Positions 1-64,000 of a stretch of 64,000 nucleotides of DNA are shown piece by piece. This stretch comes from Leucothrix mucor DSM 2157 (GTDB lineage: Bacteria; Pseudomonadota; Gammaproteobacteria; Thiotrichales; Thiotrichaceae): NCBI RefSeq assembly GCF_000419525.1, contig NZ_ATTE01000001.1:3197501-3261500 (forward strand). The letters are read 5' to 3'. The notes beneath the pieces were generated by a model, which saw only the letters and a program-made list of their open reading frames with translations, was not told where the DNA came from and did not search any database. Position numbers and translations under genes: made by a program. Every line of letters starts with the position of its first letter. The first letter of the stretch is position 1.

Positions 1-311
1 AGTTTAACTCGCTCAATTTCTCTGCGACTTAAACCGCAAGCCAAGCCACGCTCCACATGAGAGCCCCACTCGTACCAAGCTTTCATATGAACGGCGACTC
101 GCAAGATAACCAACTCGCCTTTGCGCTTACCCAGCTCACCACCTTGTACCGAGTAGTTTCTAAAATTCCACCAAGCTTTTAATAGCTCAGGATGATGAGC
201 CATTAGGCGATGCACATTAATAGGCCGCCCATTCATATCCTCTTTAACAAAGGAAAGTGACTCATCCCATTGATCAGGGGCTAGCGGGCTCACTGCAAGT
301 TGGTCGGTCAT
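1..311 (-). CDS. Carboxymuconolactone decarboxylase (AhpD-like) family protein, partial
   Basis: The start codon is at 309-311 and the 3' end lies beyond the left edge, so only about 103 N-terminal residues are visible. I read the frame by hand; it contains ELVILRVAVHMKAWYEWGSH followed by an Ala-rich helix and a Gly-Leu-Ser turn, the usual pattern of the carboxymuconolactone decarboxylase fold. In this family the Tyr-Glu-Trp-x-x-His stretch replaces the Cys-x-x-Cys of true AhpD peroxidases, so a redox-cysteine role is unlikely. The gene lies 48 bp after egtD on the same strand and may be the third gene of that operon. The substrate is unknown. Confidence 0.8.
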   Translation of the reverse strand, partial: MTDQLAVSPLAPDQWDESLSFVKEDMNGRPINVHRLMAHHPELLKAWWNFRNYSVQGGELGKRKGELVILRVAVHMKAWYEWGSHVERGLACGLSRREIERVK

Positions 312-359
312 GCGGGGATCCTTAGTTGATTATGATTACCCACAAATAATGGATAAACC

Positions 360-1307
360 TTAGTTTCGATGCAATACAAAATCCGCGAAGTAGCCCTGCC
401 TGTCTGTTAGCAGCCGGCTAATTGTGAAGTCGGTTTTTTCTAAGATCAACTCCAACACCTGTCGACTGTATTTACGCGACACCTCAACATGGATTTTTTC
501 ACCCGCAGCGAAGTCATACGTTTTGTTAGTCGCAGCAATATGCACCTGCTGCGCGGTCTGACTAACAATAAAACTTTTGGCAATACCTTCCGCTTCAGTG
601 TACTCAGCCAGATGATCGAACTGCTCAATCACAAAGTTTGCCCCCAGCTCATTATTCATTCGGTGCAGAAGATTCATATTGAATGCTTTTGTCACACCCT
701 GCGCATCATCATAAGCAGGCAACACAATATCGGCAGACTTAATTAAATCGGCACCCAATAACATTTTATCGCCAGCGGCTAGGTTGGCTCCTAAGTCATA
801 GATAAAATTTGCTGCCTCTGCATCGGTCATATTGCCAATATTTGACCCCAAAAACAGCATCACCTTTGGCGCACGGCTCTGCTTCAGGTTCTGCAGTATT
901 TCAAAATAATCACCCTGCTGAGCTTTCAGCGATAAGGTCGGTAGTTCCGCTAACAAGTTACTTGCCAGCAACTCCAACACATACCCTGAAATATCGATCG
1001 GCAGATAATCAAACTGATAACCTTGCTCCAGCAATGCTTTTAACAAGTGTTTTGTTTTACTACCATCACCTGCGCCCAACTCAATCAGCTCGAAGTGCTG
1101 TTTGGGGCTAACACCCAAAGCATCAATCAATTCCTGAGTTTGCTCAGTGAAAATTTCATGCTCCGCACGCGTCAGGTAGTACTCTGGTAGTTCCATGATC
1201 TGCATAAATAGCTCGTCGCCTTTCTGATCATAGAAATATTTAGAAGGTAGCGTTTTATTTTGCTGACTCAGCCCAGCATCGACATCGATCGCGAATTGTT
1301 TATTCAT
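360..1307 (-). CDS. egtD: L-histidine N-alpha-methyltransferase EgtD
   Basis: EgtD trimethylates the alpha-amino group of histidine with SAM to give hercynine, the first step of ergothioneine synthesis in the cytoplasm. The 315-residue product has the N-terminal KYFYDQKGDELFMQIMELPEYY stretch typical of the family (split here as KYFYDQKG and the following residues), a SAM site LIELGAGDGSKT, and LFLGSNIGN. I chose the ATG at 1307 rather than an in-frame start at 1337 because it overlaps the egtB stop in an ATGA junction (1304-1307), which indicates translational coupling. An egtB neighbour separate from the methyltransferase argues for ergothioneine and against ovothiol, whose OvoA fuses both domains. 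Confidence 0.93.
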   Translation of the reverse strand: MNKQFAIDVDAGLSQQNKTLPSKYFYDQKGDELFMQIMELPEYYLTRAEHEIFTEQTQELIDALGVSPKQHFELIELGAGDGSKTKHLLKALLEQGYQFDYLPIDISGYVLELLASNLLAELPTLSLKAQQGDYFEILQNLKQSRAPKVMLFLGSNIGNMTDAEAANFIYDLGANLAAGDKMLLGADLIKSADIVLPAYDDAQGVTKAFNMNLLHRMNNELGANFVIEQFDHLAEYTEAEGIAKSFIVSQTAQQVHIAATNKTYDFAAGEKIHVEVSRKYSRQVLELILEKTDFTISRLLTDRQGYFADFVLHRN

Positions 1308-2458
1308 TTTGCTAACCTGATTCCAGAGAATTGCCATTGCAGCGGCGGATGAAAGAAGTTGCGATAGGTCAATCGACTATGCCCTGCTGCCGTAACCGTC
1401 GCGCCACCTCGCAAGACAATTTGATTCACCATGAATTTCCCGTTGTACTCACCAACTGCGCCGTCACTAATTTCAAACCCGGGATATGGTTGATAAGCAG
1501 AGCTAGTCCACTCCCAACGCTTCCCCCATTCCAATGAAGGCGCGGCAACTTCCCATTCAAACTCAGTAGGTAAGCGCGCGCCCTTCCAACAAGCATAGGC
1601 ATTCGCTTCATAATAAGAGACGTGACACAACATGGCGTCTGGGTCGAGCTTTTGCAATCCGGCTAAGGTGTAGTAAAACCACTCTCCATCAATCTGCTGC
1701 CAGTACAGTGGGCTAGCGACTTCATTATTGCTAACCCACGACCAGCCCTCATCCAACCAATAGCCGAAGTTCTGATAACCACCCGCTTCGATAAACTTTA
1801 GGTACTCGCCATTGGTCACCAGTGCTTTAGCGATTTCAAAGCGATGCAAATAGACTTTGTGTGGCGAACGCTCGTTATCAAAACAAAAGCCATCACCTCG
1901 ATAACCAATCGGATAAACATCCTCTTCAACCGTTAGCCAACCCGCTTGTGGATTGTGATCTGCCACCAGACTACTTTCAGGATGATAGACAGGATGTAAA
2001 GGATTCAGCGAAAACACGTACTTCAGGTCCATCAGTAATAATTCCTGATGCTGCTGCTCGTGGTTTAGGCCCAGCGTAAGCAGATCTGCAACGTCGGGCG
2101 CTAAGGGCTCGGCTAATAATGTTGCCATGTGTTTATCAACATGCTGACGATATTGATAAACTTCATCCACCGTGGGGCGCGTCATAATTCCACGCTGCCC
2201 ACGAATGGCTCGCGCACCGGCTGCTTGATAATAGCTATTGAATAGAAAGTTAAAGTCTTTATGAAAGACTTCATAGCCGGGCAAGTATTTTTGCAGGATC
2301 ATGGTTTCAAAGAACCACGTCACATGAGCCAAGTGCCATTTCGGCGGACTGGCAAACTCGACAGCCTGAGGAATGTAATCTTCCGTACAAAGTGGCTCGC
2401 ACAATTGCTCGGTGCGCCTGCGTGTGCGGAGATACTGTTCTGCTAAAGAGTCGGTCAT
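1304..2458 (-). CDS. egtB: Ergothioneine sulfoxide synthase EgtB
   Basis: EgtB is a non-haem iron enzyme that couples hercynine with a thiol (cysteine or gamma-glutamylcysteine) and O2 to form the sulfoxide precursor of ergothioneine. From the ATG at 2458 the protein has about 384 residues: a DinB-like N-terminal half with the iron ligands His in WHLAHVTWFFE (about residue 45) and HEQQHQE (His133, His137), then an FGE-sulfatase-like C-terminal half ending in LRGGATVTAAGHSRLTYRNFF. An upstream in-frame start would add 17 residues (MRRITK...) that do not fit the family. It is the first gene of egtB-egtD; no egtA, egtC or egtE is visible. Confidence 0.92.
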   Translation of the reverse strand: MTDSLAEQYLRTRRRTEQLCEPLCTEDYIPQAVEFASPPKWHLAHVTWFFETMILQKYLPGYEVFHKDFNFLFNSYYQAAGARAIRGQRGIMTRPTVDEVYQYRQHVDKHMATLLAEPLAPDVADLLTLGLNHEQQHQELLLMDLKYVFSLNPLHPVYHPESSLVADHNPQAGWLTVEEDVYPIGYRGDGFCFDNERSPHKVYLHRFEIAKALVTNGEYLKFIEAGGYQNFGYWLDEGWSWVSNNEVASPLYWQQIDGEWFYYTLAGLQKLDPDAMLCHVSYYEANAYACWKGARLPTEFEWEVAAPSLEWGKRWEWTSSAYQPYPGFEISDGAVGEYNGKFMVNQIVLRGGATVTAAGHSRLTYRNFFHPPLQWQFSGIRLAK

Positions 2459-2567
2459 AAAGTGCCTGCTTAAAATGCGCGTTTTAGGTATTTTAGTAAT
2501 ACGACGCATTTTATCAGGCAGATGCTGAGATGATATTTACCCTGCCATTTGCTTGGTTAAAGCTAAC

Positions 2568-3191
2568 TCACCCAGCCACCGGTATTACCAAAGAGAAGTA
2601 TTCCTTAGCACCACCCAGCACACTATTGACCGCAACCGAAGCCAGTATTAAACCCATGACACGGCTAATAATACTCGCCCCACTATTTCCAATTAATCGA
2701 TGTATCCAGCTTGCACCAATTAATAACAACAAGACGATGGCAAGCACCGCAAACATTGATAACGCGGTGAGCCCTTGCTCCATAATATTGTATTCACCAT
2801 TTTCAGTGAGCAACACCGCCGCCAACATCGCCCCAGGGCTCGCAATGGAAGGCACTGCTAATGGGAAAATCGCCGTATCGGTGGCACTGACCATTTTCAG
2901 CTCCTGATCCGGCTTGCTATCCCCAAAAATCATGCTCAAAGCAAACAGGAACAACACAATCCCGCCTGCAATCTGGAAGGCCGATAACGGTACTTTAATT
3001 GCATCCAGAATGACTTCGCCCGCGACCAAGAAAAATAGCAGAATGGCCCCGGAAATGAGCACTGCTTTAATTGCGATCTGTCTTTTCACATGCTCTTCGT
3101 AAGCACGGGTTACAGCGAGAAAAACAGGCACCGTTCCGATGGGATCAATCACTGCAAAAAAGAAGATAAAGGTAGCAAGGAAGTCGCTCAT
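2568..3191 (-). CDS. MarC family integral membrane protein
   Basis: The 207-residue hydrophobic protein has about six membrane segments and the family signature PIGTVPVFLAVT near the N-terminus, with AVPSIASPGAM in the middle. These two repeats with Pro-x-x-x-Pro/Gly are typical of MarC/UPF0056 proteins of the inner membrane. Their transport substrate is not settled, and the historical link to multiple antibiotic resistance is not supported for MarC itself. It sits 109 bp upstream of egtB on the same strand; I see no convincing terminator between them. Confidence 0.88.
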   Translation of the reverse strand: MSDFLATFIFFFAVIDPIGTVPVFLAVTRAYEEHVKRQIAIKAVLISGAILLFFLVAGEVILDAIKVPLSAFQIAGGIVLFLFALSMIFGDSKPDQELKMVSATDTAIFPLAVPSIASPGAMLAAVLLTENGEYNIMEQGLTALSMFAVLAIVLLLLIGASWIHRLIGNSGASIISRVMGLILASVAVNSVLGGAKEYFSLVIPVAG

Positions 3192-3504
3192 AACCGTTTT
3201 AAAGCTCCATAAAATTGAACAATCAAAATGTGTGGAGCGTCTTGCACCGGTAGGTTAATGCACTCCAAGCATAGGTATGGACAAGCGCTGGCGGTAAACT
3301 ATCCTCAACTCACACTAAAAAAGACAAATACTAGGCACTTATCCAAATACTACTACAATACGCAAGACTAATGCGCCAAATCAAATCGCTTAATATGAAA
3401 AGCCACCCACCAAAACAAACCTGCATCGCGCAAATACAAAAACGCCCATCGTGAGCAACTCACAACGGGCGTTTTTGATTCGAACAATAACTTAGAAAAG
3501 CGCG
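3192..3504. other. Intergenic region between MarC and the betaine ABC operon
   Basis: About 310 bp without a credible gene. The right part carries a clear terminator hairpin (listed separately) ending the leftward ABC operon; the left part must hold the leftward marC promoter, but I could not pick a convincing -35/-10 pair. The sequence is AT-rich and contains no long ORF. Confidence 0.6.
3438..3476 (-). terminator. Rho-independent terminator after the betaine ABC operon
   Basis: The stem pairs aaaaacgccc (from 3438) with gggcgttttt (to 3476), with an inner pairing of gtgag with ctcac. It has A-runs before and T-runs after on both strands, so it can work in either direction. It lies about 30 bp past the stop codon of the ATP-binding protein. 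Confidence 0.85.
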
Positions 3505-4563
3505 TTAAGCCGCAGCGGTATTCTCAGCATCATGTTCAACCGGTGTTACCATCGACGCGATAACATCATGGATGTCCAGCATACCAACAGCCTTCCCGGT
3601 GGCATCAACCACCAAAGCCATCTGCTCATCGGCATCGGTCATCATTTTAGCTGCTTCTTCCAGCAATGCACTGCGACGGACTTTCACCGCGTTATCGCTA
3701 AGCTCAGCAGTCACAGGCTTCATGACTGTACGCACTTTGATAACACGACCACGATTCACTTCTTTAACGAAGCTGGCAATATATTCATCCGCAGGCTGCA
3801 GTACAATATCTTGTCCTGTTCCCTGCTGAATCACCGCGCCATCACGCAAGATAGCGATCTGATCACCTAAGCGCAAAGCCTCATCCAAGTCATGTGTGAT
3901 AAACACAATCGTCTTTTCCAGCTCATCCTGAATATCCAACAGTACTGTCTGCATATCCATACGAATAAGTGGATCGAGTGCAGAAAATGCCTCATCCATC
4001 AACAAGATATCCGCATCGTTAGCCAGCGCACGCGCCAAACCAACACGCTGCTGCATACCACCAGACAACTGATTCGGATAGTTATCCTCAAAGCCAGCCA
4101 AACCAACACGGTCTAACCAACGCTGAGCGCGACGCTTGCTCTCACCCTCTGGAACACCCTGAATCTCCAAACCGAAGACCGTGTTTTCCATGACAGTGCG
4201 GTGTGGTAGTAGAGCAAACTTCTGAAACACCATCGCTGTTTTATGACGACGGAATTCACGCAGTGCGCTCTTCTTCATTTGGCAAACATCAACGCCATCG
4301 TAAAGTACTTCACCAACCGTCGGATCAATCAAGCGATTGATGTGACGAATCAACGTCGACTTACCAGAGCCGGATAAGCCCATCACCACCTGAATCTGAC
4401 CTGCTGGCATATGGATATTAATATCCTGCAAACCTAGTACGTGGTCATACTGATCATTCAAATCTGTTTTCGACAGGCCGTTTTTGACCATGTCGACATA
4501 CTTTTCGCCGTGAGGGCCGAAGATTTTGTACAGATTTTTGATTTCAATGCTTTGACTAGCCAT
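3505..4563 (-). CDS. proV: Glycine betaine/proline-type ABC transporter ATP-binding protein
   Basis: This 352-residue protein powers uptake of quaternary amines (betaine, proline betaine or choline). It has Walker A GLSGSGKST (about residue 63), the signature LSGGMQQRVGLARAL, Walker B ILLMDEAFSALD and the switch His in VFITHDLDEA. The family-specific N-terminal extension (residues 1-50) and a C-terminal CBS-like region (about 280-340), which senses ionic strength in OpuA-type transporters, are both present. The start overlaps the 3' end of the permease gene by 8 bp. The exact substrate cannot be read from the sequence. Confidence 0.9.
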   Translation of the reverse strand: MASQSIEIKNLYKIFGPHGEKYVDMVKNGLSKTDLNDQYDHVLGLQDINIHMPAGQIQVVMGLSGSGKSTLIRHINRLIDPTVGEVLYDGVDVCQMKKSALREFRRHKTAMVFQKFALLPHRTVMENTVFGLEIQGVPEGESKRRAQRWLDRVGLAGFEDNYPNQLSGGMQQRVGLARALANDADILLMDEAFSALDPLIRMDMQTVLLDIQDELEKTIVFITHDLDEALRLGDQIAILRDGAVIQQGTGQDIVLQPADEYIASFVKEVNRGRVIKVRTVMKPVTAELSDNAVKVRRSALLEEAAKMMTDADEQMALVVDATGKAVGMLDIHDVIASMVTPVEHDAENTAAA

Positions 4564-5443
4564 GAACTACCTCTGAATGTTTTTGCAGACGCTTACCGTA
4601 AGCCTGGCTGGCACGGTCAAAGATAATCGCAATACCAACAATCGCTAAGCCATTGAAAATACCCAAAGTGAAATACTGGTTAGCAATCGCTTTAAGTACT
4701 GGCTGACCCAGTCCCTGTACACCAATCATTGAAGCCACAACCACCATCGACAAAGCCATCATAATGGTCTGGTTAATACCGGCCATAATAGTCGGTAGCG
4801 CCAAAGGCATTTGGATTTTCATCAGTCGCTGCCAAGAAGAGGCACCGAAGGCATCACCGGCTTCCAGAATATCCTTATCAACCAAACGAATACCTAAATT
4901 GGTCAAACGAATAATGGGCGGAATGGCATAAATGATAACGGAGATCAGACCCGGCACTTTACCGATTCCCAGTAGCATAACCACCGGAATCAAATAAACG
5001 AAGGCAGGCATCGTTTGCATAACATCAAGTACGGGGGTGACGATTCGCTGAACCAGCTGCGAGCGTGACATCAGTATCCCGATCGGTATACCGACTACGA
5101 TAGCGAGCATGGTCGCCACAAAGGTCATCGACACCGTCTTCATGGTGTCTTCCCACATGTCAAAGAAACCGATCAGTAATAGTGTGATGATGGTACCTAT
5201 CACAATTTTCCAGCTACGGCTCCCTAGCCAAACCAAACCTGCGATTAGCACCATAATGATGGGCCATGGCGTGTCTAGCATAAAATCTTCGGCCAGAATC
5301 ATAAACTGCTTAACTGGCTCGAAAATCATCTCGATTGTCTCGCCGTATTCGCGAGTAAATCCCTTAAAACCCGCATCAATTCCCTTCTTCAACGCCCGAA
5401 GGCTGTCGATGGGCATGTGCGGAAACTCGTTATACCAACTCAA
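4556..5443 (-). CDS. proW: Glycine betaine/proline-type ABC transporter permease
   Basis: The 295-residue inner-membrane permease has a long N-terminal tail (about 60 residues) followed by six or seven membrane segments. The cytoplasmic EAA loop that docks on the ATPase is visible as EAGDAFGASSWQRLMKIQMP. It is 127 bp downstream of the binding-protein gene, across a hairpin that may reduce read-through, and overlaps the ATPase gene downstream. Confidence 0.9.
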   Translation of the reverse strand: MSWYNEFPHMPIDSLRALKKGIDAGFKGFTREYGETIEMIFEPVKQFMILAEDFMLDTPWPIIMVLIAGLVWLGSRSWKIVIGTIITLLLIGFFDMWEDTMKTVSMTFVATMLAIVVGIPIGILMSRSQLVQRIVTPVLDVMQTMPAFVYLIPVVMLLGIGKVPGLISVIIYAIPPIIRLTNLGIRLVDKDILEAGDAFGASSWQRLMKIQMPLALPTIMAGINQTIMMALSMVVVASMIGVQGLGQPVLKAIANQYFTLGIFNGLAIVGIAIIFDRASQAYGKRLQKHSEVVHG

Positions 5444-5525
5444 TATGTATTCCTCGTTTTAGACGACAAAGAAAGCCCGCAATGTATCTGTGCATTATTT
5501 TCAGAGACTTTCCTTATCCAGAATT

Positions 5526-5554
5526 AAAAAAGGCGACAAAAATTCTGCCGCCTT
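5526..5554 (-). terminator. Intra-operon terminator or attenuator between proX-like and proW-like genes
   Basis: On the minus strand AAGGCG pairs with CGCCTT around a 13-nt loop, followed by TTTT. It lies just after the stop of the periplasmic binding protein and before the permease gene. Such partial terminators are a common way to make more binding protein than membrane components. The stem is short, so read-through is likely. Confidence 0.6.
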
Positions 5555-5570
5555 GCCTGCTTATTTTGCT

Positions 5571-6560
5571 TTATTTCTTAATCTTTTCAGCAACGTCTTT
5601 AGATACCCACTTAGTCCAGATATCTTCACGAGTCTTAATAAACTCTTCTGCCGCTTCTTCACCAGTTGCCTGGTTATCTGTCATCCATGCCAACAGCTGA
5701 CCAAGGTCATTGTTACGAATAGAACGACGTGAGAAGTAGCTCAGTGCAATCGCAGAGCTATCCATGAAGTCTTTAGTTACAACGGTAGATACGCGTGATG
5801 CTCTCCAGTCATTGATCTTTGGATCTTCACAATCTGCAACACCCGTACATTTTTCCCAGTGCTCTTGATCGTGTGGCGCATCAATCTTCAGCTTAACCAT
5901 GTCGTACTTACCCAGTAATGAGGTAGGTGCCCAGTAGTAAGTCATGAAGCCTTGCTTACGCTCGTAAGATTTAGCGATTGCGCCGTCAAGACCGGCTGAT
6001 GAACCTGGATCAACCAGCTCAAAGCCTTTCTTTTCCATATCGTACGCTTTAAACAGATTCTGCATGATCAACTGGCAATTCCAACCAGCAGGGCAACCAA
6101 TGATCGCGCCTTTATCATCATCTTCAGGATGTGGGAACAGCTCAGGACGCTTCAGTGCATCTTCAACAGACTTAATGTCTGGATTAGCATCTGCCATGTA
6201 CTTAGGAATCCAGATACCTTCTTCACCACCATCCGACAGAATATCAACTGTGCGGTATAAACGACCTTCTTCGATCGCTTCTCTCAGTGGCTCTTCCAAT
6301 GAATTGGTCCAAAGCTCAGTTGCGACATCTGGCTTACCCTTCTCATTCATCGAAGTGAAGGTAGGCATGGTGTCACCAGCAACCATCTCTACGTCACAAT
6401 CGTAACCCTTCTCCAGAATTAGCTTGTCCACTGCAGATAATACTTCTGCGGACTGCCAGTTCATTGAGGCAATAGTGATGTCTCCACATTCGTGTGCGCT
6501 TGCTGAACCTGCAAAACCCAAACCAGCTAGTATCAATGTTGATGCTAGGAGTTTTTTCAT
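5571..6560 (-). CDS. proX: Periplasmic glycine betaine/choline-type substrate-binding protein
   Basis: This is the binding protein of the ABC transporter encoded downstream. It has a Sec signal peptide (MKKLLASTLILAGLGFAGSA, cleavage about residue 22), then the OpuAC-type fold with ASMNWQSAEVLSAVDKLILE near the N-terminus. I chose the ATG at 6560 because GGAGAG precedes it by 6 bp; a longer in-frame start at 6674 adds 38 residues before the signal peptide and is not credible. The mature protein is about 307 residues. It is the first and probably the most expressed gene of the operon. Confidence 0.9.
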   Translation of the reverse strand: MKKLLASTLILAGLGFAGSASAHECGDITIASMNWQSAEVLSAVDKLILEKGYDCDVEMVAGDTMPTFTSMNEKGKPDVATELWTNSLEEPLREAIEEGRLYRTVDILSDGGEEGIWIPKYMADANPDIKSVEDALKRPELFPHPEDDDKGAIIGCPAGWNCQLIMQNLFKAYDMEKKGFELVDPGSSAGLDGAIAKSYERKQGFMTYYWAPTSLLGKYDMVKLKIDAPHDQEHWEKCTGVADCEDPKINDWRASRVSTVVTKDFMDSSAIALSYFSRRSIRNNDLGQLLAWMTDNQATGEEAAEEFIKTREDIWTKWVSKDVAEKIKK

Positions 6561-6825
6561 CGTGATCTCTCCAATATTTTCATTACTTGTAATAGAGCGG
6601 CATACCCCATTTAACGCCCTGCTTTTGAGGGCTACCAAATTTTCTGCCGCCGTTAATATAACACAGTCAATCATTACTTCTGGCCAAACAGCCTTTTAAT
6701 CTGAGTAATAACGTCTCATTTTTGAAAATATAACCGCCCTCAGAGACTAAACAAAACTTAATATTAGCAATTATTCGCCTAAGATAGACGTCTATTTGTT
6801 TACTATCAATACAATTCTATAAAAA

Positions 6826-8778
6826 CTAGATGCTATCGCAATTAACTGCCTGAATCGGGATAACCTTGCTTTGTCTTGGTGTTTTTTCCAACGCTTTCTC
6901 GATCATATTCGCTTTAACCGATGGCTTTGCTAAACGCTTATCAAACCAAAAACCAACCGGCTGCTCAAAGCCCAAACCGTGCATATAGTTGTACAACGCC
7001 TTTTTCAGCCCTTTACCCAGCAATTCGTGATCAGCCACCACCGGATCGCTAAACTCAATATCGTTACTGGCAAATCCTGCAAAGGCTGGCGGGTGCAATG
7101 TCACCCCATATTGCTCTGGCTTCTGCCCAACCGGACTGTGAATCGTTGCTGAGAAACGATGCCAATAGGCAGAGTGAATGCATTTGTGCATCATGAGCTG
7201 GCGTACATATTCTAACGAGTCGACAGTTTCCGCTTCAGTCTGCGAGGGGAAGCCATACATAAGATAGGCATGCACCAAAATGCCCGCATCGGAAAATGCT
7301 TTGGTCACTCGCGCCACTTGCTCGACCGTTACGCCTTTTTTCATCAGCTTCAGCAATCGATCGGAAGCCACTTCCAAACCACCGCTGACCGCTACACAAC
7401 CAGAGTCCGCTAATAACTGGCAACGCTCTGGCGTGAACGTCTTTTCAAAACGAATATTTCCCCACCAGGTAATAACGATGCCTTTCTCAATCAGCTTACG
7501 CGCCATGGCAAACATGACTTTAGGCGGTGCCGCTTCATCCACAAAGTGAAAGCCCGTTTGACCCGTTTCGGCGATTAGCGTTTCAATGCGCTCAACAATA
7601 ATGTCAGCTCCGGCCTCATCGTAGCGCCCGATATAATCCAAGCCGATATCGCAGAAGCTGCACTGCGTCCAATAACAGCCGTGCGCCATGGTGAGCTTAT
7701 TCCAGCGCCCATCGCTCCAGATACGATGCATGGGGTTTAGCATTTCACATAAAGATAAGTAGGAATCCAGCGGTAAGCCTTCATACACCGGCGTACCAAT
7801 CGCGCGATGCGGAATATCCGGTAGCGCGGACTGCTGCTGATAACACACCGCGCCATCATCCAAATAATAAGTACGGTGTAAATCCTGACGCTCGCAATTA
7901 CCCAAAAGGTGTTTGTACAAACGCAATAACGGCTGCTCGCCATCATCCAGCAGGATAAAATCCACAAACTCAAAAATACGCGGATCACTCAAGCTACGCA
8001 GTTCAGTATTAATATAACCGCCACCGAGCACGATGTGCGTGTTAGGCGAATGCTCCCGACAGGCCCGCGCAATTTGTAACGCACCCAGCATATTGCCGGG
8101 GAATGGCACGGTGATACCCAAGACATCGGGCTGCGTTTCTTGTAAATGCGCAACGACTAAGTGCTGAAGTGTGGCTTCGACCAAACTCACATCCGCATTG
8201 AGAATGCCATACAGATCGTCAAATGAAGGATTGGATGCAGCAAGGCTTTCACCGTAACGGGAGATTTCAAAGTTAACATCAACACCTTGATGAATCACCT
8301 GCACTAAGTCATCGATAAACAAAGTGGCCAAATGCTTGGCTTTATCCTGCGTGCCCAGCTCACCAAAAGCCCACTGCAAAATATCACCAGTGGCTTCGTC
8401 CAAACCGTGCAATCCTTCAAACGCAGGACCCTCCGGTAAAAATCGTCGCGACACAATCCGCAGCGCCAAACTCGGGTCTTTGCCTTGCAGGAAACGAATC
8501 GCAGGCGTTACACATTGGCGATATTGCTCAAACTCCGCCATAAACTGATAAATCACATCCGGCAGTTCGTCATCCTCAAATTCGGCGTAGTTATCTTCAA
8601 CCACTCCCAGAATCTGCTCCAGCCCCTCGGGCGTTAGCAAGGTGAGTAACAGCTCAATGGCCAGATCGCGCTGCGCCACGACAAAACCCTGTTCACGCAA
8701 AAAGCCAGTCAGATACGCTGTCGCAGGGTACGGCGTATTAAGCTGGGTCATCGGAGGAATGCAAAATAATGTTTTCAT
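6826..8778 (-). CDS. B12-binding domain radical SAM protein
   Basis: The 650-residue protein has a cobalamin-binding Rossmann-like domain (about residues 190-300, with TVPFPGNMLGALQIARACRE and VLGGGYINTE) followed by a radical SAM barrel. The cluster-binding motif is GCYWTQCSFCDIG, i.e. Cys-x4-Cys-x2-Cys rather than the common Cys-x3-Cys-x2-Cys. No DxHxxG cobalamin motif is obvious, so base-off cobalamin may be bound in a different way or not at all. The N-terminus MKTLFCIPPMTQLNTPYPA is typical of this group. It stands alone, so substrate and product are unknown. B12 genes occur later in the window (56-62 kb) but are not linked. Confidence 0.85.
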   Translation of the reverse strand: MKTLFCIPPMTQLNTPYPATAYLTGFLREQGFVVAQRDLAIELLLTLLTPEGLEQILGVVEDNYAEFEDDELPDVIYQFMAEFEQYRQCVTPAIRFLQGKDPSLALRIVSRRFLPEGPAFEGLHGLDEATGDILQWAFGELGTQDKAKHLATLFIDDLVQVIHQGVDVNFEISRYGESLAASNPSFDDLYGILNADVSLVEATLQHLVVAHLQETQPDVLGITVPFPGNMLGALQIARACREHSPNTHIVLGGGYINTELRSLSDPRIFEFVDFILLDDGEQPLLRLYKHLLGNCERQDLHRTYYLDDGAVCYQQQSALPDIPHRAIGTPVYEGLPLDSYLSLCEMLNPMHRIWSDGRWNKLTMAHGCYWTQCSFCDIGLDYIGRYDEAGADIIVERIETLIAETGQTGFHFVDEAAPPKVMFAMARKLIEKGIVITWWGNIRFEKTFTPERCQLLADSGCVAVSGGLEVASDRLLKLMKKGVTVEQVARVTKAFSDAGILVHAYLMYGFPSQTEAETVDSLEYVRQLMMHKCIHSAYWHRFSATIHSPVGQKPEQYGVTLHPPAFAGFASNDIEFSDPVVADHELLGKGLKKALYNYMHGLGFEQPVGFWFDKRLAKPSVKANMIEKALEKTPRQSKVIPIQAVNCDSI

Positions 8779-9007
8779 CGTCGTATTTTATATGATTTTA
8801 AGCAGAAACGGCATCAGCATGAATATGGCCTTTCATTAGCCCAGTCATGCACTATCGTCCTTACTTGTCTTGTGTTAAATTGACTTAAACAATAATAAAA
8901 AAAGAGAGTAAAATCGGCCTGCCTGATTAATTTTACTATGACGTCATGCATGCCTAATACATACAATAAATAACCCGCAGCTCTCTGGGTTTACAAGTGC
9001 TCACACA

Positions 9008-10267
9008 ATGGACAAAGACGTATCAGCTAAAACCGAATCGGAGAAAGTCCGGCTCGAGAATAAAGTGATTAAAACAGACCTACAATATCTTGTAGGACTG
9101 GTTCGCGCACACCTGAATTTAGACATCGCTTTTATTGCTAAATATGAGAAAGGGCAACGGGTGTTTTTGCACATTGATAGCAAGACCGAAGACAGCCCAA
9201 TAAAGCCGGATGACTCCGACCCCTTTGAACAAACCTATTGCTACAAAATCACCCAAGGCGAACTGCCTGAAATCATTAATGATACCAGCGCAAACCCCAT
9301 TACCCGTGGCATGGCGGTCACCAAAGCTTTGGACATTAAAAGCTATATTGGTGTACCGATCAGAACCGCTGATGGTAAATTATTTGGTACATTTTGTTGT
9401 ATAGGCCATCAGGTTGAACCGGCTTTAAGCGAGCGCGACCTTGCCTTTATTAAAGTGTTTGCTGAGTTTGCAGGCAAGCAGATTGACCAAACCCGCCAAC
9501 AGAGTAAAGATAGCCGAATCGTTGAAGATAAAATATTAGCGATGATCGAGTCACTCGACTTTGAAATTGCGTTCCAGCCGATTTATAACATGAACTTACA
9601 GCGCGTGGTGGGTTACGAAGCACTTTCCCGCTTTCCCGGCATACCTTACAACTCCCCTGATTACTGGTTTAAAGAAGCCTCCGATGTCGGGCTTGGTGAA
9701 GTGCTTGAAGCGCTAACCACCAAAAAAGCGCTGAGCCAAATGGACCTACTCCCTGAAAATACCTACCTCTCACTAAATGCCAGCCCGGAATATATTATCA
9801 ATGGCTCGGTTGGTCGTTTATTAGAGCAGGTTTCAGGCAAGCAGATTGTGCTGGAAATCACCGAGCATGCCCGCATCAGTAATTATGATGCACTCAGAGC
9901 AGCCCTACTCCCCTTGCGAGCCAAAGGCATTCGCTTAGCGATTGATGATGCCGGTGCAGGCTATGCCAGTTTCCAGCATATTTTAGAGTTAGGCGCAGAT
10001 ATTATTAAGCTAGATATTAGCCTGATTCGCAATATAGACAAGGATTCGGCGAGACGTGCACTCACCTCCGCAATGATTTCATTTGCTAAAAATACGGACT
10101 GTGAAATTATTGCAGAAGGCGTTGAAACCGCTGAAGAGCTTGAGACGCTCTGTGTGATTGGCGTTAGCAAAGCACAGGGATATTTTATTGGCCGGCCAAT
10201 GTCGACCGCTCAAATTGCCGAATCCAGCGCATTTACCATGCCTCCTGAGATAAGCAAAAACGCTTAA
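9008..10267 (+). CDS. GAF-EAL cyclic-di-GMP phosphodiesterase
   Basis: The 419-residue cytoplasmic protein has an N-terminal GAF sensor (about residues 20-165, ending in YIGVPIRTADGKLFGTFCC and the following helix) and a C-terminal EAL domain (about 180-410). The catalytic set appears complete: EAL in YEALSRF, Asn in SLNAS, Glu in LEITEH, the double Asp in AIDDAGAGYASF, Lys in IKLD and Glu in IIAEGVE. It therefore probably hydrolyses c-di-GMP to pGpG in response to a small molecule or redox cue bound by GAF. No partner gene is adjacent; pyrC converges from the right. Confidence 0.9.
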   Translation: MDKDVSAKTESEKVRLENKVIKTDLQYLVGLVRAHLNLDIAFIAKYEKGQRVFLHIDSKTEDSPIKPDDSDPFEQTYCYKITQGELPEIINDTSANPITRGMAVTKALDIKSYIGVPIRTADGKLFGTFCCIGHQVEPALSERDLAFIKVFAEFAGKQIDQTRQQSKDSRIVEDKILAMIESLDFEIAFQPIYNMNLQRVVGYEALSRFPGIPYNSPDYWFKEASDVGLGEVLEALTTKKALSQMDLLPENTYLSLNASPEYIINGSVGRLLEQVSGKQIVLEITEHARISNYDALRAALLPLRAKGIRLAIDDAGAGYASFQHILELGADIIKLDISLIRNIDKDSARRALTSAMISFAKNTDCEIIAEGVETAEELETLCVIGVSKAQGYFIGRPMSTAQIAESSAFTMPPEISKNA

Positions 10268-10304
10268 GCTCAGGTGGCAGTCACAAAATAGGCTTTATTT
10301 CTTT

Positions 10305-11351
10305 TTATACCACGCGCCACAGCAGTGGAAACTTAGGATTAAAGATTGTCATCGAACCGCCTGCAACCGACAACTTCTCTGAAATATCCACTGGCTGCGT
10401 CTGCTTTTCCAAAGTCATCATCGCCTCGTTCACAGATTTGCCGTAAAACACTGGTCCATTCAGTGATGCAAAGCGCTCCAAGTTTTCCAGCTTGCCTTCA
10501 TTTTCAAATACATGTGCCAATACCGACATCGTCACCGACACATTGAAAATACCAGCACAGCCGCAAGCACTCTCTTTTGCACCATCCAAATGCGGCGCAG
10601 AATCTGTGCCTAAAAAGAAACGCGCATCACCTGAGGTTGCCGCTTCGACCAAAGCCAAACGATGCGTTTCGCGCTTAGCCACTGGCAAGCAGTAATAATG
10701 CGGCTGAATACCACCGACCAGCATGGCGTTACGATTAATCGTTAAATGATGCGGAGTAATAGTTGCTGCCACATTCGACTCACAGGATTTTACAAACTCG
10801 ACGCCATCGGCCGTTGTAATGTGTTCAAGCACGATTTTCAGCTCAGGGAACTGCTTGCGCACACCCGATAAAATCCGCTCGATAAATACCGCTTCGCGAT
10901 CAAAGATATCAATCGCCGCATCCACGACTTCACCGTGCACCAACAATGGCATGCCAATATCCTGCATGGCTTCCAGTACCGGATAAATCGCTTCGATATT
11001 TTTAACGCCAGCAGCGGAATTCGTGGTTGCACCCGCCGGATATAACTTAGCCGCTGTGATATCGCCATTGGCAAACCCCGCACGCACATCGGCAGGATCT
11101 GTTTGCTCCGTCAGATACAACGTCATCAAAGGCTCAAAGGCCGAACCCGCTGGCAGCGCATCCATAATACGCGCGCGATACGCAATCGCATCCTGCGTTG
11201 TAATAACTGGCGGCACCAGATTTGGCATAATAATGGCGCGCCCAAAATGGTTGGCGGTATAGCCTGCAACGGCTTTGAGCATCTCGCCATCGCGTAAATG
11301 CAGATGCCAATCATCCGGTTGGTGTAATGTGATTTGAGTCGCGTCGGCCAT
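10305..11351 (-). CDS. pyrC: Dihydroorotase PyrC
   Basis: PyrC cyclises carbamoyl-aspartate to dihydroorotate in pyrimidine synthesis. The 348-residue type II (PyrC-like) enzyme shows the binuclear-metal ligands in order: HLH in [12 protein letters not shown], the carboxylated Lys in AAKLYPAG, His in LLVHGEV, His in VLEHITT, and Asp in LGTDSAPH. The ATG at 11351 fits the family; an in-frame start at 11444 would add 31 unrelated residues. An AGGGA precedes the chosen start. It is probably transcribed alone or as the tail of the copper locus, from which it is 96 bp away. Confidence 0.95.
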
Positions 11352-11447
11352 GCTAATTCCCTGATTGACTATGTGAATGCGCGTAAGCATAGCATTATGC
11401 AGACGCTTAGTAATCAGTCGGCATGTGTCACGCTCGCGAATCAATGC

Positions 11448-12587
11448 TCACCAAGTGATGCGTCCATTTTGGCCGACTGGCAAACTATTTTCCTGCTCAA
11501 ACTTAAACCGGACTTCCTGAGTTCTGGCTTGCCCCGTAACTATCGCCACAACCGAGCGCAGCGTGACTGGCAGCTGCTTATCCGCCACCTCAAAATAAAT
11601 CTGCTTAGCCTGCTTTAAACTCGTCAACTCGTTGACCGCTAACGAGGCCGTCACTTCAGCATCGCTAATCGCAATTAACTGAAACGCTTTTTCACCCGGC
11701 GCAATACGCTGCCCCAGTTGCACCATGCGTTGCACAATCTGCCCATCAAACGGGGCGCTTATCGTACAGCGGGACACCATTAAGGCTTCTGTTTTCAATC
11801 GGGCTTTGGCGGCGGATAACTTTGCCTCAATGGCTGTAATATCGGTTTTGGCCGCTTCCACATTACTCATTGCCGCGCGGGTTTTAGCTTGCTGCGCTTT
11901 GACCATTGCCTGAGCAGCGGTCGCCGTTGCCTGAGCGGTACCAATATCTGACTGCACTCCCACCAAAGCAGACTCCACCGCACTGCACTCCGCTTGCGCC
12001 GCTCGGTATTCGGTTTGAGCTTTATCCAACTCTTGTTGCGAAATTAGCCGTTGCTGGCGTAGGTTCCGGCTACGTTGCAATTCGATATTTGCCAGCTGGC
12101 ATTTAGCCGCATCCGCATTAACTCGGGATTTCGCTGCATTGTATTTTGATTTTGCCAAGGCAATTCGCGAGCGCTCTGCATCGGCTTGTGCCTGAGTGAG
12201 CTCCTCATTCGCTTTGCTGGCTTGGATATCGCTCAAGCGAATTTGAATGATTGATTGCGCTGATAGCAATTGCGCGCTCACCGTTTCAATATCGGCTTGT
12301 GCCTGCTCTAAGCGCGCATCATATTCCCGACAATCCAGATGCGCTAATTCATCACCCTGCTTTACGGTATCGCCAACATCCACATTAATGCGGTTGATAT
12401 TCGCTGAGACTTCCGCACTCACCAGCGCATCTTTCAAACTTAAAATGCTAGCTGGAACACTATCGGTCGTTTGCAGTTTTGTCACACTTGTGGCGACCAC
12501 CTCTTCCGCCAAAGCCAGGTTCACCGGCAAATTCGACACACATAACAAGCTAACACTCAATACAGATAACGCAGACAAACGATTCAT
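11448..12587 (-). CDS. HlyD/RND-type periplasmic adaptor, last gene of the copper locus
   Basis: The 379-residue protein has a signal peptide (about residues 1-27), a split lipoyl domain (ANINRINVDVGDTVKQGDEL ... CTISAPFDGQIVQRMVQLGQ) and a very long alpha-helical coiled-coil hairpin (about residues 90-260). A beta-barrel region follows and the protein ends at GQNGRITW, earlier than many adaptors. It differs from the CusB in the same locus: no heavy-metal-binding domain, a longer hairpin, no own pump gene beside it. It follows bufA by 105 bp across a hairpin. It could pair with another RND or MacB-type pump, or serve the bufferin; that is inference only. Confidence 0.85.
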   Translation of the reverse strand: MNRLSALSVLSVSLLCVSNLPVNLALAEEVVATSVTKLQTTDSVPASILSLKDALVSAEVSANINRINVDVGDTVKQGDELAHLDCREYDARLEQAQADIETVSAQLLSAQSIIQIRLSDIQASKANEELTQAQADAERSRIALAKSKYNAAKSRVNADAAKCQLANIELQRSRNLRQQRLISQQELDKAQTEYRAAQAECSAVESALVGVQSDIGTAQATATAAQAMVKAQQAKTRAAMSNVEAAKTDITAIEAKLSAAKARLKTEALMVSRCTISAPFDGQIVQRMVQLGQRIAPGEKAFQLIAISDAEVTASLAVNELTSLKQAKQIYFEVADKQLPVTLRSVVAIVTGQARTQEVRFKFEQENSLPVGQNGRITW

Positions 12588-12615
12588 GACGGACTCTCAG
12601 TTTTATTATAATCAG

Positions 12616-12642
12616 GCCTCACCTGTGAGGTTCAGGTGAGGC
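12616..12642. repeat. Hairpin between bufA and the HlyD-type adaptor gene
   Basis: A 10-bp perfect inverted repeat, gcctcacctg pairing with caggtgaggc, around a 7-nt loop. There is no T-run behind it on the minus strand, so it is not a classical terminator. It may protect the 3' end of the upstream mRNA or cause partial termination, separating bufA expression from that of the adaptor. Confidence 0.55.
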
Positions 12643-12692
12643 TTTCAAACAGTCGCACGGCATTAATACCCCCTCGCCGTGCAACGAATGGC

Positions 12693-12974
12693 TTACATTT
12701 TCATATCTTCGCCATCGACAACGGTGCCGCCAGCAATTTTGTCGCACGTGCCTTTAGGCAAGGTGATCCACTCTTCCGGGCCGTAATCTTCCTTCGCCAT
12801 TCCGGCACAGGCGTGCTCGCTCGTGCCGCACTCATTCATGCCCGCTTTGACAATACCGGAGCAACGCTCAGTTTCTGGCTTCGCATCATCAGCGGTTGCA
12901 CTGCCTGCACCCACTACGCCCAACGCCAATACGCCACTAATGGCAGCACTCATTAACAATTTATTTTGAGACAT
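12693..12974 (-). CDS. bufA: Bufferin-type copper RiPP precursor BufA (DUF2282 family)
   Basis: The 93-residue protein has a Sec signal peptide (about residues 1-28, ending SATA) and a small exported core with four cysteines at 38, 49, 56 and 77, in the contexts ERCSGIVKAG, MNECGTSEHACAGMA and KGTCDKIAGG. This is the DUF2282 pattern of bufferin precursors, whose core cysteines are modified by an MNIO enzyme to make copper ligands; the mature peptide is thought to buffer copper in the periplasm. The C-terminus is Met- and acid-rich. A GAGGA Shine-Dalgarno precedes the ATG. Unusually it follows cusA by 35 bp, while its enzymes BufB and BufC lie at the other end of the locus. Confidence 0.88.
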   Translation of the reverse strand: MSQNKLLMSAAISGVLALGVVGAGSATADDAKPETERCSGIVKAGMNECGTSEHACAGMAKEDYGPEEWITLPKGTCDKIAGGTVVDGEDMKM

Positions 12975-13009
12975 TATTTATTCCTCATTTCAGATTTAAA
13001 GTAACAGCA

Positions 13010-16000
13010 TTAAAACGACCGGCGTTTCCAGATCAAATAGATCGCCGGAATTACCAGCAGAGATAGCAATGGCGCTGTAACCATGCCACCAATCATGGGA
13101 GCTGCGATGCGCTGCATCACCTCCGAGCCTGTTCCGGTACCCAACATAATTGGCACCAAACCAGCAATAATAACCGCCACCGTCATGGCTTTTGGCCGTA
13201 CCCGCATCACCGCGCCTTCCATAATCGCAGCGCGCAAATCCGATTCTTGATTGATTCCGCCCTTATGCTCTTTCAAGGCGTTATCTAAGTAGACCAACAT
13301 AATCACGCCGAATTCCGCAGCGACACCCGCTAACGCAATAAAGCCGACCATTACCGCCACCGACACATTGAATTCCAGAATCCACAAATACCAAACACCA
13401 CCCGCCAAGGCGAAAGGCAATGACAACATCACCACCAGCGCCGAAATCATATTGCTAAAGGTCAGATACAGCAGGATAAAGATAATCACCAATGCCATTG
13501 GCACCAGCAGCTTCAACTTTTTCTCTACGCGCAGCATGTATTCGTATTGCCCTGCCCATGTAATGGAGTAACCCGGTGGCAACTTGATGCGCTCAGCCAC
13601 TCGGGCCTGTGCAGACTCAAGATAGCCGCCCAGGTCTACGCCGCGAATATCCACAAACGTCCAACCATTGAGGCGTGCATTCTCTGTTTTAATCATCGGT
13701 GGGCCTTCGGTGAATTGCAGGCTTGCCACCCGAGACAAGGGAATGTGCTCGCCAGTTGGCGTTACGATTGGCAGCTCCAGCAATTTATCGATGCTGTCTC
13801 GGCTATCGCGCGGATAACGCAAATTCACCGGATAACGCTCTAGGCCTTCCACGGTATTGGTAACATTCGCGCCACCTACAGCCGAACCAACCACCGTTTG
13901 AATATCGGCGATGTTTAAACCAAAGCGAGCGGCCGCTTGGCGATCAGGAGTCACCTCGATATAACGCCCACCAGAAACACGCTCTGAGAAAACCGACGCA
14001 GTACCGTCTAAATCACCCAGCGCCGACTCAATTTCTTTACCAATCTCCTCAATGACCTTGAGATCTTGCCCCGCTACCTTGATACCAACCGGCGTTTTAA
14101 TCCCAGTCGCCAACATATCAATACGGGTTTTGATCGGCTGCACCCAAGCATTGGTTAAGCCCGGAAATTTCACTGTGGCATTGAGCTCAGCGATTAGCTT
14201 TTTCAGCGTCATCCCCTCGCGCCATTCGGATTTATCTTTAAGTAAAATGGTGGTTTCGATCATGGTTAACGGTGCAGGATCGGTTGCCGTTTCTGCCCGA
14301 CCAATTTTGCCAAATACACGCTCCACTTCAGGTAGAGTTTTAATCAGGCGATCCGTTTGCATCAGCATTTCCTGTGCTTTACCAATCGACACGCCCGGTA
14401 AGGTGGTCGGCATATACAGGAGGTCACCTTCCTCCAGCTCTGGCATAAACTCAGAGCCTAACTTTTGGTAAGGGAAAATCACCGACACCATCACCAGCAA
14501 GGCAATAACAATCGTCGCCTTCGGCCAGTTGAGACAAGCTTTAAGCGCGGGTTTATACAGCGCTATTAGCAATCGGGATAAGGGGTTTTTCTGTTCGTTT
14601 GGAATATGTCCTCGAATGAAATATCCCATCAACACGGGAATCAAGGTGACCGATAAACCGGCTGCGGCGGCCATCGCATAAGTTTTGGTATAAGCCAGCG
14701 GCGAAAACATTCGTCCCTCTTGAGCCTCAAGCATAAACACTGGCACAAAGCTCAAGGTGATAATCAGCAACGAGAAAAACAACGCTGGCCCTACTTCTGC
14801 CGCCGCTCGCTCAATCACTTCCCAACGGTCTTCAACCTGACCATTTTCCTGCCAACGCTCCAAGTGTTTATGAGCGTTTTCAATCATCACAATCGCGGCA
14901 TCGACCATCGCGCCAATGGCTATCGCAATACCACCCAGTGACATGATATTGGCGTTAATTCCTTGCTGCTGCATGATGCTAAACGCAATCAATACGCCCA
15001 GAGGCAAACTGATAATCGCCACCAACGCCGAGCGCAGGTGAAACAGAAACACCAAACACACCAGCGCCACTGCAATAAATTCCTCACCCAGCTTAAAGGT
15101 TAGGTTATCAACAGCGCTTAAAATCAGCTCCGAGCGATCATAAGTCGTCACAATCTCGAAGCCTTCTGGCAGTCCGCCCTTCAGGGTTTCGAGCTTGGCT
15201 TTGACGTTATTGATCACCTCTAACGCATTTTCACCATAGCGCATGACCACAATGCCGCCGACTACTTCACCTTCGCCATCCAAGTCCACAATGCCGCGAC
15301 GCATTTGCGGACCGAGCTGGATATCGGCCACATCGCGTAGCAGAATTGGCGTACCGCTACCGGCATTGACGCCGACCGGTATCAGCTCAATATCTTGCAG
15401 ATTATTCAAATAGCCTTTGGCGCGAATCATGTATTCGGCCTCGCCCAACTCCATCACCGAGCCACTGGTTTCCTGATTACCACGCTGAATTGCGCGCTTT
15501 AATTGATCTAATGTGAGGTTATAAGCACGCAAGCGCTGCGGGTCGGCAATCACCTGATATTGCTTAACCATGCCGCCAACCGTTGCCACTTCCGAGACAC
15601 CGGGAACCGTTTGCAATTCAAACTTCAGGAACCAATCCTGCAAGCTACGCAGCTGTGATAAATCCTGCGAACCCGTGCGATCGACCAGTGCATATTCATA
15701 CACCCAACCCACGCCGGTAGCATCCGGCCCCAGCCTTGGTTGAACATCGGCTGGTAATTGGCTGGCTGCTTGGCTCAAATACTCCAACACCCGCGCACGC
15801 GCCCAGTAAATATCCGTGCCATCCTCAAAAATCACATAAACAAAGGAGTCACCAAAAAAGGAAAAACCGCGCACGGCCGTGGCTTTAGGCACCGATAGCA
15901 TGGTGGTGGTAATCGGGTACGTAACCTGATCTTCCACCACTTGCGGCGCTTGTCCGGCATAGCTGGTTTTGATAATCACTTGCACATCAGAAAGATCAGG

Positions 16001-16117
16001 AATGGCATCCAGCGGCGTCATCTTCACCGAGATAATGCCCCACACCATAAGCAGGCCCGCCAGCATCAATACCAAAAAGCGCTGCTGAATGGATAAGGCA
16101 ATCAGTTTTCTTAACAT
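13010..16117 (-). CDS. cusA: Copper/silver RND efflux pump inner-membrane subunit CusA
   Basis: The 1035-residue proton-driven transporter of the heavy-metal RND class has twelve membrane segments and two large periplasmic loops. TM4 carries [16 protein letters not shown], the proton-relay Asp/Glu motif of CusA-like pumps, and the cleft region has [17 protein letters not shown], where the Met corresponds to one of the copper-binding methionines of E. coli CusA. Monovalent Cu (or Ag) is therefore the likely substrate. It lies 10 bp after cusB. No outer-membrane channel (CusC-like) gene is in the window, so a shared TolC-type channel must be used. Confidence 0.93.
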
Positions 16118-16127
16118 TATCCGACCC

Positions 16128-17381
16128 TTACTGGCTCATGCGCTGAAAGCTAGCTTGCAGATTGCTTTCTGAATCAATCAAAAATTGCCCTGACAGCACA
16201 ACTTCATCCCCAACCTCTAAACCTTCAGTGATTTCCACCTGAGTCGCGGTTTTAATTCCCACTTTCACTACCACCGGTTTGTAGTGGTTTTCCTCAGTCA
16301 CTTTCACCACCCGATAGCCTTCTGAGCTTGGAATAAGCGCCTCACGAGGAATGGTCACCGCGCCCGCTACGGGGCGATTATTGATTTTCACGCTGGCAAA
16401 CATATTGGGTTTTAGCAGGCCATCTTCATTTTTAAACTTTAGCCGTACCTGCAAGGTGCGCGTTTTGGCATTTAACTCAGGATAAATATAATCCACCCGT
16501 CCCGTCCATTTTTCACCCGGCAGCGCATCCACTTGCATAGTGGCCTGAGCGCCCTTGCGGACCCAATTCAACTGATCTGGAAATACATCCACGATCACCC
16601 ACACATTGCTTAAATCCGCAATCGCATACAGCAAGGTCGCTGGTGTGACATACATGCCATCGCGCACGCCAATCTCTGTGACCACGCCATCAATCGGCGC
16701 AATAATGGGCACATGTGGCGTAATGGTTGCACGCTGCTCCAGATCTTTAATCACCGACTCCGAGACTTCCATCACGCGTAAGCGTGTCAGCACATCAACC
16801 TGTTTTTGGCGCTCGCTGGTGCTGCGCAAGGCCGTCAGGTAATCCTCTTGTGCGGTGTAAATTTCCGGAGAATAGTAACTGGCTAAGCGCTGACCTTGTT
16901 TGGCTTTATCCCCCAACACTCGCACCACGGGGTCTTTAATCCAACCACTGGCGCGTGCGTGAATATGAAAGAGTTTGCTCTCGTCATAGCGCACATAGCC
17001 AACCGTATCAATCGCGCGCGATAAGGTTCGTTTGGTAACTTTGCCTGTTCTCACGCCCATGCTTTGAGCGGTACTGGAAGAGACGCTGACAATCGGCATG
17101 CCATCACCACCGCCTTCACCCACCACTTTAAGTACCAGATCCATGCCACAAATCGGGCACGAGCCTTCCTCGCCCTGCTGAACTTGAGGGTGCATCGGGC
17201 AGATGTAAGTTGGGTCTGCGTGTTTGTTTGCGTGTTGCTCGGGCGAGTCCTTACGGGCCTCAACTAAGGGCTCAGAGCCAGGAATAATGCGCTCCAATCC
17301 GTCGGCGTGGGCCGTGCTAAAAAGACCGATAATAGCCAAGATCGCCACACCCGCAACGGGCGTAGTCCAATACTGTTTCAT
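16128..17381 (-). CDS. cusB: Copper/silver RND periplasmic adaptor CusB with heavy-metal-binding domain
   Basis: The 417-residue membrane-fusion protein links CusA to the outer-membrane channel and delivers metal. It has a signal peptide (residues 1-26), then a heavy-metal-binding domain [20 protein letters not shown] (about 58-77, followed by GMDLVLK), a lipoyl/hairpin core ([20 protein letters not shown] ... [20 protein letters not shown]) and a beta-barrel. The Cys-Pro-Met-His plus Cys-Pro-Ile-Cys-Gly-Met motif supports copper or silver. It is co-transcribed with cusA. Confidence 0.92.
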
Positions 17382-17420
17382 GCGTCATACTCAGGTAAAT
17401 GAAAAGAACTTCAGATAAAA

Positions 17421-17804
17421 CTAAGCTGGCATAACCCTGGGAGGTCGGTGATTTAGCGGGAGAAATAGCGTGAGAACGCTAGGAATGGCCATGGCCAACG
17501 GCATCGAGAAACCAATAAAATTGGCGGCATAAGGATGGATTTCATCCGGCACTTTAGCCGTATTAAAATGACCGCATTGGCAGTCATCCATATCGCAAAG
17601 CTTATAACTTGGAGACGCTGATTTGGCCGCTTCGACCATATCATCTGCGGGCATTTCCATCATGTGTGGCTGATGGCAAGGCGGCAAGGTTTGCGCAACC
17701 TTTTCAACCGATTCAGGCCCAGACATTCTCACCCACATCGACGCGGACGACACTGAGTTCAGCGTCATCAACAACAAGGTGAATAGAATAATGAGTGCTT
17801 TCAA
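17421..17804 (-). CDS. Small exported Cys/His/Met-rich protein of the copper locus (CopL/DUF2946-like)
   Basis: The 127-residue protein has a signal peptide (about 1-21), a central segment with PPCHQPHMMEMPADDM and KLCDMDDCQCGH, and a C-terminal hydrophobic segment (about 95-115) followed by HRPPRVMPA. The layout resembles CopL-type or DUF2946 proteins found beside copper-resistance genes, but I cannot be sure of the family. The clustered Cys, His and Met residues suggest copper binding in the periplasm. It lies between bufC and cusB, with gaps of 60 and 39 bp. Confidence 0.7.
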   Translation of the reverse strand: MKALIILFTLLLMTLNSVSSASMWVRMSGPESVEKVAQTLPPCHQPHMMEMPADDMVEAAKSASPSYKLCDMDDCQCGHFNTAKVPDEIHPYAANFIGFSMPLAMAIPSVLTLFLPLNHRPPRVMPA

Positions 17805-17864
17805 CGGAATATTTTGCTCGATTAATTAGCAAAAACTGTTACATAAAATAGTAGCTCGGGCAAG

Positions 17865-18641
17865 CTAAATAAAGGAACTCACCCATCCCTGCTGCACAGC
17901 GCTCGCCAATAAAGTCGCGACCTCTGCCTGAAACTCAGAGCTTAAGCCCTCCAAAGTAACGCCCTGCTGAACGGCTTGCAAAAACTGCCACTGCGCCAGC
18001 GATAAACGACTCTGCTGCAGCCTTCGCCCTTGTCGCCAAATGATGAGATACGTTTCATTTTCCAGCTGAATATTCGCTAACTGCGCTGAAACTTGTTGGA
18101 TATCACTTGATTGATGCGCCAGCCAAACCTCATCCGCTGCGACATCACAGTGCAATAATTGTGCCGATTGCGGTAAGAAAAAGCACAAGGCCGCTTGTTG
18201 CTGTTCATCCAAATGGGCCAACTGAGCAAAGTCACTAACTGCCTGATTCGCTTTATGCCATGCCACATGCCGCGCCCATTCCAAACACGCAACATCCACA
18301 ATCCAGCCAAGGGTTTTGAGCGCTTCATGTTGCTTTAAAAAGTCGACAAAGGTCGCGCCAAACTCTGGCAAATAAGGCGTACCCGGTGGCTGCTGGTCGA
18401 TATACACATCACACAATAAATCAAACCGTTGCTCGCCAATCAGCTGCCGACACACCGGATACAAAGCCGCTAAATGCTGACTTAAAATGCCATGCGCACT
18501 ATTGCGATAAATGCCCACGCGCTGTGCGGCGCTTAACTCGCCCTGCGCTTGCACATAGCCACTAGCAGCTTCCACATCAGCCTTGGCATTGGTGCTAAAT
18601 AGGGCTTGAGCAAATGCCTGTTGCAACTGGGTAAGATCCAT
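17865..18641 (-). CDS. bufC: BufC, DUF2063-type partner of the MNIO enzyme
   Basis: The 258-residue cytoplasmic protein has the DUF2063 N-terminal helical domain (QRVGIYRNSAHGILSQHLAALYPVC, split by the family into YRN and LYPV signatures) and a C-terminal winged-helix-like part that in related systems binds the precursor leader. It is the recognition subunit that presents BufA to BufB. Its ATG overlaps the bufB stop by one base (TAATG, 18639-18643), a sign of translational coupling and a complex. The precursor gene is about 5 kb downstream. Confidence 0.87.
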   Translation of the reverse strand: MDLTQLQQAFAQALFSTNAKADVEAASGYVQAQGELSAAQRVGIYRNSAHGILSQHLAALYPVCRQLIGEQRFDLLCDVYIDQQPPGTPYLPEFGATFVDFLKQHEALKTLGWIVDVACLEWARHVAWHKANQAVSDFAQLAHLDEQQQAALCFFLPQSAQLLHCDVAADEVWLAHQSSDIQQVSAQLANIQLENETYLIIWRQGRRLQQSRLSLAQWQFLQAVQQGVTLEGLSSEFQAEVATLLASAVQQGWVSSFI

Positions 18642-19468
18642 TATGCCAGCTTGCCAATGCGATCTAGAATGATCGTGGCTTTATCCGCCTCGGCTAATAA
18701 CACAGCCAGTGAAGGAATATTATTATCCCACTCGATTAAGGTCGGGACTGGGCCAAGCGTTTGCAGGGCAGTTTCATACAATGCCCACACAGGTTCGGAT
18801 ACCGGATAGCCATGCGTATCCAGCAAATGCGTACCGCGATCCTCAAAGCCGGCCAAATGTAATTGACGCACCCGCTCTGCCGGAATCGCACTCAAATAAT
18901 CCTCAGCCTCAAAGGCATGATTACGCGCGCTCACATAGATATTATTGATGTCTAACAACATGCCGCAATCCGCCGCCTCAGCCACTTCGCTGAAAAACGC
19001 CCACTCCGGCATCACCGAATCTTTATATTGCAAATAGCTGGAGACGTTTTCGATAATCAATTCACGCCCTAAAAATTCCTGCGCCTGCTGAATACGGGCT
19101 GCAACATGCTCAATCGTGGCTTGGGTATAGGGCAAAGGAATCAAGTCATGTGTGTGCATACCATGCACCGCCGACCAACACAGGTGATCAGAAATCCATG
19201 CCGGATTCACCTGATCAGCTAAGGCTTTCAGACGTTTTAAATAATCCTGATTTAAAGGATCAACCGAGCCAAGTGAGAGCCCAACACCGTGCATCACCAG
19301 TGGATAATGCTCCACAATCTCCAGCAAATAATCCTGCTGCACACTACCCTCAACCAGATAATTATCGCTCAACACCTCCAGCCAAGGAATCGCAGGACGC
19401 TCCGCTAAAATCTGCTCGATGTGTGAAAACCGCAGCCCGATACCGCAGCCCGAAATTATCTGATTCAT
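18641..19468 (-). CDS. bufB: BufB, DUF692 multinuclear non-haem iron oxygenase (MNIO)
   Basis: This 275-residue TIM-barrel enzyme modifies cysteines of RiPP precursors with O2. The metal-binding and family motifs are all present in order: LEVLSDNY, HGVGLSLGS, WISDHLCWS, LIENVSSYLQ, LLDINNIYVSARNH, QLHLAGF, DTHGYPV and LIEWDNNIP. I chose the ATG at 19468, which has AGGG about 11 bp upstream; an in-frame GTG at 19480 sits directly on that AGGG and is unlikely. It is the first gene of the leftward copper locus and divergent from the gamma-glutamyltransferase gene. Confidence 0.92.
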   Translation of the reverse strand: MNQIISGCGIGLRFSHIEQILAERPAIPWLEVLSDNYLVEGSVQQDYLLEIVEHYPLVMHGVGLSLGSVDPLNQDYLKRLKALADQVNPAWISDHLCWSAVHGMHTHDLIPLPYTQATIEHVAARIQQAQEFLGRELIIENVSSYLQYKDSVMPEWAFFSEVAEAADCGMLLDINNIYVSARNHAFEAEDYLSAIPAERVRQLHLAGFEDRGTHLLDTHGYPVSEPVWALYETALQTLGPVPTLIEWDNNIPSLAVLLAEADKATIILDRIGKLA

Positions 19469-19660
19469 TGTATTAAACACCCTGAAGGAGTTGGCAGTAT
19501 CTCAACTCTCAGCGTGCCTGTCACATACCCCTGCATAAACATTACACTTCCAAATCAACCCATTGATGAATTGATTTATCACGGCCTTGTCTGCAAAATG
19601 GCCTGAGTAAGCTTTCATTTCCCTAATCAGTTTAGACAGTAAAAATAACAGGAGGTTATT

Positions 19661-21403
19661 ATGAAAAGAGCCATGACAATACTGGCTTCAGCCATCACTT
19701 GTGCGCTGATCAGTAGTACCGTTATTGCTAAAGAATCCCGCTATCCGGAATTTGGCCACGGTCGTATTGAGCAGAATCTGGTAAAAGCCAGCGAGTACAT
19801 GGTGTCATCCGCCAACCCTTATGCCAGCGAAGCCGGTATGCGCATACTAGCCAAAGGCGGCAGTGCGATTGATGCGGCGATTGCGGTGCAATTAGTGCTG
19901 AACCTGGTTGAGCCTGAGTCCAGCGGAATCGGTGGTGGAGCCTTCTCACTGTATTGGGATAATGCTGAGAAAAAACTCTCCAGCTACGATGGTCGCGAAA
20001 AAGCGCCAATGGGCGTTGATGGCAAATTATTCCAGCAAGATGGCAAGAACATGAACTGGTGGGAAGCACTCGCTGGTGGTCGTTCGGTCGGTGTTCCCGG
20101 CGTATTAGCCATGTTGGAAAAAGCGCACCAAGCACACGGTAAACTGCCATGGGCTGAGCTGTTTGAAGATGCGATTCGCTTATCGGAAGAAGGCTTTGAA
20201 GTCTCGCCTAAGCTGGCGGCATCGGTTGCTGAGAAAACGAATCCGGCATTAGGCCGTTACGAAGCCACCTGGAACTACTTCTTCCCTGATGGCAAGCCAC
20301 TAGAAGCTGGCACCATGAAGAAGAACCCAGAGTTTGCAATGACCTTGCGTCGTATTGCCCTACTTGGTTCTAAAGGGTTCTATAAAGGTCAGATTGCCAT
20401 GGATATCGTGGGCGCTGTGCAATTTACAGCCGCTGATAACCCTGGAAAAATGATGCTGAGCGATTTGGCCAACTACGAGGCGATTGAACGCCCACCAGTT
20501 TGCGCTGAATACAAAACTTACAAAGTGTGTGGCATGGGACCACCAACCTCTGGTGGAATGACGGTTATCCAGATGCTTAAGCTGCTGGAAGATAAAAACC
20601 TCAGCCAATACGAGCCACTCTCTGTTGAAGCCGCTCACCTGTTTGCACAAGCTGGCCGCTTAGCCTATGCCGATCGTGGTACTTATATGGCCGATGCCGA
20701 TTTTGTAAATGTGCCGGTTGAAGGCCTGATCAATCCGGAATACCTGAAAGAGCGCGCCAAGCTGATCGGCGATAAAGATATGGGCGATGCCACCGCGGGT
20801 ACCCCACCGAATGCCAATATCAACTGGATTGCGTCCAAGTCACCTGAGCAGCCAAGCACCACGCACTTCAGCATTGTCGATAAAGAAGGCAACGGCTTCT
20901 CAATGACCTCTAGTATTGAAATGGCGTTTGGCTCTACCGTGATGGTTCGTGGCTTCCTACTAAACAACCAGCTGACCGACTTCTCATTTAGCGATGAAAA
21001 AGATGGCGAGAAAATTGCTAACCGTGTCGAGCCGGGCAAACGTCCTCGCAGCTCAATGTCGCCATTCATGGTGTTTGATAAAGATGACAACCTGAAAATG
21101 CTGATCGGCTCACCGGGCGGCAGTCGCATCATCAACTACGTGGCGCAAACCATGTTGGGTGTGCTGGAGTGGAATCTGGATGTGCAAACAGCGATTAGCA
21201 TGCCTCACTATGTGAACCGCAATGGCGCAACCGATCTTGAGCAAGATACCGATGCGGCTAAACTAAAGGAAGGCTTGGAAGCCCTAGGCCATACCGTTAG
21301 CGTGCGCGACCTTAACTCGGGTCTGCATGGTATTACCATTGGCGAAGATGGCATGGAAGGTGGAGCTGATCCACGCCGTGTTGGTCGGGCTTTAGGTAAG
21401 TAA
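19661..21403 (+). CDS. ggt: Gamma-glutamyltransferase (glutathione hydrolase)
   Basis: This periplasmic N-terminal-nucleophile hydrolase cleaves the gamma-glutamyl bond of glutathione and related compounds. The 580-residue precursor has a signal peptide (about 1-23), EPESSGIGGGAFSLYWD, and the autoprocessing site PSTTHFSIVDKEGNGFSMTS, where Thr becomes the nucleophile of the small subunit. The C-terminal LIGSPGGSRIINYV is also typical. AGGAGG lies 8 bp before the ATG. It is divergent from bufB and shares a 190-bp promoter region with the copper locus; a functional link through thiols is possible but unproven. Confidence 0.94.
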   Translation: MKRAMTILASAITCALISSTVIAKESRYPEFGHGRIEQNLVKASEYMVSSANPYASEAGMRILAKGGSAIDAAIAVQLVLNLVEPESSGIGGGAFSLYWDNAEKKLSSYDGREKAPMGVDGKLFQQDGKNMNWWEALAGGRSVGVPGVLAMLEKAHQAHGKLPWAELFEDAIRLSEEGFEVSPKLAASVAEKTNPALGRYEATWNYFFPDGKPLEAGTMKKNPEFAMTLRRIALLGSKGFYKGQIAMDIVGAVQFTAADNPGKMMLSDLANYEAIERPPVCAEYKTYKVCGMGPPTSGGMTVIQMLKLLEDKNLSQYEPLSVEAAHLFAQAGRLAYADRGTYMADADFVNVPVEGLINPEYLKERAKLIGDKDMGDATAGTPPNANINWIASKSPEQPSTTHFSIVDKEGNGFSMTSSIEMAFGSTVMVRGFLLNNQLTDFSFSDEKDGEKIANRVEPGKRPRSSMSPFMVFDKDDNLKMLIGSPGGSRIINYVAQTMLGVLEWNLDVQTAISMPHYVNRNGATDLEQDTDAAKLKEGLEALGHTVSVRDLNSGLHGITIGEDGMEGGADPRRVGRALGK

Positions 21404-21418
21404 CACTCGCTTAAATTC

Positions 21419-21457
21419 AGGCTTTGATTGCTCGCTTCAATGGGAGTGATCAGAGCC
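21419..21457. terminator. Possible hairpin between convergent ggt and DUF952 genes
   Basis: aggctttgat pairs with atcagagcct (9 of 10, one wobble) around a long loop between the two convergent genes. No strong T-run follows on either strand, so the termination role is weak. Confidence 0.35.
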
Positions 21458-21463
21458 TGTCAC

Positions 21464-21826
21464 TTAAAGTAAAGCAAGCCTATCCGGCAGATTAAACTCT
21501 CCTTGCTCTGAGGTTTGAAACGTAAGCACCTCAACCACCGCATCAGCATTAATCGCCCCATAAATATGCGGATACAGTTCACCCAAATCCGATAGATCTT
21601 CATCCACAACCTCACTCTCTAGCTGGCTGCGATCAATGCACAGTATCAACGGCCCTTCGACATCCTTAAAATATTTATTGGCAACCCGAAGTAGTTGATG
21701 AGGGTAGGAGCAATGAATGAAACCTTCCGCCTCCAAGCTTGGCTCTGTGTGTATACCTTTCTGTTTTGACTGACTCCACTTTTCGGCGGTTGTAATGCAA
21801 TAGATCAACGTGTTCTCTATGCCCAT
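21464..21826 (-). CDS. DUF952 family protein
   Basis: The 120-residue cytoplasmic protein has IYCITTAEKW, EGFIHCSYPHQL, LILCIDRSQLESEVV and LYPHIYGAINADAVV, the order of conserved blocks in DUF952. The fold is known to resemble ADP-ribosyl-handling domains, but the role is unknown. I chose the ATG at 21826, with GAGGA at good spacing, over one at 21841. It is divergent from the NAD(P)-binding gene next to it. Confidence 0.82.
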   Translation of the reverse strand: MGIENTLIYCITTAEKWSQSKQKGIHTEPSLEAEGFIHCSYPHQLLRVANKYFKDVEGPLILCIDRSQLESEVVDEDLSDLGELYPHIYGAINADAVVEVLTFQTSEQGEFNLPDRLALL

Positions 21827-21915
21827 GGCTGTTTTCCTCATGATATTTACCCAACGGTTGAAACACTCTTTTCAGACCCCATCGTCTGTAGGGTACCAAT
21901 AATTGGAGAGTTTAA

Positions 21916-22551
21916 ATGAACAAGACACTTATTATCGGCGCTAGCGGACAAATCGGTAAAATGACCACCCAGCAAATGCTGGACAATGGCCACGCCGTCG
22001 TTGCACTCGTGCGTGATAAAAGCAAGCTAGCTGATATTTCCAGCGACAAGCTACAGATCGTTGAAGCCGACCTAGAAGAAGATTTTAGTCATGCATTTGA
22101 AGGCTGCGATCAGGTGATTTTCAGTGCTGGCTCCGGTGGTAAAACCGGTGCAGACAAAACCATGCTGATTGATCTATGGGCTGCCTGCAAAGCCGCAGAT
22201 TACGCTAAAGCCGCCAATGTATCGCACTTTGTAATGGTAAGCTCAATTGGCGCGGATGAGCCATCTTCCGGCTCTGAAAAAATGAGACCCTATCTAGTTG
22301 CCAAGCACATGGCTGATGAGCATTTGATCCGCAGTGGTCTCAACTACACCATTCTCAGACCCGGCTCATTAAACGATAATGACGCCACCGATAAAGTACA
22401 AACCCAGCGCCCGAGCAACAGAGATGACATGGTAATTAGCCGTGAAGATGTCGCTCATGCGCTAAGTTATGTTGTGGGTAAGACTGAGCTGAATGGCAAG
22501 ATATTTGAGCTGTTTAATGGGGATAAAGACTTCGCCGAGGTGTTGAATTAA
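21916..22551 (+). CDS. NAD(P)-binding atypical short-chain dehydrogenase (NmrA/YwnB-like)
   Basis: The 211-residue single-domain protein starts with the dinucleotide-binding turn LIIGASGQIGKM, has DQVIFSAGSGG, a Ser-x-Tyr-type region MVSSIGADEPSS ... RPYLVAKHMADEHL and LNYTILRPGSL. These mark an atypical SDR; the Tyr-x-x-x-Lys pair is present as Tyr-Leu-Val-Ala-Lys. The substrate is unknown; such proteins often serve in redox sensing or flavin reduction. GGAGAG precedes the start, and a strong terminator follows. Confidence 0.85.
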   Translation: MNKTLIIGASGQIGKMTTQQMLDNGHAVVALVRDKSKLADISSDKLQIVEADLEEDFSHAFEGCDQVIFSAGSGGKTGADKTMLIDLWAACKAADYAKAANVSHFVMVSSIGADEPSSGSEKMRPYLVAKHMADEHLIRSGLNYTILRPGSLNDNDATDKVQTQRPSNRDDMVISREDVAHALSYVVGKTELNGKIFELFNGDKDFAEVLN

Positions 22552-22588
22552 CTAGCCCTCTAACCGCTTAATGGCACATCCTATATTT

Positions 22589-22624
22589 AGTGCCCTATGC
22601 CACTCATAGGGCACTATAATTTTT
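22589..22624 (+). terminator. Rho-independent terminator after the SDR gene
   Basis: An 11-bp perfect stem, agtgccctatg with catagggcact, loop of 5 nt, followed by ataattttt. It ends the rightward SDR gene before the accessory region. Confidence 0.85.
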
Positions 22625-22716
22625 GCTCCGCTAGTGTCGCTTCAACCTCTCACGGCAACTCTTCTTCATTAGACAGATAAAGCTGGCACTTCTGAACAAA
22701 ACAAGCCTTTATCCAT

Positions 22717-22824
22717 TCAATAGGCCACATACTCAACCAGCAACTCATTTTTATCTTTACTGAGAATAATACCTATCAGTAGATTACCATCTTCAATATT
22801 TTTCTCAGCTGCAAAGTACACCAT
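22717..22824 (-). pseudogene. Fragment resembling the C-terminus of a DUF1016 (YhcG-type) nuclease
   Basis: A hand-read 35-codon frame starts 5 bp past the hsdM stop and reads IEDGNLLIGIILSKDKNELL then VEYVAY and a stop. This resembles the end of the PDDEXK domain of YhcG/DUF1016 proteins (consensus about P-S-I-G-L-L-L-C-K-x-K-N-x-x-x-V-E-Y-A-L), including a Lys of the nuclease core region. The N-terminal 300 or so residues are absent. DUF1016 genes are frequent in type I restriction loci, so this is probably what is left after a deletion. The match is from memory and short. Confidence 0.4.
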
Positions 22825-22828
22825 CTGT

Positions 22829-24292
22829 TTACTCGTAACCCAATTTACGTAAAGAGCCCGCCATTTCCTTTTCTAATACCGCCAACTCATTCTGCAACTC
22901 CAAGCGCTCAGCCCACACAGCCCTTAAATCAATCTCCACTTTCTCTTCAAATGTATCGACATATCGCGGAATATTGAGGTTGTAATCGTTACTATGAACC
23001 TCCTCGAGACTGGCAAGATAGGAATATTTATCAATGCTTTCACGAGCATGGTAGGTATCGACAATTTTATGGATATTCCTAATAGTTAGGCGGTTTTGGT
23101 TTTTGCCTGATTCAAACTCGCGGGAAGCATCGATAAACAGGACTTTATCATCAGTTTTTTTCTTTTTAAAGATCAGAATCACAGCGGGAATACCCGTCCC
23201 AAAGAACAACTTTTCTGGTAAACCAATCACCGTATCCAGCAGGTTTTCATCGATCAGTTTTTGACGGATTTTACCCTCGCTAGAGGAGCGAAATAATACA
23301 CCATGGGGTACTACAACGCCCATGCGACCGGTATCAGGCTTGAGGGTTTCAACCATGTGAGAGATAAATGCGTAATCAGCTTTACTTTTGGGTGGCACAC
23401 CCCGCCAGAAGCGCCCAAAGCGATCCTCAACTGCGTTTTCATATCCCCATTGAGACATACTAAATGGGGGATTGGCAGTCACTACGTCAAAATGCAGCAA
23501 GCCGCCCGCTGAGTCTTGAAGCTTGGGATTGCGAATGGTGTCGCCCCATTCAATACGATGGTTGTCTTCACCATGCAAAAACATATTCATTTTTGCCAGC
23601 GACCACGTTGAGCCAACTTTTTCTTGACCGTAGAGTGTGTACTTTCTTGAGCCATTGAAGTTTTTCTGCACCTGTTTACCACACTTTATCAATAGTGACC
23701 CCAAGCCACAGGCAGGGTCGCAAATGGTATCTCCTTCTTGTGGTTCAAGGATAATCGACAACAAATCAGAGACCTCAGATGGAGTGTAGAACTCCTCCGC
23801 CGACTTACCAGTACTCTCTGCGAAGTGTTTAATCAGGTATTCATAAGCATTTCCAATCACATCTAGTGTGCCAACACAACTCGGTACAAGATTAAGTGCA
23901 TCCCGACCAAAGTCTTCCAACAAGTGACTTAATATATCGTTCTTTTGCTTTTCAACACCCAGTCTATCCGTATTGAAACTGATTCCTTGAAACACGCCTT
24001 CCAGCTTGCTGTTAGCTTCTTCAATGGAGTGTAGTGCTTTATCAATTCGCTCGCCGTTTCCTTCTCTATGACGCGCCTCATACAAATCCCAAAATGAGCA
24101 ACCATGGGGAATGTTATAAGACTCAGCGGTTAACCCCGTCGCCTTGTTCCGATGCATGTCTGAAATGTACTTCAGGAAAAGCATGGTGAGGATGAAATCT
24201 TTATAATCAAATGGCTCCAATATGCCGCGAAAAGTGTCACAAGCGTACCAAACGGCCTTGTTGATTTTATCTTGGTTTATTTCATTATTCAT
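22829..24292 (-). CDS. hsdM: Type I restriction-modification DNA methyltransferase HsdM
   Basis: The 487-residue N6-adenine methyltransferase has the helical N-terminal domain (WYACDTFRGILEPFDYKDFI), the SAM motif ICDPACGLGSLLIK and the catalytic VTANPPFS (NPPF). The C-terminal helix ending LRKLGYE contacts HsdS. I chose the ATG at 24292, which forms an ATGA overlap with the hsdS-like stop (24289-24292); a start at 24322 would add 10 odd residues. No hsdR is in the window, so this is either a methylation-only or decayed system. Confidence 0.9.
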   Translation of the reverse strand: MNNEINQDKINKAVWYACDTFRGILEPFDYKDFILTMLFLKYISDMHRNKATGLTAESYNIPHGCSFWDLYEARHREGNGERIDKALHSIEEANSKLEGVFQGISFNTDRLGVEKQKNDILSHLLEDFGRDALNLVPSCVGTLDVIGNAYEYLIKHFAESTGKSAEEFYTPSEVSDLLSIILEPQEGDTICDPACGLGSLLIKCGKQVQKNFNGSRKYTLYGQEKVGSTWSLAKMNMFLHGEDNHRIEWGDTIRNPKLQDSAGGLLHFDVVTANPPFSMSQWGYENAVEDRFGRFWRGVPPKSKADYAFISHMVETLKPDTGRMGVVVPHGVLFRSSSEGKIRQKLIDENLLDTVIGLPEKLFFGTGIPAVILIFKKKKTDDKVLFIDASREFESGKNQNRLTIRNIHKIVDTYHARESIDKYSYLASLEEVHSNDYNLNIPRYVDTFEEKVEIDLRAVWAERLELQNELAVLEKEMAGSLRKLGYE

Positions 24293-24894
24293 TCTGAACT
24301 CTCCATCTGAATCTGCATGCATAGTTGACCGTATAGCAAGTCGCCATTATCAACTATTCGTTTATATATCTCCTTTTGAGCCAGCCAATTTTTATGGATT
24401 ACTTCAATCCTTTGTTGCTGCTCCCTTGAAGGCAGTAGCAATGGCATGTTTGAAACAGTTTTAGATGAAACTTTCGCTATATTCGAGCCTTCACTCCCTC
24501 TCTTAAAATAGTACTGCCCAAGTGGTGAATTAATAAACCATTGTAGATAATAAGGAGAAACCCACTCAGTGTTACAACGAATTACTGCCGTTTGATTAGT
24601 CGAAACAGCAGGCTCAGAGAGAGTATTTTCAAAAACTGCTGCTGAAAAAACAGGCCCCCTAAGACGGAGAAGAACATCACCAGATGCTAAAAAATGCCTT
24701 TGGGGTGACCCCTCGGGCTCAACTCTAACTAGCTCACTCAGATCCACATAGCCATCAAGCGTAATATTCTTAGTTTGAATCAAGTAACAAGATCCCTTAT
24801 CACCTAAATCCTTGATTGCCGAATTAAATGCTAAGCCTAATCTTACTTCTGCTAAATCACCTAAAACATTAGACTTACTCACTATTTGCTCCAT
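24289..24894 (-). CDS. hsdS: Half-size HsdS specificity subunit (one target-recognition domain)
   Basis: The 201-residue protein corresponds to a single target-recognition domain plus one conserved helix of HsdS, where a normal subunit has two of each (about 400 residues). Visible blocks are LGDLAEVRLGLAF, YLIQTKNIT, ASGDVLLRLRGPVF, AVIRCN, YYLQWFINSPLGQYYF and VSNMPLLLPSREQQQRI, the last being the usual C-terminal end of a TRD. Half-HsdS proteins can dimerise to read a palindromic site. AGGAGAGAGG lies before the ATG at 24894; the upstream in-frame start at 24927 is unlikely. It precedes and is coupled to hsdM, the reverse of the common M-S order. Confidence 0.82.
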   Translation of the reverse strand: MEQIVSKSNVLGDLAEVRLGLAFNSAIKDLGDKGSCYLIQTKNITLDGYVDLSELVRVEPEGSPQRHFLASGDVLLRLRGPVFSAAVFENTLSEPAVSTNQTAVIRCNTEWVSPYYLQWFINSPLGQYYFKRGSEGSNIAKVSSKTVSNMPLLLPSREQQQRIEVIHKNWLAQKEIYKRIVDNGDLLYGQLCMQIQMESSE

Positions 24895-24907
24895 AAAGCC
24901 TCTCTCC

Positions 24908-25096
24908 TTAGTTCTGAGTAAAATCAACAGAAAGGGTTTGCTTCACATCAATCTCACCAATAACAAGATGATAATCCATATTTACCGCAAAACTTGAACA
25001 GTGAATAAAAATGACGATGAACAAATTTATTAGCAGGACCAAGATACGTTCTTTTTTAATCACGTACTTTTCGCGAGCAGGTTGTGTTTCTTTCAT
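24908..25096 (-). CDS. Small membrane protein upstream of hsdS
   Basis: A 62-residue ORF with a charged N-terminus (MKETQPAREKYVIKKER), one membrane segment ILVLLINLFIVIFIHCSSF (about 18-37) and a polar tail. TTGGAGAAAACCT gives a well-placed Shine-Dalgarno. It ends 13 bp before the hsdS start, so it is probably the first gene of the hsdSM unit. I do not recognise a family; it might instead be only a leader ORF. Confidence 0.45.
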   Translation of the reverse strand: MKETQPAREKYVIKKERILVLLINLFIVIFIHCSSFAVNMDYHLVIGEIDVKQTLSVDFTQN

Positions 25097-25143
25097 AGGT
25101 TTTCTCCAATACAGTGTTATTTCATTAGTAATATCATCAAATA

Positions 25144-25159
25144 TAGTAGAACTCTACTA
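25144..25159. promoter_or_regulatory. Palindrome 1 upstream of the hsdSM unit, probable operator
   Basis: TAGTAGA-AC-TCTACTA, 16 bp with perfect 7-bp arms, 48 bp upstream of the small-ORF start. It is a near copy of palindrome 2, 58 bp away centre to centre, which suggests cooperative binding of a dimeric repressor at the hsdSM promoter. Confidence 0.55.
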
Positions 25160-25198
25160 CACGATTGGCACACTATAGACTAACTCTGCATTCAAAGT

Positions 25199-25220
25199 AA
25201 ATAGTAGAGCTCTACTATTT
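25199..25220. promoter_or_regulatory. Palindrome 2 upstream of the hsdSM unit, probable operator
   Basis: A perfect 22-bp palindrome; the left arm is AAATAGTAGAG and the right arm its complement. It shares the core ATAGTAGA/TCTACTAT with palindrome 1. No regulator gene is adjacent, so if it is an operator the protein is encoded elsewhere or has been lost. Confidence 0.6.
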
Positions 25221-25841
25221 CATCACGAAAACTACTTAACGCTGTTTTTAACATGTCTTTCATCAGAAGCTAGCGACGGGGTATCGCCTAAATTATACGG
25301 GCCAACCACCAAACGGTGTCCATGCTTCATCGGATCCAGATCAAGTAGCACACGTATCATGAATGAAAGCACTCTTATTCCCGAACAAGGTTTACTTACC
25401 GTCAGTAGAATGCTGATATGTCACAAGGCTCAGCCATACGACCAAATTGCAACCACTCTTAAACTATCTAAGGAATTCTTCTGCGCAGATGATCAGAGAG
25501 TGATTGCTGAAAAATTCTTTGGGTTTTATCGAGATAGCTTTTGCAAAAGCTGACCTATCCACAGTGGTCATGCACAACCAGATGAAAAGCGAGCCAACCT
25601 AAGCTGCCCCCAATGAATTTAATTTAGGTGCTGGAATACACCTTTAAGCTCGTGTATCCGCACTAGTTTACGGTGATTTATTGATTCAAGCCCATTCCCG
25701 ACAGCAAACAGCACTAGGGGATAATATAAGACTGGCATTCGGCAATTAGAACAACTAATTCGAAAAAGAGGCCAGCATCCTAAGTAGCCAGCTCTAGATC
25801 ACTTGCTTATTCGTGCCTCATCAATAATCAAGCTCATTACG

Positions 25842-27518
25842 CTAAGCCAATTTTATCTCTGTTTGGCGACCATCCTTCTCCACAAACTTCAGCGCCGCCT
25901 CCAACGCCTCAATCCGCAGTGAATAAGTATTCTCCTCTGCCACCAAGTCAATCACATGAAACTTCTCTAACTGCTGGCGAGTTTGTTGATTGGGGCATAA
26001 CAAAATCACCTCACAGTTCACTTCCTGCGCATCCTTTATGGCATTTTCCAGCGCTAGCCCAACTGTCACATCAATCATTGGCACATCGGTCAAATCAAGC
26101 ACCATAACTTCATAATCCGCAATGCGACGGTGCTGTCGAGAGATGGCTTTCGACACACTAAAAATCATTGGCCCAGACAGGTAGAAAAACAGCAGCTTTC
26201 CTTTTGCCCGGTCCAACAAAGTGCGCTCACTTTCAGTTAGCGGCACACTATTGCCATCGGCATCACTAATCGCCCGAACTTGGCGCACATGCTCACGACT
26301 CAGGCGCTCGATAATGATGATGTTCGAGATAAACACCCCAAGCCCAACCGCCACAATCAAGTCCACAAATACCGTCAACAGCATCACGCCATACATAATG
26401 GCCATCGCCGGAACGCTAACTTTATGCGCGCGCTGAATAAAGCTCCAATCGAGAATATTAAAGCCGACATACACCGCAATACCTGCCAGTACCGCCATCG
26501 GAATCGGCTCAGTCAAGCCACCCGCAACCAACACCACTAACGCCAGCACTAAAGCACGAACCATACCCGACACTGGTGAACGAGCGCCGACCTGAATATT
26601 AGTCACCGTCCCCATTGTCGCGCCAGCACCTGGCAACGCCCCAAACAAACCGGAGATCATATTCGCAAAGCCCTGACCACGCAGCTCCTTATCGGAGTCA
26701 TGCTCTTTACGGGTTAATGAGTCGCCAATAACCGCTGTCAGCAAGGTATCAATACAGCCCAACGTTCCAAGCACCAGCGCATCAATCACCATCGTGGTGA
26801 AAATTTCTAAGTTAAATTGCGGGATAACCAACGATGGTAAACCGGCCGGAATTTCACCAATGCGGCGAATGCTTTCGCTACTGAAAAACATGACCGAAAT
26901 CAGTGTAACAACCAGCAAAGCGACCAATTGCGCAGGGACAAATTTTCGGAGCTTCTTAGGAAAAAGAAATAAAATTGCCAAGGTGAGCGCGCCAAGCAGC
27001 AACTCATTCGGCTTCATATTGGCGATGGTATTTGGCAACTCTGACAAGGTGCCCATGACGCCACCGGAAGGTGCCGCGTGACCAAGAAGCGGTGATATCT
27101 GCAAGAGAATTAAGATGATGCCGATTCCCGACATAAAGCCAGAAATCACGCTATAGGGCATTAAGGTGATGTATTTACCGAGCTTTAGCGTGCCAAGCAG
27201 GACTTGGAAAGCACCCGCCATCATCACTACGGTAAACGAAATCGCCATGCCGGATTCGGGATATTTCGCGACCATGCTGGTGAGCACCGCCGTCATGATC
27301 ACCGTCATCGGGCCGGTTGGTTCAGAGATCAGGGTTGTCGAGCCACCAAACAAGGCCGCAAAAAAGCCCACCAAAATAGCGCCCCAAAGCCCCGCCTCAG
27401 CGCCAGCCCCAGATGCCACACCAAATGCTAATGCCAGTGGCAACGAGATGACCGCCGTGGTCACGCCGCCAAACACATCACCCTTCAGATTAATATCTTC
27501 AAAACGGTTTCCAAACAA
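25842..27518 (-). CDS. SulP family anion transporter with STAS domain
   Basis: The 558-residue inner-membrane transporter has the SulP N-terminal signature (ISLPLALAFGVASGAG), ISEPTGPMTVIMTAVL, a conserved GMVRALVLALVVLVAGGL segment and a cytoplasmic STAS domain (about 440-545, with VMVLDLTDVPMIDVTVGLAL). Substrates of the family include sulfate, bicarbonate and C4 acids; the sequence alone does not decide. The start appears to be TTG at 27518 with GAGGG about 9 bp upstream; no ATG fits better. Confidence 0.88.
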   Translation of the reverse strand: MFGNRFEDINLKGDVFGGVTTAVISLPLALAFGVASGAGAEAGLWGAILVGFFAALFGGSTTLISEPTGPMTVIMTAVLTSMVAKYPESGMAISFTVVMMAGAFQVLLGTLKLGKYITLMPYSVISGFMSGIGIILILLQISPLLGHAAPSGGVMGTLSELPNTIANMKPNELLLGALTLAILFLFPKKLRKFVPAQLVALLVVTLISVMFFSSESIRRIGEIPAGLPSLVIPQFNLEIFTTMVIDALVLGTLGCIDTLLTAVIGDSLTRKEHDSDKELRGQGFANMISGLFGALPGAGATMGTVTNIQVGARSPVSGMVRALVLALVVLVAGGLTEPIPMAVLAGIAVYVGFNILDWSFIQRAHKVSVPAMAIMYGVMLLTVFVDLIVAVGLGVFISNIIIIERLSREHVRQVRAISDADGNSVPLTESERTLLDRAKGKLLFFYLSGPMIFSVSKAISRQHRRIADYEVMVLDLTDVPMIDVTVGLALENAIKDAQEVNCEVILLCPNQQTRQQLEKFHVIDLVAEENTYSLRIEALEAALKFVEKDGRQTEIKLA

Positions 27519-27678
27519 AACCCAGCCCTCGTAAAAATGTTTCGCAACTGTAACGAATGATACTTTGTTTTGTCTAATACCCTATGGCGTAATAGCTATT
27601 CGGAAAAGGCTGGCCAGGCTCTGGTTATGAATTTCTCGACAGTGCCATGATACAAAACACTTGGCGCTAAACACCTTG

Positions 27679-28086
27679 TTACATACTCTTATCAAACTTA
27701 AAGCAGCCTATGAATTTGAAAAGCTTGTTTTCCTTGATCCTTGTTACTTTAGGGTCATAGATAAAATCGTACATCAGGTAAAAAGTACCCACTGATTGAA
27801 TATCACAAGCTAATGAAGCTTCTTTACAGAAAGATTTCCCATAGGACGCATACATAAGCTTTTGCTCGTTAGTAACACCATAATCTCTCGCATTCTCTGC
27901 CGCGTCATGATCGTAGTAACCAAAGCCAAAGTCTGAGCTAAACTGATTGAAGGGCTCCTCTTCATCCTCACTGTAATTTTCAGTAAAGTAATCTTCTGGT
28001 ATTTCTTGGTTGGGAACTTTTGAAGCCCAGATCGAAACGATATCTGAATCTTCTTTGTCGAAGTGCGGACCATCAAATCTACTCAT
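27679..28086 (-). CDS. Immunity protein, probable Imm22 family
   Basis: The 135-residue acidic protein has IVSIWASKVPNQEIPEDYF at the start, then DFGFGYYDHDAAENARDYG, and ends FYLMYDFIYDPKVTRIKENK before LFKFIGCFKF. This block order is what I remember of Imm22, a family that protects against polymorphic or CDI-type toxins. No toxin gene lies beside it, so it is an orphan immunity gene that may protect against neighbours' toxins. AAGGAG precedes the ATG at a good distance. The family call is from memory. Confidence 0.6.
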   Translation of the reverse strand: MSRFDGPHFDKEDSDIVSIWASKVPNQEIPEDYFTENYSEDEEEPFNQFSSDFGFGYYDHDAAENARDYGVTNEQKLMYASYGKSFCKEASLACDIQSVGTFYLMYDFIYDPKVTRIKENKLFKFIGCFKFDKSM

Positions 28087-28205
28087 TTTTTCTCCTTTGT
28101 ATCGCGCATTACTAATGGGCTAGCCATTTGAAACATACCAACTAGACAACCCAACAAAATCTCTCAATAATCAACCCATCTAAACAATGACAATAATCCC
28201 GCCCT

Positions 28206-30854
28206 ATGTCCACAATAAAAAATGCAGAACAGCAGCGCTTAAACGAACACTACTCCCATGAAAAAAAGTGGTTGGAATGGGGCCCATATCTCAGCGAACG
28301 CCAATGGGGAACGGTGCGCGAAGACTACAGCCCCGACGGTGAAGCGTGGGATTATTTTCCGCACGAACACGCCCGCAGCCGCACCTATCGCTGGGGAGAA
28401 GATGGTATCGCGGGTATTTCAGATCGCCATTGCGCGGTTTGTTTTGCGGTAACTTTATGGAATGGCAATGACCCTTACCTCAAAGAACGCCTGTACGGTT
28501 TAACGGGGCCGCAAGGTAATCACGGCGAAGACTGCAAAGAGCTGTACTACTATCTGGACAGCACGCCAACGCACTCCTACATGAAGCACCTGTATAAATA
28601 CCCGCAACAGGCTTATCCCTATCAAGACTTGCTGGAAACCAATCAACAGCGCAACCGACAAGAACTTGAGTACGAAATACTCGATACCGGCGTGTTTGAT
28701 GACAACCGCTATTTTGATGTGTTTACCGAGTACGCCAAGGCCGATGAAGAAGACATTCTGGTCAAGATTACGGTGCACAACCGAGGGCCGGAAGCCGCTG
28801 ACATTACCGTCCTCCCTACCCTGTGGCTACGCAATTTATGGAGTTTTGGGCAGACTGAGCGTGAGCACAACATCACCAAGAATTCTGAGAATAATGACTT
28901 CGGCTCAGTAAAGCTCACTCACCCAAAACTGGGCGATTACTACTTAGCATTCGACAAGCCAGAGCAATGGCTATTCACTGAAAACGAAACCAATAAAGAC
29001 AAATTATACGGTCAGCCAAATGCAACGCCATACGTTAAAGACTTGTTTCATGACGCCGTGGTTGGAAACGACTTTAGCCTGACACAAGCAGTTTCAGAGG
29101 GCTCGAAATTTGCCCCTATGTTTCAGCAGAGCATCGACAGCCAAGGCCATATCGAAATCCGCTTACGCTTCTCTAAACAGCACTACACTGAAACGCCACT
29201 CACTAATGAATTTGATGCTGTCTTTGCGCTAAGACAGCAAGAAGCTGATGCCTTCTACGCACCATTTTGTCAGAAACAACAAGGTAAAGACGCCGCCAAT
29301 ATTCAACGCCAAGCCTTTGCCGGAATGCTGTGGTCTAAGCAGTATTACAATATCGATATGGAGACGTGGATAAAAGGCGACCCCGGACAAACGCCCCCAC
29401 CCAAAGCCCGTAAAAAGGGGCGCAATAAAGACTGGATGACACTCAATAACGAAGACATCATCTCGATGCCAGACAAGTGGGAATACCCTTGGTATGCGGT
29501 GTGGGATCTGGCATTTCATACCCTACCGCTGGCGATGATCGACCCTGAGTTTGCCAAGAAGCAGCTGATCATGGTGTTACACGAATGGTATATGGCACCG
29601 AGTGGGCAGATTCCCGCGTATGAGTGGCACTTCTCCGATGTGAACCCACCAGTGCATGCCTGGGCGGCTTACAAAGTTTATGAGATCGATAAAAAGAAAA
29701 CCGGCAAAGGCGACATCACCTTTTTAAAGCGCGTGTTTAACAAGCTATCGCTTAACTTTACGTGGTGGGTCAACCAAAAAGACCGTAGCAATAACAACGT
29801 GTTCGAAGGCGGCTTTTTAGGCTTAGATAATATTGGTGTGTTTGACCGCAGCAAAGAAATTCCGGGTGGCGGCCACTTAGAGCAAGCCGATGGCACGGCG
29901 TGGATGGCCATGTTCTCACTCAATATGTTGCAGATCGCGTTAGAGATTTCCACCGAAGACAATGCCTATGAAGACATGTGTACCAAGTACTTCGAGCACT
30001 TCGTGTATATATCAGAGTCACTCAACAAAATGGGCCATGACTGGGTTGGTAACTGGGATGAAAGCGAAGGCTTTTTCTATGACATTCTGGCCTTACCCAA
30101 AGATCAATACATTCCGATTAAGGTGAGATCCTTAGTGGGCTTGATGACGCTGAACTCAGTGTTAGTACTGGAGCGCGAGAAGTTAGACAAGGTAAAAAGC
30201 TTCTACGCCAAGTTGAAATGGTTCTTTAATTACCGCAGAAAGCACAATAAATACCGCGTGCTTGAAGAGTTAAAAGACGATGGCGACCTGCTGCTGTCAC
30301 TGGTACCAAAGCAGCGACTAAAGAAACTGCTCAGCGCCTTGCTGGATGAGAATGAATTCCTCAGCGACTATGGCATTCGCTCCTTGTCGAAACGGCACAG
30401 CGAGCCTTACAACATACACATAGAAGGCCAGCATTTCTCTGTTCAATACGACCCCGCAGAATCCACCACCAACCTATTTGGTGGCAATTCCAACTGGCGC
30501 GGGCCGATCTGGATTCCCATGAACTTTCTGTTTGTGCAATCGCTGATGGAATACCACAAATACTATGGCGATGAGTTCACCATCGACTGCGCCATCAATG
30601 TAGAAAGGAACATCAACCTCAAGGAAGTGAGCGATGATATCAACCAGCGTTTAGTAGCGATGTTTAGGAAAGACGCCGCTGGCAACCGCCCGATTCATGC
30701 GCTTCACAAAGACACCTACAGCGACGAGCACTTTGAGGATTTAATCCTGTTTTATGAGTATTTTCATGGTGATAATGGGCGCGGTGTTGGCGCGACGCAT
30801 CAAACCGGCTGGACCGGCTGCGTGGCGTACTTGCTGGATGGGAGACCAAGTTAA
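28206..30854 (+). CDS. Large MGH1/GH63-like glucosidase
   Basis: The 882-residue cytoplasmic protein starts with RLNEHYSHEKKWLEWGPYLS and RQWGTVREDYSPDGEAWDYF, and later has SMPDKWEYPWYAVWDLAFH, IPAYEWHFSDVNPPVHAWAA and NWRGPIWIPMNFL. This is the mannosylglycerate/glucosylglycerate hydrolase-like (GH63-type) (alpha/alpha)6 barrel; the Asp in WDLAFH and the Glu/Trp blocks line the active site. Relatives hydrolyse glucosyl-type compatible solutes or oligosaccharides. It is a single gene without sugar transporters beside it. A degenerate copy of its last 24 bp recurs at 32699-32722. Confidence 0.85.
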   Translation: MSTIKNAEQQRLNEHYSHEKKWLEWGPYLSERQWGTVREDYSPDGEAWDYFPHEHARSRTYRWGEDGIAGISDRHCAVCFAVTLWNGNDPYLKERLYGLTGPQGNHGEDCKELYYYLDSTPTHSYMKHLYKYPQQAYPYQDLLETNQQRNRQELEYEILDTGVFDDNRYFDVFTEYAKADEEDILVKITVHNRGPEAADITVLPTLWLRNLWSFGQTEREHNITKNSENNDFGSVKLTHPKLGDYYLAFDKPEQWLFTENETNKDKLYGQPNATPYVKDLFHDAVVGNDFSLTQAVSEGSKFAPMFQQSIDSQGHIEIRLRFSKQHYTETPLTNEFDAVFALRQQEADAFYAPFCQKQQGKDAANIQRQAFAGMLWSKQYYNIDMETWIKGDPGQTPPPKARKKGRNKDWMTLNNEDIISMPDKWEYPWYAVWDLAFHTLPLAMIDPEFAKKQLIMVLHEWYMAPSGQIPAYEWHFSDVNPPVHAWAAYKVYEIDKKKTGKGDITFLKRVFNKLSLNFTWWVNQKDRSNNNVFEGGFLGLDNIGVFDRSKEIPGGGHLEQADGTAWMAMFSLNMLQIALEISTEDNAYEDMCTKYFEHFVYISESLNKMGHDWVGNWDESEGFFYDILALPKDQYIPIKVRSLVGLMTLNSVLVLEREKLDKVKSFYAKLKWFFNYRRKHNKYRVLEELKDDGDLLLSLVPKQRLKKLLSALLDENEFLSDYGIRSLSKRHSEPYNIHIEGQHFSVQYDPAESTTNLFGGNSNWRGPIWIPMNFLFVQSLMEYHKYYGDEFTIDCAINVERNINLKEVSDDINQRLVAMFRKDAAGNRPIHALHKDTYSDEHFEDLILFYEYFHGDNGRGVGATHQTGWTGCVAYLLDGRPS
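30819..30842 (+). repeat. Direct repeat copy A, inside the 3' end of the GH63-like gene
   Basis: Twenty-four bases ending at the GATGGG before the GH63-like stop match 32699-32722 at 21 of 24 positions in the same orientation. The two copies bracket about 1.86 kb of small leftward genes. Confidence 0.5.
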
Positions 30855-30940
30855 GCCCGAGTCCGTATTACTCATCACTAGCCATCGGCCCTACTTCAGG
30901 TCGTTAATTGCATCCTCTGGAGTGCGGGCATTTTTATCCG

Positions 30941-31306
30941 CTATGTATCGGACTTTTTAATGTATTCAAAAGTGCCTGCACCATCAAACTCTCTGACTTT
31001 AATGCCATGGGTTTGTTCGGGAGCTACCATTCTTGAATTTATCGCTACTCTGATACCATCGTCCCGTATTTGGGTATAATGCGTAACGCAATGACACACA
31101 CTGCAAGAGTGATAGGTACGTGTTTTATCGCCCCATAAATACGTGTTTGTCATTTCGGCACCCACTACTTTTACTTGCTCTTTAAAATAGTAAGCCCAAA
31201 TCGCTCCTATACGATAGCAGATAGAGCAATTACAGCTTGTGACTGTTTCTGGAACTAGCTTTGCTTCCAGAGAAACCTTACCACAGTGACATTTAGCTAC
31301 GAACAT
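30941..31306 (-). CDS. GFA (glutathione-dependent formaldehyde-activating) family protein, first copy
   Basis: The 121-residue zinc protein has the family cysteines: CHCGKVSLEA at the N-terminus, SCNCSICYRIG and CSVCHCVTHY. GFA/CENP-V-like proteins were named for a reaction with S-hydroxymethylglutathione, but most members have unknown function. AAAGGAA precedes the ATG. A second, different GFA gene lies at 34477-34896. Confidence 0.85.
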   Translation of the reverse strand: MFVAKCHCGKVSLEAKLVPETVTSCNCSICYRIGAIWAYYFKEQVKVVGAEMTNTYLWGDKTRTYHSCSVCHCVTHYTQIRDDGIRVAINSRMVAPEQTHGIKVREFDGAGTFEYIKKSDT

Positions 31307-31357
31307 TGCACATTCCTTTACTTTAACTTGGAGCTACTAGGAAATTTCTTCGTCAAA

Positions 31358-32077
31358 TCAGCTTTGTTCAAGATGCTTTGGAAGCCGGTAGCGCCAGTAA
31401 AGCATCACTAAGAACCCGGTAAACGCACCACCTAAATGAGCGGAGTGCGCGACCATAAAGCGGCCAAACGGCGAAAAACCGCTTAGTTGAAGTACTAAGT
31501 CGATACTGATTAACCCGAGAACAAAGTACTTCGCCACTATTGGGAATGGGATGAATTTAAACGGCACTTTTGCATTTGGATAACGCATAGCAATTGCAAC
31601 GATGACCCCATATAAAGCACCTGAAGCACCAACGACTTCTGTGCGGTACATCCGAGATAGCGTATAAACCGTTTTTTGATAAATTTCATTCCCTGAGAGG
31701 GCTTGTGAACTGCTTCCAAGGGCTTCAATCGCACTGACTAATGCAACGCCTGCGGAGTACTCGTAACTTTGTACCAAGGTGTAGATTAGCCCTGAACCAA
31801 TACCCGCCAAAAAATAAAGCGTCACAAATCGTTTGCTGCCAAGCGCACGCTCTACAATGCAGCCAAAGAAAAATAGCCCCGCCATATTAATGATGAGATG
31901 CATCACGCCATGGTGCATAAACATGCCGGTGAGATATTGCCAAACCGCGAATTTTTCGTTGACCGGTAAATACAGACCAAGTATTTCGGTCAGCTTGTAC
32001 GGTATCACACGGTCCAGTAAAAACAGTGCAACATTAACGACGAGTAAAATACGTACTGCGGGTGTCATTTTATTCAT
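31358..32077 (-). CDS. Rhomboid family intramembrane serine protease
   Basis: The 239-residue protein has six or seven membrane segments. The Ser nucleophile lies in VGASGALYGVI and the catalytic His in AHSAHLGGAFTGF; the usual loop-1 block WQYLTGMFMHHGVMHLIINM contains the stabilising His and Asn. All three active-site elements are present, so it should be active. I chose the ATG at 32077; a TTG three codons upstream is the only alternative. Confidence 0.9.
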   Translation of the reverse strand: MNKMTPAVRILLVVNVALFLLDRVIPYKLTEILGLYLPVNEKFAVWQYLTGMFMHHGVMHLIINMAGLFFFGCIVERALGSKRFVTLYFLAGIGSGLIYTLVQSYEYSAGVALVSAIEALGSSSQALSGNEIYQKTVYTLSRMYRTEVVGASGALYGVIVAIAMRYPNAKVPFKFIPFPIVAKYFVLGLISIDLVLQLSGFSPFGRFMVAHSAHLGGAFTGFLVMLYWRYRLPKHLEQS

Positions 32078-32107
32078 GGCAGTCAACTTGACCAGGCTGT
32101 TTATTTT

Positions 32108-32224
32108 CTAAATTGCGACTGGAGCTGCTGCTAGTTGCTCGATAACTGTATTCACCTGTGCAGATTGCACCGGGTCATCCTGCGTTAGGTAGCGCACTAA
32201 AACATTAGTATCTAGTCCTATCAT
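32108..32224 (-). pseudogene. Truncated VapC-type PIN-domain toxin
   Basis: Hand-read 38-codon frame: MIGLDTNVLVRYLTQDDPVQ then AAQ-rich residues and a stop. It carries the first PIN-domain Asp (LDTNVLVRYL) but lacks the remaining 90 or so residues with the other catalytic acids, so it cannot be an active RNase. Its ATG overlaps the antitoxin stop (TCATGA, 32221-32224), the standard VapBC layout. The 3' part has been lost, leaving the rhomboid gene 30 bp away. Confidence 0.75.
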
Positions 32225-32454
32225 GAACTGACCGCTTGTGCGATGGCTTCGTCCATTGCTTCCAGACTGACGGGGAAAGTTGGTTTTGGCAGCATGCCTT
32301 TTAGGGTTTTTACTGAGCGTGTTACCGGTAGGATGAACAAGCGGCCATCGTCGTCGATGATGAATTCTACGCGGTCACCAGCATCTAGGTTTAAGGCGTC
32401 GCGGGCTTGTTTGGGGATGGTGACCTGGCCTTTGGAGGTTAGGGTGGCTAGCAT
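32221..32454 (-). CDS. AbrB/MazE-type (VapB) antitoxin
   Basis: The 77-residue protein begins MLATLTSKGQVTIPKQARDA, the swapped-hairpin DNA-binding domain of AbrB/SpoVT antitoxins, followed by an acidic C-terminal toxin-neutralising tail. AAGGA sits 9 bp before the ATG at 32454, but would be directly on a second ATG at 32463, so I use the former. Its toxin partner is truncated, so it may now be only a DNA-binding remnant. Confidence 0.85.
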   Translation of the reverse strand: MLATLTSKGQVTIPKQARDALNLDAGDRVEFIIDDDGRLFILPVTRSVKTLKGMLPKPTFPVSLEAMDEAIAQAVSS

Positions 32455-32461
32455 GGCGGAC

Positions 32462-32499
32462 ATTCCTTACTTATTAATTTAAGTTTAGAAGTAAGGAAT
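32462..32499. repeat. Inverted repeat carrying two divergent Shine-Dalgarno sequences
   Basis: attccttactt (32462-32472) and aagtaaggaat (32489-32499) are exact complements around 16 nt. The right arm supplies the AAGGA for the rightward 59-codon ORF and the left arm the AAGGA for the leftward antitoxin. It is a likely operator or shared promoter element of the antitoxin. Confidence 0.55.
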
Positions 32500-32503
32500 T
32501 TAC

Positions 32504-32683
32504 ATGAATTCTCTAATTTCTCCAATAGAACTAACCTCAATGCTTGAGGTATCTGGTCACTCCATCACAGATCATTTTGTTGACGTCAACAAAATGATCA
32601 AGCTTGGTAAGTATGCCTCTTACCTGATCGCTCTCAACACACCTGCCTCAGCCGTTGGTGTACATAGAAAAAATCGTCATTAG
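32504..32683 (+). CDS. Small ORF of unknown function containing a 30-bp palindrome
   Basis: A 59-codon frame (MNSLISPIELTSMLEVSGHS..., ending HRKNRH) with AAGGA 8 bp before its ATG. It is the only rightward gene in a run of leftward ones. Codons 23-32 consist of a perfect 30-bp palindrome. I do not recognise the protein; it may be the N-terminal remnant of a longer gene, since the downstream sequence (32684-32724) is unrelated and carries the GH63 end repeat. Confidence 0.4.
   Translation: MNSLISPIELTSMLEVSGHSITDHFVDVNKMIKLGKYASYLIALNTPASAVGVHRKNRH
32570..32599. repeat. Perfect 30-bp palindrome
   Basis: GATCATTTTGTTGAC followed directly by its exact reverse complement, with no spacer. It ends sharply on both sides (A/A mismatch at 32569 and 32600). 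It may be an operator, a recombination site or the scar of an insertion; no similar copy was noticed elsewhere in the window. Confidence 0.9.
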
Positions 32684-32698
32684 GGGCTGTTGCTCAGA

Positions 32699-32722
32699 TG
32701 CGTCGCGTACTTACTAGATGGG
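32699..32722 (+). repeat. Direct repeat copy B, degenerate copy of the GH63-like 3' end
   Basis: Twenty-four bases matching 30819-30842 at 21 positions; the three differences are G/C, G/A and G/A. It sits just before the stop of the GST gene in non-coding DNA. Confidence 0.5.
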
Positions 32723-32724
32723 GA

Positions 32725-33363
32725 TTAGTAGTTCGGATTTTCGATCCATTCTTTATAAACGAGCTGAACGCTTGGCCTTTGAACGACTTCATTAGCAATG
32801 CGCTTGATATTGGGAAAATCATCGAGGGACGGATGACCCCGAGCCGGTCGTAGCCAAGTAGTCAGCATGAAAAGATAAATATCCACAGCACTGAACTGGT
32901 CGCCAAGCACCCATTTATTACCCGCAATCTGATCATCAATCACTTGCAAGGTTTCCTGAAGACGCCGGTTTCCACGACGCTGCGCTCCAGGCTCACCCTC
33001 AGGAGTGTCAGCAAAGCGATCAGGGTAGTAAGTGAGCTGAAAGGCGTTCTGAATGGAGCTGGAAAAGTAGACCAGAGTCTGGAGATAAAGCGCCCGCGTC
33101 GGCGCATCAATCGCGGGAGCCAAACCCGCTTCTGCATGACGATCGCACAGGAACATAGTGATCGCGGCACACTCGTACATGGCCCCATCATCCCAAACCA
33201 GAACCGGTGCCCAGCCATTGGGATTGATGGCCAGCTGCTCCGGTGGACAAGGGGTGATCCTATCGACCGACGTTGAAATTAATTCGTAAGGCGCGCCAAT
33301 CTCCTCCAGCATCACGCGGATGCACATAGACGCGCTCTTGGCTGCGTAGAAAAGTTTGTACAT
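32725..33363 (-). CDS. Glutathione S-transferase family protein
   Basis: The 212-residue protein has an N-terminal thioredoxin-like domain (MYKLFYAAKSASMCIRVMLE, NPNGWAPVLVWDDGAMYECA where cis-Pro and Glu-Cys-Ala bind glutathione) and an all-helical C-terminal domain with VLGDQFSAVDIYLFMLTTWL. Ser10-Ala-Ser12 near the start is the probable catalytic region. GGAG lies before the ATG. Substrate unknown. Confidence 0.88.
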   Translation of the reverse strand: MYKLFYAAKSASMCIRVMLEEIGAPYELISTSVDRITPCPPEQLAINPNGWAPVLVWDDGAMYECAAITMFLCDRHAEAGLAPAIDAPTRALYLQTLVYFSSSIQNAFQLTYYPDRFADTPEGEPGAQRRGNRRLQETLQVIDDQIAGNKWVLGDQFSAVDIYLFMLTTWLRPARGHPSLDDFPNIKRIANEVVQRPSVQLVYKEWIENPNY

Positions 33364-33439
33364 CTTCGTATTCTCCTAATGGGCTTAAGCGTAGATAAAT
33401 TCTGACCGATTGGTTAAAAATTCATGCCTGTGATCGAAC

Positions 33440-34219
33440 TCAGAAGACCGCTTTTTCATCATCCCGAAGCGTTAACACTTCAAAGCCAGTCTCTGTCACT
33501 AAAATGGTATGCTCCCATTGAGCAGAAAGCTTCTTATCTCTGGTCACGACAGTCCACCCATCTTTCTTCGTTTTTACTTTCTGCGAGCCTTGATTAATCA
33601 TTGGCTCGATAGTGAATGTCATTCCCGCTTCAAGCACCAACCCTGTGTTGGCTTTCCCATAATGAAGTACCTGCGGGTCTTCATGCATTTCTTTACCAAT
33701 GCCATGACCACAATACTCCCGAACGACACTATAGCCAGAGGACTCAGCATGTTTTTGGATTGCATGGCCAACATCACCCAGTGTTGCTTTTGGCTTTACT
33801 GCCTGAATGCCTTTCCACATAGCCTCGTAAGTCGTTTTAACTAAGCGCTTGGCTTCTGGGCTAGTTGTCGCAAAGGTATACATTTTACTTGAGTCGCTGA
33901 TGTAACCATTTTTCTCTAAGGTGATATCAACATTTAGAATGTCTTTGCTTTTCAATTGATGGGTATTATTTGGCACACCATGACACACTACGTCATTGAC
34001 GGATGAGTTCAGCGAATATTGATAGCCATACTGCCCCTTACTCGCTGGACGAGCATTTAAAACATCCACAATATAGCGCTCAACCTGAGTATCAATCTCT
34101 AAGGTCGTCATACCCTCACAGATAAAATCATCAAGCATTTTAAACACTTGAGCTAAAAGCTTGCCTGACTTCCGCATGAAATCAATTTCTGCATCCGTTT
34201 TTATCATTGCTTCATTCAT
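33440..34219 (-). CDS. map: Type I methionine aminopeptidase, ParD-linked copy
   Basis: The 259-residue metalloprotease removes N-terminal methionine. Ligands are visible in order: Asp in LNVDITLEKNG, Asp in YISDSSKMY, His in EYCGHGIGKEMHE, Glu in FTIEPMI and Glu in AQWEHTILV; HGVPNN carries the substrate His. The second ligand block reads GYISDSSKMY, where housekeeping enzymes usually have GYHGDTSRMF, so this is a divergent paralogue and probably not the essential map. GGAG precedes the ATG at 34219. It overlaps the ParD-like gene by 8 bp, which suggests co-translation. Confidence 0.88.
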   Translation of the reverse strand: MNEAMIKTDAEIDFMRKSGKLLAQVFKMLDDFICEGMTTLEIDTQVERYIVDVLNARPASKGQYGYQYSLNSSVNDVVCHGVPNNTHQLKSKDILNVDITLEKNGYISDSSKMYTFATTSPEAKRLVKTTYEAMWKGIQAVKPKATLGDVGHAIQKHAESSGYSVVREYCGHGIGKEMHEDPQVLHYGKANTGLVLEAGMTFTIEPMINQGSQKVKTKKDGWTVVTRDKKLSAQWEHTILVTETGFEVLTLRDDEKAVF

Positions 34220-34418
34220 GCACGAGCTCCGCAATCGTGAGCTTTTCTTTTATTAGCTGTTTTTTGATTATCTCATGGTAAGTCAGTGTCGGATTGAGCT
34301 CAGCCAGCATCCCGATCTTCATCCAAAACTCGGCTTGCGAGTTTATAGATCTGGACATTACATTACTCGACTTCCTGATTTCTTCATGCAAGTCGTCTGA
34401 TATTTTCACTATTCCCAT
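34212..34418 (-). CDS. ParD-like antitoxin-family protein
   Basis: The 68-residue protein begins MGIVKISDDLHEEIRKSSNV and continues MSRSINSQAEFWMKIGMLAE, the ribbon-helix-helix pattern of the ParD-like family (PF11903, from memory). It should bind DNA as a dimer. There is no ParE-type toxin; the coupled gene is a methionine aminopeptidase. An earlier in-frame ATG at 34430 is possible, but the MGIVK start matches the family and the upstream one overlaps the operator-like repeat. Confidence 0.75.
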   Translation of the reverse strand: MGIVKISDDLHEEIRKSSNVMSRSINSQAEFWMKIGMLAELNPTLTYHEIIKKQLIKEKLTIAELVHE

Positions 34419-34430
34419 TATATAAACCAT

Positions 34431-34446
34431 ATACGAAACGTATACG
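34431..34446. promoter_or_regulatory. Operator-like inverted repeat before the ParD-like gene
   Basis: ATACG-aaa-CGTAT (34431-34443) followed by the overlapping palindrome CGTATACG (34439-34446) directly upstream of the ParD-like start. A ribbon-helix-helix autorepressor binding here would fit. Confidence 0.5.
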
Positions 34447-34476
34447 CATCATATGCTCGTGAAATTTGGATGTCAA

Positions 34477-34896
34477 TCAGCGCTTAGTGTGTCCCGGTAG
34501 CGCTTCATAGCTAGGCACATCATCTAAATTTTTAGACCAGTTTGCACAACTACCAACAAAGATTTTAGCGGTAGGCCTAATTGAAATTGAGCTATCCAGA
34601 CTTCCTGCGGGAACCACCACACTGTCAATACTTTCAGTAACCGTGGGAAGTGCTGACCCGCATTGCTGACAAAAGCTTTTTACATGCATGGAGTTTGGTT
34701 GCTGGTAAGTTTTAACATCACGTTCACCTTGCAACCAAGTCAGCGCGCTGGCTTTAGCAAACAGGTTAGCTGCATGCGCTGAGCCAGTATCCTTTTGGCA
34801 ACGGGTACAGTGACACAAAAAGAAAGACTGGAAATCGCCTGAAAGCTCATATTTCACACTGCCACAAAGGCATGAACCTTGATATTTATTGCTCAT
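34477..34896 (-). CDS. GFA family protein, second copy
   Basis: The 139-residue zinc protein has GSCLCGSVKYELSG, CHCTRCQKDTGSAHA and SFCQQCGSALPT, the classical GFA cysteine arrangement, closer to the family norm than the copy at 30941. GGAGG precedes the ATG. Function unknown. Confidence 0.9.
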   Translation of the reverse strand: MSNKYQGSCLCGSVKYELSGDFQSFFLCHCTRCQKDTGSAHAANLFAKASALTWLQGERDVKTYQQPNSMHVKSFCQQCGSALPTVTESIDSVVVPAGSLDSSISIRPTAKIFVGSCANWSKNLDDVPSYEALPGHTKR

Positions 34897-34952
34897 AAAA
34901 GCCTCCTTACTTTTGATTAGACCTCTATAACCGGAGTCGCTTTGTTAACGGC

Positions 34953-35282
34953 CTACACTTCGCTGTAACCTCTCGTGCCCACCCGAAGCAATTTCTTCGA
35001 ATTTGTAATCGAGTTCAGTAAACAAATCTCAACGATCTTTTCCCCTTCTGGTTCGTGCTCCGAACCCGGCCCTGTCAGTTCATTGATATGAACAGTTTTC
35101 CCAATATCATGAATCACTACACCAGCTCGAACAAACTCAAAGTCCAATTCGATGCCAAGTCTACCAATTGCTTCGATTAAAAGATCTGCCGCTTCCCCTA
35201 CGAGGGTTACATGAGTCTTTAAATGCTCTGGAGCTCCAAGCTCATCAATTAATTCAAATGCTTCTTTTCTTGAATTTGGCAT
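34953..35282 (-). CDS. HD-domain protein, C-terminally truncated
   Basis: The 109-residue product has the start of an HD phosphohydrolase fold: HVTLVGEAADLLIEAI and VRAGVVIHDIGKTVHINELT then GSEHEPEGEKI, giving the first His, the HD pair and a second His. Family members continue for another 60 residues with a further helix bundle and metal-binding Asp; here the sequence after GEKIVEI turns into an unrelated tail ending GTRGYSEV. A frameshift or truncation is therefore likely. AAGGAT precedes the ATG. Whether it is still active is unknown. Confidence 0.7.
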   Translation of the reverse strand: MPNSRKEAFELIDELGAPEHLKTHVTLVGEAADLLIEAIGRLGIELDFEFVRAGVVIHDIGKTVHINELTGPGSEHEPEGEKIVEICLLNSITNSKKLLRVGTRGYSEV

Positions 35283-35326
35283 TTAATATCCTTTGGCAGT
35301 TAACGGTTTACTCACATAAAACGGTA

Positions 35327-35606
35327 GTGTTCAGAATTCTGTGTTACCTCTCTAAACTAACAGCCTAAAAAGGATGAGATATGAAAGACAACATCAATTT
35401 CGACATGAATGCCGCACTCAAAGCCTTGCGTGACAGTTTGCTCAAATTGCTCTACCCTGGAATACTAAAGGTATCCGAACATTGGAGTCACCTAGTACAA
35501 AACTAGAGCCTCACGCTCTCGCAATTGGCGATTAACTTCGAGGGACGATTGGATGATCATTTAGAGTTAGAGCTATGATGATCCGCTGACACAAAATTTT
35601 GAACAC
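35327..35606 (+). mobile_element. 280-bp internally deleted IS256-family element (MITE-like)
   Basis: Both ends match as terminal inverted repeats: GTGTTCAGAATTCTGTGTTA (35327-35346) and the complement of TGACACAAAATTTTGAACAC (35587-35606), 17 of 20 identical. Between them only the first 30 or so codons and the last 25 or so codons of a transposase remain. No clear target duplication is seen. The right end replaces the extreme 3' end of the large NTPase gene. Confidence 0.75.
35381..35578 (+). pseudogene. Internally deleted IS256-family transposase
   Basis: The 5' part reads MKDNINFDMNAALKALRDSL, the usual N-terminus of IS256-type transposases, then jumps to LLYPGILKVSEHW, which belongs near the C-terminus. 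After a frameshift (in the region 35490-35510) the typical end LSQLAINFEGRLDDHLELEL is followed by TGA at 35576-35578. The DDE catalytic core is missing. AAGGA precedes the ATG. Confidence 0.75.
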
Positions 35607-36117
35607 CCTCCTTTCAGCTGGTTGTTATCAAAATAAAACGCTCCACTAAACTCCTGTCGGCCATAATGATGATTTGAGGTAAGTGAGCCACCAATAACAC
35701 CTTTCTCACCCAACAATGTCCAAACTATTTCAAAGCCATTCTCACTTAACATTTTTAAAAATGGTTCTTTTTTAACAAGTAAATGTGCTTTTGAAGCATG
35801 TATAGCTTCAGCTGCAAAGCAAACGATGGTACCGTTTTGATCCTTGAAACTACCTTCTATTTCCCCATTCGCTAAGTCCATTTTTTCGAAGACTAAATTG
35901 CTTGGTTTCAAAAAGCTCAAAGTTTCTATTTTTGATTTATCGAACTCTTCTTCCCAAAAATAATTAACAGAAGTAATACTAACGTCAGCTATCTTAGATC
36001 TCGACTCTTGATCTGATACCGAGGTCCAATCTGCGCCACCATAATAATCTGATTTAAAAAACTGAAATGCTTCGGACCAATAAAACTCTCTATTAAATAA
36101 CTGGTACCTATCACTAC
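35573..36117 (-). pseudogene. C-terminal part of the disrupted STAND-like NTPase gene
   Basis: From the left edge of the IS66 insertion an open frame runs SDRYQLFNREFYWSEAFQFF then KSDYYGGADWTS... to ENGFEIVWTLLGEKGVIGGS and GAFYFDNNQLKGG. It lacks any start of its own apart from a TTG at 35920. The last eleven residues and the stop come from the inverted repeat of the IS256-type element, so the native C-terminus is lost by a few residues. The frame is continuous with MGRWMPEG on the other side of the IS66 element once the target duplication is removed. Confidence 0.8.
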
Positions 36118-37653
36118 GTAACCCTTCACGGGGGGCTTACGCTGATATAGCGTGCTGACCTAAGGGTAGCCGTACGGTAATAGCCTCACCACACAGGCCT
36201 TGTTCACAGACTTTTCTCAATAGTCCATAAACGCCTAAGCCCAACCGCTTACAGGTTTCAGTCAGAGTCAGAATCACCGGACGGAACTGATCTCCTCTGG
36301 CAGACTGACTGAAGAAACTGGTTTTACGCCAGATCACATAAGGACGTATCGCACGTTCTGCTTCATTGTTGGTCATGGGAATCGCGCGATCCTGCAAAAA
36401 CGTCCAGAGCATCGATTCATCCGCCAGCAGTCGTTTGCACTGATTGGCTGTTTTGCTGGCTTTTTTTAACGGGTCAGCGGGCGCGGTCTCACACCCCAGG
36501 CACAGTAGCGTATGGATCGCCTGTTTGAATCGTCGCATTCGTGTGTGGTAGCCAGCATCAGAATAGCCGCCCGATCGCCAACGATTACGACAGTGTACAA
36601 TCAAGCGGGATAATCGCCAGAGTTGTTTCCCCAGCACCCCGGCCCGTCCCACACGTTCTGATATTTTCCGAAACTTACGGATAATATGCGCCCAGCAAAG
36701 CTGGCGCTTTTCGACCGGATAATCGTTGTAGCCGCCATGTTGGTCAGTGACCAGTATACCCTCAAAATTATCCAGTAAACCCTTCGCGGCACCTTTACCC
36801 AGAGAATGATGCGTTAGAAAGTAGACGACTTGCGAGGAACACAGCACCCAAAGCCAACGCTGCTCATTATTGCGGTAATGACTGGTTTCATCCGCATGAG
36901 CAACGGGTAAATTCCGTACCGCCTGACCCACTTGCTGATACAGCGGCAGCAACCATCCCGTGACCGAGCGGGTGGCCTGGCTCACGGCACCGGTACTGAA
37001 GGCGAGTTGCCAGTGATCTTTCAGTAAGCGTTGAATGTTTGACACCGATAAGGCATAAGCGCCATTCATCAGCGTAATCCAGCTGACCAGTCCCGGCCCC
37101 ATTTGCCCACAGGGAACCGTGTCTGGCAAGCGAGCCACCTGACGCTTGCGGCAACCCGGACAGATTGCCTCATAAAGACAATGTTCAGTGACTTGACTGC
37201 GAACCTCAGGCAGGTCAAAGACCTGATGTCGCTGATAAGGCTCCTGAGCGACATCACACACCGCACCACAGGTGCATTGAGTGCCTGGGTAGTAATGAAC
37301 TTGCTCATCCGTCGCAGACAGCTCTACCCGAACGCGTTGATGACCCTGATGACCCGGCTGGGCTCCTTGCTTGCGAGGACTCTTAGGCTTCTTCTCGCGC
37401 TTAGCCCGTTGTTCCGGTGAATCCTGGGACGGTGGTCTGGAGGAGTTTCTGGAAGAACTCCCGCTGCCTGCGATGTCTTCCAGCTCAGCGACACGCTGTT
37501 CCAGTTGGGTCACTAAATCCAATAACTGACGATTGAGACGCTGCGACGCCGCCAGATCCGCGGGCAGTTGGTGATTGAAAAGCGCCTCAGTTAGTTTGTT
37601 CATTGTTTAATCATAACGAATTGTGGCCTAAATGCAACCCCGTGAAGGGTTAC
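36118..37653 (-). mobile_element. Intact IS66-family insertion sequence (single transposase gene)
   Basis: The element is 1536 bp, bounded by 16-bp perfect terminal inverted repeats GTAACCCTTCACGGGG and its complement (36118-36133, 37638-37653). It is flanked by the 8-bp target duplication ATCACTAC at 36110-36117 and 37654-37661. The GTAA start and 8-bp duplication are typical of IS66. Only the tnpC-type transposase is present, without tnpA and tnpB, as in the ISBst12 group. Perfect ends and duplication indicate a recent insertion. Confidence 0.95.
36137..37603 (-). CDS. IS66-family transposase (TnpC type)
   Basis: The 488-residue protein has an N-terminal leucine-zipper-like segment (LNRQLLDLVTQLEQRVAELE), a Ser/Pro/Lys-rich linker (SSRNSSRPPSQDS), a zinc-finger block (CTCGAVC ... 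CPGCRKRQ) and the DDE core with HADETSHYR, VTDQHGGYNDYP and the last Glu in MTNNEAERAIRPYVI. All parts look intact, so the element should be able to transpose. It starts 35 bp inside the right end of the IS. Confidence 0.95.
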   Translation of the reverse strand: MNKLTEALFNHQLPADLAASQRLNRQLLDLVTQLEQRVAELEDIAGSGSSSRNSSRPPSQDSPEQRAKREKKPKSPRKQGAQPGHQGHQRVRVELSATDEQVHYYPGTQCTCGAVCDVAQEPYQRHQVFDLPEVRSQVTEHCLYEAICPGCRKRQVARLPDTVPCGQMGPGLVSWITLMNGAYALSVSNIQRLLKDHWQLAFSTGAVSQATRSVTGWLLPLYQQVGQAVRNLPVAHADETSHYRNNEQRWLWVLCSSQVVYFLTHHSLGKGAAKGLLDNFEGILVTDQHGGYNDYPVEKRQLCWAHIIRKFRKISERVGRAGVLGKQLWRLSRLIVHCRNRWRSGGYSDAGYHTRMRRFKQAIHTLLCLGCETAPADPLKKASKTANQCKRLLADESMLWTFLQDRAIPMTNNEAERAIRPYVIWRKTSFFSQSARGDQFRPVILTLTETCKRLGLGVYGLLRKVCEQGLCGEAITVRLPLGQHAISA

Positions 37654-38054
37654 ATCACTACCTTCAGGCATCCATCTGCCCATGAAATGTTGGGTTGATG
37701 CCCAGTCTCTAAATTTTCAAATTCTTCTACTTTGACGATATAACTTCTGATATGGCTCCAAACCTCTTTTCTTGGGTGCCCCCAGTCATCATTGCCAATA
37801 ATTTTTGGCTCTTTCCAAGATGGATAACTTTCTAATATCAACCATTCATCACCGTTGTTGTCTTTAACTTCAATCAAACCATATGGATTAGTTATTGTAG
37901 CAGGGCTTTTAACCCATTCTTCATAAGAGCAATCCCAATCAAATACTTCATCATTAAGCCACCACATGTCTTGATTGCTTACCACCTTGCTTCCTGTTTC
38001 TTTCAATAAGATCGTAGGATCTATATCTCTTACGTAAGGCTCCCATGGTCCTTG
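37654..38054 (-). pseudogene. Middle part of the disrupted STAND-like NTPase gene
   Basis: Directly after the amber codon at 38055-38057 the same frame continues QGPWEPYVRDIDPTILLKET, WWLNDEVFDWDCSYEEW, LIEVKDNNGDEWLILESYP and KEVWSHIRSYIVKVEEFE. Near 37705-37725 the frame must shift to give WASTQHFMGRWMPEGSDRYQ, which joins the C-terminal part. In the unshifted frame the product ends at the IS66 edge with a TAA from the element. As a stand-alone ORF it could start only at a TTG (38006), so it is best read as part of the large gene. Confidence 0.8.
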
Positions 38055-41000
38055 CTATGGGCTTTCCTTTCGTTTATCCCCATAGCCTTCAAAACGAATG
38101 AAATTATCGGCTAGTTTTGCCATGTATTCATAGTAAGCAATCCATTGATATTTTTTTCCAATACGTTCTTGAAATGACTCTCTGCGCCCACGGCCACTTC
38201 CTATTTTTCGGTCAAAATCACCATGTTTGTCTGGATCCCAACCTAAATCCACAACTCGCGTAAATATAAAGCGCTCAGCTATTCTAAGATCAAAGTGTTT
38301 ATCCGTTTCCAGCAAGTTATTATTGTGATCAAGGTACGGCTCTATATCATTTTCAAATTTAATCAATAGATCGTCCGGCAAGGACTTCTTAAACAATTCT
38401 TTGTTCGTATTTATTTCATTCTGATCTTTTCTGCCTATTGCGCTACCAAGTCTAATTGTAGCATCAACAAATGTAATTTCTTTGGCTTTATCATCATAAA
38501 TGATAGGGTCAGTAGCGTCATATAGCTCTTTCTGGATATCAGTTAATTTACTTTGAAAAGTTTCAAAAACTTGTTTACGGTCGACAGGGATTTCACCAAA
38601 CTTGCAACCTGACCAATCAGAGTGATTATGATTTGTTCCTATTGTATATCGAGAGAAATCACCACCTCCCATAATAGAGTTCCAGAGTGCCCCATAAGAG
38701 TCTCTGTCATAGAGAGATTCTAATTCTTCTTTTGAAGGAACCCTGTCAGGCCAATTACTGCTGTATGGAGGCTTAGTCTTAGCAGGTTCAACACAGTCAA
38801 GCACCAGCCCAGAGTGCATAGCAAATTCGATGATCTCTCTCGCATAATCTCTAAGTAGGATATTTGGATACACATATTCATTACCAAATACCCTTTGGTA
38901 AACAGTTTCGGCTAAATATTTTAATTCCTGCACATTTATAGTTCGTAATGAACAGCCTAATGCGACTGCAAATATTCTTTCCCAAACATAAGGGTCGTTC
39001 ACCCCATCAAACTTCTCAATTATTCTTATCACAACAGAGATTCTATTTTCGAGTAAACTCACCAAAGCCTTTGTAGAACAATCGCGAAGTTCTCTGTTAC
39101 TCGAAGTTAAAAGCCAACATAAACTAGTTGCCACCAATTCAATTGACTCGTCTGATATGTAGCCTTTGTCTGTTCTAGCCCACGCCCAATCTACTAGGTG
39201 CCTAAATGCTGAGTCTTCACTATATTTATATTCGAGTTGTGTAGTCCAAAGTGCATCTCGATCGGCTAAGGTGTGTTGTATTAACCAACGATGCAAGAAA
39301 TTAGCATTGAAGGGGTGGTCAACTAACCCTGAAATAGAGATTATTGCTTCTAGAAAAAGATCAAAGCTATTACTATCCCCACACACTTGCTTGTTGATAA
39401 AAGGTTTTATTTTTTCGAAAACAATGGCATTGATATCTCGCCAAACCAAACTTTCAATAAATGCTTCTAGTAAATTATGATTATCACTAAACTCAGGCAA
39501 TAATTCATAAAGCTCTTTCCCAAATTTTTCTGGTAATTGAATGGATAGTGCCTCTACTATCCCCGAGTTTCTGTAAAAGTCATATTCATCTTTAAAATAA
39601 CTTTTCAGGCGACCATCAGTTTTAAATTCATTTTCGATATTTTCAACATCGTCTAATAAGAACTTAACTGTTAAATGATCATCAAATCTTTCAAAAGCCA
39701 CATACACCACTTCCTCGGTAGAGTTATCATCATTTCTCACTAAGCCTTTAGTCAGTAATCCTTCATCAATTAAGGCGCTAAGAAAAGTTTTATCATTAAA
39801 ATAATCATTAACAACAGATTGAACCGCCGAATGTGCATCTTTAAGTGAAATATTACTACGACCGATACTCAATTTAACTTTTACTATTTCGTTGAGGGCG
39901 TCTCTTACAAGGGGGAAGCTGGGGTCAAAATCGTATTTTTTTGGTGATGCTAATGACTTATTTACTCCTTCCACCAAAAAATTCAGAATATTTGAAATAC
40001 CATTAAACCCAATAGGCACCCTAGTTAAGCCATTTTTCTTAATCCCCTCACATAACAGCTTAAGAAACAGAGGATTTTTAAACTTTGGATTAAGGTTTGG
40101 TGACGAAGGTCTCTCTATCTTGTAATAGTCATAAAATAAACTGACTGCTTCCAACTCGACATTTTGAAATCCAATATGCTCATGAATTTTAAAATTATTG
40201 CGCTCCAAGTTCTCTTCCGAAATTGTTACACTTTTATATGTTGTTCTGACTGACAGGACTAGACCTAGCCATTCAAATTCCTTGATTTCATCCACAAAAC
40301 TATTGATGTTATCATTCCAGAACTTGTTGCCACTTCCTTCATTAATAGCATCAATAAAAATTAAGACTCTTTTTCCTGTTTTTTGACCCAATAAATTCAA
40401 TTTTTTTAGGAACTCACGAGAAGTAACTTTAAGCTGTAACCTCTTAAATATTTGTGACCAAGGTGATTCATCTGAAGTAAGTTGTTGCCCTAGTATAAAT
40501 AGAGAAGGATAACCCGAGACAATTCGTGTTTTAATCACGTCAGCAAGTAAATGAGACTTACCTATTCCAGCTTTTCCTTCGAGAAGCAAGAAGGGATTGT
40601 TAGCTAACTTGACTGTTATTGAGTTAATAAATTCAAGTAAATTATTGCACGTATAATCAAGATCCCGAAGCTCTCTCAAAGTGGATGAATACTTATCGCT
40701 GTAGTGATTAGTTTCACCTTCTTTTTTGGCCTCCTCCCGTAAATCCCACAATACTGATTCCGATTCATTAATAGCTTCTTGGCATCTAGAAATATTATCA
40801 ATAAACTTATTTATTGGAACATAACTTAATTTATAAATGTCGACTTCTTGATATAGATTTGCAACATCTTTTAAGGACTGAAATATTACAGACAATGGTG
40901 TATAAATTTCATCACATTGACGAATTTTGTTTCCTTTTATAAGAAAACTGTCGATATGCGAATAAAATATATCAGAGAACACTTGAGTTCTTCCAAGCCC

Positions 41001-41609
41001 CTCAAATACCTTTGCAATATCAAGTTCTACGTGCAACTCAGGTGTATATCGTCCACCCAAATCAGCTATTGCTTGTCTACTTTTCTCATTTAACCAATTA
41101 TCACTCAAGTGAAACGTTAGCTTCTCATCTATAGATCGCAACAAAAGTTTCACTTGAATAAGTTCGTCACTGATATCGAATATTTTTTCTTTATAAGCTT
41201 CTTCGATATGGAGTCTTTTTAACGTTTTGCACTTGTTTATTTTAAGTGTGAGAGTCGCATAGAAACACTCAAGTTGCTTTTGAGTTGGAGGAAGTATACT
41301 TGGATAATCACTAAACTTATTCAATAACTCAGTTTTATCAGGCAACTCTTTAAACAAAATATATTCGTTCAATACATCAAATAATGGCTGAGAGTGATAA
41401 AATGGGGCCTTATCCGACTCAATTGGATATTCGACTTCAAACTCTGTAGCCGTTTCCTCAATCAGTTGATAGAGCCTGTCTACATATCTTTGCTTGGGAA
41501 AAAACATCTTACGAAACCACCCATACCCTTCCTGAGATATAAATTGGTCTAAAAGTTTTATTGCAACGTAGTAAGTTACTCCACCAATTGCCATTGAGAC
41601 AGGTTCCAT
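38055..41609 (-). pseudogene. Large STAND-like P-loop NTPase, N-terminal 1184 residues before an in-frame amber codon
   Basis: The product has an N-terminal effector-like region (residues 1-330, no clear catalytic motif, starting MEPVSMAIGGVTYYVAIKLL), a STAND-type NTPase with Walker A LLLEGKAGIGKSHLL (about 345) and Walker B KRVLIFIDAINEGSG (about 412), the sensor-like Arg in VLSVRTTYK, and a long helical C-terminal sensor region. It stops at TAG (38055-38057) but homologous-looking sequence continues in the same frame. Such proteins are typical of anti-phage defence, and the gene is AT-rich compared with its flanks, which suggests transfer. AGGA precedes the ATG by 10 bp. With the parts downstream the original protein would be about 1500 residues. 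It might still make the 1184-residue form. Confidence 0.8.
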
Positions 41610-42311
41610 TTTTTATCTATCCTATATTTTCTTGTCTTAACGAAGTCTCGTGACCCCTATGAGATGCTACATTCCACTATAGGAGAACCAAACAGAAGTT
41701 GCTCCTATGCGTTGCTTGATATATTCATAGCCTTATCTATCTGTTTTTAAATTACGCGTTTCCGACCAGAGTTTTGTGTCGATGTATTTACCTTGATCAG
41801 CAAACTGCAAAATTATCGAATCTAGATTTATCTTTGCAACGCTTGATAAAGGCTCACTAAACGATATAACTGAGTCAAAAGGTTCAAGTTCTGAAAACTT
41901 GGCTTGAACTATTTATTGCTCTGTGGAGTGCAATTACTTCTCCTAAAATTTTAATTTAAGCTTGAGCATTCCATTTCCTATGAAGCATAAAAGTATGCTG
42001 TATGGAATCCAAAAACCTGACTTCCGCACAAGTTAAATAACATTGCCATATTTCACCCACCCATATCTTTGATATTATTGATAATTAACCCTCTAATTCT
42101 GTAAATACCAGAACTATACGGAAACTTACCAAACTTGCTCAACTGGCGACCATTAATACAAAATATAGCACCTAGATTGTCCGCTCAACTAACACTCCTG
42201 ACAACAAAAACATCCAATAAGATTTCACGTCTACCCCCAGAAAAACCAACAACCCTCACCCCATTTTGCGTACCATGCCTGCTTTACTCAAGCGACACTA
42301 AAACCAATAGT
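41610..42311. other. Non-coding AT-rich region right of the NTPase gene
   Basis: About 700 bp. It must carry the leftward NTPase promoter and the rightward promoter of the ThrE-like gene, but I cannot point to either with confidence. It contains one gene remnant on the minus strand (41733-41909). An in-frame extension of the ThrE-like ORF back to 42135 is present but has no coding character. Confidence 0.5.
41733..41909 (-). pseudogene. C-terminal remnant of an unknown protein
   Basis: A hand-read 58-codon frame without a start codon, bounded upstream by TAA, reads VQAKFSELEPFDSVISFSEP then LSSVAKINLDSIILQF and KYIDTKLWSETRNLKTDR before a stop. The amino-acid make-up looks like a real protein end. 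I do not recognise the family. It lies upstream of the NTPase gene and may be the end of a partner gene lost by deletion. Confidence 0.35.
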
Positions 42312-43559
42312 ATGAACCACCAACGCGTCATTATTACCAACCCGGACGACGTCAAGCGTACCCGCCGGTTTATTATCCGACTCGGCAAAACCATGCACGA
42401 ATACGGAACGCACTCCTACCGGTTGGAGCAGCTACTGACCGAGACCACCTACCTAATGGGTCTCAACGGTGCCTTTCTCATCACCCCAACCACCATGAAC
42501 TTTGTGTTTTGGGAAGATGGCTCGGAAGATGAGATTACGCACATTGCCCGCGTGCGCCCTGGCGGGATCGATCTCAACCGGCTGGCGCTCTCTCACGATC
42601 TGGCCGAGCAAGTCATCGCCGCACAGGTGAGTTTGGATGAAGGCATTGAGCAGCTCTCACAAATCCGCAACTCGCCCAATCTGTACTCCACCGCGCAAGA
42701 CTTTTTAGCGTGGGGTATCGCCTCCGCTGCCTTTGCCGCGTTATGTGGTACCGGTATGTTGGATGTGGTCGCATCCCTATTTGCGGGGTGGATTATCTTC
42801 TTTCTGGTGCTGTACTCCGGTCGTAGCGAGCGCATGGAGGAGATGATTGAACCCCTCTCCGCCTTGTTAATTGGCTTTCTGGCCAGTGCGGCCGTGGCGG
42901 TGGGTTTTCAGATCAATATCGGCATTGTGATTTTGGCCGGTATTATTACCTTTATCCCCGGTCTCTCGCTCACGCTGGGCTTGCGGGAGCTGGCGGCACG
43001 CGACTTGGTATCGGGTACGGCGCGTATTATGGATTCCACCATGACCTTGTTTAAGTTGTACTTCGGTGCGGCTTTCGGTCTGGCGCTGAGCACCTTATTC
43101 TGGGATATCGAGCCGCACACTGCCGAGCCATCCATGGCCCCTTGGGTGCATTATCTCGCCGCGCTTAGCTTGTCCATTAGCCTATTGGTTATCTTTAAAA
43201 TCCGCGCCAGTGATGCGCTCTGGGGGATGATGTCAGGCATTATCGCCTACCTCGGCGCGGAGATTGGCAGCCATTATTTTGGTGCCGAGCTCGGTGGCTT
43301 GGTGGGTGCGATGATTGTTGGCCTCTACGCCAATGCCTATGCGCGCATTAAAAACACGCCCTCGCATATCGTACTGCTGCCGGGCATCGTCTTGCTGGTG
43401 CCGGGCAGTAAGGCGTTTATGGGTTTGAATAGTGTGATCTCAGGGCAGGAGATTTTATCCAATGCCTCGAATGGCGCGCAGATATTCCTGACCTTTATGG
43501 CGCTGATTGCTGGCTTGATGTTTGCGAATGTGCTGTTGCCGCCGAAAAATCGTCTGTAA
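42312..43559 (+). CDS. Threonine/serine exporter family protein (ThrE type, fused)
   Basis: The 415-residue protein has a cytoplasmic N-terminal domain (FIIRLGKTMHEYGTHSYRLE, PTTMNFVFWED) and ten or so membrane segments, with GIITFIPGLSLTLGLRELAA and the repeat-like IVLLVPGSKAFMGLNSV in the second half. This is the ThrE/YjjP plus YjjB fusion, an amino-acid exporter in characterised members. I chose the ATG at 42312; the frame stays open to 42135 but that stretch has no family similarity. Confidence 0.88.
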   Translation: MNHQRVIITNPDDVKRTRRFIIRLGKTMHEYGTHSYRLEQLLTETTYLMGLNGAFLITPTTMNFVFWEDGSEDEITHIARVRPGGIDLNRLALSHDLAEQVIAAQVSLDEGIEQLSQIRNSPNLYSTAQDFLAWGIASAAFAALCGTGMLDVVASLFAGWIIFFLVLYSGRSERMEEMIEPLSALLIGFLASAAVAVGFQINIGIVILAGIITFIPGLSLTLGLRELAARDLVSGTARIMDSTMTLFKLYFGAAFGLALSTLFWDIEPHTAEPSMAPWVHYLAALSLSISLLVIFKIRASDALWGMMSGIIAYLGAEIGSHYFGAELGGLVGAMIVGLYANAYARIKNTPSHIVLLPGIVLLVPGSKAFMGLNSVISGQEILSNASNGAQIFLTFMALIAGLMFANVLLPPKNRL

Positions 43560-43618
43560 ATTTATCTGGCGATAATTGATAAAACACAATGATTCGCACT
43601 TGCCGTCATTCTAGGATG

Positions 43619-43646
43619 ATCCCTTAAATTTCACACTTTAAGGGAT
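43619..43646 (+). promoter_or_regulatory. Hairpin that buries the Shine-Dalgarno of the DUF3365 gene
   Basis: atcccttaaa (43619-43628) pairs perfectly with tttaagggat (43637-43646) around an 8-nt loop. The AAGGGA in the right arm is the Shine-Dalgarno of the gene starting at 43652. It could act as a simple translational switch or thermometer, or could be the 3' hairpin of the upstream mRNA; no T-run follows. Confidence 0.5.
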
Positions 43647-43651
43647 TAATA

Positions 43652-44323
43652 ATGAAACAGTGGCTATTGCTTGTAAGTTTAACAACACTCTTGGCGGCCT
43701 GCGGTACAGATGAGAAACAAGCTGCCGCACCCAAAGCGGATAAAGCGCCTGCTGCGCAACCCGCGCCAGCAGCTGAGCCCGTGGCTGAAGTCAAAGCACC
43801 AACGGCCGCCGAGTATGACAAAGCGGCATTGGTTGCCGATGCTAAGCTCGCAGTTCAAGCACTGGGTGGCAATCTAAAGAAAGAGCTACAGTTAGCGATG
43901 AAAGCCGGCGGCCCACTCAATGCCATTCCGGTCTGTAATGAAAAGGCACCCGAAATTGCCAATACCGTCTCTGCTGAAAAAGGCCTGCAAGTCTCACGCG
44001 TCAGTTTGAAAAATCGTAATCCAGTGATGGGTAAAGCCAATGACTGGCAGAGCGCGGTATTACAAGACTTCGATACGCGCAAAGCGGCTGGCGAAAGCCC
44101 CGACACACTGGCCTTCACGCAAATCGTTGAGCACGACGGCAAGTCGGAGTTTCGTTTTATGAAAGCCATTCCAACCGGCAGCCTGTGCTTAAGCTGTCAT
44201 GGCGCTAATTTAAAGCCTGAAGTCACGGCTAAAATTGCTGAGCTATATCCTGAGGATAAAGCCGTCGGTTATAAAGAAGGCGATCTTCGCGGCGCGTTTG
44301 TTGTAGTAAAAAGCTTAAACTAA
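43652..44323 (+). CDS. DUF3365 haem-type lipoprotein
   Basis: The 223-residue precursor is a lipoprotein: MKQWLLLVSLTTLLAACGTD with the lipobox Cys at 17. An Ala/Pro/Lys-rich linker (about 20-55) is followed by a PAS-like DUF3365 domain with VCNEKAPEIA and SLCLSCHGANLKPEV, where Cys-Leu-Ser-Cys-His is a c-type haem site. The protein is probably anchored in the periplasm and senses or transfers electrons or redox state. No partner kinase or cyclase is adjacent. Confidence 0.88.
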   Translation: MKQWLLLVSLTTLLAACGTDEKQAAAPKADKAPAAQPAPAAEPVAEVKAPTAAEYDKAALVADAKLAVQALGGNLKKELQLAMKAGGPLNAIPVCNEKAPEIANTVSAEKGLQVSRVSLKNRNPVMGKANDWQSAVLQDFDTRKAAGESPDTLAFTQIVEHDGKSEFRFMKAIPTGSLCLSCHGANLKPEVTAKIAELYPEDKAVGYKEGDLRGAFVVVKSLN

Positions 44324-44330
44324 CAACCAA

Positions 44331-44362
44331 AATCGCCGGATCAACTCAATGATCCGGCGATT
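44331..44362. terminator. Bidirectional terminator between DUF3365 gene and leuA
   Basis: A 13-bp perfect stem, aatcgccggatca with tgatccggcgatt, 6-nt loop, followed by cttttat on the plus strand and by TTGGTTGTT on the minus strand. It serves the two convergent genes. Confidence 0.85.
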
Positions 44363-44387
44363 CTTTTATCTCAAACGCTTATGCGCG

Positions 44388-46049
44388 TTAAGCCGATGGT
44401 GCAGCAGGCCCACTGGCCGCAAAGGCCGTTAACACCGCTTGCAATGCCGCCGTTGAAATATCTTCATTCACCGAAACAGCGGTATACGACTGGCCATTCA
44501 CACTCAGCCCAATACAGGCTTGCGCTAAAGATTTCGTGCCGCGAGATAAGGAGTGCTCATCAAAATTCGTCACTTGAATATCCAAACCATAGACTTGCCC
44601 CAACGCATCACATAAAGCTTCAACTGCGCCGCCGCCCTGCCCTTTAATCACAGGTCCTGCATTGCCCAGCGTAAACTGCGCGCGAATCTGACCGGCTTCT
44701 GTTTGAAGCTCATAGCGATCTAAACGCCATTCGGCTGGCGATTGCACGAAGTGTTCTTCATACAAGGCTTTAATCTTCGGTGGGGAAATCTCTTCACCAC
44801 TGGCTTCCACGGCTTGCTGCACTACGCGGCTCAGCTCAACGTGCATCCACTTTGGCAATTCGATGCCGTAGTCACGCTCCAATACCAAGGCCACGCCACC
44901 TTTACCGCTTTGGCTATTAATCCGAATCACGGCTTCGTATTCACGGCCAAGGTCAGCTGGGTCAATCGGCAAGTAGGCGACATTCCATTTTTCTTGTCCG
45001 TGTTCTTCGTGGTACTTAATCGATTTGCGAATCGCATCCTGATGGCTTCCGGAAAACGCGGTATACACCAACTCGCCGGCCCAAGGGTGACGCGGGTGCA
45101 CGGTCAACTCGGTGCAGTGCTCCACCACATCAATAATTTCCTGCACATTAGAGAAGTCCAACTTAGGATCAATCCCCTGTGAGTACAGGTTCATACCCAT
45201 GGTCACGATATCCATATTACCGGTTCGCTCGCCATTACCCAGCAAAGTGCCTTCGATACGATCTGCGCCAGCCATCACGCCCAGCTCTGCCGCTGCCACA
45301 CCACAACCACGGTCGTTATGTGTATGTAATGAAATACGCACCTGATCGCGTTGCTTTAACTGGCGACAGAAATATTCGATTTGATCGGCGAAAATATTCG
45401 GCGTCGACATTTCAACCGTCGCAGGCAAGTTGATCACCACGCCACGCCCATCTTCAGGACGCCATTCAGCAATCACCGCATCGCACACTTCAACCGCGTA
45501 GTCCATTTCAGTGCCGGTAAAGCTCTCTGGTGAATACTGGAATGCCCACTCAGTCTGCGGATACATTTCTGCATAATCGCGAACATAGCGCGCACCGGCT
45601 ACGGCAATCGCTTTAATACCCTCGCGATCCAATCCAAACACTTGCTCGCGCTGTACGGTGGAAGTGGAGTTATAAACATGCACAATCGCTTGCTTCGCGC
45701 CTTCCAACGATTCATAGGTGCGCTTGATTAAGGACTCACGCGCCTGAGTCAGTACCTGAATGATGACATCATCAGGAATCATATTTTCTTCAATCAATTT
45801 GCGCACGAAGTCAAAGTCAGGCTGCGAGGCGGATGGGAAACCGACTTCAATTTCCTTAAAGCCCATTTTGACCAGCTGCAGGAACATGCGGGTCTTCTTC
45901 TCTACATTCATCGGGTTGATCAGCGCCTGATTACCGTCACGCAGGTCAACGCTGCACCAGTCCGGCGCTTGCGTGATTTGCTGGTCCGGCCATTGACGGT
46001 CAGTCAATTTGATCGGAGTGAACGGGATATACTTATTGTGATCAAACAC
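44388..46049 (-). CDS. leuA: 2-isopropylmalate synthase, LeuA type 2
   Basis: LeuA condenses 2-oxoisovalerate with acetyl-CoA, the first step of leucine synthesis. The 553-residue enzyme has the DmpG/HMGL barrel with WCSVDLRDGNQAL (metal Asp), GFKEIEVGFPSAS, HTHNDRGCGVAAAELG and GNGERTGN, plus the C-terminal allosteric domain that gives leucine feedback (about 430-545). The N-terminus MFDHNKYIPFTPIKLTDRQW marks the longer, yeast-like type. It is divergent from an Lrp-family regulator, which is a likely controller. Confidence 0.94.
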   Translation of the reverse strand: MFDHNKYIPFTPIKLTDRQWPDQQITQAPDWCSVDLRDGNQALINPMNVEKKTRMFLQLVKMGFKEIEVGFPSASQPDFDFVRKLIEENMIPDDVIIQVLTQARESLIKRTYESLEGAKQAIVHVYNSTSTVQREQVFGLDREGIKAIAVAGARYVRDYAEMYPQTEWAFQYSPESFTGTEMDYAVEVCDAVIAEWRPEDGRGVVINLPATVEMSTPNIFADQIEYFCRQLKQRDQVRISLHTHNDRGCGVAAAELGVMAGADRIEGTLLGNGERTGNMDIVTMGMNLYSQGIDPKLDFSNVQEIIDVVEHCTELTVHPRHPWAGELVYTAFSGSHQDAIRKSIKYHEEHGQEKWNVAYLPIDPADLGREYEAVIRINSQSGKGGVALVLERDYGIELPKWMHVELSRVVQQAVEASGEEISPPKIKALYEEHFVQSPAEWRLDRYELQTEAGQIRAQFTLGNAGPVIKGQGGGAVEALCDALGQVYGLDIQVTNFDEHSLSRGTKSLAQACIGLSVNGQSYTAVSVNEDISTAALQAVLTAFAASGPAAPSA

Positions 46050-46208
46050 AGCGATACTTCCTTATGAATGAGATTATGTCGAGGAACATAGTATAGGCCT
46101 GTGTGTCAGCAATGAATCAGCGTATTTCTGACTTTTTTCAGTTTACGCGCAAGCAATCACTACAATAGTCGCTATACTTGAAAAATAATTGCGCAACTGG
46201 AACAAACC

Positions 46209-46700
46209 ATGCAATCAAACATCAACCTCGATCGTTTTGATTTAAAAATATTGCACGAGCTACAGCAAGACGGCTCGTTATCCAATCAGGACTTGGCCGA
46301 GCGCGTGGGGCTAACCGCTGCACCTTGCTCCCGGCGGGTCAAACAGCTGGAAGAGTCGGGCGTGATTTCAGGTCGCGTAGTGCGGGTTGATGAGCGCAAG
46401 GTCAATCTCAGTATTATCGCCCTACTGTATATCAGTATGGATAAGCACATTCCTGAGCGCTTTGAGGTGTTTGAGCGGGAGATTCGGAATATTCCGGAGG
46501 TCATGGAGTGTTACATGATTACGGGTAACAATGCCGATTATCAGCTGAAAGTTGCCGTGGCCGATCTTGATAGCTATTACGAGATTTTGCTGGGAAAGAT
46601 TACCCGCATCGAAGGCGTCAGCGGGGTGCATTCATCGTTTATCTTACGCAAGATTGTCGATACGACGGCGGTGCCATTGCACTATGTGAAGCGTAATTAA
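46209..46700 (+). CDS. Lrp/AsnC family transcriptional regulator
   Basis: The 163-residue regulator has the N-terminal helix-turn-helix (LKILHELQQDGSLSNQDLAE, then RVGLTAAPCSRRVKQLEESG) and the C-terminal RAM ligand-binding domain (VMECYMITGNNADYQLKVAV). It is 160 bp from the divergent leuA start, so leucine-responsive control of leuA and of itself is plausible from layout. Confidence 0.92.
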   Translation: MQSNINLDRFDLKILHELQQDGSLSNQDLAERVGLTAAPCSRRVKQLEESGVISGRVVRVDERKVNLSIIALLYISMDKHIPERFEVFEREIRNIPEVMECYMITGNNADYQLKVAVADLDSYYEILLGKITRIEGVSGVHSSFILRKIVDTTAVPLHYVKRN

Positions 46701-46778
46701 AGTGCTCAAGCAAACGCGCCACTTTGGCTAAAGACTGTCATCTTAGTTATTGAGCGTGCTACCGGAAAGCTGATCGGA

Positions 46779-47147
46779 TTATTGGGGTGTTTTTTGAGCA
46801 GAGCCTTGGGCCGCTTTCAAATCTGCTTCAATGCGCTCCAGCGTGTTACCAATGCGCTCAAACTCGTCATTGTAGTTGGTTTGGTAGACATAACTTGAAA
46901 CCATGTCCTCCACCTCTTGCGCATAAAAGCCAATCAGCGGTAGATTGGTAAACAGGCTGAGCACCCAGATGATTAAGGCAATCACAATAGAGGCACCGAT
47001 CACCGCGCCTAAGCCACGAAAGATACCGGCCACAAAGTTCACCCAGATCACCCGCCAAGGGCTGGAAACGTACAAAACGAAGTTTTCCATGCTCTCCGCT
47101 GCACGCTGATGGTGCGTCGTAGAATCTGTTTTTTGTTCTTCACTCAT
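46779..47147 (-). CDS. DUF5665-type membrane protein
   Basis: The 122-residue protein has a polar N-terminus, FVLYVSSPWRVIWVNFVAGI, GLGAVIGASIVIALIIWVLS (one or two membrane segments, about 38-75) and a C-terminal amphipathic helix with EFERIGNTLERIEADLKAAQ. This fits DUF5665, a family of unknown role. It stands between two rightward transcription units. Confidence 0.75.
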   Translation of the reverse strand: MSEEQKTDSTTHHQRAAESMENFVLYVSSPWRVIWVNFVAGIFRGLGAVIGASIVIALIIWVLSLFTNLPLIGFYAQEVEDMVSSYVYQTNYNDEFERIGNTLERIEADLKAAQGSAQKTPQ

Positions 47148-47340
47148 AAGCTTGCCAAGGGCGGTTTGAAGCCCGAATTATAAACCATAATCAAAACTCA
47201 CCCTCAGGAAAAAAATAATTAAGTCTCCTTATACTTAATGCTACTAATTATTAGTATTTGTTATTATAGGTACTTGAAGCAGCCCTACAAAGTGTGTAAC
47301 TTAATAAACATCAAAACCTATCCCGAGGATCTGAATTTCG

Positions 47341-48435
47341 ATGAGCAACATCAAAGGTGCGGCAGTTCGCTTCGAGAAAGTCCAAAAGAGTTATGATGGC
47401 GAAAATCTAGTCGTTAAAGATCTTAATCTGGATATCGCTCCTGGTGAATTTCTGACAATGCTGGGCCCCTCGGGCTCAGGAAAAACGACTTGCCTGATGA
47501 TGCTGGCAGGTTTCGAACCCGCCACTAACGGCGAAATCTATCTCAACGACAAGGCAATCAACTCGGTCCCGCCTAACAAGCGCGGCATCGGAATGGTTTT
47601 TCAAAACTACGCCTTATTCCCTCATATGTCTGTTGCCGAAAATCTGGCATTCCCACTTAAAGTTCGTGGCAATAACAAATCAGATATTGAAACCAAAGTT
47701 AAGCGTGCGCTCGATATGGTTGAGCTCGGTGCTTTTGGTAATCGACGCCCTGCGCAGTTGTCCGGTGGACAGCAGCAACGTGTGGCCGTTGCCAGAGCCT
47801 TGGTATTTGAGCCCGAACTAATCCTGATGGATGAGCCGCTTGGCGCACTCGATAAGCAGCTGCGCGAGCAAATGCAATACGAGATCAAACACATTCACGA
47901 AAACCTTGGGGTGACGGTCGTCTACGTGACGCACGATCAGACTGAGGCACTAACCATGTCAGATCGCGTGGCCGTGTTTGAAGCCGGTATTATCCAACAA
48001 TTGTCTCCACCCGATGAACTCTATGAAAGCCCGAAGAATTCATTCGTGGCGCAGTTCATTGGTGAGAACAACAAGCTAACCGGCAAAGTGAGCTCGATTG
48101 ATGGCCACTTGTGTGTGGTGGAAATGGATGATGGCACGATGCTGAAATCCGAAGCCGTGAACATCGGTGGGGTCGGTAGTCGTACCACAGTATCGCTGCG
48201 CCCTGAGCGGGTTGAGGTAGCACCTGAGGAGCCGATGGATAATCAGCTGCAAGGGACAATCAGTGAAATTTTGTATCTGGGCGATCATCTACGCATTGTG
48301 ATGAACGTTGCAGGTAATAAAGACTTTATCGCCAAGGTGAGAAACCGTGGTGAGTTAAGACCGTTGAAAGCAGGTCAAACGGTAACCGTAGGTTGGGCTT
48401 CCGGTGATTGCAAAGCGCTTGATCCGGTTGCATAA
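47341..48435 (+). CDS. potA: Polyamine-type ABC transporter ATP-binding protein (PotA-like)
   Basis: The 364-residue ATPase of an import system has Walker A LGPSGSGKTTCLMM, signature LSGGQQQRVAVARAL, Walker B LILMDEPLGALDK, switch His in VVYVTHDQTEA, and a C-terminal TOBE domain (about 280-360). It is the first gene of a four-gene unit (ATPase, binding protein, two permeases). The family mostly imports putrescine or spermidine, but some relatives take other amines, so the substrate is provisional. Confidence 0.9.
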   Translation: MSNIKGAAVRFEKVQKSYDGENLVVKDLNLDIAPGEFLTMLGPSGSGKTTCLMMLAGFEPATNGEIYLNDKAINSVPPNKRGIGMVFQNYALFPHMSVAENLAFPLKVRGNNKSDIETKVKRALDMVELGAFGNRRPAQLSGGQQQRVAVARALVFEPELILMDEPLGALDKQLREQMQYEIKHIHENLGVTVVYVTHDQTEALTMSDRVAVFEAGIIQQLSPPDELYESPKNSFVAQFIGENNKLTGKVSSIDGHLCVVEMDDGTMLKSEAVNIGGVGSRTTVSLRPERVEVAPEEPMDNQLQGTISEILYLGDHLRIVMNVAGNKDFIAKVRNRGELRPLKAGQTVTVGWASGDCKALDPVA

Positions 48436-48520
48436 GAGACAACGTTAGCATTTGGCTTCGGCCAGGCTCGCGTGTTTATGTATCCTGCACATAGCAGGAA
48501 CAAATCTTTAGGAGTAGAGA

Positions 48521-49612
48521 ATGGAATTAAAAGCAATAATGACCAGCACTGTTTTAAGTGCAAGCTTGATCGCTGCAGCATCTGCACAAGCTGGTGATAT
48601 TACTGTTGTATCCTGGGGTGGATCCTACACCAAGTCTCAGGTTGAGGCTTATCACAAGCCTTGGATCGAGAAGACCGGCAACGAAATTAAATCCGAAGAC
48701 TACAACGGCGGTATCGCCGAAATTAAAGCTCAGGTTGAAGCGGGCAATGTTAGCTGGGATATCGTCGATGTTGAGCTGTCAGACGCCGTTCGCGGTTGTG
48801 ACGAAGGCTTACTGGAAACGATTGATGCAACGGCCCTTCCAGACGGCGACGACGGCACTAAAGCTGAAGATGATTTCATCAAAGGAACCTTGCATGAGTG
48901 TGCAGTTGCCAACATCGTTTGGTCGACTATCTTCGCTTATGACAGCTCTAAGATCGAAAAAGATGGCCCAACAACTATGGCTGACTTCTTTGACCTGAAA
49001 AAATACCCAGGCAAGCGTGGCCTACGTAAAGGCGCTAAAGTAAACCTTGAGTTTGCTCTGATCGCTGATGGCGTTCCTGCTGCTGAAGTTTACGATGTAC
49101 TGGCAACGCCTGAAGGTGTTGATCGTGCATTCGCTAAGCTAGATAGCATTAAAGGTGATGTGGTTTGGTGGGAAGCAGGCGCACAGCCTCCACAGCTTTT
49201 GGCTGATGGCGAGGTTGCTATGACAACTGCTTACAACGGTCGTATCTTCAACGCAGTTGCTGGTGAAGACAAGCCATTTGAAATCGTATGGGATGGTCAG
49301 ATTTGGGATTTGGATCTTTGGGTAATTCCTAAAGGCGCGAAGAACAAAGATTTGGCAATGGACTTCCTGAAGTTCTCAACAAGCACAGTGCCACTAGCGG
49401 CACAGGCTTCTTGGATTTCATACGGCCCAGCGCGTAAGTCTTCTTCACCATTGGTTGGTAACTATGCAACTAAAGAGTCTATCGATATGGCTCCACAGAT
49501 GCCGACTAACCCAGACAATATGAAGAACTCAGTACAAAGTAACTTCGAATTCTGGGCAGACAATGCTGACCAGTTGAACGAGCGCTTTAACGCTTGGCTT
49601 GCTAAAGGCTAA
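48521..49612 (+). CDS. potD: Polyamine-type periplasmic substrate-binding protein
   Basis: The 363-residue precursor has a signal peptide (about 1-24, MELKAIMTSTVLSASLIAAA then SAQA) and a PotD/PotF-like two-domain fold: ITVVSWGGSYTKSQVEAYHK, VELSDAVRGCDEGLLE, VVWWEAGAQPPQLLADGEVA and AYNGRIFNAV. Tryptophan and acidic residues in these blocks would line an amine-binding pocket. TAGGAG precedes the ATG. Confidence 0.88.
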   Translation: MELKAIMTSTVLSASLIAAASAQAGDITVVSWGGSYTKSQVEAYHKPWIEKTGNEIKSEDYNGGIAEIKAQVEAGNVSWDIVDVELSDAVRGCDEGLLETIDATALPDGDDGTKAEDDFIKGTLHECAVANIVWSTIFAYDSSKIEKDGPTTMADFFDLKKYPGKRGLRKGAKVNLEFALIADGVPAAEVYDVLATPEGVDRAFAKLDSIKGDVVWWEAGAQPPQLLADGEVAMTTAYNGRIFNAVAGEDKPFEIVWDGQIWDLDLWVIPKGAKNKDLAMDFLKFSTSTVPLAAQASWISYGPARKSSSPLVGNYATKESIDMAPQMPTNPDNMKNSVQSNFEFWADNADQLNERFNAWLAKG

Positions 49613-49630
49613 GTTGCAACACCGATAGTC

Positions 49631-49659
49631 ATTGCGCGGAGCAGCCCGCTCCGCGCAAT
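49631..49659 (+). repeat. Strong hairpin between binding protein and permease genes
   Basis: A 12-bp perfect stem, attgcgcggagc with gctccgcgcaat, loop of 5 nt, not followed by a T-run. It probably stabilises the upstream mRNA or causes partial stopping, giving more binding protein than permease. Confidence 0.7.
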
Positions 49660-49707
49660 CTGTTAACTTCAGGGATCATTGGGTATTCCTTCAACCAGAG
49701 ACTATTC

Positions 49708-50973
49708 ATGTCAGACCCGACTTCACCAATTCTTGGCGCCGATGGCGTACCCCTCAAAACAAAACTGGCACGTACCACCAGAACCCTTCGCTGGAAGGCT
49801 TTCTTGCTGACCGTACCCTTGGTTTTGTTTATCCTTATTACCTTTGTTTTACCCATCGGACAAATGCTGTACCGATCGGTGAATAACACCACCGGCACCG
49901 ACGTGCTTCCGCACTTTGCTGAAGCCATTCAGGAGTGGGATGGACAAGGTCTGCCGGATGATAAATACGTTGAGCTATTCGTTAAAGATCTGGTACTTGC
50001 CAGAGCCAGCCGCGAAGTGGGTAAAACGGTGGGTAACCTAGCCACGCGTGTTAACTACGAAATGCCCGGCTCGCGCAGTCTGATTACCTCGACTGCCCGC
50101 AAAGCCAAAAATATTAAAGAAGGCCCCTATATGGACGCCTTGATTAAAGTGAATAAGAAGTGGGATGACCCCGCGCTCTGGCTCACTTTACAACGTGTAT
50201 CCAAAGATTTTACGGCGGCTTTTTATCTGGCAGCGCTCGACCGCAAGTATGATGATAAAGGTGAGATCGTCATGGCTGACGAGCTCTACCAGATCTACGT
50301 ACCGATACTGATGAAAACACTCTGGCTCTCTGCCGTCATCACCATCATCTGCTTCTTACTTGCTTTCCCAGTTTCTTACTTGTTATCCACGCTGCCACTG
50401 CGCGCGTCTAACCTGTTAATGATACTGGTCCTGCTGCCCTTTTGGACTTCATTATTAGTCCGAACCACCGCTTGGATTGCCATGTTGCAGACGGAGGGAA
50501 TAATTAATGACTTCCTCGTGTTCCTCGGCGTGATTGGTGACGATGGTCGAATCCAGATGATCTACAACCAAACCGGTACCATTATTTCAATGGTGCACAT
50601 TCTCCTGCCATTTATGATTCTGCCCTTGTTCTCGGTGATGAAAACCATTCCACCGTATTACATGCGTGCCGCTAAATCGATGGGAGCATCCACCTCTTAC
50701 GCTTTCCGTAAAGTGTACTTCCCGCAGACCGTTCCAGGCATTGCCGCAGGAACGCTATTGGTATTCATTCTGGCGATTGGTTACTACATTACCCCTGCGC
50801 TAGTGGGTGGAAACGACGGCTTGCTGATCTCGAATCTGATTGCTGATCACATCCGCAAAACACTGAACTGGAGCTTAGGTGCAGCACTCGGAAGTATTCT
50901 TCTGATCGTCGTAATGACGCTATATTGGATTTATAACAAACTTGTCGGTGTCGACAAGCTGAAGTTCGGTTAA
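49708..50973 (+). CDS. potB: Polyamine-type ABC transporter permease 1 (PotB-like)
   Basis: The 421-residue inner-membrane protein has a first membrane segment (FLLTVPLVLFILITFVLPIG), a large periplasmic insert (about residues 65-195) and then the usual PotB core with the EAA loop YMRAAKSMGASTSYAFRKVY. The insert makes it about 130 residues longer than E. coli PotB; such long forms occur in a known subgroup. The permease 2 gene follows 9 bp later. Confidence 0.88.
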   Translation: MSDPTSPILGADGVPLKTKLARTTRTLRWKAFLLTVPLVLFILITFVLPIGQMLYRSVNNTTGTDVLPHFAEAIQEWDGQGLPDDKYVELFVKDLVLARASREVGKTVGNLATRVNYEMPGSRSLITSTARKAKNIKEGPYMDALIKVNKKWDDPALWLTLQRVSKDFTAAFYLAALDRKYDDKGEIVMADELYQIYVPILMKTLWLSAVITIICFLLAFPVSYLLSTLPLRASNLLMILVLLPFWTSLLVRTTAWIAMLQTEGIINDFLVFLGVIGDDGRIQMIYNQTGTIISMVHILLPFMILPLFSVMKTIPPYYMRAAKSMGASTSYAFRKVYFPQTVPGIAAGTLLVFILAIGYYITPALVGGNDGLLISNLIADHIRKTLNWSLGAALGSILLIVVMTLYWIYNKLVGVDKLKFG

Positions 50974-50982
50974 GGGGGCAGA

Positions 50983-52053
50983 ATGAAAAACAAAAAATCA
51001 TTTATTACGCGTCCCGGCACCATCGCCTTATTGATTGCGACGGCGCTGGTATTAGTTGTTACAGGCGCGATTTCGGTCGCAGTGGTCTTCCTGATCGTGT
51101 TTGGTATTCCGCTGTATTACATGGCCGAGATGCCAAGCTATACCACCACGGCAGAGAAAATCGGCAAGTACTTGTTTTTAACCTTGTGCTCGATGATTTT
51201 CATTTTCCTGATCACACCGATCCTGATTATCATCCCGCTGTCATTCAACGCTGAGCCTTACTTCACGTTTACCGAAGGCATGCTCTCGCTTGATCCTGAC
51301 GCCTACTCGCTGCGCTGGTATGCCGACATTTTCCAATTCGGTATGTTGAATCCACAAGGCACTGAGAACTGGTGGTCGGAGATGTGGAATCAGGCGACAT
51401 GGGTTCGCGCTGCGCGTAACTCCTTCTTTATTGCGTTGGTCTCAACCGTACTGGCAACCTTTTTTGGAACGCTGGCGGCATTGGGCTTATCACGTAAAGA
51501 AATGCCTTATCGTGCGGCGATTACCAGCTTGCTGATCTCACCCATGATCGTGCCACTGGTTATCACTGCAACGGGTATGTTCTTCTTCTACTCGCAAAAG
51601 GACTTGTTCCCGTTCTACCCGAATGGCTTAGCGAAGACGTATCTGGGTATTATTCTGGCGCATGCGACCTTGGGTATTCCCTTTGTCATCATTACCGTGA
51701 CAGCGACTTTGTCAGGCTTTGATCAATCGCTGATTCGTGCCTCACAAGGCATGGGCGCCAGTGGCCCAACCACCTTCTTTAAGGTGATTATGCCATTGAT
51801 ACTACCGGGTATGATTTCAGGTGCCTTGTTCGCCTTTATCACCTCGCTGGATGAGGTGGTGGCGGTTATCTTCCTCGCGGATGTGGATCAACGAACCATT
51901 CCACGTCAGATGTTCTCGGGTATTCGTGAGCAGATCTCGCCGACGATTCTGGCCGTTGCAACCATACTGGTCGTATTGTCTATCGGATTGCTCAGCGCTC
52001 TGGAACTTCTGAGAAGACGATCAGAGCGCCTAAGAGGATTGGCTCCAGGTTAA
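50983..52053 (+). CDS. potC: Polyamine-type ABC transporter permease 2 (PotC-like)
   Basis: The 356-residue permease has about eight membrane segments, an N-terminal extra pair (about 10-50) and the PotC core with the EAA loop IRASQGMGASGPTTFFKVIM. GGGGG lies before the ATG. The stop overlaps the convergent dsbA-like gene by 4 bp, so there is no room for a terminator between them. Confidence 0.88.
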   Translation: MKNKKSFITRPGTIALLIATALVLVVTGAISVAVVFLIVFGIPLYYMAEMPSYTTTAEKIGKYLFLTLCSMIFIFLITPILIIIPLSFNAEPYFTFTEGMLSLDPDAYSLRWYADIFQFGMLNPQGTENWWSEMWNQATWVRAARNSFFIALVSTVLATFFGTLAALGLSRKEMPYRAAITSLLISPMIVPLVITATGMFFFYSQKDLFPFYPNGLAKTYLGIILAHATLGIPFVIITVTATLSGFDQSLIRASQGMGASGPTTFFKVIMPLILPGMISGALFAFITSLDEVVAVIFLADVDQRTIPRQMFSGIREQISPTILAVATILVVLSIGLLSALELLRRRSERLRGLAPG

Positions 52054-52754
52054 TTCTTCTGGGCCTCAATCAAGGCTAGTCGAATCGCCTCTTTCAATTT
52101 ATCAGGCGTTCCGATATCGGTTAGCGGCTCTCCGTTCAAAAAGAACGAGGGAGTCGCAGCCACTCTGGCACTCTTCGCACTCTGCAAATCAGTCGCTACC
52201 TTTTCCTTCACCGCTGATGACACCACGTCTTTAGCAAATTGCTCTTTATCCAATCCCAGATTTGCTACAAAGCCATCAAACACTGGCGTCACATCTTTTA
52301 AGCGTGACCACTGCTGTTGCTGGGCAAACATCAAATCATGCATCTCCCAGAACTTACCCTGCAACGCCGCTGCTTCAGCATAATAGGACGCTTCCAGCGC
52401 GTGCGGGTGTGTTTGAGTGAGTGGGAAGTGACGGTACACAAAGCGCACACTGTTTTTGATGGGTGGCCATGCTTTGGCAATCACATCACTTTGAGCACGA
52501 CACGCCGGGCACTGTAAGTCGGAGTATTCAATCAGAGTCACTAAAGCATCCGGATTACCCTTCACATGATCGCCGGCAACCACTTCAGAAACCGTCGGTG
52601 GCGAGATAGCCATCATACGAATTACTGCAAATGCGATGATCGCGATTAGGAGGACACTACCACCCAAAATCATCTTTTTCTGATTGGCGGCCTTCTTATC
52701 GGCCAGCGCCTGTTTTTGTTCCCGAACTTCACGTTGATGTTGCTTCTTATTCAT
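52050..52754 (-). CDS. Membrane-anchored DsbA-like thiol oxidoreductase
   Basis: The 234-residue protein has a charged cytoplasmic N-terminus, one membrane anchor (about 28-48) and a periplasmic thioredoxin fold with an inserted helical domain. The active site is SDLQCPACRAQ (Cys82, Cys85) and the cis-Pro loop is VAATPSFFLNG. It resembles BdbD/DsbA-type oxidants or reductases rather than E. coli DsbA itself, which has CPHC and no anchor. Whether it oxidises or reduces thiols is not decided. Confidence 0.88.
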   Translation of the reverse strand: MNKKQHQREVREQKQALADKKAANQKKMILGGSVLLIAIIAFAVIRMMAISPPTVSEVVAGDHVKGNPDALVTLIEYSDLQCPACRAQSDVIAKAWPPIKNSVRFVYRHFPLTQTHPHALEASYYAEAAALQGKFWEMHDLMFAQQQQWSRLKDVTPVFDGFVANLGLDKEQFAKDVVSSAVKEKVATDLQSAKSARVAATPSFFLNGEPLTDIGTPDKLKEAIRLALIEAQKN

Positions 52755-52830
52755 TGTTTATCGCCTGACTGGTTAGCTGTTAAATAATGGGCAGAATGTA
52801 TACTCTGCCCAGTGTGAGCACAAGAAAGCC

Positions 52831-53667
52831 CTATTTCAAACCGATTGCCTTTAAGCGCTCGTCCAGATAGCTGCCTGCGGTATAATCATCGGACAATTTC
52901 ACTTCCGGACGCGGATGCAAAAATAGCGGAATCGACAAACGTGCTTTACGACGATCGCCGCCTTCCGGATTAATCACACGATGAGTTGTTGATGGGAAAT
53001 GTCCACCGGAACACATCTGCAACATGTCACCGACATTCACGGCGATATTCCCAGGATCGCAATCCACATCATGCCAGTTACCTTGTAAATCTTTGACCTG
53101 TAAACCGGGCTCAGTGCTGGCTACCAAGCAAGTAATCAGGTTGATGTCTTCATGCGCCGCTGCACGAATGGCACTGGGCTCTTCATCACCTTGAAGTGCT
53201 GGATAGTTCAGAATGCGCATCAAAGTGCCCGGACTTTCGCGCACCATTTCACTCAAGCCCATGGAGTAGCCTTCGCGAACGTCTTGAGGGCTTTGCTGCT
53301 CAACCCAATCCAGTAACTCAGAGGCTAGCTCGCGTAGTTGTGAGTACAAACTGTCCGTATTTTTTTTCAGATAATCCGGGCATTGTCCCCACGGATAATA
53401 GTGATAGAATTCCTTGAGATCCTTTTGAGCAACCCCCTTGGCATTTTCACTTAAAAATGGGAAAAAGCCATCTTGCGACGCAGGATCAAACTTGAACGAG
53501 AGCTTGGTATCGCTGGCAAAAAAGCGCTCCCAATCTGAATACACCTGTCGTAACAACGCCGCATCAATCGGGTGATTTTGTAAGATGGCAAACCCGGTGC
53601 TCCGTAAGGATTCGGTGAAATCTTTAGCCGCAGCGTCAGCTTGATAATCAACTTTTAAAACCTGCAT
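52831..53667 (-). CDS. 2-oxoglutarate/Fe(II)-dependent oxygenase, isopenicillin N synthase family
   Basis: The 278-residue enzyme has the N-terminal DIOX_N-like part (FAILQNHPIDAALL) and the jelly-roll core with the iron ligands His-x-Asp in AAAHEDINLITCL, distal His in PSTTHRVINPE and the co-substrate Arg in KARLSIPLFLHP. The Tyr-Pro-Leu-type block reads MRILNYPAL. The substrate is unknown. It is divergent from the ribokinase-cobalamin operon, 86 bp away. Confidence 0.9.
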   Translation of the reverse strand: MQVLKVDYQADAAAKDFTESLRSTGFAILQNHPIDAALLRQVYSDWERFFASDTKLSFKFDPASQDGFFPFLSENAKGVAQKDLKEFYHYYPWGQCPDYLKKNTDSLYSQLRELASELLDWVEQQSPQDVREGYSMGLSEMVRESPGTLMRILNYPALQGDEEPSAIRAAAHEDINLITCLVASTEPGLQVKDLQGNWHDVDCDPGNIAVNVGDMLQMCSGGHFPSTTHRVINPEGGDRRKARLSIPLFLHPRPEVKLSDDYTAGSYLDERLKAIGLK

Positions 53668-53753
53668 AATATTCTGTGCCTCCGTGGGCTTTTGGCTTAA
53701 TCAGCCATGATAGAATATTTTCTTAATAAATGCGTCACTAGGAGGGAGGTCTC

Positions 53754-54662
53754 ATGAAAGTCTTTAATTTTGGCTCAATCAATATCGACCACATTTACCG
53801 CGTTAATCATTTTGCGAAGCCCGGCGAAACACTCGCCAGCGACAATTATCAAATGATGTTGGGCGGCAAAGGCGCAAACCAATCCATTGCACTGGCACGG
53901 GCAAAAGTACTGGTACAACACATTGGACGAATCAGCTTTCACGACGAATGGATTTGTCGCAAGCTGCAAAAAGACGGCGTTGGGGTGTACTGCCTGCAAC
54001 ACGTTGACGAACCCACCGGCCATGCCATTATTCAAGTTAGCGATGAGGGTGAAAACTCTATTTTACTATTTGGCGGCGCTAACAAAGGCTTCACCGAGTC
54101 TAATCTGGCGGAGTACTTAAGTAACTCAAGGCCTGGCGATTGGCTGCTAATGCAAAATGAATGCACTCACACAGCAGATGCACTCAGGCTGGCCAAGCAA
54201 CACAAGATGATCACTGCGCTAAACCCCGCGCCCATGACCGATGAGATCAAAGCCTTACCGCTGGACTTGGTGGACTATCTGATTGTGAATGAAATCGAAG
54301 CGGAGCAATTAGCCGATACCGAGGGTTTAACTCGCGATCAGCCGGAAGCCTTGCTGAAACACTTGCACCAACATTATCCCAAGATGAAACTGGTGCTGAC
54401 CCTTGGCTCACGCGGCGTGATGTACAAAGACGCGACTCAGATGGTGTTTGTACCGGCGCAGAAAGTCGAAGTGGTGGACACCACGGCAGCGGGTGATACC
54501 TTCATTGGCTACTTTATCCAACAAATTATCACCGGACACGATGTAAAGACCGCGCTGGAAGTGGCGACTCAAGCCTCAGCAATTACTGTGCAGAGCCTCG
54601 GTGCCTCTGCTAGTATCCCAACCCTACAACAACTCATAGACTTAGGGGCGATTCATGCCTGA
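53754..54662 (+). CDS. rbsK: Ribokinase-like PfkB family sugar kinase
   Basis: The 302-residue kinase has FNFGSINIDHIYRVNHFAKP, GGKGANQSIALARA (substrate and oxyanion loop), and the C-terminal VVDTTAAGDTFIGYF with the catalytic Asp. Ribose or a nucleoside is the likely substrate. AGGAGGGAGG gives a strong Shine-Dalgarno. It overlaps the nucleoside hydrolase gene by 8 bp, so freed ribose could be phosphorylated directly. It heads the 8.4-kb operon that ends with cobW. No cobalamin riboswitch fits in the 86-bp upstream gap. Confidence 0.88.
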   Translation: MKVFNFGSINIDHIYRVNHFAKPGETLASDNYQMMLGGKGANQSIALARAKVLVQHIGRISFHDEWICRKLQKDGVGVYCLQHVDEPTGHAIIQVSDEGENSILLFGGANKGFTESNLAEYLSNSRPGDWLLMQNECTHTADALRLAKQHKMITALNPAPMTDEIKALPLDLVDYLIVNEIEAEQLADTEGLTRDQPEALLKHLHQHYPKMKLVLTLGSRGVMYKDATQMVFVPAQKVEVVDTTAAGDTFIGYFIQQIITGHDVKTALEVATQASAITVQSLGASASIPTLQQLIDLGAIHA

Positions 54663-55602
54663 TAAAATAATAATTGATACAGATCCCGGCGTTGATGACG
54701 CGATGGCGATCTTTTTTGCACTTAACTCTCCAGAATTGGACGTGCTCGGACTGACCACTACCTTCGGCAATGTGTCGGTGGATATGGCAACCGATAACGC
54801 ACTGCGCCTGCTGGAAATGATTGGAAAAGATATTCCGGTTGCGCGTGGCGCATCCACCCCTTGGGCGCAAAACCTGCTGCCCTACCCTGACTTTGTCCAC
54901 GGTGCCGATGGCTTTGGTAATGTGAACTTACCCGCGCCTAAAGGCAGCCCGATCGAGCTGACTGCGGCGGAATTTATCGTGCAGCAAGTACTGGCAAATC
55001 CCAATGAGGTGACGCTGGTTGCAGTTGGTCCTTTAGTGAATCTGGCGCTAGCGCTTAAGCTAGATCCATCGATCGCTAAGCTAGTGAAGAAAGTCGTGAT
55101 TATGGGCGGCACCATCAATGAGCCCGGCAATGTGTCGCCAGTGGCTGAAGCCAATATTTTCTGCGACCCACATGCCGCTGATATCGTGTTTAAGGCTGAC
55201 TGGCCTGTGCATATGATTGGCCTTGATGTGACGCACAAAGTGTTGATGATGGATGCGCTGCAAGAGCGTGTTCGCGATGCGAATCCTGCTTTTGGTGAGT
55301 TCTTATATAAAGCCGGTCGCTTCTACTCTGACTTTTATAAAGCCAACCGTGGCGCTGAAGGTTGCTATGTGCACGACTCCTCTGCTGTTGCTTATGCCAT
55401 CAACCCAGATTTATTTGAGGTGGTTAAAGGCCCGGTGCGAGTCGCTACCGATGGCTTGGCAAAAGGCCAAACCATTCTCAAGCACACGGACTACACTTAT
55501 CCTGAAGATCATTGGGATAATATCACCGACAGCTATGTGTGCATGGGCGTGAATGAGGCCGGTGTATTAGCGCTGTACGAAAACGCAATGACCCGCGGCT
55601 GA
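54655..55602 (+). CDS. Inosine-uridine-type nucleoside hydrolase
   Basis: The 315-residue calcium enzyme splits the N-glycosidic bond of ribonucleosides. It has the hallmark IIDTDPGVDDAMAIFFAL with the metal Asp cluster, VTLVAVGPLVNLALAL, VIMGGTINEPGNVSPVAEAN and a C-terminal CYVHDSSAVAYAI where His and Asp complete the site. It is coupled to the kinase before it and only 6 bp from cobH after it. Confidence 0.92.
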   Translation: MPDKIIIDTDPGVDDAMAIFFALNSPELDVLGLTTTFGNVSVDMATDNALRLLEMIGKDIPVARGASTPWAQNLLPYPDFVHGADGFGNVNLPAPKGSPIELTAAEFIVQQVLANPNEVTLVAVGPLVNLALALKLDPSIAKLVKKVVIMGGTINEPGNVSPVAEANIFCDPHAADIVFKADWPVHMIGLDVTHKVLMMDALQERVRDANPAFGEFLYKAGRFYSDFYKANRGAEGCYVHDSSAVAYAINPDLFEVVKGPVRVATDGLAKGQTILKHTDYTYPEDHWDNITDSYVCMGVNEAGVLALYENAMTRG

Positions 55603-55608
55603 GCCCTT

Positions 55609-56250
55609 ATGCCTTTTGACTATATTATTTCCCCGCAAGCCATTGAGCAGGAAAGCTTTCGGCAGATCCGCGAGCTAACCGCGCTGGACGGATTGAGTTT
55701 GGAACAGCAGCAAGTGGTGATGCGCATTGTGCATAGCGTTGGCATTCCTGAAGTGGCTGAGCTGGTGCGCTTTAGCCCAAAAGCCTGCGAAAGTGGCTTG
55801 GCGGCGCTCTCTGCGAGTGCTGCCATTTTGTGCGATGTGGAAATGGTAAAACAAGGCGTGACTAAGCGGATGATTCAACAGGCACCCTTGTGCTTTTTGA
55901 ATGATCCGCGCACGGCTGATCTGGCCAAAGCGACTGGCGAAACGCGCTCGATGGCGGCGCTCCAACTCTGGCAGGAAGACTTGGAAGGCAGCGTTGTGAT
56001 TATTGGCAATGCGCCGACCGCCTTGTTTCGCTTGTTAGAAATGATTGAGCAAGGTGCGCCAAAGCCTGCTTTGATTATTGGAATGCCGGTGGGCTTTGTC
56101 GGCGCGGCGGAGTCTAAGCAAGCGCTGTGGGATGTGCATGAAAAGCTGGGCATTGAGTGCATTACGCTACTTGGTCGCCAAGGTGGCAGTGCTGTTTCGG
56201 CAGCGACTTGCAATGCCCTACTGCGCTGCTTGAATGGCGAAATCTATTAA
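55609..56250 (+). CDS. cobH: Precorrin-8X methylmutase CobH/CbiC
   Basis: CobH moves the C-11 methyl group to C-12 to make hydrogenobyrinate. The 213-residue enzyme has the catalytic His in MRIVHSVGIPEVAELVRFS, CDVEMVKQGVTKRMI, TRSMAALQLWQEDLEGSVVI and GAPKPALIIGMPVGFVGAAE. Length and motifs are normal. The stop overlaps the start of cobL (TAATG). Confidence 0.93.
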   Translation: MPFDYIISPQAIEQESFRQIRELTALDGLSLEQQQVVMRIVHSVGIPEVAELVRFSPKACESGLAALSASAAILCDVEMVKQGVTKRMIQQAPLCFLNDPRTADLAKATGETRSMAALQLWQEDLEGSVVIIGNAPTALFRLLEMIEQGAPKPALIIGMPVGFVGAAESKQALWDVHEKLGIECITLLGRQGGSAVSAATCNALLRCLNGEIY

Positions 56251-57803
56251 TGCCAACGGTAGGGAAGTCAGCTCCGATGATTCATATCATCGGCTTGGGT
56301 GTTACTGATTATGCAGCGCTTAGTGATGAAGCGGCAGCGGCTTTAGTTAGCTCTCAGTTAGTGATTGGCTCTGCGCGGCAATTGGCGGTTGTTGAGCATT
56401 ATTTAAATGATGTAGATAATGGCTATTTCTCTAGCCATGGAAACACTAATCATAAGGAACACGCTGGTCCTCGCACTGGTGATAACGAAAACACCAAGCG
56501 GCAGATTCAGGAACTCCCACCATTGCGACAGCTAAGTGAGCTGCTAGAAAACTCCACTGCCAACAATATCACTCTGCTGGCTTCTGGCGATCCGCTTTAT
56601 TATGGGATTGGGCGTTGGTTCTCTAAGCGTTACTCGGCGGAGCAACTTCGATTTTATCCGGGAATTTCCAGTATTCAAGCGGCTTGTCATGCGATTGGTT
56701 TATCGCTGCAAGATGCGCAAGTGATTAGCTTGCATGGGCGACCGTTGCAGACGCTTCGACGCTATTTGGCAAAGCATCGTTATTTAGTGATTTTGACGGA
56801 TCAGTATAGTCATCCGGTAGCTTTGGCTGAGGAATGTGTGGCTGCAGGATTGAGCCAGTCGAAGCTTTGGGTGTGTGAGCAATTGGGTTATCCGGAGCAG
56901 CAGGTTCGGGAGTTTACGGCGCAGGCTTTAGTAGAGCAATTTGTTGAACAGAATGCAGCAGAGAGATTAGAGTTGGTTGATCAGCACGGCACTAGTTCCA
57001 GTTCCAGTTCCAGTTCCAGTTCCAGTTCCAGTTCCAGTTCCAGTTCCAGTTCCAGTTCCAGTTCCAGTTCCAGTTCCAGTCTCGTGTTTGACACGCTACA
57101 TGTCACTATTATAGAGATTAATCGTGATTCTGTTTCTGTAACGGACTCCAGTGCAAAGCCCAATAAACACTACTTACCCAGCTTCCCCGGCATTCCCGAT
57201 GAACACTTCATTACGGATAATGAAGCTGGCAAAGGCCTGATCACCAAGCGCGAAGTTCGACTAGCTATTTTATCTCTATTGCAACCTGCGCCAGATGATA
57301 TCGGCTGGGACATTGGCGCGGGCTGCGGTGGCGTTACCGTAGAATGGGCATTATGGAATCCGCTCGGCAGCGTGCATGCTATCGAACACCATCCTAAACG
57401 CCTTGATTGCCTGCAACAAAATCGCGATCGCTTCGGTGTCGTCGACAACTTACACATCGTTGCCGGACGTGCACCACAAGCTTTAAGCGAACTCCCCGCT
57501 GCCAATAAAATCTTTATCGGCGGCAGCGATGGCGAGCTACCCAATATGCTGCAAACACTCTGGCAATCACTGCCGCTTAATGGCTTCATTGTCGCCAGCG
57601 CAGTGATGGAAACCAGCCGCATGCAATTGCTACAGTTCTCGCAATCCCCCGAATTTAGCGAATCAGGCCGTTTAGAAACCCTGCAAATTGCAGTGAGTAG
57701 AGGCGGTGAGCTTGCCGGTCAATTACTCTATCGCCCTAACTTACCGGTGACGCTGTTTAAATTCACCAAAACCGCAGGCGCTGCAAGCCGCCACTCAGAT
57801 TAA
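56250..57803 (+). CDS. cobL: Precorrin-6Y C5,15-methyltransferase/decarboxylase CobL (CbiE-CbiT fusion) with polyserine linker
   Basis: The 517-residue fusion has an N-terminal CbiE methylase domain (IHIIGLGVTDYAAL, LLASGDPLYYGIGRW, FYPGISSIQAACHAI) and a C-terminal CbiT domain (DEHFITDNEAGKGLITKREV, WDIGAGCGGVTVEWAL, KIFIGGSDGELPNMLQ). Between them residues 249-277 are 29 consecutive serines coded by a 6-bp repeat; CobL normally has only a short linker here. The TAATG overlap with cobH favours the ATG at 56250; an ATG at 56277 directly before MIHIIGLG is also possible. The CbiE half contains an extra hydrophilic loop (about 60-90). Confidence 0.92.
   Translation: MPTVGKSAPMIHIIGLGVTDYAALSDEAAAALVSSQLVIGSARQLAVVEHYLNDVDNGYFSSHGNTNHKEHAGPRTGDNENTKRQIQELPPLRQLSELLENSTANNITLLASGDPLYYGIGRWFSKRYSAEQLRFYPGISSIQAACHAIGLSLQDAQVISLHGRPLQTLRRYLAKHRYLVILTDQYSHPVALAEECVAAGLSQSKLWVCEQLGYPEQQVREFTAQALVEQFVEQNAAERLELVDQHGTSSSSSSSSSSSSSSSSSSSSSSSSSSSSSLVFDTLHVTIIEINRDSVSVTDSSAKPNKHYLPSFPGIPDEHFITDNEAGKGLITKREVRLAILSLLQPAPDDIGWDIGAGCGGVTVEWALWNPLGSVHAIEHHPKRLDCLQQNRDRFGVVDNLHIVAGRAPQALSELPAANKIFIGGSDGELPNMLQTLWQSLPLNGFIVASAVMETSRMQLLQFSQSPEFSESGRLETLQIAVSRGGELAGQLLYRPNLPVTLFKFTKTAGAASRHSD
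56994..57080 (+). repeat. Hexanucleotide microsatellite (AGTTCC)14 in cobL
   Basis: Fourteen perfect copies of AGTTCC (56994-57077) plus AGT, all in frame as Ser-Ser. Gain or loss of a unit changes the linker by two serines without a frameshift. The repeat is perfect, so it is young or actively maintained by slippage. Confidence 0.97.
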
Positions 57804-57812
57804 GGAATGACT

Positions 57813-58541
57813 ATGACTCAAGTTGCGCGTGGCACTTTTTACGGTGTCGGTGTTGGACCCGGAGACCCGGAATTACTCACACTAAAAGCCCATCGTTTAA
57901 TTCAATCGGCGGATGTCATTAGTTATATCGGCGTGGCCGGTGGCCGCTCTCAGGCGCGTGATATTGCGGCGGACAGTATTGAAACTGCCAGCAAGCCACC
58001 TCGTGAAATTGCAGTGCCAATGCCCATGTCGAAAGATCGTAGCTTAGCGAATGCGGCTTATGACACCGCTGCGGTTGAGATTCGTGAAGCGCTAGAGCAA
58101 GGGCTGAATGTGGCATTTCTTTGCGAAGGTGATCCGCTTTTTTTCGGCTCGTTTGCCTATCTGCTGGATCGCTTACAGGATGATTATACCTGCGAAGTAG
58201 TACCCGGAATTTCCTCGGTCAATGCAGCAGCAGCGCGTTTACTAAGACCACTCACACTACTTAAAGAATCATTCGCCGTCATCAGTGGCCGTCATAGCGA
58301 TGCGCATATTCGTGACACGCTGGAAACTCACGATACGGTAGTGATTATGAAAGCGGGCAACTCACGCCCACGCATTCTGGAATTACTGGAAGCAACAGGA
58401 CGTAGCAAAGATGCCAGTTACCTTGAATACATCAGCCGCGAACAGGAACAAGTCGTGCGCGATGTAAGCCAACTTGAAGCAACGGCTGGCCCCTATTTTT
58501 CGGTGTTTGTAGTAATTCGTCAGGAGCGTGACCGTACGTGA
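57813..58541 (+). CDS. cobI: Precorrin-2 C20-methyltransferase CobI/CbiL
   Basis: CobI methylates C-20 of precorrin-2 with SAM. The 242-residue enzyme has the glycine-rich YGVGVGPGDPELLTLKAHRL, LCEGDPLFFGSFAYL and VVPGISSVNAAAARL. AAGGA is 6 bp before the ATG at 57813 and directly abuts an ATG at 57807, so I prefer the former. Its TGA overlaps the GTG of the next gene. Confidence 0.92.
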   Translation: MTQVARGTFYGVGVGPGDPELLTLKAHRLIQSADVISYIGVAGGRSQARDIAADSIETASKPPREIAVPMPMSKDRSLANAAYDTAAVEIREALEQGLNVAFLCEGDPLFFGSFAYLLDRLQDDYTCEVVPGISSVNAAAARLLRPLTLLKESFAVISGRHSDAHIRDTLETHDTVVIMKAGNSRPRILELLEATGRSKDASYLEYISREQEQVVRDVSQLEATAGPYFSVFVVIRQERDRT

Positions 58542-59323
58542 TTCGCATTGTTGCACTCACTGAGGCGGGTCAACGGCTGGGGCAAAGGCTTGTCGAGCTG
58601 ATTGTTGAAACAAGCTCTGGCCCAGCTGAGCTCTGGTACAAACCAAAACCATTTCAAGCTTGCGTGCAAGCAGCTTTCAGCAATGGCGATCCACTGATTC
58701 TAATTTGCGCTACCGGCATTGCCATGCGCACCTTAGCGCCCGTGTTGCAAGACAAACACCGCGACCCGCCGGTATTGGTCTTAGATGAGTTAGGCCAATT
58801 TGTAATCCCCCTACTCTCCGGTCACGAAGGTGGCGCGAATGACTGGGGTGCAAGCATTGCCAAGCTTCTCAATGCGCAATTAGTGATGACCACAGCCAAG
58901 CCATACTTACGCCCTATCTATGTCGTTGGCATGGGCTGCGAACGCGGTTGCCCTGCGGATCATTTACAAGAATTACTAGAGCACTGCCTGCAACAAGCCG
59001 GTATTGAACTATCACAAGTCGCCGCCATCACCAGTATCGATGTAAAAGCCGATGAAGTCGGCCTTATCGAACTCGCCGCTAATTTGCACAAACCCTACCG
59101 CACGTTTAGCGCCGCACAATTAAACACAGTCGAGTCACAACTCAGCACCCGCTCCGATTATATCTTCAGCGTGGTCGGCGTGTATGGCGTGGCAGAGTCA
59201 GCAGCGTTGTATGATGCCGGCCAACTTACCGGCAATAGTGCCGAGCTTGTTCTGAACAAACAAAAGACCCCGCGCGCCACCTGTTCTATCGCGCGCAGTT
59301 ACCCAAAGGCACCGGTTAAATAA
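58538..59323 (+). CDS. cbiG: Short CbiG/CobE-type cobalamin biosynthesis protein
   Basis: The 261-residue protein has a CbiG N-terminal domain (ICATGIAMRTLAPVL, VLDELGQFVIPLLSGHEGGA) and a CobE-like C-terminal domain (YVVGMGCERGCPADHLQEL, ITSIDVKADEVGLIELA, CSIARSY). The middle domain of full CbiG (about 350 residues) is missing, leaving the two ends joined near residue 125. CbiG opens the ring lactone of cobalt-precorrin-5A; with CobG absent from this window the pathway variant is unclear. It starts with GTG in a GTGA overlap with cobI. Confidence 0.85.
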   Translation: MIRIVALTEAGQRLGQRLVELIVETSSGPAELWYKPKPFQACVQAAFSNGDPLILICATGIAMRTLAPVLQDKHRDPPVLVLDELGQFVIPLLSGHEGGANDWGASIAKLLNAQLVMTTAKPYLRPIYVVGMGCERGCPADHLQELLEHCLQQAGIELSQVAAITSIDVKADEVGLIELAANLHKPYRTFSAAQLNTVESQLSTRSDYIFSVVGVYGVAESAALYDAGQLTGNSAELVLNKQKTPRATCSIARSYPKAPVK

Positions 59324-59388
59324 CTCGACAAGCCTGTTTTAACATGGGATAAACCCTTCACTCAAAAAGCCAGAAAGACATACGAACT

Positions 59389-60165
59389 ATGAGCAAATTA
59401 TTTGTAGTGGGCACCGGCCCCGGCGACCTTCAACTACTGGCCCCAAAAGCGGCCCAAGCGATTCAGGCCAGCAGCGATCTCGTTGCATACGGGCTGTATC
59501 TGGACTTACTGGGGCAAATTTGCGATGGCAAAACCCACCACGACTTACCTTTGGGCGAAGAAATTGGACGTGCGCGCTTAGCCTTAGATTTAGCCGCCAG
59601 CGGTAAAACCACCGCACTGATCTCCAGCGGCGATATCGGCATTTACGCCATGGCGACCTTGGTATTTGAATTGCTTGATTTGCAGCTAGCCGGTAAAGAG
59701 AGTCATCCGGAATGGTTGGATGTCGAGATTGAAGTCATCCCCGGCATTAGCGCTATGCAAGCCGGTGCGGCCGCGGTTGGCGCTATGCTTGGTCATGATT
59801 TTTGCACCGTGTCACTCTCCAACTTGCTCACGCCATGGGAAACCATCGAAAAGCGTATTCATAGCGCAGGCCAAGGTGATTTTGTGGTGTCATTCTACAA
59901 TCCGGTCTCCAAAAAACGTGATTGGCAGCTCAACACCGCCCGCGATATTTTGCTGACTTACCGCCCTGCCAGTACCCCCGTTTTAATTGGTCGTCAATTG
60001 ACTCGCGAAGATCAGGAAATTACGATCATCACGCTGGATCAGTTGGATGCCAAAGATGTGGATATGTTTACCCTGGTTTCGGTCGGCAATAGCGAATCGC
60101 GCCACATTGTGAACGGTTCCAAAGAATGGGTTTACACCCCGCGCGGCTACAGTAAGAAGTTATAA
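59389..60165 (+). CDS. cobJ: Precorrin-3B C17-methyltransferase CobJ/CbiH
   Basis: CobJ contracts the ring and methylates C-17. The 258-residue enzyme begins LFVVGTGPGDLQLLAPKAAQ, has ALISSGDIGIYAMATLVFEL, VIPGISAMQAGAAAVGAMLG and SFYNPVSKKRDWQL, all typical of the family. A 65-bp gap separates it from cbiG. Confidence 0.93.
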   Translation: MSKLFVVGTGPGDLQLLAPKAAQAIQASSDLVAYGLYLDLLGQICDGKTHHDLPLGEEIGRARLALDLAASGKTTALISSGDIGIYAMATLVFELLDLQLAGKESHPEWLDVEIEVIPGISAMQAGAAAVGAMLGHDFCTVSLSNLLTPWETIEKRIHSAGQGDFVVSFYNPVSKKRDWQLNTARDILLTYRPASTPVLIGRQLTREDQEITIITLDQLDAKDVDMFTLVSVGNSESRHIVNGSKEWVYTPRGYSKKL

Positions 60166-60248
60166 GTTAGCTTTATTTAGACGGCAGCAAGTGGTTGATG
60201 CTCATTGAGTCCCGCACTGTCGTTCAAAGTACAATCAAAGGAAACACC

Positions 60249-61079
60249 ATGAAAGTTTATTTTATTGGCGCAGGCCCCGGAGACCCGGAGCTAATCACCG
60301 TAAAAGCGCAACGTATTTTAAAGCAGTGCCCGATTGTGCTGTATGCAGGCTCGTTAGTACCTCGCGAAACCTTGGCTGATGTCGAAGAGACCGCGGTTAA
60401 AATTGCCGATACCGCCCACATGGATCTGGATGAGATCATGGTCGATATCGAAGCGGCTCATGCGGCTGATCAGGATGTGGCACGCGTGCACTCCGGCGAC
60501 CCAATGCTGTATGGCGCAATTGGCGAGCAGATTCGTCGCTTAGAGCAAAAAGGCATTGAATACGAGATTATTCCAGGCGTAACCGCAGTCTCTGCCTCGG
60601 CGGCTTGGCTGGGTAAAGAACTGACCTTATCCGGCGTTTCTCAGACAATTATTCTGACTCGCTACAGCATTAAAACGCCCTTTCCAGAGCGTGAGCAATT
60701 ACCTGCACTGGCCAAAAGCCGTGCGACGTTAGCGATTCACTTGGGCGTGACCCATATCCATAAAATCGTGGAAGAACTGATTCCGCATTATGGCGAAGAT
60801 TGCCCCGTAGCCGTGTGTTACCGCACCTCTTGGCCGGAGCAGGATAAAGTCACCGGCACGCTCAGCGACATTACCGCCAAAGTACGCGCTAAGAAATTCA
60901 CCCGTACTTGCTTAATTCTGGTTGGCCATGTGCTGGCGACTGAAGAGTTTAATGATTCCTATCTTTACGATACCGATCAGGCACATGTCTATCGCCCGAA
61001 AAACAAAGATAAACAACCAAAAGCCATCGTTCGCGGCGTGATCGACACACTGCCCCGCGCGGATGACTTTAATACCTGA
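60249..61079 (+). CDS. cobM: Precorrin-4 C11-methyltransferase CobM/CbiF
   Basis: CobM methylates C-11 of precorrin-4. The 276-residue enzyme has MKVYFIGAGPGDPELITVKA, VARVHSGDPMLYGAIGEQIR, GVTAVSASAAWLGKELTL and AVCYRTSWPEQ. The ATG at 60249 has AAAGGA upstream; an in-frame start at 60195 adds 18 residues without similarity. Confidence 0.94.
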   Translation: MKVYFIGAGPGDPELITVKAQRILKQCPIVLYAGSLVPRETLADVEETAVKIADTAHMDLDEIMVDIEAAHAADQDVARVHSGDPMLYGAIGEQIRRLEQKGIEYEIIPGVTAVSASAAWLGKELTLSGVSQTIILTRYSIKTPFPEREQLPALAKSRATLAIHLGVTHIHKIVEELIPHYGEDCPVAVCYRTSWPEQDKVTGTLSDITAKVRAKKFTRTCLILVGHVLATEEFNDSYLYDTDQAHVYRPKNKDKQPKAIVRGVIDTLPRADDFNT

Positions 61080-61094
61080 ACACAAGGATAAACC

Positions 61095-62171
61095 ATGCAA
61101 CTAAATAAAATCCCAGCCACGATTGTGACCGGCTTTTTGGGCAGTGGTAAAACCACCCTATTATCCAATGTACTAAAACAAGCGGCGGGCAAGCGCATTG
61201 CCGTGATTGTGAATGAATTTGGCGAGTTGGATATTGATGCGGACTTGCTGCGCAGCTGCCCGCTGGATTGCGATGATGATGCCGCCGCGCCGGTGCAAAG
61301 CAATAATGGTATTTACGAGCTCGCCAATGGCTGCATTTGCTGCACCGTGGAAGAAGAGTTCTTGCCGGTCATGCAGCAGCTAGTTGAGCGCCGCCATGAA
61401 ATCGATCATATCCTGATTGAGACCAGCGGATTGGCACTGCCTAAGCCCTTGGTACAAGCCTTTAACTGGCCTGAGATCAAACAACACTGTACCGTTGATG
61501 CAGTAATTACTGTGATTGATGGCCCTGCGGTGGCTGCTGGCCGCTTTGCAAACGATGAAGATTTGGTGCAAGCGCAGCGCTTAGCGGACGAAGGTTTAAA
61601 TCACGACCCTAGTTTGCGCGAGTTGCTAGATGATCAGCTAAGCGCCGCTGACTTGGTAATCGTCAGTAAAAATGATCTGCTAAGCGATGCTGAGCGTGAG
61701 CGCGTGAAGCAAGTAGTGAGCGCTGCCGTTCCTGACTCCGTGAAAGTCATTTATGTGAATGATGGCGAAATTGCCAGCGACATGTTGATGGGAATTGATG
61801 CGGCCGCTGAGTCACATATCGATCACGTGCATAACCACCACGACCATCACCATGAGCATGGCGCACATCACGAACATGCTCACGATCATTTTGATTCGTT
61901 TGTGATTAAGCTGGGTGAAGTGGATAGCGACAAGCTGCAAACCATTCTGAAGCAACTATTGGCCGATAATAATATCTACCGCGCTAAAGGCTTTGCGGCC
62001 TTGCCGGGCAAGCCAATGCGTCAGGTATTACAAGCAGTGGGTGAGCGTTTGGATGTGCACTTTGATCGCTTGTGGACAGCTGATGAAGCGCGTGGCACTA
62101 ACTTAGTGTTTATCGGTAAAGGCATTGAAAAAGCGGATATTGAAGCTGCGTTGAAACAAGCCGAAGCTTAA
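61095..62171 (+). CDS. cobW: CobW-type G3E GTPase metallochaperone
   Basis: The 358-residue GTPase has Walker A VTGFLGSGKTTLLSNVL, the metal site NGCICCTVEEEF (Cys-x-Cys-Cys), the Glu-Thr-Ser-Gly-Leu switch and SKNDLL for guanine. A histidine-rich stretch of about 30 residues (HVHNHHDHHHEHGAHHEH) lies before the C-terminal domain and would bind or store Co2+ or Zn2+. In cobalamin operons CobW is thought to deliver cobalt to the CobNST chelatase, which is not in the window. Last gene of the operon. Confidence 0.92.
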   Translation: MQLNKIPATIVTGFLGSGKTTLLSNVLKQAAGKRIAVIVNEFGELDIDADLLRSCPLDCDDDAAAPVQSNNGIYELANGCICCTVEEEFLPVMQQLVERRHEIDHILIETSGLALPKPLVQAFNWPEIKQHCTVDAVITVIDGPAVAAGRFANDEDLVQAQRLADEGLNHDPSLRELLDDQLSAADLVIVSKNDLLSDAERERVKQVVSAAVPDSVKVIYVNDGEIASDMLMGIDAAAESHIDHVHNHHDHHHEHGAHHEHAHDHFDSFVIKLGEVDSDKLQTILKQLLADNNIYRAKGFAALPGKPMRQVLQAVGERLDVHFDRLWTADEARGTNLVFIGKGIEKADIEAALKQAEA

Positions 62172-62196
62172 TAACCAAGGCTTAAGTCGTAAAGGC

Positions 62197-63141
62197 TTAC
62201 ACCACGGTACCAGGCAAGCGCAGCGCAGGCACTTCGGAGTCAGGTTGGTATAAACACACCTGATTTCGCCCGCTGTGCTTTGCCTTATATAAAGCAGTAT
62301 CGGCACGAATTAATACCTCAGATGACTCTTTATCATTCGGGTCGACCTGCGATACTCCCAAGCTCATTGTCACCTTGATACTACCTTTGTCGGTGGCGAT
62401 GACCGATCTCTCGATCATCATCCGCAAATATTCTGCCATCGGCTTGGCTTCTTCTTGCGTTTTGCCCCCTAAGATAATCGTAAACTCCTCACCACCTGTG
62501 CGCCCAACGCAACCAGATGAATGAAAGGCTTTTTTGCTTAACTCAGCCACTCGCTGAATCACCGCATCGCCACTGTGATGCCCATGCTGATCATTCACCG
62601 CTTTAAAGTGATCGATGTCCATTGCCAGTACAGAGAATGTTTCACCGGTTTCATAAAAGTGCGACAGTGCCATTTCCATCTTTTGATCAAAACCACGACG
62701 GTTTAGCAAACCACTTAATGGGTCGCGCAGGCTCATTTCACTCAGTTCAATTTCACGCTCTTTGCTTTCGGTGACATCACGCTCAATCGCCGCAAAGTGA
62801 GTCACCTCACCATTATCATCGCGCAGTGGCAAAATGCTCATTTCAATCCAGTAGCCAATCCCAAGCTTATTGTAATTACGAATGGTTACTCGCACTGGCT
62901 CTTGTTTGATTAGTGCTTCGCGGATGACTTGTCTGGTTTCAGGATCGGTATCGCGCATTTGCAGCATACGAGGATTACTGCCGACCGCCTCATCGAAACT
63001 ATAACCCGTGAGGTCGGTGAAGGCTTGGTTTACATAAACAATTTCAGGACCTGGCGCGGAAAACGGGAACGCCTTGGTGATGACCACAACATCGTTGGCC
63101 TCCTCAATCACATCCTGAAATTTAAAGTCGAAATTTGGCAT
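62197..63141 (-). CDS. PAS-GGDEF diguanylate cyclase with LOV-like sensor lacking the photoactive cysteine
   Basis: The 314-residue protein has an N-terminal PAS domain (about 5-125) and a GGDEF domain (about 135-300) with RTGGEEFTIIL, an active-type GGEEF signature. The PAS resembles LOV domains: GYSFDEAVGSNPRMLQMRDT, TIRNYNKLGIGYWIEMSILP and AIERDVTESK. The LOV motif GRNCRFLQ appears as GSNPRMLQ, with Pro for the flavin-binding Cys, so light sensing by adduct formation is excluded, but flavin could still be bound. It makes c-di-GMP, opposite to the EAL protein at 9 kb. Confidence 0.9.
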   Translation of the reverse strand: MPNFDFKFQDVIEEANDVVVITKAFPFSAPGPEIVYVNQAFTDLTGYSFDEAVGSNPRMLQMRDTDPETRQVIREALIKQEPVRVTIRNYNKLGIGYWIEMSILPLRDDNGEVTHFAAIERDVTESKEREIELSEMSLRDPLSGLLNRRGFDQKMEMALSHFYETGETFSVLAMDIDHFKAVNDQHGHHSGDAVIQRVAELSKKAFHSSGCVGRTGGEEFTIILGGKTQEEAKPMAEYLRMMIERSVIATDKGSIKVTMSLGVSQVDPNDKESSEVLIRADTALYKAKHSGRNQVCLYQPDSEVPALRLPGTVV

Positions 63142-63297
63142 GGAGTATTTGTCGTATTAAATAATTCTGACTGCACTGACGTGGCTTATGCAGATTGCTT
63201 TTAGACAAAGCTAGCACGAAGGCAATTAATGAATTATTAATATTACACAAATACTTACTTAAAATCGGCCTCAGCTAAGTGTTAAAGGCAAAAAATA

Positions 63298-64000
63298 TTA
63301 TTTATCAGCCAGAATAGCTGCGGCGATTTGATCAAAGCCCTGCCCGTGAGAACCCGTTGTCAGATAAGTCGGCAGCGTTTTGAGCTGATCTTTTACTGCC
63401 AGAATATTCGCAACTCCAACCGATAGCTTGACCGTTGAGAACATCTCCTGATCATTGGGCGAGTCTCCCGAGTAAATGAGCTGATCCGGCAATTCAGCAA
63501 TGGGCTGCTTAAAGTACTGCTGTACCACCCGCTCACACATGGCGCGCTTAGAGTTTTGTGCAACCCAGGTATTAATATGAATCGACGATACACTATGCGA
63601 AATCCCTTCCTGCTGGCAAAACGCTAACACAGCATCGCGTCGCTCAAGCGCTGGCATGGCCAGATCCTGATTCACATTAATCGCCACTTCAGCCAACCGG
63701 TAATGCTGATCGTGGGTTAGGTATTGATCGAAGTCTTTAAAGGTCGCTGAGAACTTTGCCATTAATTGGCGTTGATCCTGTTGGAGCTGCTCCAATGTCG
63801 ACCAGTATTGACGTTGTAATTTGCCATGATCGCTCACACTGCCTTCTCGCGAGAAAAAGAAGGCACCATTCTCTCCAATCACACCAGCAATCGGCCATGA
63901 ACGTGCCAGATGATCGCACCAGCCAGCGCAAGCACCGGTCACCACAATCACCTGCACACCGGCTTCATTCAGCGCCCACAGCGACTGATAGACCTCACCC
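63298..64000 (-). CDS. HAD superfamily (IIB-type) phosphatase, N-terminus cut by the window edge
   Basis: The frame is open to the right edge, so the start and the nucleophile DxD motif are outside the window. Visible are VIVVTGACAGWCDHLA (motif II Thr), GVIGENGAFFF, the catalytic Lys in WVAQNSKRAMCERV and motif IV YSGDSPNDQEMF. These place it near sucrose-phosphate phosphatase or Cof-type HAD-IIB enzymes. The substrate is unknown. About 234 residues are visible. Confidence 0.8.
   Translation of the reverse strand, partial: GEVYQSLWALNEAGVQVIVVTGACAGWCDHLARSWPIAGVIGENGAFFFSREGSVSDHGKLQRQYWSTLEQLQQDQRQLMAKFSATFKDFDQYLTHDQHYRLAEVAINVNQDLAMPALERRDAVLAFCQQEGISHSVSSIHINTWVAQNSKRAMCERVVQQYFKQPIAELPDQLIYSGDSPNDQEMFSTVKLSVGVANILAVKDQLKTLPTYLTTGSHGQGFDQIAAAILADK

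Follow-up and report, generated by a model that had tools for sequence, protein, structure and literature searches.

A bufferin precursor gene located behind a heavy-metal efflux pump gene in Leucothrix mucor and two congeners

In the 64-kb window of Leucothrix mucor DSM 2157 (i.e., the whole stretch of DNA that was analyzed, 64,000 nt), the bufferin precursor gene bufA is located directly downstream of the pump gene cusA and is separated from the genes for its modification enzymes by the pump genes. The minus-strand gene order is bufB-bufC-copL-cusB-cusA-bufA-MFP, followed by pyrC, and the identical seven-gene row was found in two congeners (genomes G003 and G006; L. mucor is G000). The conserved unit is therefore the whole row, beyond the bufA-cusA pair. 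This combination of bufferin and copper pump genes was seen only in this genus, and the displacement of bufA alone is not unique to it. The row is a real and inherited rearrangement and not a new kind of system, and it offers a setting in which a coupling of copper binding to export can be tested.

Gene content and conservation of the row

The first gene of the row, bufB (18641..19480; this and all following genes on the minus strand), encodes an MNIO (DUF692) bufferin maturase (PF05114, 364.8 bits; NF050167 MNIO_BufB, 377 bits against a cut-off of 310). It shares 1 nt with bufC (17865..18641), which encodes the DUF2063 partner protein (PF09836, 76.3 bits; cut-off, 27.2). The MNIO and DUF2063 genes of a bufferin cluster are thus both present, and bufA lies five genes after bufB in all three species, out of the bufABC order. 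The third gene (17421..17804) has a TTG start and encodes a small Cys-rich protein with a signal-like N terminus; we use "CopL-like" as a label only, because its NF033807 (CopL) score of 23.3 bits is under the cut-off of 40. It is followed by cusB (16128..17381), encoding an RND periplasmic adaptor with a heavy-metal-binding domain (PF16576, 256.5 bits; PF19335), and by cusA (13010..16117), encoding a heavy-metal efflux RND pump (TIGR00914, 1289.9 bits; cut-off, 701.45). The last gene, MFP (11448..12587), encodes a second periplasmic adaptor of the HlyD/RND MFP family (TIGR01730, 115 bits; cut-off, 94.9). MFP directly follows bufA in all three species, with no permease gene of its own alongside; its product is 67% identical in G003 and G006, and its relatives elsewhere in the family are weak. 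No dedicated copper regulator was identified within the row.

The bufA gene (12693..12974) encodes a Buf1/DUF2282 bufferin precursor of 93 aa (PF10048, 75.1 bits; cut-off, 22.4). Its score with NF050166 (NCBIfam BufA2), 23.2 bits, is below the cut-off of 60, and the protein was not classed as Buf2. The N terminus (MSQNKLLMSAAISGVLALGVVGAGSATADD), as read from the sequence, resembles a Sec signal peptide, and the four cysteines C38, C49, C56, and C77 are all present and are invariant across 17 aligned homologs. A sequence search of the PDB gave no match. The end of cusA (13010) and the start of bufA (12974) are separated by a gap of 35 nt, in which a GAGGA ribosome-binding site (12982..12986) precedes the ATG by 7 nt; bufA of G003 and G006 has a GAGGA/AGGAG-type site at the equivalent position. 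The distance from bufA to bufC (end at 17865) is 4.9 kb, and that to bufB is 5.67 kb. The initial annotation, which placed bufA 35 bp after cusA behind a good GAGGA site and about 5 kb from its modification enzymes, was therefore accurate in all of these respects.

A profile search of window positions 8001-24000 detected no other DUF2282 open reading frame, which rules out a second bufA before bufB. The rest of the G000 genome yielded two weak bufA-type matches only (E values of 0.005 to 0.007), one being a different precursor that adjoins a second MNIO gene 1.1 Mb away and the other a frame interrupted by stops. The second MNIO-DUF2063-DoxX cluster of this genome (G000:C1:2079413-2080748; locus L056) has the standard order, and its 123-aa four-Cys precursor matched no NCBIfam model at an E value of 0.001 and is preceded by CATCCAA-N14-CGTA. 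G003 and G006 also carry a further MNIO cluster (L257 1120-1491 and L259 3661-4032), with the precursor stretch KCVGAAKGGENDCGALDGSHDCAG and a Cys layout that differs from that of Buf1.

Among the seven genomes of the genus, three contain bufA and this CusA, all in the identical row (bufB-bufA distances of 5.65 to 5.67 kb; intergenic gaps of 1 to 105 nt), and four contain neither gene, of which only G002 is near complete and three are incomplete. Because the order and near-equal distances recur in two further species, neither chance nor misassembly accounts for the row. Identities between the rows range from 92% (CusA) through about 80% (BufA) and 44 to 57% (BufC) to 30 to 43% (CopL-like protein), indicating that the gene order outlived much sequence change. 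The neighbors of the row are ggt and pyrC in G000, a transposase fragment and multicopper-oxidase genes in G003, and a radical-SAM gene and a RelA/SpoT-like gene in G006. Retention of the row in all three bufA-bearing congeners favors a working operon over an accident.

Several other genes were noted in these regions. Multicopper-oxidase (CopA-like) genes lie about 8 kb to the right of the window end (L254 6113-7849), similar to those adjoining the G003 row. In G006, a broken MNIO-DUF2063 pair (L038 482-1817), with TAG and TAA in its frame, is located about 4 kb away from the intact row. Genes for an EgtD-like methyltransferase and an EgtB-like protein, probably an ergothioneine pair as judged from the sequence, lie at window positions 360-2509 (minus strand).

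Promoters, hairpins, and the expression of bufA

Family bufA genes share an upstream motif, CATC[CT][AG][AG]-N13-16-CGTA, which is nearly always CATCCAA-N14-CGTA and mostly lies 90 to 140 nt before the start codon. It precedes 13 of 19 family bufA genes, compared with 0.026 expected from shuffles. As the motif had been defined on these original loci, we tested 14 held-out family loci fetched later, and 8 of them carried it. The form CATCCAA-N14-CGTA was observed before bufA at the Thiotrichaceae loci L039, L041, L043, L046, L047, and L049-L053. The two-block layout is of the ECF-sigma promoter type, making the motif a candidate promoter (matched to no sigma factor), and the shared motif probably marks a copper/envelope-stress sigma regulon of the Thiotrichaceae. 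Neither the window nor the sequence surrounding the rows of the congeners (17.6 and 19.9 kb) contains a match to the motif, and before bufB and bufA of the three displaced rows its best scores were at the level of shuffles. On moving, bufA lost the ECF-type promoter motif of its family.

The bufC-copL gap contains a promoter-like element of putative function, TTGCYC-N16-TAAMAG (17836..17863, minus strand), with a TG before the second box. In an alignment of the three species its spacing is fixed, and the rest of the gap varies. The element is the sole match in 64 kb (0.04 expected) and agrees only moderately with sigma-70 sites. It was not found before cusB of the sister genus, and it was rejected as an old cus promoter of the family. 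The sequence before bufB is poorly conserved.

An unrecognized promoter of bufA in the 3' end of cusA would make its expression independent of the pump and its position incidental, a possibility that we consider unlikely. A promoter of an unscanned type could be concealed in the 35-nt gap and the approximately 300 nt of coding sequence that precede it, and a 9-of-12 match to sigma-70 is present at 13000-12973; however, this only site found overlaps the start codon of bufA, promoter-like sites in the gap and the cusA 3' end were at chance level (11 found, 12.3 expected), and none of the three displaced bufA genes had an upstream ECF-like motif that scored above background. A strong promoter of its own, which the initial annotation had named as the observation that would speak against pump-linked dosage, thus did not emerge above background in the region in which it was looked for.

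We favor expression of bufA together with the pump; transcription would begin at the copL-proximal element or reach these genes by read-through from a promoter of bufB. The earlier proposal that bufA dosage follows the pump fits the loss of the family motif, the background-level site count, and the copL-proximal element, from which we infer co-transcription and dosage themselves. Two features count against a single transcript that yields enough precursor: the 60-nt bufC-copL gap and the 105-nt bufA-MFP gap leave room for internal initiation or termination, and a distal precursor in a 7-kb operon would normally be made in smaller amounts than the enzymes, which inverts the stoichiometry usual for RiPPs.

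Two predicted hairpins are located between the bufA stop codon and MFP on the minus strand, hairpin 1 at 12653..12684 and hairpin 2, with a 10-bp stem and compensatory changes between species, at 12616..12642. RNAalifold on the three species yielded 19 pairs for both hairpins, of which 8 have compensatory changes, a covariation count that comes from few (i.e., three) sequences. The folding energy was below that of shuffles in each species, modestly so (z values of -2.9 for the G000 stretch with both hairpins, -2.4, and -1.9). Hairpin 2 was rejected as an intrinsic terminator, because it has no U tract and ends close before the ribosome site of MFP. A strong hairpin likewise follows bufA in several standard-order relatives, and those of G011, G016, and G018 have U tracts; terminator-like hairpins with U tracts were located after bufA of standard-order clusters at L041 6994-7102, L053 9803-10003, and L047 16314-16420. 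In such clusters, the U-tract hairpins possibly set the precursor-to-enzyme ratio, as partial termination would raise the precursor over the enzyme. The hairpins of the displaced rows may stabilize the bufA part of the message, which would offset its distal position.

Distribution and origin of the displaced order

The initial annotation took bufferin precursors to sit usually directly upstream of bufB, and this is right as a rule. We surveyed 184 distinct bufA genes (from the family, 80 named genome loci, and 60 class loci; a sample and not a census), of which 133 stand directly before bufB, 16 share its strand but are located only downstream of it, and 35 have no bufB on that strand within the stretch examined. 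The bufABC order has been reported as strictly conserved (PMC12452194); our counts make it a strong rule with exceptions. The gene directly upstream of bufA is cusA in only three cases, all of them from this genus (upstream sequence of 1 kb or more was available for 173 genes). In a few other lineages the precursor is likewise displaced, but no pump accompanies it. L172 (= G074) and L099 (a Methylotenera metagenome-assembled genome) have the order bufB-bufC-bufA as in the row described here, but with bufA nearly adjacent to bufC and no cusA, and at L086, L111, L127, and L191 bufA lies farther downstream of bufB-bufC on the same strand, with unrelated genes between and again no cusA. As in L. 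mucor, no precursor was found directly before bufB at these loci.

Other candidates were set aside. The pump at L194 (G052) is of the HAE1 type, with an opposite-strand gene between the RND gene and bufA, and at L106 cusA lies 6.9 kb from bufA but on the other strand, and bufABC is standard. The bufA of G028 (L040) is not a pseudogene, the reported stop being the normal end of a shorter protein. A total of 73 plasmid records with relatives were left out of further analysis. No shared bufferin-Cus gene row was found in the literature searched or in the other loci surveyed.

The host order consists of one family, for which 63 genomes were available, 36 of them with bufA. Gene order in these close relatives indicates that the rearrangement is real: sister genera have bufABC with cusBA elsewhere, and the congeners share the row. 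In the rest of the family, bufA comes first at every locus where bufB adjoins it, and some genomes have additional lone or tandem bufA genes. In sister genera, copL-cusB-cusA is a separate unit wherever cusA could be placed; in G025, in which copL also precedes cusB at the equivalent position, it lies 0.95 Mb from bufABC on one contig. A BufB tree of 135 sequences groups the three displaced loci together (support, 0.988) within the family clade (support, 0.927), and the other members of this clade with bufA beside bufB all have the standard order. Because the tree nests the genus inside a standard-order clade, the displacement is, as judged from these sequences, derived and maintained, and it probably represents a single event. 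Relatives with standard order and distant cus genes, which the initial annotation had counted against the linkage, are therefore present at the family level but not inside the genus, where bufA-bearing species keep the linkage; their order dates the change and does not refute the linkage. Its alternative suggestion, a rearrangement that moved either the precursor or the pump, is supported as far as a derived rearrangement is concerned and seems to hold together with pump-linked expression. Two routes, a tandem duplication with subsequent loss and the insertion of a circle at another site, would each produce bufBC-copL-cusBA-bufA.

A neutral or decaying rearrangement without functional coupling, in which BufA may be unmodified or served by the second MNIO pair, seems still less likely than a hidden promoter. 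Stand-alone or displaced bufA genes are common in the survey (the 35 and 16 genes mentioned above), and the second MNIO-DUF2063-DoxX cluster is present at G000:C1:2079413; that second MNIO gene, however, has an adjacent precursor of its own, and the order, spacing, ribosome site, Cys pattern, and 3' hairpins are kept in three species despite the divergence of BufA and BufC, in rows that sit in different surroundings. The least probable of these alternatives is assembly of the row outside the family and its acquisition ready-made as an island by horizontal transfer, as the best extra-genus matches of BufB (69%), BufA (69%), and CusA (79%) all belong to the same family, BufB groups within the tree of the family, and the placement of copL ahead of cusB is native to the family, although the three copies have different neighbors (one beside a transposase fragment), four congeners lack the row, and MFP has no close family relative. 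Movement of the row within the genus is compatible with the data.

The reading that we prefer, with moderate confidence, is that bufA came under the control of the cus operon, with the 3' hairpins protecting its message; it builds on the observed gene identities, order, conservation, derived state, loss of the family motif, and conserved hairpins. In the ancestor of the three species, a bufABC cluster would have merged with the copL-cusB-cusA operon of the family, leaving bufBC in front and bufA, without a promoter of its own, behind. BufA, its two modifying enzymes, and the CusBA pump would then be produced from one co-directional, presumably copper-responsive and co-transcribed row. BufB and BufC would modify the cysteines of BufA in the cytoplasm, and the peptide, exported by Sec, would capture excess copper in the periplasm as CusBA pumps copper out. 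Given the position of bufA toward the end of a long message, the hairpins that follow it may protect the upstream RNA and help to supply enough precursor.

Relationship to known bufferin and Cus systems

The row offers a natural experiment on whether copper binding and export need matched amounts and on how a RiPP precursor encoded so far down a long operon is still made in useful amounts. It also indicates that genuine precursors can be overlooked when a search is confined to the position immediately upstream of MNIO genes. In a further-reaching scenario, which we regard as improbable, the bufferin would serve this Cus pump as its periplasmic copper carrier, replacing CusF and handing copper to CusB/CusA, with its synthesis locked to the pump; a ribosomal peptide metallophore would then act as part of an RND efflux system and not as a passive sponge. 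CusF (PF11604) is absent from G000, G003, G006, and seven relatives (the Escherichia coli control was positive), which says little about a BufA-CusBA handover because relatives without the linkage also lack CusF.

Excess periplasmic copper is bound by bufferins (PMC12452194), and Cus pumps likewise act on copper in this compartment. In Cupriavidus metallidurans, cus and the bufferin operon, gig, are found at different loci; Gig in combination with glutathione enables Cus to raise copper resistance (PMC10304878). The row described here resembles the Buf1 bufABC systems (Caulobacter; C. metallidurans gigPABT; PMC12452194, PMC10304878) in its DUF2282 four-Cys precursor with a signal-like N terminus, its MNIO BufB, and its DUF2063 BufC. 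It differs from them in that the precursor gene follows bufB by five genes rather than directly preceding it, pump genes stand between enzymes and precursor, doxX is missing from the row, and the ECF-type promoter motif of the family has been lost. With the Cus system (cusCFBA), it shares co-directional genes for CusA and for a CusB with a heavy-metal-binding domain; in contrast to cusCFBA, the row contains no cusC and the genome no CusF-family gene, a CopL-like gene stands in front, and bufferin genes flank the pump genes on both sides.
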